Source of the DNA: an uncultured Nitrospira sp.
GTDB taxonomy: Bacteria; Nitrospirota; Nitrospiria; Nitrospirales; Nitrospiraceae
NCBI GenBank assembly: GCA_902500755.1
Contig: CABVRV010000031.1
Location: 1 to 36,688, forward strand
Length of the DNA: 36,688 nucleotides
Reading direction: 5' to 3'
Shown: piece after piece, positions 1 to 36,688 of the stretch
Layout of the letters: every line of letters begins with the position of its first letter
How positions within the stretch are numbered: position 1 is the stretch's first letter
Translations under genes and position numbers: made by a program
The notes under the pieces: model-generated
What the model was told of the DNA's origin: nothing
Database searches by the model: none
What the model saw: only the letters and a program-made list of their open reading frames with translations

Positions 1-132
1 CAGCGTATGGCAAAAGCGCTCGATTGCATGACTGGCGAACGGTTCAGGCCACAGGATTCGCATCACCTCGGCAAAGTCTCGCCCGATCAAGGGGTGGACG
101 TTGCTAAATACCTTCTGGGATCCGGCGCTCAC
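1..132 (-). pseudogene. Continuation of the interrupted PAS sensor beyond the TAG, runs off the left edge
   Basis: Reading the minus strand directly after the TAG at 133-135, in the same frame, gives 44 uninterrupted codons that look like the core of a PAS domain: VSAGSQKVFSNVHPLIG followed by RDFAEVMRILWPEPFASHAI. The match between the residues before the stop (YLVDSNFRLA) and those after it shows that one PAS domain is split by a single codon. A CAG (Gln) to TAG change would explain it. No convincing restart codon with a ribosome binding site is seen just after the stop. Confidence 0.75.
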
Positions 133-1548
133 CTACGCGAGGCGAAAGTTGGAGTCCACCAAGTACACACCGAACGGGTTATTCTGGATCAGGTTGAGAA
201 ACATGTCCCGGCTGCGGCGGAGCTGCTCCACGCTTCGCGCGCGCTCGGTTTCAGCGAAGAATCGCTGCACCGACTGAGCGACGACGTTTGCAATCGATTC
301 GAGAAAGTGCGCGTCAACTTGCGAAAACGATCGCGTATGGACAGTATGAACTCCGAGTACGCCGTAAGGAGAGTCCGGTGCACCGGTAATAAGGCAACTC
401 ATTCCGCTCACGATTCCATGGTCGGTGAGAAGGGCCGGCCCGGAGAAGCGGAACTCGCGTCGCAGGTCCGCGACGATCACAGGTGCGTGAGACATAAGCG
501 TAAAGCCGACTTGTGAGGTGACGTCTCCATCAACCGTGGCGGATCCGACCAATCCTTCTCGCCAGCCGACTCCCGCCCGGAGTCTGAGTTGCTTCCCGTC
601 CGGCATCAGCTCAAGGATTGCGCAGAACTCCACATCCAACGTCTCGGCCAGCCGCACGACAACCTGGTTCAAGACCTCGTTCAGATCGGAGACTTCTAAT
701 GCGAACTGTCCCAGATCGGCAACAACGCCTTGCTGCCTGGCATGGATCCTAAGGAGTTCTTGAGACGCTTCGCGCTCACTGACACTGATGATCGAGAGGA
801 GGATTGCTTTTCCTGTGGGTGTGCGCGCGGGACTCAATGTGATTTCGATCGGAAATTCCGTTCCGTCCTTGCGTCTTGCTATCAGCGCTTGCCCCTGTCC
901 CTTCGCACGGGTTGTCGGGCCAGCGAGAACAAGCTCTGATCTCAATTTGAGGAACTCTGCCTGGAATCGTTCGGGCACCAGGCGTTCCCCTGCCGTTCCG
1001 ATCCACTCGTCTGTTCCGTAGCCGAACAAAGACTCGGCCTGCCGATTCATGACATGGATTCTCCCAGTTAAATCGATCAGGATCTGGCCGATGGGGGACC
1101 CTTGGATGATCGATTCCAAGGTCTCTTCACCGTGCCTTCGGTGCAAGACGACTCCGGCCACGATCCAAACTACGGCGATCGTCAAGCCACGGTTCAAGAG
1201 GACCATCAGGAGATTTCCGGCCAACGACGCAGCAGTCACGGCCCCGGCCAGCAGGATCAGCGCAGTACAGACACCAGCCGTGACAATTGGGATCAGGGGT
1301 CCGGGAAGCCACGCGGTGATCAAGATGGCTACCGCATAAAGAAACGATATAGATGCGCCAAGGGGCGAGAGGAGATCGGCGAGAAAGACTGCGGCAATGA
1401 TCGCACCCACCAGAATCAGGATCGAAACCGTGCTCCATGGAGGTTTTGTCAGAGATGCCGTGTCGGATGAATTTATCCTGTGGAAAGAACGATCAGGAGA
1501 AGATGATGACATCTTGATTGACAAGTCTGAGTCAGATGCTCGCTGCAT
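133..1548 (-). CDS. Membrane PAS-GAF sensor protein (histidine-kinase type), interrupted by an in-frame TAG
   Basis: The 471 residues read: four hydrophobic segments at about 41-135 (MASE-like membrane sensor), a PAS domain at about 143-255 (ESIIQGSPIGQILIDL, then RKDGTEFPIEITLSPA), a GAF domain at about 275-420, and the first residues of a second PAS domain (NPFGVYLVDSNFRLA). The frame then meets TAG at 133-135, yet the same frame continues open to position 1 with typical PAS sequence. No kinase core is present in this product, so as read it could sense but not phosphorylate. Met13 is an alternative start. Family knowledge: such proteins normally continue into HisKA and HATPase domains, which would lie beyond the left edge. 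Either the gene is a recent nonsense mutant or the stop is a sequencing error. No neighbouring gene shares an obvious operon with it. Confidence 0.8.
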   Translation of the reverse strand: MQRASDSDLSIKMSSSSPDRSFHRINSSDTASLTKPPWSTVSILILVGAIIAAVFLADLLSPLGASISFLYAVAILITAWLPGPLIPIVTAGVCTALILLAGAVTAASLAGNLLMVLLNRGLTIAVVWIVAGVVLHRRHGEETLESIIQGSPIGQILIDLTGRIHVMNRQAESLFGYGTDEWIGTAGERLVPERFQAEFLKLRSELVLAGPTTRAKGQGQALIARRKDGTEFPIEITLSPARTPTGKAILLSIISVSEREASQELLRIHARQQGVVADLGQFALEVSDLNEVLNQVVVRLAETLDVEFCAILELMPDGKQLRLRAGVGWREGLVGSATVDGDVTSQVGFTLMSHAPVIVADLRREFRFSGPALLTDHGIVSGMSCLITGAPDSPYGVLGVHTVHTRSFSQVDAHFLESIANVVAQSVQRFFAETERARSVEQLRRSRDMFLNLIQNNPFGVYLVDSNFRLA

Positions 1549-1755
1549 CGAGGTTCCTGCGGGGGGTCGCTTCGTAAGATACGATAAGCCACGTCTCGTC
1601 TTTCTGTAACTCGGTATTTTACTAGGTTAGATAGGAAGACGAGCTGTTTGTATACTTGATTTTTGAGGCTTGTACCGAGGTTGTACCTGGGAGACTTACT
1701 AGCTTGCTTCAAACAGTTTGAGATAGCACTGAGGGCCGAAGAGCATGATTCTCCA

Positions 1756-1804
1756 CATTCAGAACGACTCCGGATTGCGCTCGCATTGCAGAATGTTCTG
1801 AATG
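1756..1804. other. 10-bp perfect inverted repeat in the 1549-1848 intergenic stretch
   Basis: CATTCAGAAC at 1756-1765 is matched exactly by GTTCTGAATG at 1795-1804, with 29 bases between. It lies just past the stop of the glutaredoxin-like gene on its transcribed strand, so it could be a stem-loop at the 3' end of that transcript. It could also be an operator-like palindrome. There is no U-run, so it is not a standard intrinsic terminator. The rest of 1549-1848 shows no gene. Confidence 0.35.
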
Positions 1805-1848
1805 GGCCTACCTCTGGAAAGATCTAATGTTTGATAGGTGAAATTCGG

Positions 1849-2208
1849 CTATGCATACCCCTTGAAGTCAGCTTTTTTCTGATTCCCAGTGGCATCTTCT
1901 GGAAATGACGGTTCTTCGACCGACGTGGCATCACCCGGCAAAGGAGGCGGCTCCTTAACCGGCTCGGGAGGTTTATAGAACGCGTTCAGGTACGACAGGA
2001 TTTTTTCCTCGTCTCCCGCCAAGATTTGCTCACGATCACTGTCCACGAGGGTCGGGACTTTGGCTTGTCCTGAAATCTTCATAAGCTGCGTGCGTTTTTC
2101 GAGATCTTGAGGAACGTTGCGGAGAATATAATCGATCCCCCACTCCGACAACTGCTGGCGAATTTTTTGACTGTAGGGACATGCTTCAAATTGATACAGC
2201 TCAAGCAT
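1849..2208 (-). CDS. Glutaredoxin/GST N-terminal-domain protein with CPYS active site
   Basis: The protein opens MLELYQFEACPYSQKIRQQL, a thioredoxin fold with the redox motif CPYS, as in monothiol-type glutaredoxins and GST N-terminal domains. A cis-Pro site follows (AKVPTLVDSD) and then a short helix (EEKILSYLNAFY). A Pro/Glu-rich tail of about 35 residues is low in complexity and probably disordered. A GTG 15 bases further upstream is in frame, but it falls inside the strong ribosome binding site GAGGAAGG that serves the ATG at 2208, so the ATG is chosen. The likely role is thiol-disulfide exchange or glutathione-dependent reduction in the cytoplasm. It stands alone between two sensor genes and no partner is evident. 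Confidence 0.8.
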   Translation of the reverse strand: MLELYQFEACPYSQKIRQQLSEWGIDYILRNVPQDLEKRTQLMKISGQAKVPTLVDSDREQILAGDEEKILSYLNAFYKPPEPVKEPPPLPGDATSVEEPSFPEDATGNQKKADFKGYA

Positions 2209-2223
2209 CGTCGCCTTCCTCAC

Positions 2224-2654
2224 TTTAACTACTTAAACTACCGGATTGGCCCTACACGATGGTTTCTAAGAATGAAATGTCCTTGCGTTCATCTCTCGTG
2301 GAATAGTGTTTGTCGGCACACCTGGCATAACATTAAGACAGGCGAGACCGCGTGACCACTAGAATAATCCCTAGGCTCTCGTGAATCAGAACAGCGATCT
2401 CGCTTGCGCGAGTACCTTACAAACTCCCCGCGGTCCAGATAATGCGCGATAATGCGTGAGAGCGCATACCCTTGAGGTGTCGACGCTTTCTGAGTTGCGT
2501 ATTGAGCGTGGGTTTGCAGGAGAGGCCGAGCCCATGTTTTGACTCCTCCAAAGATCCTCGTGTCGATTTAACGAGTACGTTCCACGATTCATGAACCGGA
2601 TCATCTGGAGAAACTTCCAGTGGATCCAAGCCTTTCTGAGATTCACCGTCTCGA
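2224..2654. other. Intergenic region, no supported gene
   Basis: This stretch of about 430 bases separates the glutaredoxin-like gene from the hybrid kinase. Short open frames exist on both strands, but none has a ribosome binding site together with recognisable protein character. A short direct repeat, GATAATGCG, occurs twice around 2440-2456. The region should hold the promoter of the glutaredoxin-like gene; no confident -35/-10 pair was identified. Confidence 0.4.
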
Positions 2655-4454
2655 TCATGATGGACGTGACTCCAAAAACTGTCGGATGGTTCGATACAGC
2701 TCCTCCGCCGCCGCTTCTTTGGTCACCAGCGCCACGGCCCCGGCCCCGAGCAGTGCCGACCGACTGTGCGCGTCCGCCTGAACCGATAAGCCGATCACCA
2801 CGACGCCAGGATGACGCGCCTTGATTTGAGCCGTGGCCTCGATGCCGTTCATCCTGGGCATGTTGATATCCATCACGACGACCGATGGACGGAGATGATC
2901 AGCCGCCGACACGGCCGCTTCTCCATCCGCGGCTTCTCCGACCACCTCAATATCGGGATAGCTCTCCAGGACGGTTCGCAGGCCCTGCCGGACCATGGCA
3001 TGGTCGTCTACCAAGAGGACGCGAATCCTCGTCGACGAAAGTCCTGAGGATTGAGTGCTGAGGACTGCGTGGCTCGGATGCCCTGATCGCTGAACCTCCC
3101 CAGACTCAGCACTGCTCGTGAGCGGCAACGGCACGATCAACGTCGCCCGAGTGCCTTGGCCTGGTCGGGAGACCAGCTCCAAACGGCCGCCGAGGGCAAG
3201 CATCCGTTCACGAATACTGAACAATCCAAAACCGGGCACATGACTCGTCTGCTCGTCGGCGGCCGCCGGTGCCGTCGCCGCGGCGACGGCAAAGCCGCTC
3301 CCATCGTCCGAGACCGTGATACGGACGGTCCCGTCCGCCGTGGTCATCGCGAGTCGGGCGTGGTCGGTTCCCGCGTGTTTCAACACGTTCATGAGGAGTT
3401 CGCGCGCCGATTGAAACAACAATGTGGCGTGATCGTCCGCCACTGACGGGAATCCATCCTCCATCTCCACCGTGAGGCGGAAACCGCGCGGCTCGAGCTG
3501 CTCGGCCAGCCATTTGAAGGCGTACGGTAACCCGAGATCGTGGAAATACGGCGGACTCAGCTGCGCCACCAGCGTGCGGGTGTAGGTCAAGGCTTGGTCC
3601 AGGATTTCATCCAGCTCCCCGACCAGAGAACCTCCAGTCTGTTGTTTAATCTGGTCTACTTTGATTTTGCCGAGCGCCAACAGTTGCACGAGGGAATCGT
3701 GCAACTCTATCGCTAGCCGCTTGCGCTCTCGCTGTTCGGTGAGAGTCAGTTCCATGGCCATGGCGCGCAACCGCTCCTGCGACTGCACGAGCTCATTCGT
3801 CCGGTCCAGGATCTTCGCCTCCAACTCCGTCGTGAAGTCGCGCTGGTCTTCCGTCCGCTGGCGCACCGTGACATCCTCGATGGCGATGAGAACCGCGCCG
3901 TCCACTTTGTTGTCGAGGGTGATATACGGGCGCACACGCACCAGATGCCGTTGGTCCCCCGGACCGCGCACCTCGAATTCGCGCGCTCGAACCGTGGCGA
4001 TGACGTCGGCGACGATCGACTCCATATCGAACTGGACGACCCCGGCTTCAGGCGCGTGGCCCTCATCCTCCCTGACCTCGGGCTTCCTGTCCTCCTGTTG
4101 TTCACCGCTTGGCCTTGTCCACATCAGATTATGCCAAATGCTGCCGATGGGCCGATTTACGACGTTGCCTCGGAACCCCAACAGCGTTTCCGCTTGCGCA
4201 CTGAGCCAGCGGATGGTGAGGTCGTGTCCCAGCACCACGACTGGAAGATTGATCGAGTTGATGAGATTAAGCCAGTCTGCGTTCAGCCTGGTGAGTTCGG
4301 CGTTGCGATTGGCCATTTCCTCGTTGAGGGTGATCAATTCCTCATTGGCCGATTCCGGTTCTTCTTCCTTGGACGTTTCCAGTTCCGCCGGTCGGTCTGC
4401 CTTCAGAGGTTGAGAAGGAGAGTCTCTCTTGGCCTTCGGTTGTTTCTTCTTCAT
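2655..4454 (-). CDS. Hybrid NarX-like histidine kinase with C-terminal receiver domain
   Basis: The domains in order are: a charged, coiled-coil start (residues 25-60, including SANEELITLNEEM and NRNAELTRLN); a PAS domain (about 65-195, NLPVVVLGHDLTIRWL); a linker coil; a HisKA_3 dimerisation domain with the H-box AIELHDSLVQ (His252); an HATPase domain (N-box RELLMNVLKHA with Asn356, G-box DDGSGF at 383-388, and GFGLFSIRERM); and a receiver domain from about 477 to the end (acidic pair DD483-484, phosphoacceptor Asp529 in VVVMDINMPRMNG, Lys579). The N-terminal coil and PAS resemble the tail of CheB-CheR-PAS fusion sensors, but the CheB and CheR parts are absent. The receiver is of the NarL type, yet the protein stops without the LuxR-type DNA-binding domain, so output must pass to another protein. 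The ATG at 4454 has only a weak ribosome binding site. It is probably cytoplasmic, with no membrane segment. Confidence 0.88.
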   Translation of the reverse strand: MKKKQPKAKRDSPSQPLKADRPAELETSKEEEPESANEELITLNEEMANRNAELTRLNADWLNLINSINLPVVVLGHDLTIRWLSAQAETLLGFRGNVVNRPIGSIWHNLMWTRPSGEQQEDRKPEVREDEGHAPEAGVVQFDMESIVADVIATVRAREFEVRGPGDQRHLVRVRPYITLDNKVDGAVLIAIEDVTVRQRTEDQRDFTTELEAKILDRTNELVQSQERLRAMAMELTLTEQRERKRLAIELHDSLVQLLALGKIKVDQIKQQTGGSLVGELDEILDQALTYTRTLVAQLSPPYFHDLGLPYAFKWLAEQLEPRGFRLTVEMEDGFPSVADDHATLLFQSARELLMNVLKHAGTDHARLAMTTADGTVRITVSDDGSGFAVAAATAPAAADEQTSHVPGFGLFSIRERMLALGGRLELVSRPGQGTRATLIVPLPLTSSAESGEVQRSGHPSHAVLSTQSSGLSSTRIRVLLVDDHAMVRQGLRTVLESYPDIEVVGEAADGEAAVSAADHLRPSVVVMDINMPRMNGIEATAQIKARHPGVVVIGLSVQADAHSRSALLGAGAVALVTKEAAAEELYRTIRQFLESRPS

Positions 4455-4747
4455 GATCGTGAGAGATCATCGCTGTCGCGATTCAGCACTCGATCAGGTG
4501 ATTTCTGTTCGGCTGTTAGAAAACTACGCGTAATCGCCGGCCAACACAAGCCGATCGGCAGTGCCCTCTGCCAGGGCCGACCACACCATCCTGTGAGCTA
4601 CAATTCGGGCAGGGACAGACCACCTCACCCAGCGGGGAAGGGTGCCAGTCCTCCGAGGCTCCTAGGGGTTCTACCAGTGTTCCGTTCGCATCCACTCCGG
4701 CAGAATTGCTCTCCAATGCCCTGCTACGCGATGAATGGGCTGATCCG

Positions 4748-4978
4748 ATGAAACAACTACGGGTTCAATTCTGTAACGGTTGCGGAAAGATCCTCGATGA
4801 GATTCGACCGGCGAATCATCCGACGCCGTGGGTCGAGGCACGCTCCTTCCTGATCAAATATGGGTTCACGTGGGACGACCTCGATCTCCTGCAAAGTTTT
4901 TGTCCTGGCTGCTGGAGAGTGATTGAAACTTCTCCCCATCACAACGTGCCGAGAGCGGATTCCAAAGCGATTCCCTAA
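4748..4978 (+). CDS. Small double-CxxC (zinc-ribbon-like) protein, function unknown
   Basis: A 76-residue protein starting MKQLRVQFCNGCGKIL. It has one CxxC near the N-terminus (CNGC) and a second about 40 residues later (CPGC), spaced like a small zinc ribbon. The second half reads YGFTWDDLDLLQSFCPGC and then HHN, giving extra possible metal ligands. The frame is open to a TTG at 4706, but the ATG at 4748 gives the more sensible N-terminus; neither has a strong ribosome binding site. A decayed relative of this protein lies at 11935-12079 and keeps the GFTWDDL, CPDC and HHN elements, so the family is real and present twice in this window. I do not recognise a characterised family and assign no function. 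Confidence 0.6.
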   Translation: MKQLRVQFCNGCGKILDEIRPANHPTPWVEARSFLIKYGFTWDDLDLLQSFCPGCWRVIETSPHHNVPRADSKAIP

Positions 4979-5234
4979 CTCATTTCACAGTTGCCGATTT
5001 GGACATAGGACCATGTCACGTGTTTCTTCCCCTACTCCGAATCCCTGCTGATCCTACGTGGTCCGCATGGCAACGTTATTAAAAGCCGATCAACAGCACG
5101 GCACCTTGCTGGACACGAGACGCTACCTACATTGCCTTTCCGCTGAATGTTCATGACTCACGAACTCCTCATGGTCCTTGACGCTTTCAGGCTTTACTCT
5201 CTGCATCCTTCGTCGGTCTTCAAGAGCGTTTGAG

Positions 5235-5534
5235 TCATTGAGCCGACGTTCGACCTGTGGCCACACCTTTTGGAATTTGTAATCCCGCCGATTGTGACAA
5301 CTTCATAATGGCGTGCATCATATGTTCCGTTGCATCAGCGGTCTGTTCGTTCTGTCCATGTTCAATGGCGTCCCCCAAAGCATAGACTCCCTCATTGAGC
5401 CGTTCATTATGCCCATGGCGTTGCGCCTGCTTCGCCAAATCGAGAGATTTCTTGGCGTGTTTGACCAAAGCCTCGGCTTTGCCTTCTTTTCCCTCTGATT
5501 TTGCTTCGATAGCATGATGAAGCGCTTCACGCAC
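5235..5534 (-). CDS. SmbP-like His-rich metal-binding repeat protein (mature part)
   Basis: The frame encodes a small, almost wholly helical protein with imperfect repeats of the type HAKKSLDLAKQAQ, HGHNERLNEGVYALGDAIEHG and TEHMMHAIMKL. The spacing of His, Ala and Glu matches SmbP, the small periplasmic copper- and nickel-binding protein first known from Nitrosomonas. SmbP proteins carry a signal peptide; here the open frame begins at a GTG inside the mature region. The matching signal-peptide start lies just upstream in another frame (5535-5604). As it stands the gene would make no exported protein. It follows the PRC-barrel gene by a few bases on the same strand, so the two were probably co-transcribed. 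The call rests on repeat pattern and length. Confidence 0.62.
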   Translation of the reverse strand: MREALHHAIEAKSEGKEGKAEALVKHAKKSLDLAKQAQRHGHNERLNEGVYALGDAIEHGQNEQTADATEHMMHAIMKLSQSAGLQIPKGVATGRTSAQ

Positions 5535-5604
5535 TTCATGTATGAAATCAGCCTGAGCCTTTCCCTAGGGCAATGGTCGTTATTACATTCACTGTCCTCA
5601 TCAT
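5535..5604 (-). other. Out-of-frame signal-peptide start of the SmbP-like gene
   Basis: From the paired ATG codons at 5604 and 5601 the minus strand reads MRTVNVITTIALGK, a typical start of a signal peptide, and then runs to a stop. In the frame of the downstream SmbP-like protein the same stretch reads GKAQADFIHEVREALHHA, that is, the end of a signal peptide followed by the mature N-terminus. A TAG blocks that frame further upstream. The hydrophobic core is also short. A small deletion or frameshift near 5555-5565 joins the two halves out of frame. Confidence 0.6.
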
Positions 5605-5609
5605 GATCG

Positions 5610-6179
5610 TTATCGATTGAACTCCGTTTCCACGGCAGGCTGTATCCCAAGCGCCCCTCTCCCCCAAGCAGCTTCGGTAGACGCGATGGTGTCCATCATC
5701 GCGTGGGCCGCTGAAGCGGCCATCGATCGATCGCCTCCGAGCACGTCAGCGAACGAGCGATCGTACAAGCGATACACGACGAAGTCGGGGGCCTCGTTGA
5801 GCTGGCCCTTGTCCATGTTCAGCACGAAGTGATTCTTCCTTGTGTTGGGCGTCAACGCCTCCCCTGGCACGGCAACATGGCCTTCTCCTACCCCCCACCA
5901 GCCTCCACAGGACAACACGGCATATTCGGTATAGGCGTCGCTGCGCCAGTGGAACACCACGTCGTGAATCCGCCCGAGCACGCGCCCCTCTCGGTCTTTC
6001 ACAACTTTACCGATCATGTCTGAGGGATTCGCCGTCCGCACCAGCTGAGCGTCTGCGGACGCCACAGTTCCCACCCAGATCACCAGGACGATCCTCGCCA
6101 TCACGATGCCCCATCCCACTAGGGCAATCAGGAGGGCCCGCACAGAAAGCGTTGTGTGGTCACCACCACTCGTTGACAT
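5610..6179 (-). CDS. Exported PRC-barrel domain protein
   Basis: A 189-residue protein. Residues about 13-45 form a long hydrophobic leader ending ASADAQ, which looks like a signal peptide or membrane anchor. A PRC-barrel domain follows (SDMIGKVVKDREGRVLGRIHD, with a tail YAVLSCGGWWGVGEGHVAVP), then a helical C-terminus. PRC-barrel proteins of this sort are small envelope or stress proteins of uncertain biochemical role. The frame is open for another 240 bases upstream, but the ATG at 6179 has a good ribosome binding site (GGGAG, seven bases away) and places the leader at the N-terminus. The stop lies five bases before the SmbP-like start codon on the same strand, suggesting a two-gene operon. 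Confidence 0.78.
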   Translation of the reverse strand: MSTSGGDHTTLSVRALLIALVGWGIVMARIVLVIWVGTVASADAQLVRTANPSDMIGKVVKDREGRVLGRIHDVVFHWRSDAYTEYAVLSCGGWWGVGEGHVAVPGEALTPNTRKNHFVLNMDKGQLNEAPDFVVYRLYDRSFADVLGGDRSMAASAAHAMMDTIASTEAAWGRGALGIQPAVETEFNR

Positions 6180-6562
6180 TGACGCGCTCCCATTGCCTGC
6201 ACAGGCGAGGACTCTTGTACAGATCTGACCTCGAGCCTGCAAAACATAGGCCTCTTGATTGTTCCCGCTCTCATTTGGATGTCGCTTCCTTAAATCCTGA
6301 ACAGCCATGAGCACGGACACGATTGAGCGCGCAGGCGCTCGGGGAGCCTGCGGGGACAAGATGTCTAGGCCGAGACAGGTCTTCCCTGCGATGCAAGCCG
6401 AACATAACCTATTTGGCACTGTTATAACTGTTATACATGCAACAGCCAGCCGATGAGCAAAACTGGATATATGGTCCTGTCACCAAGGGAAAGTCCCAGT
6501 ACCATCACATCATGGGTCGACGTAGATGTACTCCATAAATCCCATAAGGAGGACTTCGTGAC

Positions 6563-7099
6563 ATGTCTACGCCGAAACATACAAACGTCGATCAGAACAA
6601 CGCAGACCAAGTCATCCGGCAGTATGAGGAAGGAGAAGAGGCACAGCAGGAAGGGGATTTTGCAGAAGACACTCTCATCTCGGTTTCCACGACTGATTCA
6701 CAACCTCCCGACGCCACACTGTACGGCGGCGATGTCGATGCCGCGCAGCATCAAACAGATGCCGGCGAGGAAACCGTGGGTGGTTCAAGCCCTACTCCTG
6801 ATCAGGATGTGGTCGAAGAGTTAGGGAATGCCGTGGGCGTTACATACGAGGATAATGAGCCGCTCCGGTTCGGCGACAAACTGGCAGGTCGCGATGCGCA
6901 GCGATGGGAACTGAACCACGCTTCTTCCGAGGATTATCGGGAGCGATTGCGCGACCTATCAGGGAACGGCGAATCGACGACAGATCAAGCTCCACCAACC
7001 AGACGAGCGACACGAGCACGAAGGACTGGGAAAAGCGCATCACGCTCGGGCAGTCGCACCCGACCTCGTTCCCGCAAGGCACAGAAGAAAAAACGTTGA
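6563..7099 (+). CDS. DUF6335-like protein with Arg/Lys-rich tail
   Basis: 178 residues. The N-terminal half is acidic and polar, with little predicted structure (EEGEEAQQEGDFAED). The middle holds the conserved block ELGNAVGVTYEDNEPLRFG followed by DKLAGRDAQRWEL, which I associate with DUF6335 proteins of Nitrospira and cyanobacteria. The last 40 residues are rich in Arg, Lys and Ser (RRATRARRTGKSASRSGSRT), so the protein is bipolar, with an acidic head and a basic tail that could bind nucleic acid or membrane. The start is supported by AAGGAGG ten bases before the ATG. Function unknown. It faces convergently towards the PQQ dehydrogenase gene. Confidence 0.72.
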   Translation: MSTPKHTNVDQNNADQVIRQYEEGEEAQQEGDFAEDTLISVSTTDSQPPDATLYGGDVDAAQHQTDAGEETVGGSSPTPDQDVVEELGNAVGVTYEDNEPLRFGDKLAGRDAQRWELNHASSEDYRERLRDLSGNGESTTDQAPPTRRATRARRTGKSASRSGSRTRPRSRKAQKKKR

Positions 7100-7244
7100 T
7101 ATTCACCGAGGCGTGGACGCGCTGGTCGCGAACGGAGCCGACGGCCGGAGATTACTGCCCTTCATGTCGCAGTGGGAAATCCTCTCTCATCAATCCCCTG
7201 CGTTGCGCACCTCTTCAGAGGCTTCAGCCGCATTGAGTGTTGCG

Positions 7245-7376
7245 ATGAAAAAGCGACCAATCAAAGAGCCCACGACTCCCAGAAAACCGCCTATCGAAGA
7301 ACCGCCGCGACGGCCCAAGAAAGGCTCTAAACCGATCGGTGATCCGCCGAAGAAGCGACGTCCCATCAATCTTTGA
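7245..7376 (+). CDS. Possible Pro/Lys-rich microprotein
   Basis: The 43-residue frame MKKRPIKEPTTPRKPPIEEP and onward repeats an R/K-P-I-x-E/D-P-P unit about four times and ends KKRRPINL. There is no signal peptide and no clear ribosome binding site (only GAGTG upstream). The regular Pro/Lys/Glu spacing speaks for a coding frame rather than chance. The opposite strand is also open, with a Gly-rich hydrophobic reading, so this is uncertain. If real, it would be an extended, basic, unstructured protein of unknown role. Confidence 0.35.
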   Translation: MKKRPIKEPTTPRKPPIEEPPRRPKKGSKPIGDPPKKRRPINL

Positions 7377-7416
7377 AACTTCCTGTCGATTGGCAACCAT
7401 ACATGGTCGAGCGCGA

Positions 7417-8562
7417 TCAAGGTTCGTTATAGGAGATTCGATAGATCACGCCGGCCAAATCGTCGGAAACCAATAGAGCACCATCCGGCATGACGAGGAC
7501 ATCGACAGGGCGGCCCCATGCCCTTTGGCCTTGAAGCCATCCTTCCGCAAAGACGGAATATCGCGTTCGCCCTTGCTCATCTTGCGTCACAAGCGTGATC
7601 CGATATCCGATTTTCTTGCTCCGATTCCAAGAGCCGTGTTCGGCAATAAAGATTTGCTTTCGAAATTCCTTTGGGAACATGTCGCCGGTGTAAAAACGCA
7701 TGCCCAGGGAAGCGACGTGAGCTCCCAGTTCGGCGGCAGGCGCCGTGAATTCTTGGCAAGGATGTTTACGTCCGTACTCGGGATCCGAGAGCGTGCTCCC
7801 ATGGCAATAGGGATAGCCGAAGTGCAGTCCGGGCTTCGCCGCATGGTTGAGTTCGTCCGGCGGTTGATTGTCACCGAGATAATCCCGACCATTCTCCGTG
7901 AACCATAAATCATGAGTGGTCGGGTCCCAGTCGAAGCCGACCGAGTTACGAACTCCGCGGGCGACGATCTCAAACCCGCTCCCGTCCGGATTGAGACGAC
8001 CGATGAGGGCATACCGATCGGGATCAGGTTCACAGATATTGCAGGGTGCTCCCACCGGCACATACAGTTTTCCATCGGGACCGAACGCGATAAACTTCCA
8101 TCCATGGCTGGTCTCTTTCGGGAAGCGGTCCGCGATGACGACCGGTGGCGGCACATCCTTCAATCGCGTGTCGATATTGTCGAACCGCAAGATGCGATCC
8201 ACGGCGGACACGTACAGCGAGCCTTTTCGATAGGCCACTCCCACCGGCATGTGCAGGCCGCGAGCGATCGTCAGCACTTCTTCGGCGCGCTGATCGCCGT
8301 CCTTGTCCAGCACAGCGTAGACATCGCCTTTGTCCCTGGTACCGACAAAGAGAACACCGTCTTGCCCTAATGCCATACCACGCGCATTCGGAACATGGTT
8401 CGCATAGAGGTCAATTGTAAAACCAGGAGGAAGTTTGATCGTATCGAGAGGTAGAGTGCCGGCTTCGACCTGGCTCCCGTAGAAGAACAGTGCCAGCAAA
8501 GTACAGACCGCCACAACCAGACGATTCATGACCCTGCTTTTTCTCACGCGGTGTGTGCTCAT
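7417..8562 (-). CDS. Exported PQQ-dependent sugar dehydrogenase (sorbosone/glucose dehydrogenase type)
   Basis: A 381-residue protein with an N-terminal signal peptide (hydrophobic VVAVCTLLALFFYG, cleavage near VEAG), followed by a six-bladed beta-propeller of the GSDH / L-sorbosone dehydrogenase family. Typical blocks are LPPGFTIDLYA, GDVYAVLDKDGDQRAEEV, LHMPVGVAYRKGSLYVSAVD, SHGWKFIAFGPDGKLYVPVG, VRNSVGFDWDP, FTENGRDYLGDNQPPDELNH and FIAEHGSWNRS. These proteins oxidise aldose-type sugars or sorbosone in the periplasm using PQQ and pass electrons to the respiratory chain. The ATG at 8562 is preceded by GGAAGGAAG; an in-frame ATG further upstream would overlap that site. It follows pqqE by 45 bases on the same strand, so enzyme and cofactor pathway look co-expressed. 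The actual substrate cannot be read from sequence. Confidence 0.85.
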   Translation of the reverse strand: MSTHRVRKSRVMNRLVVAVCTLLALFFYGSQVEAGTLPLDTIKLPPGFTIDLYANHVPNARGMALGQDGVLFVGTRDKGDVYAVLDKDGDQRAEEVLTIARGLHMPVGVAYRKGSLYVSAVDRILRFDNIDTRLKDVPPPVVIADRFPKETSHGWKFIAFGPDGKLYVPVGAPCNICEPDPDRYALIGRLNPDGSGFEIVARGVRNSVGFDWDPTTHDLWFTENGRDYLGDNQPPDELNHAAKPGLHFGYPYCHGSTLSDPEYGRKHPCQEFTAPAAELGAHVASLGMRFYTGDMFPKEFRKQIFIAEHGSWNRSKKIGYRITLVTQDEQGRTRYSVFAEGWLQGQRAWGRPVDVLVMPDGALLVSDDLAGVIYRISYNEP

Positions 8563-8607
8563 GATGACTTCCTTCCGCATGGATGAAAGATCCGCTGTCT
8601 CATGGAG

Positions 8608-9711
8608 TTATCGTGAAGAATGCCCTCGACCGGCCCGATGCTCGAACAGGACCGGGATGCCGACTGTGCGACCGGCATGAGTTCTTGCCGACTCAATGAC
8701 GTGGTGACCGGGAGCCAGTGAGCAGGCGGGATCGGGCATGCCGGCATCTCCCATGAGATGAAAAGCTTGGCAACGACAGCCGCCAAAATCCAAGGCACGG
8801 CGCTCGCAGGTTCTGCAAGGGTCTGACAGCCACGCCTCCCCACGGAATTTGTTGAATCCTGTCGAATGGCGCCAGATATCCGAGAGCCGGCGCTGCGTGA
8901 CATGCTCGAACTGCAACCCTGGGATCGTATGCGCCAGGTGGCAGGGCAACGCGAGTCCTTCCGGATTGACGACGATGAATCGACGTCCCCATCCTTCCAT
9001 GCAGGATTTGGGGCGGTCCGTGTAATAGTCGGGCGTGACGAAGAGGACCTCCATTTGTCCACGAAGGCGCGCGTTCGCCTCAGCCGCAACCGTTCGCGCC
9101 TGCTCGATTTGCTGACGAGCGGGCAGGAGCGCGTCGCGATTCTTCAATGCCCATCCAAGGTACTGCGTATTGGCCAACTCGAGTCGATCGGCGGAGACGC
9201 GTTCAGCCAGCGCGATGACCTCTTCGATTTCAGAAATGTTTTCTCGATGGAGCACGATATTGAGGGTCAATGGAAGTCCGAGCGAGGTGGCCCACCGCAT
9301 GACGTCGAGTTTGCGGCTGAACGATGGCATTCCGGCGAGACGGTCCGACACGGACCGCCTCGTACTTTGAATGGAGATTTGTACACTATCCAATCCCAGT
9401 GCGCGAAGTCGGGAAAGCCGTTCGGATGTGAGTGGAATTCCGCTCGTGATAAGGTTGGTATAGAGGTCGAACTTGCGGGCCCCCTCGATAAGCAGTTCCA
9501 AATCGTCTCGCAACAACGGTTCGCCGCCTGTGAGGTTGAGTTGAACCACCCCAAGTTCTTCGGCTTCACGAAAGACCTGAATCCAGGTGTCGGCGTCAAT
9601 TTCGTTCCCATGCTCTGCAAGGTCTGACGGATTCGAACAATAGAGACAATGAAGCGGACACCGATAGGTGAGCTCGGCGATCAGCGTATACGGGCGATAC
9701 TCGTTGTTCAC
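8608..9711 (-). CDS. pqqE: PqqE, radical SAM enzyme of PQQ synthesis
   Basis: 367 residues. The radical-SAM motif CPLHCLYC (CxxxCxxC) lies at about 18-25, followed by LNLTGGEPLLRDDL. The C-terminal SPASM region has the expected cysteines (SCMEGWG, LPCHLAH, DPCRTCERR, GGCRCQAFHL). PqqE makes the carbon-carbon bond between Glu and Tyr of the PqqA peptide, using PqqD as peptide chaperone. The start is a GTG whose bases overlap the pqqD stop codon (GTGA), so translation is coupled. The length is normal for the family. It is cytoplasmic. Confidence 0.95.
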   Translation of the reverse strand: MNNEYRPYTLIAELTYRCPLHCLYCSNPSDLAEHGNEIDADTWIQVFREAEELGVVQLNLTGGEPLLRDDLELLIEGARKFDLYTNLITSGIPLTSERLSRLRALGLDSVQISIQSTRRSVSDRLAGMPSFSRKLDVMRWATSLGLPLTLNIVLHRENISEIEEVIALAERVSADRLELANTQYLGWALKNRDALLPARQQIEQARTVAAEANARLRGQMEVLFVTPDYYTDRPKSCMEGWGRRFIVVNPEGLALPCHLAHTIPGLQFEHVTQRRLSDIWRHSTGFNKFRGEAWLSDPCRTCERRALDFGGCRCQAFHLMGDAGMPDPACSLAPGHHVIESARTHAGRTVGIPVLFEHRAGRGHSSR

Positions 9712-9989
9712 GTCACACCTTGAAGCAGGCCACGATCGGCAAGAACGCCGAGAAACTCGCGCACCGCTCGCCTGATTTCTCCGGGAGACGCGTCCACATA
9801 GGATCGAGTGAGATGATCGACCATCTCATCGATCGTCCATTCGCCCGTGCAGAGACGCGCAATCGCCGTGGCAGTGCCGTTCAATTCGAGTCCGGTTTCG
9901 GGGTACAACAATAGGTAGTGGCCGGTACGCCGATCGAACCGAAGGCGAACTTTTGGACTAAGCCGAGGCCTGATGGTGACGAATATCAT
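9708..9989 (-). CDS. pqqD: PqqD, PqqA-binding peptide chaperone
   Basis: 93 residues from the ATG at 9989. It carries the PqqD pattern PRLSPKVRLRFDRRTGHYLL, then YPETGLELNGTATAI, then the winged-helix part with TIDEMVDHLTRSY. This RiPP-recognition-element fold binds the PqqA precursor and presents it to PqqE. The frame is open to 10022; the chosen ATG places the first residues as in other PqqD proteins and overlaps the end of pqqC by about 30 bases. Its stop overlaps the pqqE start. Confidence 0.92.
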   Translation of the reverse strand: MIFVTIRPRLSPKVRLRFDRRTGHYLLLYPETGLELNGTATAIARLCTGEWTIDEMVDHLTRSYVDASPGEIRRAVREFLGVLADRGLLQGVT

Positions 9990-10725
9990 CAGCAGTCCGC
10001 GTTGGTCCTGACCCCGTTTCAATATAGACCATGGAAAGATGATCGAGCATGGTCCACAAAATGTCGGCCTTCTTGATCAAGGCCCTCACGCATCTTTCTT
10101 GAAGGACATAGGTAGTCGCGTGTTGCACCACGAATTCCACGGCCTGGCTCGAATCGCGCGTTGCCCGAGCGATGCGCAACTGAAAATACTCCAGGGACTC
10201 CGAACGAACCCAGGGATAATGTTGTTTCCACGCCTCGAGGCGCCGCGCCATAAGGGAAGGAGCAAACAATTCCGTGAGCGACGAGGCCACGGCTTCGAGA
10301 AGCGGAACGGCACGGACGAACTGGACATACTCGTCGCACGCGAGCCTGACTCCCGGGAGTACGTGTCGGCAGCTCCTCACTGCTTCGGCGTCGAGGCCTA
10401 CGCCTCGGGCCAATTCAAGCCATAGGGCGAGTCCGCCTTCCCCTTCCTGTTCGCCATCATGGTCACGAATGCGGCGGAGCCACATCCGGCGAAAAGCCGG
10501 GTCATCGGACTTTGCGACAATGAACGCATCCTTGATGGGAATTCTCGTTTGATAGTAGTAGCGGTTCAGCACCCACTGTTGGAGCTGTGTCTTCGTCAAC
10601 TTTCCGCCATGCATCAGCTGATGGAAAGGATGGTGGTCATGGTAGCGACGAGCGCCTTCCTGCTTGAGCCATTCGATAAAGGTCTCCTTTGAGAGCCGAT
10701 CCGGATGGTGCTTTTCCTTCATCAT
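9958..10725 (-). CDS. pqqC: PqqC, pyrroloquinoline-quinone synthase
   Basis: 255 residues from the ATG at 10725, whose bases overlap the pqqB stop (ATGA). Conserved blocks include RYHDHHPFHQLMHGGKLTK, QQWVLNRYYYQTRIPIKDA, RIRDHDGEQEGEGGLALWL, LAPSLMARR-like LFAPSLMARRLEAW, and LRIARATRDS. PqqC carries out the last, oxygen-dependent ring closure and oxidation to PQQ without a bound metal. The length matches the family (about 250). An in-frame start 39 bases further upstream is possible but would overlap pqqB more deeply. Confidence 0.95.
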   Translation of the reverse strand: MMKEKHHPDRLSKETFIEWLKQEGARRYHDHHPFHQLMHGGKLTKTQLQQWVLNRYYYQTRIPIKDAFIVAKSDDPAFRRMWLRRIRDHDGEQEGEGGLALWLELARGVGLDAEAVRSCRHVLPGVRLACDEYVQFVRAVPLLEAVASSLTELFAPSLMARRLEAWKQHYPWVRSESLEYFQLRIARATRDSSQAVEFVVQHATTYVLQERCVRALIKKADILWTMLDHLSMVYIETGSGPTRTADDIRHHQASA

Positions 10726-11648
10726 CACACGAGGATCCCCATCCCGTCCCATGCGACTTCCCATCCTGCCGCCTCGACCAATGTTCGTTCATAGGAATCT
10801 TCCCGTAAGATAGGATTGGTGTTGTTGATGTGGATGAACACCCGGCGACGAGCGGTCATCTCCGAAAGCATCGCCAGGCTTCCGCGCGATCCACCAACGG
10901 GCCAATGCGCAAGGTCTTCCGCCGATTTTTCGAGGAATCCCGGCGCGGACAGCTCATCACTCGACCAAAAGGTTCCGTCAAACATGACGCAATCGGTTTC
11001 TTCAAGCGCGTTGAGAACGGAGGATGTGATCCGGCCGACAGCCGGAAAATAGGCGAGCACTCCCCCGTTGGTCGATTGTCGAAATCGCAGTCCCACATTC
11101 ACATCCGGCTCACCGGAGGAAACGAGTCCTTCCAAATGGATGGGAAGTTTTCCCGGGACGGCCACGGCCGTGACCGTCAGTCCTGACGGTCTTCCATCTG
11201 CATGCAACAGCGGTTCTTCAACATCGAGCTTCAGCGTCCGCCACGTGACCTGTTCGGCAAATCGTTGGAGTGTCCGATACAAGACATTGCCTTCGGTGAA
11301 TCCGCGACGCACAGAGTCCGTGGCATAGAGGACAAGCCGGTGATTCTCTCGGAGCGTGAGGAGACCCAAACAGTGGTCCAGATCTCCGTTCGTCAACAAG
11401 ATTGTGTGGATCGGGGAAGTACGTGACTCATGCGGATGAAGAGGAGCACAACTCTCAATCTGAGCACGAATGTCCGGAGAAGCGTTGATGAGAAACCAGC
11501 CACCATCCCCCGCGCTGAGGCTGATGGATTCCTCCGTCCGTGGGCTCGCGGCGATGAGTCCTTTTCGCATGCCCATGCAATTCACACACGCGCAGTTCCA
11601 CTGTGGAAAGCCGCCTCCGGCAGCCGATCCTAAAACTCGGAGAAGCAT
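10725..11648 (-). CDS. pqqB: PqqB, metallo-beta-lactamase-fold PQQ synthesis protein
   Basis: 307 residues of the PqqB type: MLLRVLGSAAGGGFPQWNCA at the start, then CVNCMGMR, the metal-site loop LLTNGDLDHCLGLLTLRE, FDGTFWSSDEL, and the end block RRVFIHINNTNPIL. PqqB is an iron-dependent hydroxylase-like member of the metallo-beta-lactamase fold that modifies the tyrosine-derived ring of the PQQ precursor. The ATG overlaps the pqqA stop (ATGA) and the stop overlaps the pqqC start, so the whole cluster is translationally coupled. Confidence 0.95.
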   Translation of the reverse strand: MLLRVLGSAAGGGFPQWNCACVNCMGMRKGLIAASPRTEESISLSAGDGGWFLINASPDIRAQIESCAPLHPHESRTSPIHTILLTNGDLDHCLGLLTLRENHRLVLYATDSVRRGFTEGNVLYRTLQRFAEQVTWRTLKLDVEEPLLHADGRPSGLTVTAVAVPGKLPIHLEGLVSSGEPDVNVGLRFRQSTNGGVLAYFPAVGRITSSVLNALEETDCVMFDGTFWSSDELSAPGFLEKSAEDLAHWPVGGSRGSLAMLSEMTARRRVFIHINNTNPILREDSYERTLVEAAGWEVAWDGMGILV

Positions 11649-11809
11649 CAGGTCGATCCGTTCTTATTCGTCTTATTCGCGGCGAATACTGATGACGGCA
11701 TGTTGTTCGATGGTTCCTTCGTGCCGGTGTCGTCTCGAAAATCATCTTGATACGAGTTGATCTCAGCGTCCATTTTTACTGCCACAAACGAAGGCGCTTC
11801 CCAATTCAT
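11648..11809 (-). CDS. pqqA: PqqA, PQQ precursor peptide
   Basis: A 53-residue peptide starting MNWEAPSFVAVKMDAEINSY. It contains the conserved Glu-x-x-x-Tyr pair in DAEINSYQDD; these two side chains become PQQ. The tail after the core (KEPSNNMPSS onward) is about 25 residues, longer than in the shortest PqqA peptides. The start is fixed by AAGGAGG eight bases before the ATG, so an open extension upstream is not used. It is the first gene of the operon. TTGACA occurs on the minus strand about 50 bases upstream, but no well-spaced -10 element was found. Confidence 0.92.
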   Translation of the reverse strand: MNWEAPSFVAVKMDAEINSYQDDFRDDTGTKEPSNNMPSSVFAANKTNKNGST

Positions 11810-11934
11810 GATGATTCCTCCTTCTATTATTGGCACGCCTCGGCCGGTGACGTGAGTTGTCAATACGCCGACCTATTTACGAGAAGCTCAGCTTGCGATT
11901 GTTGCCCGTGGTCCGCACCTCTCATTTACCCTAG

Positions 11935-12079
11935 CTCTTCCAACTGTGCGGCAACAATACCGCCCTTCAATGCGGATTCACATGGGACGATCTCCATCCC
12001 CTACAAAGCTTATGTCCCGACTGCCAGAAAGTGGTTGAAATGTCCAACCACCACAACCTGTCGAGTATTGATCCCAAAG
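11935..12079 (+). pseudogene. Remnant of a second copy of the double-CxxC protein
   Basis: In one plus-strand frame the sequence reads CGFTWDDLHPLQSLCPDC and then QKVVEMSNHHNLSSIDPKATP. This matches the C-terminal half of the protein at 4748-4978 along its length (GFTWDDL, LQS, CPxC, HHN, DxKAxP). The N-terminal half has collapsed to about ten codons (QLCGNNTALQ), so the first CxxC is gone. There is no start codon with a ribosome binding site and the native stop is lost. It lies upstream of, and opposite to, the pqq operon. Confidence 0.7.
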
Positions 12080-12150
12080 CAACCCCCAATTGTTCCGCAA
12101 TGACCAGTTCCCGTGAGGAGGACCCTTCCCCCTGCATGGCGCACAAACGG

Positions 12151-12336
12151 TTACGAAAGCGGTGGAGGTCTGCGACCCCGGAAAAAACTGACGAGATAGG
12201 CCAGAAAGAACATGATAAACAGAACGTACGCGATTCCCGTCGCGGAGCCCGCCACGCCGGTCAACGCAAGCGTGATCGCCACGGTGCCAAGACCGAGAAA
12301 CACCCAGGGCCAATAGACGAAGCGGGGTCGGCGCAT
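12151..12336 (-). CDS. Small two-helix membrane protein (DUF1328-like)
   Basis: 61 residues: a short basic start (MRRPRF), two hydrophobic helices (WVFLGLGTVAITLALTGVAG and GIAYVLFIMFFLAYLVSFF), and a basic Pro-rich end (RGRRPPPLS). Size and the Gly/Ala-rich first helix followed by a Phe-rich second helix resemble DUF1328 (YtjA-type) proteins, which are small inner-membrane proteins of unknown role often linked to stress. The ribosome binding site AAAGGAGGAAG lies about ten bases before the ATG. It stands alone, reading towards the pqqA upstream region. Confidence 0.7.
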   Translation of the reverse strand: MRRPRFVYWPWVFLGLGTVAITLALTGVAGSATGIAYVLFIMFFLAYLVSFFRGRRPPPLS

Positions 12337-12399
12337 GGTGTGATCTTCCTCCTTTTCTCCTTTTGCCTCGGACCTATCGATGCATCATCACGTAGACTC

Positions 12400-12933
12400 T
12401 TATCGGGCATCACGTTTCCCTTGGAACCGTCTGGTACGGCCCTTGGTGTGTCCTTGAACGGCCTTGATGTTTCGTTTTTGCACGTGCCGCGATGTGAGCG
12501 CACGCATGGACGCAGCCGCTGCCTGACGCCGTTGCTTCTTGCGCCGAGCTGCCTCTAACTGGGTCCGCTCCTCAAAACTGTGAGAGACAGGTAGATTACC
12601 GAGTCGGCGCGTGCCACCCCTAGTCGGCGGATAGCCTGAAAGACGCACCAGTTGCCGTTCCAACCGGCACGCGGCTTCGGCCAATACTTTTGCCTTATGC
12701 GCCGCCGTCGAGGCCGCTAAGGACCGTCCGCCTGTCTTCGTCGTTCGTACCTTGAGTAATCTGTGAGGGCGGCGAGCTTGATCTGCATACTTCTCTGCCA
12801 GGGTTCTGATCCGCTTGATGCGCTCCTTCAGGCCGGAGGACTTTAACGTGGTGAGCGGAGGGGGCGCACTTGATTGCAGGAGCTTCCATTCGCTCTCCGT
12901 GAACAAGGTCCTGTCACGATCCTTAAGCTTCAT
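12400..12933 (-). CDS. Basic hypothetical protein, helical
   Basis: 177 residues from the ATG at 12933, chosen because GGAGG lies nine bases before it; the frame is open a little further up. The start reads MKLKDRDRTLFTESEWKLLQ, followed by a long Arg/Lys-rich region likely to form helices (ERIKRIRTLAEKYADQARR, AAHKAKVLAEAACRLERQL) and a very basic tail (TKGRTRRFQGKRDAR). The FTESEWKLLQSS opening recurs, to my recollection, in small hypothetical proteins of unknown function. The overall charge suggests binding to nucleic acid, but no fold is recognised. Confidence 0.6.
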   Translation of the reverse strand: MKLKDRDRTLFTESEWKLLQSSAPPPLTTLKSSGLKERIKRIRTLAEKYADQARRPHRLLKVRTTKTGGRSLAASTAAHKAKVLAEAACRLERQLVRLSGYPPTRGGTRRLGNLPVSHSFEERTQLEAARRKKQRRQAAAASMRALTSRHVQKRNIKAVQGHTKGRTRRFQGKRDAR

Positions 12934-13174
12934 GATCGCACCTCCAATTGAACACCGACCAATCAATGAGGTCCCTGAACTTTGTAAGCCATCTTTTCAT
13001 TTGCCCCATTCACCGTGCTCCGTCGGCTATTAGGTGTCTTCATCGTTCGAAGACAGAACGGAATCGCCATCGGTGGCCTGCTCATCTGATTATTCGATCC
13101 GGCCATAAATGCGTGCTCGCCAGGCGACCAGCCCCGCCATGAAATAGAGCGAGGGTTCAGAATGCGCGCACACC

Positions 13175-13429
13175 TTAGCCGTAACGTAATTTAAGCATCA
13201 CGTTCATGCCGGCGAGCACGAACGTCACGGCGTTGGCAATGATGACGGGCAGCGAATCGATCATCAGGCCGTACACCAGCCAGCAGAAGACGCCGGTCGT
13301 GAAAGTCACCAGCATAGTCATCGAAAGATCCTTGGCCGACTTGCTCCTCCAGATCCGGATCACTTGCGGCAAGAAGGCGATCGTCGTCAGCATGCCTGCC
13401 AGCAGTCCCAATGCGGTGGTCATGTCCAT
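13175..13429 (-). CDS. SemiSWEET-type sugar transporter
   Basis: 84 residues with three membrane helices and the PQ-loop pattern LPQVIRIWRSKSAKDLSM, followed by the conserved TGVFCWLVYGLMIDSLPVI. SemiSWEETs are half-size transporters that work as dimers and let mono- or disaccharides move down their gradient. The ATG at 13429 is preceded by GAGGT seven bases upstream. It follows the glycosidase gene (stop at 13440) by about ten bases on the same strand, so sugar release and sugar transport may be co-expressed. Confidence 0.88.
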   Translation of the reverse strand: MDMTTALGLLAGMLTTIAFLPQVIRIWRSKSAKDLSMTMLVTFTTGVFCWLVYGLMIDSLPVIIANAVTFVLAGMNVMLKLRYG

Positions 13430-13439
13430 CGTCTCGACC

Positions 13440-15740
13440 TCAGTTCCTTTCACGACTCTCATTGTCCACCTGTATGTCCAGCACACCCTGCAACTTCACC
13501 ACGTCGACGTCCACACCCTGCGTCCCACGTCGAAAAGCGAGATCGACGACCGCTCCACCCACATGCAGCCGCCGCAGTTCCAATCGGTCCAGAAAATTGG
13601 GTAACATCGGCCGCTTGATGCGGAGCCGCTTCTCGAACCCATCCGGTGTCAAGCCGAGTAAAGTCGTCAAGAGAAACGGAAGCGCGCCGGAGGCCCAAGC
13701 CTGCGGATGACAGGCAACGGGATAACTGATGGGGACTTCGTACTCCGTCCGGCCGAAACCGCAAAACAATTCCGGAAGCTGATGCGCATGAAAATGGTAG
13801 GCGGCGTCGAACAGCCCGTGAAAGATCCGCAGAGCATCCACATCGTGTCCATAGCGGCGGAATCCCGCCGCTAGGATCGAATTGTCGTGCGGCCAAACCG
13901 TGCCGAGGTGATAGCCGATGGGGTTATAGGCTCGCGCCTTTGACGACAGGGTGCGGACGCCCCATCCGTTGAACATGTCCTCAGCCATGAGTCGCCTGAT
14001 CGTCTGTTCGGCTCTGTCTTGGTCCACGATGCCGGTCCACAGGGCCTGCCCCGCATTGGAAGAAATGACGGCGGCCGGCCGCTCGTCCCCCTGCAATGCA
14101 AGCGCGTAACAATCCTCATCCTCCATCCAAAAATCCCGGTTGAACCGCTCACGCAGCCGCTGTGCCTCTCGAATCAGGCGATCCGCTCGATCTTGGTCGC
14201 CGGCCCGCTTGAACAACTCCGCGATCCCAAGTTTGGCGGCATAACCGTAGCCCTGCACCTCAACCAGCGCGAGCGGCGGCACAGCGACCTCGCCATCGGC
14301 ATTCACAATCGCGTCGCCCGAGTCTTTCCACCCCTGATTAATCAACTTGTCTTTCGACCGGCTGGTATAAGTGAGATAGGCTTCCCCATGCCGGTCGCCA
14401 TAGGTATCCATCCAGGACAGTGCCCGTTCGATGGAAGCCCGCAATTCGTCGAAGAGGCTCAGAGAGCCGGCCCATGCCGCATGTTCCGCGATCAGCATTA
14501 AGAACAGCGGAGTGGCATCGACCGTTCCATAGAACGGGGTATGGGGAATCGCGCTCAGGTTCGCCATCTCTCCGATCCGTAATTCATGGAGAATTTTTCC
14601 CGGCTGCTCGTCCTGCCACTGGTCCTCTTTCGCACCTTGATATTTTGCCAATAGGCGCAAAGTTTGCTCGGCTATCCGTGGATGATAAGCCAGCATTTGC
14701 CAGGCGGTGATCAGGCTGTCGCGTCCGAACAACGCGACGAACCATGGCACTCCAGCCGCAAAATAGGTTTCGTTCCCCAAGTGTGTGCGCAGGACCCGGA
14801 GTCCGCGGAAAGAGCGTTCCATGAGTTGATCGAGGGCCGATCCGTTGGTCACCACCTTAGTGACATGCGTCATCCAGGCCTGCGTTTCCCGTTCGAGGTC
14901 GCTATCCAGTCGGCTGAAGTCCTCCGGACCGGGGCTTGAACGGCCGGCGGCCGCCCGGCCCTTGGATTCGCCGATCACGAGCGTGACATCGATTCGCTGT
15001 TGGCCGCGGGGGCTCAAGCGCACGACGAACTCCGCCGTCGTGCGCTGCCGCTTGGTGGGGGGCGGGTCAAAATAGACCGTCATTGTGCGAACAATCCCGT
15101 CTTTGCCGTCATAGGAGAAGCACAATCGGTCGCCCTCCCAGGACGGAGGATGGAGCGTGCCCAAGCGCTTGGGCAACAGCCCCCGAACGGCGAAGAGATC
15201 TTCGAAGGCGGATTGAATCGTCAATGTAACGGGAAACTCGAGCGCCTGAAGTGTGAAGTTCTGGATGTACAGGCGGTCGCGCAGCGCCGGGGTTTCGTTG
15301 TCGATGAGGCGTCGCCACGTAATGCCGAGTTCCTCCGCATCAAGGACATGCCCGCCCATCAGCTCAATTCTGGAGTTCGTCAACGCAAAGACACCGATCG
15401 CGCCCTGGGCCGACGAAGCCGACAGCTGAGCCGGTTTCCTTCCAGCCAGTTCAATTTCATAGCCGTTCACATAGCGACAGTCGTGATAATAGAGACCCAT
15501 GCCATGAGAGTCCTTCAGGGGCACGCTTCCGTCCGGCCGTGCCACGAAGAACACATTCTCGTGCTTGATGACAATCGCGTCGGCGAGGCTGTCGGCCGTG
15601 GCCGGGCGGGCCTTCGTGAGTGTTTCCTCCCGCCGATCATCCTTGGATTCTGCCGCCTGTAACAACGTACCGGGCCAGAGCGGCAGGGACGCCGGCCAGA
15701 CGAGAGAAAAACGAAGCAACGAACGCCGATCGATCTTCAT
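13440..15740 (-). CDS. Debranching-type amylo-alpha-1,6-glucosidase with Tat-like leader
   Basis: 766 residues. The N-terminus (MKIDRRSLLRFSLVWPASLP) has a twin arginine followed by a hydrophobic stretch and LQAAES, resembling a Tat signal. A GDE_N_bis-type beta domain follows (VFFVARPDGSVP, GLYYHDCRYVNGYEIELAG). The (alpha/alpha)6 catalytic barrel of the glycogen-debranching/GH15-like class follows, with WFVALFGRDSLITAWQ, INQGWKDSGDAI and YNPIGYHLGTVWPHDNSI. These enzymes split alpha-1,6 or related glucosidic links in glycogen-like or trehalose-like substrates. The ATG at 15740 has AGAGGTG six bases upstream; the frame is open another 72 bases. Most relatives are cytoplasmic, so the leader is unusual. 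Gene order with SemiSWEET supports a sugar-scavenging role. Confidence 0.85.
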   Translation of the reverse strand: MKIDRRSLLRFSLVWPASLPLWPGTLLQAAESKDDRREETLTKARPATADSLADAIVIKHENVFFVARPDGSVPLKDSHGMGLYYHDCRYVNGYEIELAGRKPAQLSASSAQGAIGVFALTNSRIELMGGHVLDAEELGITWRRLIDNETPALRDRLYIQNFTLQALEFPVTLTIQSAFEDLFAVRGLLPKRLGTLHPPSWEGDRLCFSYDGKDGIVRTMTVYFDPPPTKRQRTTAEFVVRLSPRGQQRIDVTLVIGESKGRAAAGRSSPGPEDFSRLDSDLERETQAWMTHVTKVVTNGSALDQLMERSFRGLRVLRTHLGNETYFAAGVPWFVALFGRDSLITAWQMLAYHPRIAEQTLRLLAKYQGAKEDQWQDEQPGKILHELRIGEMANLSAIPHTPFYGTVDATPLFLMLIAEHAAWAGSLSLFDELRASIERALSWMDTYGDRHGEAYLTYTSRSKDKLINQGWKDSGDAIVNADGEVAVPPLALVEVQGYGYAAKLGIAELFKRAGDQDRADRLIREAQRLRERFNRDFWMEDEDCYALALQGDERPAAVISSNAGQALWTGIVDQDRAEQTIRRLMAEDMFNGWGVRTLSSKARAYNPIGYHLGTVWPHDNSILAAGFRRYGHDVDALRIFHGLFDAAYHFHAHQLPELFCGFGRTEYEVPISYPVACHPQAWASGALPFLLTTLLGLTPDGFEKRLRIKRPMLPNFLDRLELRRLHVGGAVVDLAFRRGTQGVDVDVVKLQGVLDIQVDNESRERN

Positions 15741-15808
15741 GGTGCACCTCTTTGGTGTCGCAGTATCATCACAAGCTCGACAATGACCCCGATTGCGGCA
15801 TTGTCGTA

Positions 15809-17128
15809 TCAAGGGGCCGGCCTCCCTTCATACGTAGCCCGTTCATCCTCAAGAGTCATGACGCCGTAGACCAGGTACCCGTTGTAGGCGCGGGCCGTTT
15901 CCCGCACCCAGCCCATGCTTACCATCGTCAACATGACGCAACCGGCGATCGCGATGAGAATCTTCTGGCTCGCGCGATCCTGGCCGCTCGCGCCGCCGGT
16001 CTTCCACCAGGAAGCATGACCGGCGAAGGAACGCAGGAAGAGGATCCAATTCAGCAAGCCGAAGAACACGAGCGCCGCGATCGCGAAATATTTGTTCGGC
16101 TGCATTTTGCCGAACGGATTGATCGCCGCGTCGGTCAGCCGGGAAAATACGGGAACGTGTTGTAGTTGATACGGCATGGCGAAGACGACCCAGGCGACGA
16201 CGAGCACGACCAAGGACGACGGCATGATCAGGCGGACGACGCTGCCCGGCTCGCTGCACGAACGGAGGATGCGAAGAATATACGAAGAACCCAGCACGGC
16301 GATCAGCCCGTAGAGCAAGGCAACGAGATCAAACAGCCATGAACGGGCGCCGAGCATGAGGGTGTGGAAAGCCTGCGGTTCGGCGTACCGCACATGCAGC
16401 AAGTATTGGTAGCCAATCACCGGCATGATCAGCAGCGCCCCGAAGCCCACGGCGAAGCACACACCGCCGGCCCAGCGATAGAAGCGACGCTCTTCCTCTT
16501 CCTGGGAGCGCAGGAACGCGGCACCACACAAGGCCGCGAGGGCAAACCCAGCCCAGGTCAAGTTTCCGAACCACCGGTGGAGATCGAGATCGATCATGGT
16601 CGGATTCAAGATATTGGCCCATGCCGAGTCGGGAGGGTGGGGCGTCAACATATAGGACGCGGTGATATCGATGAAGAACATCGCGACCACCGCGCAGACG
16701 GCGGCGAGCCAGCCGAATGCGAGATGCACGCGTCTGCGCCATCCCGCGAGGGACGACCAAACCCAGAGGTAGTACCAAAGATAGGCGAAGACGGCTTCGC
16801 CGAGGAACAACACGCCTTCCAGCACGAACGGCCAGAACATGATCCGAAAGATCTTGTGCCAAAACCGAGGCCAAAAGATGTTGAGCGTGAAAATAAACGA
16901 CACTCCCAGAAACGAGATCGTGGCGGTGCTCAACACCAGAACGAACGCGATCATGCCCCCCAGCCGCCGATACCGAGGCTGATCCGTCACGTACGCCAGC
17001 GTCGCTACCACCGCGCCGATCACCGCGCTGCCGACGACCAGCGTGGCAAAAAGACTGTGGCTCAGCGCCGCCAAGGCGATGGCAACACGGCCGTACATCA
17101 TTGGCATGTTGAGCGCCTCAAGGCCCAT
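15809..17128 (-). CDS. CydA-like membrane subunit with conserved Glu pair (second bd-like protein of the ACIII locus)
   Basis: 439 residues from the ATG at 17128 (GGAG seven bases upstream). About ten membrane helices. Similarity to CydA of cytochrome bd is visible at the N-terminal His (AALSHSLFA, His24), the acidic pair in WPFVLEGVLFLGEAVF (Glu104 and Glu111), a second His in LNPTMIDLDLHRWFGN (His184), and the C-terminal block GWVRETARAYNGYLVYGVM, which aligns with the GRQPW region of CydA. In cytochrome bd such residues bind hemes b and carry protons to oxygen. No Cys heme motifs or copper ligands are seen. It overlaps the preceding CydA-like gene by 11 bases. Proposed role: oxygen-reducing or heme-bearing partner of the ACIII genes upstream. 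No CydB is present. Confidence 0.75.
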   Translation of the reverse strand: MGLEALNMPMMYGRVAIALAALSHSLFATLVVGSAVIGAVVATLAYVTDQPRYRRLGGMIAFVLVLSTATISFLGVSFIFTLNIFWPRFWHKIFRIMFWPFVLEGVLFLGEAVFAYLWYYLWVWSSLAGWRRRVHLAFGWLAAVCAVVAMFFIDITASYMLTPHPPDSAWANILNPTMIDLDLHRWFGNLTWAGFALAALCGAAFLRSQEEEERRFYRWAGGVCFAVGFGALLIMPVIGYQYLLHVRYAEPQAFHTLMLGARSWLFDLVALLYGLIAVLGSSYILRILRSCSEPGSVVRLIMPSSLVVLVVAWVVFAMPYQLQHVPVFSRLTDAAINPFGKMQPNKYFAIAALVFFGLLNWILFLRSFAGHASWWKTGGASGQDRASQKILIAIAGCVMLTMVSMGWVRETARAYNGYLVYGVMTLEDERATYEGRPAP

Positions 17129-18377
17129 GGAGTTTCTCCGAACCCTGTCGAGGCTGACGATGCGCGTCGACCTGCGCTCCGGATCGATCCATCGCGGGTT
17201 GCCTGGCCTCATCCTGGAGTGAGATCACGTTACGCACGGTATCCGGACGGCGCGCGGTCTCTCGGATAATACCCATCGTGAGGTATGTCAGCACCGCAAC
17301 GACCGCCAAGGCGGTTGACAGGTGTCGAATGACCGGTCTTCGGTGCCATTCCGCCGGCGAGACGTCGGTGAACAGGGTGCGGGATCGGTACAGTGCCACG
17401 GCGCTCAGCGCCACGAGGGCAAAGGTCCACATGCGCCGCAGGTCCGGATGGCCGACGGACAGCACCATCGCCAACGCAAACAAGCCGGCAGCTACAGCGC
17501 TCCACCGCCCCGGCTTCCCGGTCGACAATGCGTTTTGAAGCCACAGATGACTGCCGAGGAATAACGAGCCGATCAGCAGAAATTGAGCATAGATCCAGGG
17601 CTGATAGGGGCCCTGCGTCAATTGTCGATAGGCTTCCGGCGCGGACGCGTTGACTGCCATGGCGTAGAACAGACCACTCAGCGGCTGAATCATCAGCATG
17701 ATGAATCCGACCAACAGGCCCGCCTTCAACAGACGCACATAATAGTCGACGTCCTCCCCTCGCGCGGCGGAGAGCCGCCACGCTGCATACCCCGCCACGA
17801 CATATCCCGCCATGACAAGGTTCCCCAAAAAGCGATGCACGACCAGAGGGGCCCAGGTCGGATTTGCGAGGCGGCTCCATGCATCGTCCCCCGTCGCCGG
17901 AGTAAGCATGTACGACCCGATTCCGTCGAGCACGGCGACCCAGATCAATATGAGCGAGGCCGCGAGGAATCCGAGCATCCGATGAATGTGTGGACTCCTC
18001 GCGCGCAAGGCCTCCCAATAATGGTAGTAGGAATAGAGCGCGAAGAGCTGCAAGAGGAAAGCGATCATCGCGACGAAGATCGGGTACCGGAATCGGTTGA
18101 ACAAGTGCGCGTTGGTGAGCGGGAACAGACCGATGAACAGATCCACCATGATGACCGCCAACACTAAGCTCGCCGTGTAGGTGACGATCGTAAACCGCGT
18201 CATCGATCGCGCGGCCTCAAGCAACCAGGGCCGTGTTTCTCCGACCGATTCGGCCAACGGCGCGAGTATCATAAATCCGACTCCCAACCCCGCGAGTAAG
18301 ATATGCAGGAGAGCGAACAGTCCGATTGCCAGACTGTTTCCGATCAGCGGAAATTCGATGGCAGGAAGTGTCTGCAT
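17118..18377 (-). CDS. CydA-like membrane subunit lacking the Glu pair (first bd-like protein of the ACIII locus)
   Basis: 419 residues from the ATG at 18377; a GTG at 18398 is an alternative. About ten membrane helices. The N-terminal His is present (LFALLHILLAG, His25), as is the second one (NPTWAPLVVHRFLGN, His181) and the C-terminal GIIRETARRPDTVRN, so it is a distant paralogue of the next gene. In place of the acidic pair it reads FVAMIAFLLQLF, so the oxygen-site Glu residues of CydA are missing. It may therefore be a structural or quinol/heme-relay subunit, taking the place of CydB. The soluble tail is Gln/Arg-rich. It starts 39 bases after the ActD-ActE fusion gene and overlaps the next gene. 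Confidence 0.72.
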   Translation of the reverse strand: MQTLPAIEFPLIGNSLAIGLFALLHILLAGLGVGFMILAPLAESVGETRPWLLEAARSMTRFTIVTYTASLVLAVIMVDLFIGLFPLTNAHLFNRFRYPIFVAMIAFLLQLFALYSYYHYWEALRARSPHIHRMLGFLAASLILIWVAVLDGIGSYMLTPATGDDAWSRLANPTWAPLVVHRFLGNLVMAGYVVAGYAAWRLSAARGEDVDYYVRLLKAGLLVGFIMLMIQPLSGLFYAMAVNASAPEAYRQLTQGPYQPWIYAQFLLIGSLFLGSHLWLQNALSTGKPGRWSAVAAGLFALAMVLSVGHPDLRRMWTFALVALSAVALYRSRTLFTDVSPAEWHRRPVIRHLSTALAVVAVLTYLTMGIIRETARRPDTVRNVISLQDEARQPAMDRSGAQVDAHRQPRQGSEKLHGP

Positions 18378-18416
18378 AACAATATAGGATCGACGCACCG
18401 GCTACGAACCGTCCTG

Positions 18417-19436
18417 TTACGGTTGAGACAATGATTTGACGTATGCGACCACGGAGCGCCGTTGTTCAGCGGACATTTCTCCTTTAAAGGGTGGCATCAC
18501 ATCCCTCCCCTCAATGGCGAGCCCATTCGTCACCGTATCGTAGAGTGCTTCTTCGGATAATGCCTGTACGTCTGGAGCGAGCAGGTCCGCTGGTGGCTCC
18601 TTCAAATAGGCGACGACCGGACCGTTGCCGGTCCCATCCCGTCCATGACAATGAGAACAGTTGATACGAAAGAGTCTGGCTCCTTCATCGAACACCTGTT
18701 GCGTGGAGAGCGGCTTGAGCACCGACCGGTTGTCGCGCGACACCGATCCTACGGGCGAATGGAGGCGCGGCGCTTCCTGCGGCTGATAGGACGGTTGCTC
18801 TTGCATGTCGCGTGAACAAGCCTCTACCCCGCACAGAAGGGAGGTCGCGACGAGGACAGCGGCGGTCGCCTGTCCTTCTCGCTCCGCTCCATGCGGCGCC
18901 GACAACGTCGGATGACGATACCGGATTTCCAGCGCGCCGGCCCGTTGCAGAAGTGCCTGTACTGCCTCGAGCCGAGCCGAATCATGGGTCAGAGAGAGGA
19001 CCACCTCAATGAGCCCATCATCGATGCGTGGATCGCGCTCGGTAGCGTTTCGACTTTCCGACCGAAGCCGGATGAGCATCGCTGCGAACGTCGTGACGAT
19101 CGCCACGAGCATCATCATTTCAAAGGCGATAATACCGACGACCGGAGGGGCCACGATCGGTTTTCCTCCCGTCACGATAGGGTACAAAAGCGCGGTGCCG
19201 GCGGCGACCATGACGCCGAGGCCGATGCCCAGCAAACCGGCTATGATCGCGATACGGTGCAATGGGACACGTGCGGGACGCAATAAGGCCGCCTCATGAA
19301 GCGGCAACGGCGAGAGGACCTCGACCGCGTCCTCCCGCACGCCCGCGTTCCGAAGCTCGTCGACAAGCGATTCGGGATAACCGGATGGCTCGAAGAGAGC
19401 CAGCACTGTCATCTCATTTACCGTGATGGGCGCCAT
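18417..19436 (-). CDS. ActD-ActE fusion: DUF3341 membrane subunit joined to a monoheme cytochrome c
   Basis: 339 residues in one frame. Residues 10-175 are an ActD/DUF3341 domain: a ferredoxin-like start (LFEPSGYPESLVDELRNAGV) and two membrane helices around YPIVTGGKPIVAPPVVG. Residues 191-207 are a hydrophobic stretch ending in a lipobox-like LLCGVEAC. Directly after comes the ActE signature SRDMQEQPSYQPQEAP, and then a cytochrome c domain with the heme site CSHCH (260-264) and a Met ligand in DVMPPFKG. In other ACIII loci these are two genes, ActE being a lipoprotein; here the second signal sequence sits inside the fusion. The start has GGAAGGA nine bases upstream and overlaps actC by 23 bases. 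ActE would hand electrons to a soluble carrier or oxidase. Confidence 0.85.
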   Translation of the reverse strand: MAPITVNEMTVLALFEPSGYPESLVDELRNAGVREDAVEVLSPLPLHEAALLRPARVPLHRIAIIAGLLGIGLGVMVAAGTALLYPIVTGGKPIVAPPVVGIIAFEMMMLVAIVTTFAAMLIRLRSESRNATERDPRIDDGLIEVVLSLTHDSARLEAVQALLQRAGALEIRYRHPTLSAPHGAEREGQATAAVLVATSLLCGVEACSRDMQEQPSYQPQEAPRLHSPVGSVSRDNRSVLKPLSTQQVFDEGARLFRINCSHCHGRDGTGNGPVVAYLKEPPADLLAPDVQALSEEALYDTVTNGLAIEGRDVMPPFKGEMSAEQRRSVVAYVKSLSQP

Positions 19437-20748
19437 GAACGAGTCCTTCCTTTTCTTCCCAAATAGAAATTACCGGGACAACCTTGACGGCCAGGGCGTA
19501 GAGAAGGACCGCCAACGCCAATGATCCGACGATGATGGTCATTTCCACCCAGGACGGGAAATAGCTTCCCCAATTGAACGGCAATCGTGGATAGGACAAG
19601 GGGGGCACCAAAATCAAGACACGCTCGATGTACATTCCAATGTTGATGAGGACGCCGACGATCATGACGCCCAACGGCCATCGACGAAAGGCCGGGCTTG
19701 TCAGTGTGGCCAGCGGGATGATGTAAATACAGGTCGCCATGAACCAAAAGGGGACAGCAAAGGGACCGCTCAATAACGCGTCCACCACCCACATGTGATC
19801 GGGAATGTTCGCGTACCAGATGGTGAGCAGTTCGGCGAAATACAGATAGGCCAGGACCAGCGTCGTCACGACCAACAACTTACCGATTTTGTCGAAATGC
19901 TCCGGCGTGATATAGCTCTCGAGGTGATAGATCTTGCGAAGAACGTAGAGCCCGATCGCGACCAGTCCCACCCCGGAATGCACCGCGCCCACGACGAAAT
20001 AGGGCGCGAAGATCGTGGAGTGCCAGGCGGGGACCAGCGACACGCCGAAATCCCATCCGACAATGGAATGGACCGACACCATGACCATCACGATCAACGG
20101 CGTAATGATCCGCAGGGCCGTTTCGAGGACGTGCCATTGGTTCTGCGTGCCGGTCCATCCGAACGAGAGCACTCGGTACAGCGGCCTGCGCCAACCGTCG
20201 ATCCGTTCCCGCAGCAGCGCAAAATCAGGAATCAGCGGCAGATACAGATAGATGGTGCTCGCAGTCGCATAAGTGAACACGGCGATGGCATCCCACATGA
20301 GCGGTGACCGAAAATTCGGCCACAGCTCCCGCTGATTGGGATAAGGAATTAGGTAGTACCAGCGCCAGACGCGCCCCAGATGGTAGAAGACGAACAGGGT
20401 GGCGATCATCAATGAGATGAACGTCATCAATTCAGCGATTCGCGTGACGGGCCTTCGCCACTCTGCCTTGCTCAGGCGCAGCACGCCCGAGATGAATGTG
20501 CCTGAATGACTCGCACCGACCCAGAAGATGAACGACGCGATATAGACCGCCCAGAAGATCGGCGGGTGCATATTGGTTTGCCCGATGCCGGTTTGGACCT
20601 GATAGGTCCAGGCGCCGGCGCCGGCCGCCACCAGGCATACCAGCACACCAACCAACAGAAAATAGGTCCAGTGGGTCGTGAGCAGGGGCGCCAAGAGATC
20701 TTGATTGATCTTCGGAATTTGTTCCCACCGTCTCTTCTCTTGTTCCAT
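19414..20748 (-). CDS. actC: ActC, NrfD/PsrC-like quinol-site membrane subunit of alternative complex III
   Basis: 444 residues, about ten membrane helices of the NrfD family. Typical blocks are FWAVYIASFIFWVGASHSGT, ISGVLRLSKAEWRRPVTRIAE, HLGRVWRWYYLIPYPNQREL, MVMVSVHSIVGWDFGVSLVP and FAPYFVVGAVHSG. ActC/PsrC proteins hold the periplasm-facing quinol site and pass electrons to the iron-sulfur subunit. It lies 50 bases after the four-cluster ferredoxin gene and overlaps the ActD-ActE fusion. The length is normal for ActC. Confidence 0.9.
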   Translation of the reverse strand: MEQEKRRWEQIPKINQDLLAPLLTTHWTYFLLVGVLVCLVAAGAGAWTYQVQTGIGQTNMHPPIFWAVYIASFIFWVGASHSGTFISGVLRLSKAEWRRPVTRIAELMTFISLMIATLFVFYHLGRVWRWYYLIPYPNQRELWPNFRSPLMWDAIAVFTYATASTIYLYLPLIPDFALLRERIDGWRRPLYRVLSFGWTGTQNQWHVLETALRIITPLIVMVMVSVHSIVGWDFGVSLVPAWHSTIFAPYFVVGAVHSGVGLVAIGLYVLRKIYHLESYITPEHFDKIGKLLVVTTLVLAYLYFAELLTIWYANIPDHMWVVDALLSGPFAVPFWFMATCIYIIPLATLTSPAFRRWPLGVMIVGVLINIGMYIERVLILVPPLSYPRLPFNWGSYFPSWVEMTIIVGSLALAVLLYALAVKVVPVISIWEEKEGLVHGAHHGK

Positions 20749-20798
20749 CTCCGGCTGTCCTTCCCCGCTCCAGGATCCTCAGCATGCAGCACTGTCTC

Positions 20799-21521
20799 TT
20801 ATGTTATCCGTTTTAAATACGTGATGGCGGGATGGGTCCCAAGTGATTCCAGTAGATGAAAGCCCCGGTCCTGCCGCGCCAGTTTCGACACCTGGCTGTC
20901 CGGATCGTTCCGATCCCCGAAGACGAGCGCTGACGTGGGACACGATTGAACGCAGGCCGGCGCAATCTCTCCATCCCTCACCCGACGACCTTCCTTCTCA
21001 GCCAGTTCTTTCTTCTCGCGAATCCGCTGGACACAAAACGTGCACTTTTCCATGATGCCGTTCTGCCGCACCGTCACGTCGGGGTTGAGTTGTTCCTGGA
21101 GCGGAGGATCCCAATGGGGATCGAACCAATTGAATTGCCTGACGGTATACGGACAGTTGTTCCCACAATAGCGGACGCCGATGCATCGGTTGTACACTTG
21201 CGCGTTGAGCCCGTCCGGTGTGTGGTAGGACGCATAGACCGGACAGACCGGTTCGCAGGGCGCGTCCCCGCATTGTTGGCACAGGACCGGCATGAATTTG
21301 ACTGTGACGTCGGGATACTCGCCCTCCCAATAGCGCTCGATGCGGATCCAGTTGATTGCGCGACCTTCTGCAGCTTCCTGCTCTCCCGAAATACGAATGT
21401 TATTTTCCGCATGGCAGGCTACGACACAGGCTTCGCATCCTGTACAGCGGTCAAGATCGATTGCCATTTCCCATTTGTAGGGACCGGGAACAGAGGACGA
21501 GGACTGTTTGGGTTCGGTCAT
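20799..21521 (-). CDS. ActB2-like four-cluster iron-sulfur subunit
   Basis: 240 residues with four cysteine clusters: CTGCEACVVAC, CQQCGDAPCEPVC, CIGVRYCGNNC and CTFC with a later ACVQSCP. This is the NrfC/PsrB/ActB2 pattern, a wire of [4Fe-4S] or [3Fe-4S] clusters between the membrane subunit and the catalytic-type subunit. There is no signal peptide; export with the Tat-bearing partner is the usual route. In many ACIII loci this domain is fused to the molybdopterin-like part as one ActB; here it is a separate gene. The ATG has AAAGGAG, whose bases include the stop codon of the preceding gene, so the two are coupled. Confidence 0.9.
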   Translation of the reverse strand: MTEPKQSSSSVPGPYKWEMAIDLDRCTGCEACVVACHAENNIRISGEQEAAEGRAINWIRIERYWEGEYPDVTVKFMPVLCQQCGDAPCEPVCPVYASYHTPDGLNAQVYNRCIGVRYCGNNCPYTVRQFNWFDPHWDPPLQEQLNPDVTVRQNGIMEKCTFCVQRIREKKELAEKEGRRVRDGEIAPACVQSCPTSALVFGDRNDPDSQVSKLARQDRGFHLLESLGTHPAITYLKRIT

Positions 21522-21524
21522 GGC

Positions 21525-23762
21525 CTACTCCTTTCCGGAACCGCGGATCCACGTGTTGATCCGATCGATGCCGATCAGATCCCGCATTGCGTGCATCTCT
21601 CGTTGCTCGATCATCGTGAGTGATCCTGTTCGTCCGGTGGCCTCGATGCGCACGCGAGTCGCGGCCGTTGCCAGCCGACCCGAGTCACGGTCGAACAGCG
21701 CCCCCAACAGGGCCAGCGGATTGACTCCGCGATTGGCAGCATACCGTCCATAAGTCCGATGGCCCTGACCGATGGGAACAGCGATCAGGTCGGGACGGAT
21801 TCCAGGGAAGTGAACGGCCGGTATGTCGAGGAAGCCGTGCGGTGAGGTCACGCGGATCAGGTCTCCTTGTCGAATACCTCGCGACATGGCTGTCTTGGGA
21901 TTGATTTCAGCCCAGGTTGCCCAGACCACCGTTGTGAGAGGATCGGGCATTTCCTGGAGCCACGGAAGGTTCGCGCCTTCGCCGTACCCTAGAGCGAGCG
22001 AGGGATACGGGTAAAAGTAGAACGGAAATTCAGCGGCATCACCGTCGAACAGAGCCGATTCATATTCATAGCCCGGCGAACGACGGTCCTGCCCAGGAGA
22101 CTGGACCCCGCGCGCCGGCCCCCACCAACCGCCCTCTTTGAGTCGCTCAATCCACGCGGTTTCAAACCAATCCGGCTCGTTGGTTCGATTTCGCTGTGAT
22201 AACAAGGCTTCCCAGTTCGATCTGATGGCGTCGCGGATGGTTTCATGGGATAAAATCTCGGGCACGCCTTCATCGATACTCCGACCGACTTCCATCATCA
22301 CATCGCCGACGGCTCGAGTGTCATAGAGAGGCCTGACCACCGGCTGGGCGAGCCCTACGGCCGGCACCCTCCCTTCGTCGAGGTGCTCATGATCACTCCA
22401 GGCTTCCAGAGAAACGTGATCGGGAAGAATCAGGTCTGCCAGATCCGTAGACTCATCCATGAAGGAGTTGAAACTCACGATGAATTCCGCGCGCTCGAAG
22501 AGCCGGCGCACAGGGATCGACGGGGGAATCGTGTGTAGTGGATTGCAATGATGGAGATGCACCAGAGGAAACCGGCCGGCATCCGCCTCGTTGATCAGCT
22601 CCAAAAAGCCCCGCTCGCTGATCGGAGCTTCCTTCTGGTCGAATATCGACGGGTTCATGCTCTCAAAGAATCGCACCCCACCCGGCTTCCCCACCCTGTC
22701 TCTGATCATGTTAAGAGCGTTGACCGCGGTAAGCGCCGCCGTTCCGTTGGTATGGGCCGATGCCGGGCCGCCGGCGATCGCTACGGGCGCTTGAGCCGAA
22801 CTGAATTCGACCGCGAGCCGTTCGATATCATCGTAACCGACTTCGGTTCGCCGAACGATTTCGTTCAAATCGAACGCCTTAAAGAGGTCTGGGTACGCGT
22901 CACTATTCCCGACGTCGGTCGACGTGTCCTGCCTTGTGAGCAACAGCTGTCCTATTCCGATCGCGAGCAAGCCTTCTGTGCCGGGATGGATGGGAATCCA
23001 TCGATCGGCGTTCGCCGCCGACAGAGACATGCGGGGTTCGACTTGGATGAGGCGGCCCCGGACGGCTGGGCGTCCTTGTCGCATCTGGCCATAGGCAATC
23101 CCCATTGCCACCGGAGAGCGCCAATGTTCGAGCAGCGGAGCGCCGAACGACAAAACGTAATCGCTTTCTGCAAGATCGAAATCAGGCACCACTTGCCGTC
23201 CGAACCTCGCGTCAACGGCGCTGATCAATGCATGATCGACCAAGGGATCATGGATGACCAGAGGCCCGCCGATGTGATCCATGAATGCTTTCACGACCTG
23301 CGCGGTCGTGCCTGAGAGGGGTCCGCTCAGCATCAAAGCATGTCCGCGATGAGTCTGTAGACGCTCGCGCCAACTTGCGATCCCCTCATCCCAGGAGATC
23401 GGCTCAAACCTTCCCTCGCCTCGCTTGCCGGCTCGCCTCAACGGACCGCGAATGCGATCAGGGTTGTATAGCCGTTGCAGACTCGCGTGACCCCGAGCGC
23501 AGAGTTTTCCCCGATTGATCGGGTGACTCGGATTGCCCTCGATTTTCTTGGCTCGTCCTTCCATGACTCGAACGAGAATGCCGCATCCGGCAGGACATTC
23601 CCCGCAGACAGACGCATACCAATCGGCAACCCCTGGCACGATCTGATCGTCCGGAAGAAGATAAGGGACAAGCTGGTGAACATTTTCTTTACATCCAGGG
23701 ATGAGCGAGCCGGCTGTGGTTGCACCGGCCAACTTGAGGAACGTTCGTCGTCGAAGATCCAC
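21525..23762 (-). CDS. ActB1-like molybdopterin-oxidoreductase-family subunit, Tat-exported, with Cys cluster motif
   Basis: 745 residues. It begins with a Tat signal (RRRTFLKLAGATTAG) and a lipobox-like LIPGCKEN. An N-terminal [4Fe-4S] motif follows: Cys53, Cys56, Cys60 and Cys88 (CGECPAGC, then GKLCARG). The middle region (DFDLAESDYVLSFGAPLLEH, SADVV-like positions, NPSIFDQKEAP, LILPDHVSLEAWSDHEH) matches the ActB1/PsrA type. In characterised ACIII the B1 domain carries no molybdenum cofactor; no clear Cys/Ser metal ligand was recognised here. The start is GTG, with TAG as the preceding in-frame codon and GGAGG six bases away. Proposed role: periplasmic scaffold and electron relay between the pentaheme cytochrome and the iron-sulfur subunit. 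Confidence 0.87.
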   Translation of the reverse strand: MDLRRRTFLKLAGATTAGSLIPGCKENVHQLVPYLLPDDQIVPGVADWYASVCGECPAGCGILVRVMEGRAKKIEGNPSHPINRGKLCARGHASLQRLYNPDRIRGPLRRAGKRGEGRFEPISWDEGIASWRERLQTHRGHALMLSGPLSGTTAQVVKAFMDHIGGPLVIHDPLVDHALISAVDARFGRQVVPDFDLAESDYVLSFGAPLLEHWRSPVAMGIAYGQMRQGRPAVRGRLIQVEPRMSLSAANADRWIPIHPGTEGLLAIGIGQLLLTRQDTSTDVGNSDAYPDLFKAFDLNEIVRRTEVGYDDIERLAVEFSSAQAPVAIAGGPASAHTNGTAALTAVNALNMIRDRVGKPGGVRFFESMNPSIFDQKEAPISERGFLELINEADAGRFPLVHLHHCNPLHTIPPSIPVRRLFERAEFIVSFNSFMDESTDLADLILPDHVSLEAWSDHEHLDEGRVPAVGLAQPVVRPLYDTRAVGDVMMEVGRSIDEGVPEILSHETIRDAIRSNWEALLSQRNRTNEPDWFETAWIERLKEGGWWGPARGVQSPGQDRRSPGYEYESALFDGDAAEFPFYFYPYPSLALGYGEGANLPWLQEMPDPLTTVVWATWAEINPKTAMSRGIRQGDLIRVTSPHGFLDIPAVHFPGIRPDLIAVPIGQGHRTYGRYAANRGVNPLALLGALFDRDSGRLATAATRVRIEATGRTGSLTMIEQREMHAMRDLIGIDRINTWIRGSGKE

Positions 23763-23812
23763 CTACATCCTCCCTCCAGGATGAACAGTACCCATTCATG
23801 ACCGCTGCCGCT

Positions 23813-24376
23813 TCACTTATGACAGGTCAGACAGTCGAGCGATCCCCCTTGTTGTCGATGGCAGGACAGACACCATCCCATTTCGAAGCTCGAAGCCCTG
23901 GGTGTGTGCGGCATCTCCTCCACTCTGCCATGACAGTGGACACAGTCCACTCCATGATGGAGATGCATCTCATGCGTAAAATAGACGAAATCCGGAAGGC
24001 GCTGGAGCCGGATCCACTGAATCGGCGTCCCATTTTCCCAATACCCCAGAAGTTTCTTGGTTTCGGGTGTTTCTTCCCCGAGGTTTTGGTGGCATCCCAT
24101 GCAGAGCTGCATGGACGGGACACCGGCGACGGATGAGACATGCGCATAGCGATGGCAAAACAGACAGGATATCTCCAATTGACCGGCATGGAATTTGTGG
24201 CTGAAAGACACGGGCTGAATGTCCTGTGCCGAACTGTCGGCGGCCCCGCTGGCATACAACAATCCTACGACCAGCGCGACGCCTCCGCAGACAAGGAGAA
24301 TGATCGCCGCTTTCCCGACGGAGCTCCATGCAAAGGGTATATTTGTCATCCTCTTTATGAAATCTTCCGTTGTCAT
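23813..24376 (-). CDS. actA: ActA-like membrane-anchored pentaheme cytochrome c
   Basis: 187 residues. One membrane helix (AIILLVCGGVALVVGLLYA) anchors a periplasmic domain with five CxxCH motifs: CLFCH, CMGCH, CVHCH, CLSCH and CLTCH. Extra His residues (FSHKFHAG, FTHEMHLHHG) are likely sixth ligands. Five hemes and a single N-terminal helix are the hallmarks of ActA in alternative complex III; the related QrcA has six. The start used is the ATG at 24376; a GTG at 24382 and an ATG at 24355 are alternatives and none has a strong ribosome binding site. It is the first gene of the ACIII cluster, 50 bases before the B1-like gene. Confidence 0.88.
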   Translation of the reverse strand: MTTEDFIKRMTNIPFAWSSVGKAAIILLVCGGVALVVGLLYASGAADSSAQDIQPVSFSHKFHAGQLEISCLFCHRYAHVSSVAGVPSMQLCMGCHQNLGEETPETKKLLGYWENGTPIQWIRLQRLPDFVYFTHEMHLHHGVDCVHCHGRVEEMPHTPRASSFEMGWCLSCHRQQGGSLDCLTCHK

Positions 24377-24438
24377 TATCACTGGTCCAATTCCCGCGTG
24401 CTGCGGAGTAGGTCACGAATGTGATGACCAAGACGTGA

Positions 24439-24990
24439 TCAGCGCTTCTCGCTGGAACGCTTGAGGAAGTCAGCCAGTTCGCTCGCATGAGCCTCCGTTT
24501 CGGCGAGAATTTCAAGAAGGATTTCTCGCGTAATTAGATCCTTCTCGCCGATCTCCCGAATCAAGGCGCTGTATGCCTCCACTTGCCTCCGCTCAAGCAC
24601 CAGATCCTCGATGACCATCTCGGTCAGTGAGGTGCCTTGTTCGGGATGGACACCGATTGCGGCGGCCTTACTCGCGAGCTCCTGCAAGTCAAAAATCGGC
24701 ACGCCGCCGAGCTGTTGGATCCGACCGGCCAGCTGATCGGCATGGTTCAGCTCCTGGTCGGCATGCTGTTCAAATTCCGTCTTGAGGCTCGGCGAGAGGA
24801 GAGACACCGCCATATAGGCATGTTGCTTGTATTGCAGGTAGCTTGCGATTTCCGTCGACCTGAGGCGATTCAGTGAACCGGCGATTTGCTGCGGCTTAGC
24901 CAGGTATTGCTTGGTCACTGCCCCTTGCGCGATTGCGTCTCGAACCTGTTCGTCCGTGCCGACTGCCTCATACTGCATAGTTGGTTCCAT
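24439..24990 (-). CDS. Ferritin-like / bacterioferritin-type protein
   Basis: 183 residues, a four-helix bundle of the ferritin class. Metal-ligand patterns are present: NRLRSTEIASYLQYKQHAY, EFEQHADQELNHADQLAGR (ExxH type) and LVLERRQVEAYSALIREIGE, with a last ETEAHASELADFL. It may store iron or detoxify iron and peroxide. The ATG has AGGAG nine bases upstream. It lies 62 bases upstream of the pentaheme cytochrome gene on the same strand, so it may be transcribed with the ACIII locus and help to supply iron for its many hemes and clusters; that link is an inference. Confidence 0.85.
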   Translation of the reverse strand: MEPTMQYEAVGTDEQVRDAIAQGAVTKQYLAKPQQIAGSLNRLRSTEIASYLQYKQHAYMAVSLLSPSLKTEFEQHADQELNHADQLAGRIQQLGGVPIFDLQELASKAAAIGVHPEQGTSLTEMVIEDLVLERRQVEAYSALIREIGEKDLITREILLEILAETEAHASELADFLKRSSEKR

Positions 24991-25147
24991 GGTCGTTTCT
25001 CCTCTTCACAATGAAATGATTGGGTCGAGATTATTCTGTCCACACCACCCTGCCGTCGTCGTGTTGTTCAGTTGCAGATAACCCATCATCCGTTTGAGGT
25101 GAGTGACATCGGATGAAGATGAATATAGGTAACAGTCCAGTAATCGT

Positions 25148-25676
25148 TTATAGATAGGCGATCTCCTCTCGAGGGATGGCACGCAGTCGTTCGGTCAAGC
25201 GACTATTCTCGTCGTAATCCACCGGGCAATCGATGACGGCCGGTCCCGGCTGCCTCAGGGCCTCGACCAGAATAGGCGCCAGTTCCGAAGACGCGTTGAC
25301 GCGATAGCCGACGGCGCCGAAACTTTCCGCATAGCGAATCAGATCGGGATTGCCGAAATCCACGAACGCGCTACGACCGAACTTTAGTTGCTGTTTCCAG
25401 CGAATAACTCCGTAACCGTCGTCTCGCCAAATCAGCACGACGATCGGAAGACGCAGTCTGACCGCCGTTTCCAGTTCCTGTGAGTTCATGAGAAACCCTC
25501 CGTCACCGGTGACGGCCACCACACTTCGCTCGGGATACATGTCGCGTCTCGATGAAGCGAATGCTCGAATCCACCAGGGCATCCATTAAGTCCAGATTCT
25601 CCTCGCCGGGTAGGCCGAAGGCGAATCGCACACCCTGCCGTTCAAGACAGCGAACAAATAGTTCGGCCGAGGTCAT
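25148..25676 (-). pseudogene. Acetolactate-synthase-type ThDP enzyme gene with its middle deleted
   Basis: From the ATG at 25676 the minus strand reads MTSAELFVRCLERQGVRFAF and then GLPGEENLDLMDALVDSS, the N-terminus of an acetolactate synthase-like enzyme. About 43 codons on, around 25541-25548, the sequence switches, in a different frame, to the C-terminal ThDP-binding domain: YPERSVVAVTGDGGFLMNSQ, then ELETAVRLRLPIVVLIWRD and DYDENSRLTERL. A whole enzyme has about 550 residues; roughly 350 from the centre are missing and the two ends are out of frame. The longest open frame (to 25582) has no sensible start. The gene is dead; it marks a precise internal deletion. Confidence 0.85.
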
Positions 25677-26039
25677 ATTGAGCCCTCGTGAATCACAACC
25701 GGATCACCTCCGTTCGTTCGACTGCTCAACTACGACTCTGCTTCTATTTACTTCTAACGGCGGATTGCTCGTACTAGGACTAACCCCAGTCGTGCGGACC
25801 CGACCGGCATGCGACACTTTTGATGGGATCGGGTGCTGTGGAAGATGCCGGCAGACGGAATCGGAATCGTCAGGACCGATCATGAAAATCACGCGAGCCA
25901 TCAAGAAGGAAGCGATGCGGTCATGTATCGAGAAAGCCACTCCTACTCAGACGGCCAGATTAGGTAGGGTTGCGCGATATCAACCAGGCCAGGACCTTGT
26001 CATGGGCTCATGGGTCCTGTAATACCCCCATCATATGCG
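25677..26039. other. Intergenic region between the broken ThDP gene and gluconokinase
   Basis: About 360 bases between divergently oriented genes. A short plus-strand frame starting at about 25880 (MKITRAIKKEAMRSCIEKAT) has no ribosome binding site and no recognised family. The region should hold the gluconokinase promoter, but no clear -35/-10 pair was picked out. Confidence 0.35.
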
Positions 26040-26543
26040 ATGAATAGGCTCGTTCACGTCATCATCCTCATGGGAGCTGCGGGTGCCGGCAAGTCGACGG
26101 TCGGTCGACAATTGGCGAAGGAACTGGGCTGGCGTTTTGTCGATGGAGATGATTTTCATCCGCCTGACAACCTCGACAAGATTAGGCGGAATATACCGCT
26201 CACGGACGAGGATCGAGGTCCTTGGCTTGAACGCCTTCGGATAGCGATCACTGAATGGGTGACCACCGGAACCCGTGTGGTGCTGGCGAGTTCTCTTTTG
26301 AAGTCCGCTTATCGCGCAATCGTCATTGGACACCACTATCATTCGGTACGGATCACGTACCTGAAAGCTGATCGAGCCCTGTTGGAACCACGCCTGCTCC
26401 ATCGAGCCGATCATGTCATGAAAGCAGACTTGCTCGACAGTCAACTCGAAACTCTGGAGGAGCCGATCAACGCCCTAACGCTCGATGCCTCCGAAGCTCC
26501 GTCAACGCTCGTGCAGCAGATTCGCGCCGCTCTCGACCTCTAG
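26040..26543 (+). CDS. Gluconokinase (GntK-type)
   Basis: 167 residues from the ATG at 26040 (MNRLVHVIILMGAAGAGKST). It has the P-loop GAAGAGKST, the gluconokinase block GWRFVDGDDFHPPDNLDKI, then LTDEDRGPWLERLR, VLASSLLKSAYR and the C-terminal ADLLDSQLETLEEP. It phosphorylates gluconate to 6-phosphogluconate for the pentose-phosphate or Entner-Doudoroff route. Gluconate can arise from periplasmic PQQ-dependent sugar oxidation, so it may be metabolically linked to the dehydrogenase at 7417-8562; the two are 18 kb apart and the link is only suggestive. An ATG at 26010 is in frame too. There is no clear ribosome binding site for either start. Confidence 0.88.
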   Translation: MNRLVHVIILMGAAGAGKSTVGRQLAKELGWRFVDGDDFHPPDNLDKIRRNIPLTDEDRGPWLERLRIAITEWVTTGTRVVLASSLLKSAYRAIVIGHHYHSVRITYLKADRALLEPRLLHRADHVMKADLLDSQLETLEEPINALTLDASEAPSTLVQQIRAALDL

Positions 26544-26565
26544 GTCCATCGGCCTTATGGCGACG

Positions 26566-26766
26566 TCAGGCTTGCGCCCCGCAGAAGTACGACTCGAAGT
26601 CGCGCTTGAACTGAAACATGTTGCCGAGATCATCGGCTCCGGGAAAGTTCAAGCTGCAGTACGCCTCAGGTGACACTGCGTTGTAACTCACTTCTTGGCC
26701 CAGCGCAGTGGTCAGCTTGGCCGTTATCTCTGAATCGGTCAGATGCTCAGAGCCGTCCCTCCTCAA
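26566..26766 (-). pseudogene. Fragment of an NmrA-family NAD(P)-binding protein
   Basis: 66 codons read HLTDSEITAKLTTALGQEVS, then YNAVSPEAYCSLNFPGADDL and GNMFQFKRDFESYFCGAQA. This is the C-terminal part of NmrA/HSCARG-like atypical short-chain dehydrogenases. About 200 N-terminal residues including the NAD(P)-binding fold are missing, and the usual last 25 residues are cut off too. It overlaps the end of the DUF5069 gene by 20 bases. It is not expected to be functional. Confidence 0.65.
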
Positions 26767-27211
26767 TATCGTAAATGTCGAAATAGTGATACACGACCTT
26801 GTGGTGCGGGACAGAGGCAGCGATGTAATCCTCCATGAATTCTTGCAGCTCAGGCGTCAGATCACTCAATCGTCGGTCGCGCTGTTGATTGTTCCAGACG
26901 ACGATCTCCGCACGCCAACGTTTCTTGGCCTGCTCCTCAATCCATTCGGCGACTTCCTCATCCGTCGCGCCGGTAGCGACAAACGACCTGAAGGCGCCAT
27001 AATCTATTCCGGTGAACTTCAACCACTGCTGGTCGAGCGGGCAATTGGAATGGTATTCCCCTTGCCAGCCGAGGAGATCGGCGCGGCATTTGTCCACCGC
27101 TCGGGCAGCTAACACATACCCGGCCAGCGTTTCCCTTGGGCTACGTGGGAATTGTTTGCCGTTCCGCAAATCTAGGGCCAACGTCTTCACTTTGTCGAGA
27201 TTTTCATTCAT
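26747..27211 (-). CDS. DUF5069 family protein
   Basis: 154 residues from the ATG at 27211, which has a perfect AAGGAGGTG eight bases upstream; the frame is open further up but that part looks non-coding. Conserved blocks: ALDLRNGKQFPRSPRETLAG, YVLAARAVDKCRADLLGWQG, LKFTGIDYGAFRSFVATGAT, DEEVAEWI and YHYFDIYDIEEGRL. DUF5069 proteins are soluble and of unknown function. It reads away from the 27562 gene on the same strand, 350 bases apart. Confidence 0.85.
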   Translation of the reverse strand: MNENLDKVKTLALDLRNGKQFPRSPRETLAGYVLAARAVDKCRADLLGWQGEYHSNCPLDQQWLKFTGIDYGAFRSFVATGATDEEVAEWIEEQAKKRWRAEIVVWNNQQRDRRLSDLTPELQEFMEDYIAASVPHHKVVYHYFDIYDIEEGRL

Positions 27212-27411
27212 GAGTTCACCTCCTTTTCGCCCGCTTGTTCCACCTCTAGAAGAGTGGAAGTCCTCCATGTAGAGGGCGAATAATAGTGTCAAACTCGTCG
27301 TCGTTTACATGGAACGCAGCGTGATAAGCCGAACGAATCCTCCTGATCACACCGAATGTGAATCGATCGTTTAGCCTTACAGAAGCAAAATGCTTTGACG
27401 AGCCCTATATT

Positions 27412-27432
27412 CTCTGGGCTATGAGCCCAGAG
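27412..27432. other. Strong perfect hairpin (9-bp stem, 3-nt loop)
   Basis: CTCTGGGCT, ATG, AGCCCAGAG forms a perfect stem of nine pairs with a three-base loop. It lies in the 350-base gap (27212-27561) between the small membrane protein gene and DUF5069, both on the minus strand. It has no flanking U-run in the right direction, so it may be a processing or Rho-assisted end of the upstream transcript, or an operator for DUF5069. No gene is seen in the rest of the gap. Confidence 0.5.
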
Positions 27433-27561
27433 AGGTCCGCACAAAAAACCGGCTGACTTGTCCTTCCCGTGTGGCCCGGGACATACCCTAGACATAACAC
27501 CGCTAGAAGAGGTGCGACGCATAACTTCCCCCACATCTAGCGTGTCGCAAGTGTTCTGTTA

Positions 27562-27786
27562 TTATCTCGTGGGGAGCATCACGTATAACCCGATCACAAT
27601 GAGAGGCCCCACGATATAGGCGGCCCGTTTTCCAAAACTGTCATAGACACCATAGATCAGGATCGCGCCGATGAGCGTGAAGTAGATCGACCCAATCCCT
27701 CGATAAGATCCCTCAAACTCTTCCGCCAAGGCGAGCGAGGGCCAGGACGCTATGAGTCCGGACGCGATGCGAGGTATTCGAATCAT
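27562..27786 (-). CDS. Small membrane protein with signal peptide-like start
   Basis: 74 residues from the ATG at 27786, fixed by GGGAGGTG eight bases upstream; the longer open frame above it is not supported. A basic start and hydrophobic stretch (MIRIPRIASGLIASWPSLAL) end in AEEFEG, like a cleaved signal. Two membrane helices follow (SIYFTLIGAILIYGVYDSFG and AAYIVGPLIVIGLYVMLPTR). Family and role are not recognised. Confidence 0.65.
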   Translation of the reverse strand: MIRIPRIASGLIASWPSLALAEEFEGSYRGIGSIYFTLIGAILIYGVYDSFGKRAAYIVGPLIVIGLYVMLPTR

Positions 27787-28015
27787 TGTCTTCACCTCCC
27801 TCAAGAACGTGTGCCGCTGATGCGACAAGGTGGATGTGATCCGGCTACGCGAGCAACACAATTTTAAAACAATCGTCAGGTCGACCCTTTGGCCATCTTT
27901 TCTGAAGATGTTCCAGTCAAACAACAATTGACGATCCCCACACCTAGCACAACCTCTAGTCACGTCGGTGCCTGGGCGCATGAGAGGTCTTATCGATTCG
28001 AACACACGAGGCCAA

Positions 28016-28222
28016 TTAGGGCGGTTTTGGAAAGGCCGGCGTTCTGATAGAGACGGTCAACCCCCAGATCAGCACCACACTGATCGTGAGGTGATACGCG
28101 ACGCCTAGAATCGATTGCGGCGCAAGTCCATGATCGTGAAGAAACCGATCGAGGTCCCAAATCGACGCGACGTCGTCTTGAGAATATCGACCTATGGCCT
28201 GGTAAGTAGCTCGAGCAGATGG
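28016..28222 (-). pseudogene. Coding-like fragment with one membrane helix, no start codon
   Basis: In this minus-strand frame the text reads YSQDDVASIWDLDRFLHDHG, then LAPQSILGVAYHLTISVVLI and WGLTVSIRTPAF before a TAA. Charge and helix pattern look like a true protein (an amphipathic helix, then a membrane helix), yet no start codon with a ribosome binding site precedes it and a TGA lies upstream. It is probably the end of a decayed gene. The family is not recognised. Confidence 0.3.
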
Positions 28223-28350
28223 TCACTCGGGTCGCCGAAGTAAACGTCAGGCCTGATGATGTGACACAACGAAATCGCCAAATGAATCGCCTTGTCAGTC
28301 AGATAAGAAGGTTGACGGTCTCCCCAAGAGTTCAAGCCAGTCAAGCGCGT
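28192..28350 (-). pseudogene. VOC (glyoxalase-like) remnant, downstream copy
   Basis: The frame ends DVYFGDPSDHLLELLTRP and a stop, which is the last strand and metal-site tail of a VOC/glyoxalase protein. Preceding residues (QPSYLTDKAIHLAISL) may belong to the same or another VOC gene, but the order is disturbed. No start and no first metal-binding half are found. The nearly identical tail at 28767-28870 shows that two related remnants flank the YHS gene. Confidence 0.5.
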
Positions 28351-28417
28351 TCTTAAACGCTCCGCCAAATCGTTCCATCTCACCTCTGTCAACCAATAGC
28401 TATTGCCGCGATTTCGA

Positions 28418-28573
28418 TCACGCTTGTTTGGCGTATCGCTCAGGGCTTGCGTCGAACTTCTGTTTGCAAGTTTGCGAGCAGAAATAGTAAGTTTTGTTCT
28501 TGTATTCGGATACGCCTGCCGAGCGCTGTTCATCCACTTGCATTCCGCAGACCGGATCAGTGTGTGTCGCCAT
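28418..28573 (-). CDS. YHS-domain protein (51 residues), likely metal-binding
   Basis: The minus strand encodes MATHTDPVCGMQVDEQRSAG, then VSEYKNKTYYFCSQTCKQKF and DASPERYAKQA. This is a complete YHS domain: DPVCGM at the start, YFCSxxCxxKF at the centre and the closing PERYA. YHS domains (TRASH-like) bind heavy metals such as copper through these cysteines and occur alone or fused to P-type ATPases. The ATG at 28573 has AAAGGAG nine bases upstream. The gene is short and easily missed. It is intact, in contrast with the VOC remnants on both sides. Confidence 0.88.
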   Translation of the reverse strand: MATHTDPVCGMQVDEQRSAGVSEYKNKTYYFCSQTCKQKFDASPERYAKQA

Positions 28574-28766
28574 GTTCTTTCACTCCTTTCTGTTTGTTGG
28601 CCCCCGCCCTTCCCTCATCAACGTCGAGGTTCTGTTTCGGTCGCTTCCTACTAGCGAGCCTGCCTCCACTGCTCTTCGCTTGCTGATCAGACAGGCAATC
28701 CTCGTGATCTTCGGGATCGAGTGGCTGCGCAAACAACGGATGAGGTTGTGATGCTGTCGTACCACC

Positions 28767-28870
28767 GCTGCCGTAGGGACGGGTGATGATCTCCAGCAGG
28801 TGGCCGCTCGGGTCGTCAAAGTAGACCCCGAGTCCTCGATCCCACGTGTTGATCTCGTCGCACTTGTGGC
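28767..28870 (-). pseudogene. VOC (glyoxalase-like) remnant, upstream copy
   Basis: The frame contains CDEINTWDRGLGVYFDDPSG and then HLLEIITRPYGSGG, the conserved C-terminal metal site and tail of VOC family proteins. Residues before it are not VOC-like in this frame, and the frame runs on past the usual end, so both the N-terminal domain and the native stop are gone. No gene is seen between this remnant and the DUF899 stop at 29101. Confidence 0.6.
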
Positions 28871-29100
28871 GGTAAGGTCGTCGGCCTGGATGGCTGCCTG
28901 GCTTCGCACGCTGGTCGCCTTTTTGGAGGGTGCGAGTAACACTATGTGTCGGCAGTCGAAAGATTAACTGGCTCATAGTCCGATCTCAATGTGCATCTCG
29001 CCAATCAACCTGATCGTGTCGGCATAGCCATTCCATGGTGAGTTCGAAGCCCTCTTCATCTCGCCTTTGGGCAGAAGGCTGAAGAAATGATACGCGCTGT

Positions 29101-29859
29101 CTAGCCCCTCTTGGCCCCCAGATCGTCGGAATGTCCGGCCTTCACTCGAGGCCACTGGACGATGGGACGTCCATTGATACGGTACGGGTTCTCTTCTTCG
29201 TCGTCCTTCCACGGTTGCGGCCAGCCGGTCGGCGAATCCTCCCACCATTCCTGCCGCCCGTACACAGTCATGTCGAGCAGCGGGTAGCTGTTGCCCATCA
29301 CTTCAACGCCGCGCCTCGTTGTCCAGTAGGTCTCGAAGACTTTGTCGCCCTGGCGCAGGTAGCAAACGATGTACATCGTGCCCGCCCTGCGACCGTCCAA
29401 GAGAGTGTCGAGCGACGTTCCCTGGACTGAGTACCATGGCATCTCCCAGCCCATGAAGTCACGGTACCGGGCACTCTCTTCGTACGGGCCCTGGCAGAAT
29501 GTGGCGTACGTGACATCGCGGGAATGCAGAAAGGACAACTCGCGGACCTGCGCCGTGTACAAGGCGCAGCCTTCGCACTGCTCCGCCGCCGGGTGCCCGG
29601 TATGCCACATGAAGTAGTAGGCGATGAGCATCCGGCGCCCCTCGAATGCGTCCAACAGCCTCACCGTTCCACGCTCGCCGATAAGCGGAGTCATTCCATC
29701 CACCTCGACCATGGGGAGCCGCCGACGAGCGGCCGCTATGGTGTCGCCTTCCCTCATGTGGGTCTTCTCGCGAACCCGCAATGCGTCCAGCTCGGCCTGG
29801 AACGTGCTCCGATCGACGATTGCAGGTACGCTAAATTCATTTCTCATGACATCTTTCAT
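29101..29859 (-). CDS. DUF899 family protein (thioredoxin-like fold)
   Basis: 252 residues. Typical DUF899 blocks: ELDALRVREKTHMREGDTIA, AARRRLPMVEVDG, LLDAFEGRRMLIAYYFMWHT, EQCEGCALYTAQVRELSFLH and FMGWEMPWYSVQGTSLDTLL. The CEGC pair sits where thioredoxin-fold members of this family have cysteines. Function unknown; these soluble proteins often occur near VOC and SRPBCC genes, as here. The start is supported by GGAGGTGG eight bases before the ATG. Confidence 0.87.
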   Translation of the reverse strand: MKDVMRNEFSVPAIVDRSTFQAELDALRVREKTHMREGDTIAAARRRLPMVEVDGMTPLIGERGTVRLLDAFEGRRMLIAYYFMWHTGHPAAEQCEGCALYTAQVRELSFLHSRDVTYATFCQGPYEESARYRDFMGWEMPWYSVQGTSLDTLLDGRRAGTMYIVCYLRQGDKVFETYWTTRRGVEVMGNSYPLLDMTVYGRQEWWEDSPTGWPQPWKDDEEENPYRINGRPIVQWPRVKAGHSDDLGAKRG

Positions 29860-29953
29860 CGTTCCACCTCCATCGGCCGGTAATTCAGGTCAAATGAAGA
29901 TCATGAGTTGCGAATGCTATCGGAATAGGTCACCCCGTCTTGCTTCTTTTGGA

Positions 29954-30403
29954 TCAATCCTTAATATCCGGCTCGACGAGTCGTGCCAAGCTCCGCAGTG
30001 ATTCCTGCCAGCCCAGATAGCAAGCTTCCAACGGAATCACATCGGGAAGACCTTCCTGCTCAATGTTGAGGTCCGTACCTACCGATACTTCTTTGAGTGT
30101 GACCGTAACCCTGATCTCCCCTGGCAGATTCGGATCATCGAAATTGTCCGTATAGCGAAGACGTTCATTAGGTACGAGTTCGAGATACTCGCCGCCGAAC
30201 GAATGGCTCTTGCCGGTGGTGAAGTTGGTGAACGACATCTTGTACTTGCCTCCGACTTTCGCATCCATCTGGTGCACTTTGCCCGTAAATCCGTTCGGCG
30301 GCAGCCACTTATTCATCGCGTCGGCATCGAGAAACGCGCGATAGACCTTGTCTGGTTTGGCGGCCACAACTCGATGCAAGCGAACGGTGTTTTTCGTAGA
30401 CAT
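29954..30403 (-). CDS. SRPBCC / AHSA1-type protein
   Basis: 149 residues of the START-like (Activator of Hsp90 ATPase homologue 1) fold: VRLHRVVAAKPDKVYRAFLD, ADAMNKWLPPNGFTGKVHQM, YLELVPNERLRYTDNFDDP and LPGEIRVTVTLKE, with the closing ACYLGWQESLRSLARLVEP. Bacterial members bind small hydrophobic ligands; their substrates are mostly unknown. AAGGAG lies eight bases before the ATG. It is part of a same-strand run with DUF899 and two VOC genes. Confidence 0.87.
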   Translation of the reverse strand: MSTKNTVRLHRVVAAKPDKVYRAFLDADAMNKWLPPNGFTGKVHQMDAKVGGKYKMSFTNFTTGKSHSFGGEYLELVPNERLRYTDNFDDPNLPGEIRVTVTLKEVSVGTDLNIEQEGLPDVIPLEACYLGWQESLRSLARLVEPDIKD

Positions 30404-30508
30404 ATGGTTTCTCCTTTTCGTCGAGTCGATTGACGATTATGACCAACTACATTCTTACTTCTTAGTCGAACGAGGGGTTGGAAATCGACAACCGGCGATG
30501 TTCGCTTC

Positions 30509-31003
30509 TTACGACTTCCGTGCGACAGCCGCTTCAATCGCCGCAATGTCGATTTTCTTCATCGTCATCATGGCGTCCATCGCACGCTTCGCCGCAGCCT
30601 CGTCAGGGTGATTCATCGCGACGAGCAGCGCCCGTGGAACGATCTGCCAAGAGTATCCCCAGCAGTCCTGACACCAGCTGCAATCGCTCTCAGCGCCGCC
30701 GTTCCCGACGATGGCGTTCCAATAGCGATCGGTCTCGGCCTGGTCGTCTGTGAAGACCTGGAAGCTGACCGCTTCATTGGGTTTGACCTGTGGCCCTCCG
30801 TTCAGTCCGACAAACGACTGACCAAGCACCGTGAATTCGACCGTCAGCTCGTCTCCTGCTTTGCCACCGGGGTAGTCGGACGCGGCCTTCATCGCGGCTC
30901 CGACTCGGCTGTCGGGAAACACGCTCGCGTAGAATTCCGCCGCTTTCCGGGCTTCGCCGTGATCGAACCACAGACAATTCGCGAGTTTTGATCTGTTGAT
31001 CAT
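30509..31003 (-). CDS. VOC superfamily, PhnB / 3-demethylubiquinone-methyltransferase-like protein
   Basis: 164 residues: KLANCLWFDHGEARKAAEFY, ASVFPDSRVG, VEFTVLGQSFVGLNGGPQVK, FQVFTDDQAETDRYWNAIV and GWSWQIVP-like WGYSWQIVPRALL. This pattern is the PhnB-like branch of the vicinal-oxygen-chelate superfamily, named 3-dmu-9 methyltransferase in older databases though no methyltransferase fold is present. Its role is probably small-molecule modification or binding. AAAGGA lies nine bases before the ATG. Confidence 0.87.
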   Translation of the reverse strand: MINRSKLANCLWFDHGEARKAAEFYASVFPDSRVGAAMKAASDYPGGKAGDELTVEFTVLGQSFVGLNGGPQVKPNEAVSFQVFTDDQAETDRYWNAIVGNGGAESDCSWCQDCWGYSWQIVPRALLVAMNHPDEAAAKRAMDAMMTMKKIDIAAIEAAVARKS

Positions 31004-31113
31004 GATCTGATTCCTTTGTTGCTTTTATGACTGGAATAATGGTGCCGTTCCCATTACTCGAAAACTCAGCTCATTATTTCCTTCTGAGCACACCATGCAT
31101 GATATTCGTGGAA

Positions 31114-31250
31114 GAAACATGTTCGGCACACTGGTAGCCGAGTTGTGGGGTATCAGCACATCACAACCCTGGACCACTACCATCGGCTGTCTCAACGAGG
31201 CATGGATCCCCTCTGTGACAAAGTGGAATGCAGTGCCACCATTCATGATG
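31114..31250 (-). pseudogene. Possible remnant of a RibD-C / dihydrofolate-reductase-like gene
   Basis: Within the 344-base gap 31004-31347 the minus strand reads MNGGTAFHFVTEGIHASL and then GCDVLIPHNSAT. The first part is very like the motif xGGTTFHFVTDGIxxAL of RibD-C/YyaP-type reductases, which is normally followed by a KDVxIxGGAxT block; here that block is garbled. Neither end of such a gene is present. The rest of the gap shows no gene. Confidence 0.4.
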
Positions 31251-31347
31251 ACCGACGCGCGAGGTGCCCGGCAGGATCGCCATCCGCACGCGGCCCCAGT
31301 CGCGGTGTTTTTCTCTACATTCAAGTCGTAACCCGTTCATTCATGGT

Positions 31348-31728
31348 TCATTTTTTCGGTTTTTCCCACAGCGACATCACGTTGTCATCCAGATCGGCGA
31401 AGTCGGCCATGAATCCCCACTCACCGATGGCATGTTTCGGCGTCATGACTTTCCCGCCTGCCTTCTCGATGGCCTTGAGCGTATTGTCTATTGAATCGGT
31501 TTCGACGACCACTGACGGGTGGTCGTCTTTGGATTTCTGTTTGTAGAAACCACCGTTGATGCCTCCCACTTCGACTGGGGTATGATCTTTATCCGCGGCT
31601 GTTGTGAGGGCCATGGCGCCTTCATCACCACACAGCTCAACTTTCCAGTCGAACACCTTTTCATAAAATATCTTGGTCTTGTGAAAATCCGAAGCCGGAA
31701 TCTCAAAAAAGCAGGCTTTGTTTTTCAT
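31348..31728 (-). CDS. VOC family (glyoxalase-like) protein
   Basis: 126 residues starting MKNKACFFEIPASDFHKTKI. One VOC module pair: the first half has FYEKVFDWKVELCGDEGAMA and INGGFYKQ; the second has DSIDNTLKAIEKAGGKVMTP and WGFMADFADLDDNVMSLWE, with the last Glu as likely metal ligand. It resembles the class called glyoxalase/bleomycin-resistance-like (YaeR/CFP30-type). AGGAG lies seven bases before the ATG at 31728; a TTG six bases upstream is also in frame. Substrate unknown. Confidence 0.87.
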   Translation of the reverse strand: MKNKACFFEIPASDFHKTKIFYEKVFDWKVELCGDEGAMALTTAADKDHTPVEVGGINGGFYKQKSKDDHPSVVVETDSIDNTLKAIEKAGGKVMTPKHAIGEWGFMADFADLDDNVMSLWEKPKK

Positions 31729-31734
31729 GTTCAA

Positions 31735-32164
31735 TCTCCTTTCTCGAACGGTTGAGGATTTGAATTAGGAAACTTCCACTCTGCTCGGTGCTTCATCATG
31801 CCCACATCTATTGCCTGTTGCATATCGCATTCCACGGAAGAGTCAGTGAGAGTCAGCAAACCAGGAATTGTTCCCAGAGCCTTTGCTGTAGCTAATTAAA
31901 AGGCTGAACGATTGTCAGGACAATTCGTCGTGTGAGGGAAAGAATGTCCGACACGGGTAGCCGATTCGCTCTGAAATTGTTGATAAAGCCATGGAATCAG
32001 GATTGCACGTTTCTATTCAGGAGGAGGTTTGGCACATCTGGGGTCAAGCGCCTTTTCGGCGGCGGTATCACCGACCATCTACTACGTGATGCGCGGGGAT
32101 CAGGACTCTGGATCATCGCCTAACCTTGGAATCACTCATCGAGAAGCCAAAAGAAAGGACGCGT
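31735..32164. other. Divergent intergenic region upstream of VOC and mlaC-like genes
   Basis: About 430 bases between divergent genes. Only short unsupported frames occur. ATTGTC at 31911-31916 and GACAAT at 31919-31924 form a short palindrome with a two-base centre, which could be an operator. The region should hold promoters in both directions; none was assigned with confidence. Confidence 0.35.
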
Positions 32165-32830
32165 ATGTATCCATGTGGATCCATCAGATTCTCGTGGTGG
32201 CCTCTGTTCGCGAGCAGATTTATACCGTGCGTTCTTGCGCTCCTCATGATGGCATGCTGGCCGGCATGGAGTGTCGGGGCTTCTCAACAAGGATCGGAGT
32301 CTGCCCTGGCCGTGGTCAAGGCAACGCTTTCCGGCGTGTTTGCCATTTTGGACAATTCGAAACTGCAAGAGTCTGAAAAACGCCGGCGCATTGAGGAGAT
32401 TGTGGCGACCAGGTTCGACTATCGAGAGATGTCCAAACGGACACTGGCCTCACACTGGGGTCGTCTGACCGAACCAGAACAGACCAAGTTTGTCGAGTCA
32501 TTCAAGGTTTTTCTCTCGGACCGGTATGCGGGAAAAATTGGCGACTATGCAGGAGAGAAAGTCGAGTATCTTGACGAGCGGATGGAAGGCGGCTATGCGG
32601 AGATTCGAACTAAACTGGTCTCTAGCAAAACCAATTATCCGCTCGATTATCGTCTGATCAATAAAGATGGAAAATGGTATGCCTACGATCTCGTGATCGA
32701 TGGGGTGAGTCTGGTGAAAAATTATCGAAGCCAATTCGACCGGATTATTCGAGCTGATTCCTACGACGAACTGGTCCGGCGAATGACAAATCGCACGCTG
32801 GCCGATGAACAAAAGGCAAAGCGAGAATGA
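32165..32830 (+). CDS. MlaC / Ttg2D-type phospholipid-binding periplasmic protein
   Basis: 221 residues from the ATG at 32165 (GAAAGGA five bases upstream). A signal peptide with PCVLALLMMACWPAWSVGA is followed by the MlaC fold: LSGVFAILDNSKLQ, RRRIEEIVATRFDYREMSKR, LASHWGRLTEPEQTKFVESF, FLSDRYAGKIGDYAGEKVEY and PLDYRLINKDGKWYAYDLVI. MlaC shuttles phospholipids between the outer and inner membrane. Here it stands alone, with no other mla genes in the window. The tail is unusually charged (LADEQKAKRE). Confidence 0.88.
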   Translation: MYPCGSIRFSWWPLFASRFIPCVLALLMMACWPAWSVGASQQGSESALAVVKATLSGVFAILDNSKLQESEKRRRIEEIVATRFDYREMSKRTLASHWGRLTEPEQTKFVESFKVFLSDRYAGKIGDYAGEKVEYLDERMEGGYAEIRTKLVSSKTNYPLDYRLINKDGKWYAYDLVIDGVSLVKNYRSQFDRIIRADSYDELVRRMTNRTLADEQKAKRE

Positions 32831-32983
32831 CCAGGCTCGGTGCAAAGGCTCCCTTCACGGGTGTACGGATGTGGTCACGATACTCGATCATTCGCTCGAA
32901 GAGTGCACGAACACGGGATACAATACGACTACGTAAGCAAGCGTAAAGCCATGGGCCGGGACTTTTTTCCCTTGGGTGTTGAT

Positions 32984-33301
32984 ATGGCCTCGTTATTTGC
33001 AAACATTCGGCCGAGAGAACCTAAAACACGATTGGTAAACGTCATCATTGACACGCCCCGCGGGAGCCGTAATAAATTCAAGTTCGACCAAAAGCTGGGC
33101 TGCTTTAAGCTATCGCGCATACTGCCCGCCGGACACGTCTTTCCTTACGATTTCGGCTCGATACCCGGGACTCGCGGCGAAGACGGCGACGCGCTCGATG
33201 TGCTCGTGGTGATGGACGAACCGGCATTTCCGGGGTGCCTCATCACGGTGGGCCTGATAGGTGTCATTGTCGCGTCCCAGACATCCAAGGTAGGTGCATA
33301 G
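32984..33301 (+). pseudogene. C-terminally truncated inorganic pyrophosphatase
   Basis: From the ATG at 32984 (or 32951) the frame reads VNVIIDTPRGSRNKFKFDQK, LSRILPAGHVFPYDFGSIPG, TRGEDGDALDVLVVMDEPAF and PGCLITVGLIGVIVASQT, the first 100 or so residues of a family I pyrophosphatase with the DxDxxD-type metal site (GEDGDALD). It then stops. A whole enzyme has about 170-180 residues, and the missing part holds further metal and phosphate ligands (a second Asp pair with a Lys, and a Tyr-Lys pair). Activity is therefore unlikely. The TAG is followed at once by the ATG of the CHAD gene (TAGATG), so the end has probably been replaced. Confidence 0.72.
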
Positions 33302-34174
33302 ATGAGGCAGCAGACAGCACCCGGCAATTTGCAAGCTGCAATCGTGCGCGATGAGCTCCTGCGCCACCTTGAGACGGCGGTCAAGGCGCTCCGTGCGGGT
33401 GATCCTTCAGACAAGCAGATCCATCGCGCGCGCAAGGAACTCAAGCGCGCTCGTGCGAATCTGCGGCTATTGCGGGACACAGTCGGCAAAGCGGCGTATA
33501 TCCGTGAGAATGCCGCATTGCGCGATGCCGCGCGGCCGCTGAGCGGAGTGCGAGACGCGGCAATTCTTCGCGAGACAGCGGATAAGTTGATCAGCGCGTT
33601 GCCGCGCGGGGCGTGCCGAAGGTTCCTCCTGAAAGTGCGCCGAGCGCTGGAACAGGCGCGGCTTCAGGCCCGCGCCGAACTGCGCGCGCTGAACGCCGCC
33701 AGGGACAGTGCGGTATGCCTCACTGCAGCAGCGGCACGCATGCGAAAGTGGCGGCTCGATCAGTCTGATACCGCATCGGTATGCAGTGGATTGCAAAGGG
33801 TCTACCGGCGGGGACGTGAGGCGCTTGCGATCGCTTGTGCCGATCCCACAAACGAGAATTTTCACGAGTGGCGGAAGCAGGTGAAATACCTTGGCCAGGC
33901 GATGGAGGCATGGAATGGGAACAGCACGAATGGCGCGAAGAGGCTCGTCAAGCGTGCGGATAAGCTGGCCGACTACCTGGGTGACGATCATGATCTCGTG
34001 GTCTTCGAAGAGCGCCTGGAGAAGCTCGACTCACCTCATCTCATCCGGCCTGCCATTACCCGTGATATTGCCGGACGACGGTCCGATCTGCGAGAAAAAG
34101 CCCTGAGAAAGGGACGTCGGCTTTTCCAAGTAAAGCCTCGCTCGTTCGTCCATGGAATCGCACACCAGGGTTGA
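33302..34174 (+). CDS. CHAD domain protein
   Basis: 290 residues, helical and very rich in Arg, Lys and Ala. The CHAD pattern is clear: HRARKELKRARANLRLLRD, RENAALRDAARPLSGVRDAA, ENFHEWRKQVKYLGQAMEAW and DYLGDDHDLVVFEERL, with the conserved His and basic residues on two long helix bundles. CHAD proteins bind inorganic polyphosphate and associate with polyphosphate granules. The start follows the pyrophosphatase stop without a gap. Pairing of a phosphate-releasing enzyme with a polyphosphate binder fits a phosphate theme, although the former is truncated. The DNA is GC-richer than the genes to its left. Confidence 0.88.
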   Translation: MRQQTAPGNLQAAIVRDELLRHLETAVKALRAGDPSDKQIHRARKELKRARANLRLLRDTVGKAAYIRENAALRDAARPLSGVRDAAILRETADKLISALPRGACRRFLLKVRRALEQARLQARAELRALNAARDSAVCLTAAAARMRKWRLDQSDTASVCSGLQRVYRRGREALAIACADPTNENFHEWRKQVKYLGQAMEAWNGNSTNGAKRLVKRADKLADYLGDDHDLVVFEERLEKLDSPHLIRPAITRDIAGRRSDLREKALRKGRRLFQVKPRSFVHGIAHQG

Positions 34175-34248
34175 CGCCCTTGCCGTGCTCGCGCCAGCCG
34201 TCCAATTTGTCGCCGTTTGAAAAAAACCAACTGAAAGGAACATGGCAT

Positions 34249-34302
34249 ATGTTCCCACACGAGTCCTGCAAGGCGTGGCGCGAAGAACGCAGCTATCTGT
34301 GA
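34249..34302 (+). CDS. Possible 17-residue leader peptide before the MgtC-like gene
   Basis: AAAGGAAC is followed by ATG at 34249 and a short frame MFPHESCKAWREERSYL that ends three bases before the ATG of the MgtC/DUF4010 gene. The larger gene has only a weak ribosome binding site of its own, so translation could be coupled to this leader. Length and position are the only support, and chance is possible. A different ATG at 34242 starts an unrelated long frame that is a shadow of the main gene. Confidence 0.3.
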   Translation: MFPHESCKAWREERSYL

Positions 34303-34305
34303 GAC

Positions 34306-35544
34306 ATGGATACGGCCGTCCTCGAAGCGCTCAGCCTGGCATTGGGCCTGGGACTGTTGATCGGCCTGCAGCGGGAGCGCGCCGGCTCGGAGTTCGGGGG
34401 CATCCGCACCTTTCCGCTCGTGGCGTTATTCGGTACGGTCACCGCCTTTCTCGCCGAACGGTGGGGCGCGTCCGTGCTGCTGGGGGGCTTCCTCGCGCTC
34501 GCTTCCGTCGTCGTGGTCGGCAACTTGAATAGACGTGGAAATCGTGACGACACACTCGGTCAGACTACCGAAGTCGCCGCGCTGCTGACCTACGCGTGCG
34601 GGGCGCTGCTCGCCACCGACTACCGGCCGGCGGGTATCGCCGTCGGCGGCCTCACCGCGGTGCTCCTCCATCTGAAACAGCCGATGCACGCGTTTGCCGG
34701 GCGCCTGAGCCAGCGCGACCTGCAGGGCATCATGCAATTTGCGCTCGTGTCGCTGATCATATTGCCGCTGCTGCCGGCTCAGACCTTCGGCCCATACGAC
34801 GTCCTCAACCCCCGCGAAATCTGGTGGATGGTCGTACTGATCGTCGGTATCGGCCTCGCCGGATATGTGAGCTATCGCCTTTTCAGTGGCGGCGCCGGCA
34901 TCCTGTTCGCAGGAGTGCTCGGTGGCCTCGTCTCAAGCACGGCGACGACGGTCGCCTACGCCAGGCGGGTGCGCGAGAACGTCGACGCCACGACCATCGC
35001 GGCCGTGGTCATCGTCATTGCGTCCGCGGTCGCGGCGGCGCGCGTGATCGTCGAGGTGGCCGTAGTCGCGCCTCGCATCCTTCCGGACATCGGTCTCCCC
35101 CTCGCGGTCTTCTTCGCGTGGATGGTTCTTATCTCTCTGGGCCTCCTGCGCGTCGTACGCAAGGGCCGCAACGAGATGCCGGAACCATCGAATCCGGCGG
35201 AGTTGAGGAGTGCGCTTGTGTTTGCGGTACTCTACGCGCTCATCATTTTTGTGACCGCTGCAGCGAAAGACTACTTCGGCGATCGTGCCCTGTACGCAGT
35301 CGCCTTCGTCTCGGGATTCGTCGACGTGGATGCCATCACGTTGTCGACGGCCCAGCTCGCGAACCAGGAACGGTTGTCGTCACAGACCGCATGGCAAATC
35401 ATCCTCATCGCGACACTCACCAACCTTGCCTTCAAGACCGGCATCGCGACGCTCCTTGGCTCGACGCGCTTGTTCGTGCGGCTGGCGTTGCCCGTGGGAG
35501 CGGCCATCGCCGGCGGCCTTGCGCTCTTCGTGTTCTGGCCATGA
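34306..35544 (+). CDS. MgtC/SapB-DUF4010 family membrane protein
   Basis: 412 residues, about twelve membrane helices. The N-terminal MgtC/SapB module shows LGLGLLIGLQRERAGSEFGG, IRTFPLVALFGTVTAFLAE and GNLNRRGNRDDTLGQTTEVA. The C-terminal DUF4010 half shows AGILFAGVLGGLVSSTATTV, AYARRVREN and YAVAFVSGFVDVDAITLSTA. Proteins of this two-part type are inner-membrane and of uncertain function; MgtC itself is tied to magnesium starvation and ATP/phosphate balance. The gene is markedly GC-rich, like the CHAD gene before it, and may have come in with it. The stop is followed by about 280 bases with no gene. Confidence 0.87.
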   Translation: MDTAVLEALSLALGLGLLIGLQRERAGSEFGGIRTFPLVALFGTVTAFLAERWGASVLLGGFLALASVVVVGNLNRRGNRDDTLGQTTEVAALLTYACGALLATDYRPAGIAVGGLTAVLLHLKQPMHAFAGRLSQRDLQGIMQFALVSLIILPLLPAQTFGPYDVLNPREIWWMVVLIVGIGLAGYVSYRLFSGGAGILFAGVLGGLVSSTATTVAYARRVRENVDATTIAAVVIVIASAVAAARVIVEVAVVAPRILPDIGLPLAVFFAWMVLISLGLLRVVRKGRNEMPEPSNPAELRSALVFAVLYALIIFVTAAAKDYFGDRALYAVAFVSGFVDVDAITLSTAQLANQERLSSQTAWQIILIATLTNLAFKTGIATLLGSTRLFVRLALPVGAAIAGGLALFVFWP

Positions 35545-35826
35545 GCCTGCGTGCCGATACGGCCAACAGCACCCTATGCCGCTTTTCTTGATGTGTCGGT
35601 GCTTGCACTGAAATCTTTGGCCGCTGGCACGTCCAGATGTAATCGTTCGTTAGTTTCGACCTTAGCCCGTCCCGAGGGTTCATCGACTACCGATGAAGAT
35701 GATCGCTGACCTCAGTCGTTGGCACAAACGATGCCAAATCATATTTGTTGCCCGCTGTTTGGTTCTTTACTCAAACAATGAGCATTCGCCGATTTGACTC
35801 ATAGAATTCCGAGGCACCACGACTCT

Positions 35827-36099
35827 TTATGGAATCGATGGCGATGGCAGTGTTGGAGGCCCAGTGGGGGGAATGGGTATTGGCTTTGGAGAAGGGATGG
35901 GTGAAGGAGGCAACGGTTCTGGTGGCGGAGTCGGGATGGGTGATGGTGGAATCGGCGTGGGCGGCGGCGAAGGACGCGGAGGGATCGGCTGTGGTGGTAA
36001 AGGATCTACCACGGTAAGCGGTTCGAAAGAAACCCCAACCGATGGTGTGAGTAAGAGGAGCACGAACAAGCTGATAAGTGTTATTCGTTTACTTATCAT
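35827..36099 (-). CDS. Secreted Pro-rich repeat protein
   Basis: 90 residues from the ATG at 36099. A clear signal peptide (MISKRITLISLFVLLLLTPS, then VGVSFE) is followed by VDPLPPQPIPPRPSPPPTPI and about five further units of the form P-I/L-P-x-P-x-P, ending SPSIP. The mature protein would be an extended polyproline chain outside the cytoplasm, perhaps a wall- or envelope-spanning linker. The opposite strand can be read as a Gly-rich frame, but that frame has no signal sequence, so this strand is preferred. The longer open frame upstream to 36366 is not supported. The ribosome binding site is weak. Confidence 0.6.
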   Translation of the reverse strand: MISKRITLISLFVLLLLTPSVGVSFEPLTVVDPLPPQPIPPRPSPPPTPIPPSPIPTPPPEPLPPSPIPSPKPIPIPPTGPPTLPSPSIP

Positions 36100-36146
36100 T
36101 GACCAGTTGTTTGGGACAATTGACCACCGAACATGACAGAGCGAAC

Positions 36147-36557
36147 TCACCAATCGGACCTGCTCATCCCTTGCGAGCCCAAAGCATTGAAGGTCGGCGC
36201 AATGATCGCCAATACCAAGCCCCAGAGTAGGACGGCCGTGATGGCACGGTAAAAGACGAGATCGACAATTGTCCAGGAACCATGCCCCGTGATGATGCTG
36301 AAGCGGCCGATCACTGTGCCCAAGAGAGCCATGCCCTGAATCGCTATGCCGGTTCGTCTCGTCCATGACGGATTAAAGCGGGTAACCAGATATCCCAAGA
36401 ACAAGAAACCTCCCAGCATGCTTTCAAATATGATGGCCTCGCGCTGTTCATAACCCTCTGTCGGAAGACCGACATGGAGCAGCGCTGCCAAAGAGAATGC
36501 CAACCCTTCGGCAAGAAGAAACACCTGAATCCGTTGAACTTGGCGATCGATTTGCAT
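36147..36557 (-). CDS. Four-helix membrane protein, function unknown
   Basis: 136 residues. The N-terminus (MQIDRQVQRIQVFLLAEGLA) is followed by four hydrophobic segments: FLLAEGLAFSLAALLHVGL, AIIFESMLGGFLFLGYLVT, TGIAIQGMALLGTVIGRFSI and ITAVLLWGLVLAIIAP. The Gly/His-containing loop ITGHGSWTIVDLVFYR is polar. GGAG lies seven bases before the ATG. I do not recognise the family. It reads towards the Pro-rich gene on the same strand. Confidence 0.7.
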   Translation of the reverse strand: MQIDRQVQRIQVFLLAEGLAFSLAALLHVGLPTEGYEQREAIIFESMLGGFLFLGYLVTRFNPSWTRRTGIAIQGMALLGTVIGRFSIITGHGSWTIVDLVFYRAITAVLLWGLVLAIIAPTFNALGSQGMSRSDW

Positions 36558-36580
36558 CGTTCTCCATCACTACATCGTAC

Positions 36581-36688
36581 TCAGCAGCCCTTCTGCTGCT
36601 TCATCCACACGTCGCCTCGTTTCTTGATCTCCTCCGGCGGCACGTCCTCGATATGGGTGTGAATCCACCAATGATTGCCGGACAAATC
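36581..36688 (-). CDS. C-terminal end of a PhnB-like VOC protein, runs off the right edge
   Basis: The last 35 residues of a gene whose start lies beyond the window: GNHWWIHTHIEDVPPEEIKK, then RGDVWMKQQKGC and TGA. The block GNxWWIxTHxEDVxPEELKKR is typical of the end of PhnB-type VOC proteins. It is the third intact or partly visible VOC gene of the right half, and it reads towards the membrane protein gene, 23 bases away. Confidence 0.75.
   Translation of the reverse strand, partial: DLSGNHWWIHTHIEDVPPEEIKKRGDVWMKQQKGC

Follow-up and report, generated by a model that had tools for sequence, protein, structure and literature searches.

Alternative complex III without ActF, co-encoded with a putative CydAA'-type oxygen reductase: a likely quinol-to-oxygen route in a probable comammox Nitrospira

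To what does an alternative complex III (ACIII) hand its electrons when the genes directly behind it encode two CydA-like membrane proteins? ACIII of the Rhodothermus or Flavobacterium type associates with a caa3 oxidase. This ACIII–caa3 association is cited in PMC9386147; in Nitrospira, an ACIII has been reported for N. marina and noted for Ca. N. nitrificans (PMC8115632) as well as for further marine species (PMC10579370), and bd-like oxidases are regarded as the principal terminal oxidases (PMC10579370). A locus that constantly pairs one of them with a quinol-oxidising complex would be a clean system for measuring electron donor and stoichiometry. The window analysed here, i.e. the whole stretch of 36,688 nucleotides, is the entire contig C31; the draft genome to which it belongs comprises 3.83 Mb in 203 contigs. 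Seven ORFs on its minus strand between 15809 and 24376 make up the locus in question (N5a and N5b are labels used here for its first and second CydA-like protein):

23813..24376, minus strand: ActA, periplasmic pentahaem cytochrome c (ORF, Cytochrome_C7, five CxxCH)
21525..23762, minus strand: ActB1, molybdopterin-oxidoreductase-like, with a twin-arginine leader and a CX2CX3CX27C iron–sulfur motif (Pfam, PDB comparison, motif count)
20799..21521, minus strand: ActB2, iron–sulfur subunit (Fer4 families; three cysteine motifs in 16/16 sequences)
19414..20748, minus strand: ActC, quinol-binding NrfD-like membrane subunit (PDB ActC chains; quinol-site residues)
18417..19436, minus strand: ActD–ActE fusion, an ActD domain with a monohaem cytochrome c behind it (PF11821 and PF13442)
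17118..18377, minus strand: N5a, 419 aa, probable A' subunit replacing CydB (PF01654, ligand table, model)
15809..17128, minus strand: N5b, 439 aa, probable oxygen-reducing subunit (PF01654, ligand table, model)

The original prediction had named these seven genes, their range, a gap of 39 bases and an overlap of 11 bases, all of which proved exact when checked against ORFs and Pfam: the gap lies between the ActDE stop (18417) and the N5a ATG (18377), and the overlap between the N5b start (17128) and the N5a stop (17118). Separate transcription of the parts gained no backing: a scan of positions 15300-25200, which is weak evidence either way, found no excess of promoter-like sites (3 versus a shuffle mean of 4.0) or terminator-like sites (9 versus 8.0), and no terminator-like site between ActDE and N5a. 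Behind N5b lies a glycogen-debranching-like enzyme (13440-15812), with a 4-base overlap when its ORF is taken at full length; among related loci (given below as L numbers), this gene directly follows N5b in L010, lies some 2 kb away in L035 and is unmatched in L011 and L012. A ferritin-like gene (24439-24990) precedes ActA and is matched also in L011 and L033, i.e. in no other compared locus, and pqqB, pqqC, pqqD and pqqE for PQQ synthesis are found on the minus strand at 8608-11648, all above the NCBIfam cut-offs.

Is the first part of the locus really an ACIII? Pfam detects NrfD in ActC, Fer4 in ActB2, molybdopterin and Fe4S4 families in ActB1, and PF11821 (ActD, E=3.4e-24) plus a cytochrome c within a single ORF. 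Among solved structures, ActC is closest to four ACIII ActC chains (1.5e-84 to 2.4e-76), with ActF chains at 9.1e-14 or weaker, and comparison with solved structures also confirms ActB1. A Qrc menaquinone reductase was considered and rejected: three subunits receive Qrc names from NCBIfam, yet with scores below cut-off (QrcA 92.7 bits against 180, QrcB 287.8 against 440, QrcC 248.7 against 400), and ActC clearly belongs to ACIII. The ORF list and Pfam reveal a single NrfD-like ORF and no ActF at the locus, a point absent from the original prediction. By its sequence, the locus is an ActF-less ACIII, a label that we use because the absence of ActF has already been published for ACIII of Nitrospirales (PMC12342949).

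At the quinol site of ActC, the His/Ser/Asp/Asp set (R. marinus positions given in PMC8076601, with the numbering transferred by alignment) is kept in 16/16 sequences. In the N-side channel of ActC, 12 of 13 residues do not vary in any of the 16 sequences and D197 is replaced by E in four; among the six P-side channel residues, E338 is replaced by H in 13/16 and E326 by D in six, and E394 deviates only in the broken copy L043, where the ActC frame (8044-9126) is interrupted by stops and an ActD match was not found in an otherwise complete operon. Five CxxCH motifs are present in ActA in all 15 sequences counted, including that of the window. ActB1 carries the CX2CX3CX27C motif in 15/15 sequences, its cysteines being missing from four aligned ActB chains of ACIII in the PDB; the same motif has been reported for the split ActB1 of iron oxidisers (PMC4643136). 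The ActD–ActE fusion is full-length in 10 sequences, again including the window; of the six other loci read, four (L040, L042, L045 and L046) encode ActD and ActE in distinct ORFs.

The two CydA-like proteins both match Cyt_bd_oxida_I (PF01654), at 4e-17 and 2.6e-9, each above the curated cut-off. For a closer look at their cofactor sites, N5a and N5b were aligned to E. coli CydA in 19 rows apiece (18 distinct records, since L023 and L014 are one and the same), with the roles of H19, H126, H186, E445, K252, E257, E99 and E107 being those assigned in the bd-oxidase literature. No row of either protein deviates at positions H19, H126, H186 and E445; the quinol-loop residues K252 and E257 occur in none of the 19 rows of N5a or N5b and are retained in the two canonical CydA proteins of the host genome, and other CydA-like proteins of the host (L003-L006) have Ser at the E445 position, unlike N5. 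The channel glutamates E99 and E107 separate the two subunits, as they occur in 19/19 rows of N5b and in 0/19 of N5a, which has A/G and Q/M/L at these positions; in N5b, the spacing between E99 and E107 is one residue shorter, as it is in one canonical CydA of the genome (L002). Because only N5b keeps both channel glutamates, it is probably the oxygen-reducing subunit, and N5a probably substitutes for CydB. M393 is missing in both proteins, with the N5a alignment gapped around there. In E. coli CydA, haem b558 has Met393 as its sixth ligand, so that the entry haem of N5a and N5b would differ from that of E. coli.

AlphaFold2 models, each built from seven sequences, reached a mean pLDDT of 81 for N5a and 71 for N5b, the latter being a weak model. 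In Foldseek searches, ten CydA-side chains of bd oxidases rank first for both proteins, CydB-side chains following at ranks 11 to 20 for N5a, and the TM-scores by query length over the top ten are modest (0.47 to 0.60 for N5a, 0.42 to 0.53 for N5b). The models thus confirm membership in the CydA family and nothing beyond. With CydB missing at the locus and K252/E257 lost in all 19 rows of each protein, the pair falls outside canonical CydAB. The OR-N classes of bd-like oxidases reportedly stem from Murali et al. 2021. With two CydA-like subunits directly downstream of ACIII, the gene arrangement matches the description of the CydAA' oxidase OR-N5 in PMC12342949, which makes the pair a probable OR-N5.

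How constant, then, is the partnership of the two halves? The pairing as such is already known, having been published in 2025 for Nitrospirales relatives: actABCDE with a split actB and without actF/G was described for 47 genomes, almost all of which have the CydAA' oxidase (OR-N5) directly downstream (PMC12342949, ISME J 2025). Our survey covered 396 Nitrospirota genomes taken from a larger group, with at most four candidates scored per genome. Close N5b relatives (56 to 100% identity) occur in 16 of the 396 genomes, with the next match dropping to 31%, and close ActC relatives (66 to 100%) in 15, every one of them among the 16; here the two genes lie on the same strand with 3.5 to 3.7 kb between their low ends. 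In the sixteenth genome (G337), a contig of 3671 bases ends inside ActE, just upstream of N5a. A further 12 genomes have distant ActC only (24 to 47%), without close N5b. The order ActA-B1-B2-C-D/E-N5a-N5b is seen in 15 genomes, which include the window and a named MAG (L011); L041 is cut in ActB1, and L014/L023, L015 and L016 later in the operon. L034, L037 and L039 were dropped as duplicates of L010, L012 and L013, whose contigs have equal lengths, and L016 because of stops within the translated range. Among the seven named loci with an N5b relative, five are MAGs labelled Nitrospira sp., one an uncultured Nitrosospira (isolate NOB2) and one a Candidatus Manganitrophaceae, and L046 (G183) is a complete copy from the same class but outside the order.

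Occurrence of the pair mostly away from ACIII, which the original prediction had named as the outcome that would speak against it, was not what we found, as 15 of 16 copies are adjacent and the sixteenth is cut by its contig end. Our data thus support the CydA-like pair being a constant partner of this ACIII. Conserved adjacency across genomes rules out a chance neighbourhood, and spread by plasmids was considered as well and found no backing, as a tblastn search for N5b across 72,556 plasmid records gave no hit at E 1e-5. Constancy also bears on whether the locus might encode two separate enzymes, with ACIII reducing a soluble cytochrome c pool from which the CydA-like pair draws its electrons, the two having no direct contact. 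Bd-like (OR-N) oxidases are indeed treated as cytochrome c oxidases (PMC10579370, PMC10839748), and the gene trees of the two halves differ (see below); we nevertheless regard such a division as rather unlikely, given that no close N5b relative was found apart from ACIII in the 396 genomes (again with up to four candidates scored in each) and that ActE immediately precedes N5a wherever a fetched locus extends far enough.

What else can occupy the slot behind ACIII became apparent from more distant loci. Five of the 12 distant ActC loci were fetched (L047 to L051), and ten of their ORFs were run against Pfam. In L048, SCO1, COX1 and COX2 follow ActD and ActE, being the sole oxidase genes among the ORFs examined; thus, the slot can hold a haem-copper oxidase within the same phylum. 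This bears out the original idea of a bd-like pair standing where a haem-copper oxidase can also be, since COX1/COX2 of L048 fill the very same slot. It also bears on a reading that denies the CydA-like pair any oxidase role and makes it a membrane anchor or proton-translocating partner standing in for the missing ActF. The lack of ActF at the locus and of both channel glutamates in N5a would fit such a role; N5b, however, retains the active-site ligand positions and both glutamates, and, COX1 aside, L048 with its COX set likewise has no ActF-size ORF in the interval from ActC to the COX genes, so that we consider the anchor role improbable.

The genes of the operon do not all seem to have the same history. 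Identities between the window and L010 are uneven, at 92% for ActC, 84% for N5b and 50% for ActB1. For ActC, a clade uniting the window with L033, L010, L011 and L035 is rejected (AU p 1.2e-5, where this and the following p values are optimistic, as the groups were picked after the identities had been seen, and where the genus of L011 is not established); instead, L012 from another genus joins the first four with support of 99/99. The N5b and N5a trees have the clade with L035 and without L012 at 100/99, and reject the ActC-type clade (p 4.4e-7 and 1.4e-5, respectively). ActA rejects the grouping of L010, L011 and L035 (p 0.005), its best tree still uniting all five, if weakly (56/70); ActB2 rejects the ActC-type clade (p 0.016) and not the other (p 0.23); and for ActB1, the five-member genus-type clade is compatible with the data (AU p 0.097). 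L041, L043, L014 and L015 were excluded from the trees where present, and the distant loci L047 to L051 from both the identity table and the trees. Since the grouping obtained with ActC is rejected by the N5a/N5b trees and vice versa, our reading is that single genes or blocks have been exchanged inside a conserved operon, which would make it a mosaic. Such conflict speaks against a simple joint acquisition and would qualify the published view that oxidase and ACIII were probably gained jointly; nor does separate exchange point to a rigid complex inherited as one. Neither 'recombination' nor 'mosaic' occurs in the main text of PMC12342949, and no title on such an exchange appeared among the literature matches listed (titles only); we do not claim priority.

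In which kind of organism would this locus operate? The genome encodes AmoA, above the NCBIfam cut-off, and a 943-residue stretch of its nxrA matches the PDB nitrite oxidoreductase subunit A at 1263 bits. Because both amoA and nxrA are present, the host is probably a comammox Nitrospira; the 'nitrite oxidiser' of the original prediction was right as to nitrite oxidoreductase and incomplete as to the genes for ammonia oxidation. Its 'no CydB' likewise applies within the locus but not to the organism, which has two canonical CydA–CydB pairs elsewhere, on C36 and C1. Two further CydA-like pairs were noted on C23 (L003, L005, L065) and C56 (L004, L006), with a bc-type cytochrome b sitting between the C23 pair. 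In this assembly of about 94% completeness, which makes gene absences provisional, no COX1 match exceeded the cut-off, a weak COX1-like L055 falling below it and having no NCBIfam match. The presence of nitrite and ammonia oxidation genes would accord with the original suggestion that ACIII runs backwards during nitrification, passing electrons from cytochrome c to quinone, and reverse flow has been discussed for other Nitrospira complexes (PMC6606698). A constant oxidase partner, however, points to forward flow to oxygen, the bc-type cytochrome b of the host would be available for the reverse direction, and no result of our analysis supports a backward ACIII, which thus seems very improbable.

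Overall, we favour the reading that the locus is a quinol-to-oxygen route of comammox Nitrospira, in which an ActF-less ACIII is co-encoded with a CydAA'-type (OR-N5) oxygen reductase, and we hold this to be reasonably probable. Quinol would be oxidised at ActC, whose site residues are in place, and by analogy with solved ACIII the electrons would pass the iron–sulfur clusters of ActB2 and ActB1, then the five ActA haems, and so reach ActE with its single haem. Because the CydA-like pair has lost the quinol-loop residues, electrons would enter it from the periplasmic side, with oxygen being reduced in N5b and N5a taking the place of CydB. That no COX1 match in the host genome exceeds the cut-off is in keeping with this reading; the lack of Met393 in both CydA-like proteins, the conflict between the gene trees and the weak N5b model count against it. 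The ACIII and CydA-like halves are likely to associate, at least transiently, and a fixed physical supercomplex of the seven proteins is plausible. A more far-reaching version, which we put forward tentatively and think doubtful, is that all seven proteins belong to a single, permanently assembled quinol:oxygen oxidoreductase, where the pair lies against ActC in the position of ActF and N5b receives its electrons straight from ActE, i.e. a bd-type respirasome kept together by selection despite one-by-one exchange of subunits between genera. If true, this would be a respirasome unlike the solved ACIII–caa3 kind. No biochemistry of OR-N5 was found in the literature searched.

Compared with ACIII–caa3 of the Rhodothermus or Flavobacterium type, the window has ActC, the ActB fold, ActA, ActD and ActE in common, but it differs in its split ActB with an extra iron–sulfur motif, in lacking ActF and in having a CydA-like pair instead of COX genes. 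In Nitrospira moscoviensis, complex III genes are likewise clustered with bd-like proteins, for which a III–IV supercomplex of bc and bd-like proteins has been proposed (PMC6606698); its complex III is of the bc type, unlike the ACIII of the window, and a comparable bc cluster is found on C23 of the host. The terminal oxidase complexes TO_3 and TO_4 of Candidatus Manganitrophus also bring together cytochrome bd-like proteins and components of complex III or of an ACIII-like kind (PMC9040806), and the Manganitrophaceae locus in our set (L015) is cut by its contig end just before N5a. Closest of all are the Nitrospirales systems with ACIII and the OR-N5 CydAA' (PMC12342949), which share the split ActB1/B2, the lack of ActF and ActG and the CydAA' directly downstream. 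From these, the window differs in nothing essential and thus represents another such genome, with ActD and ActE fused.
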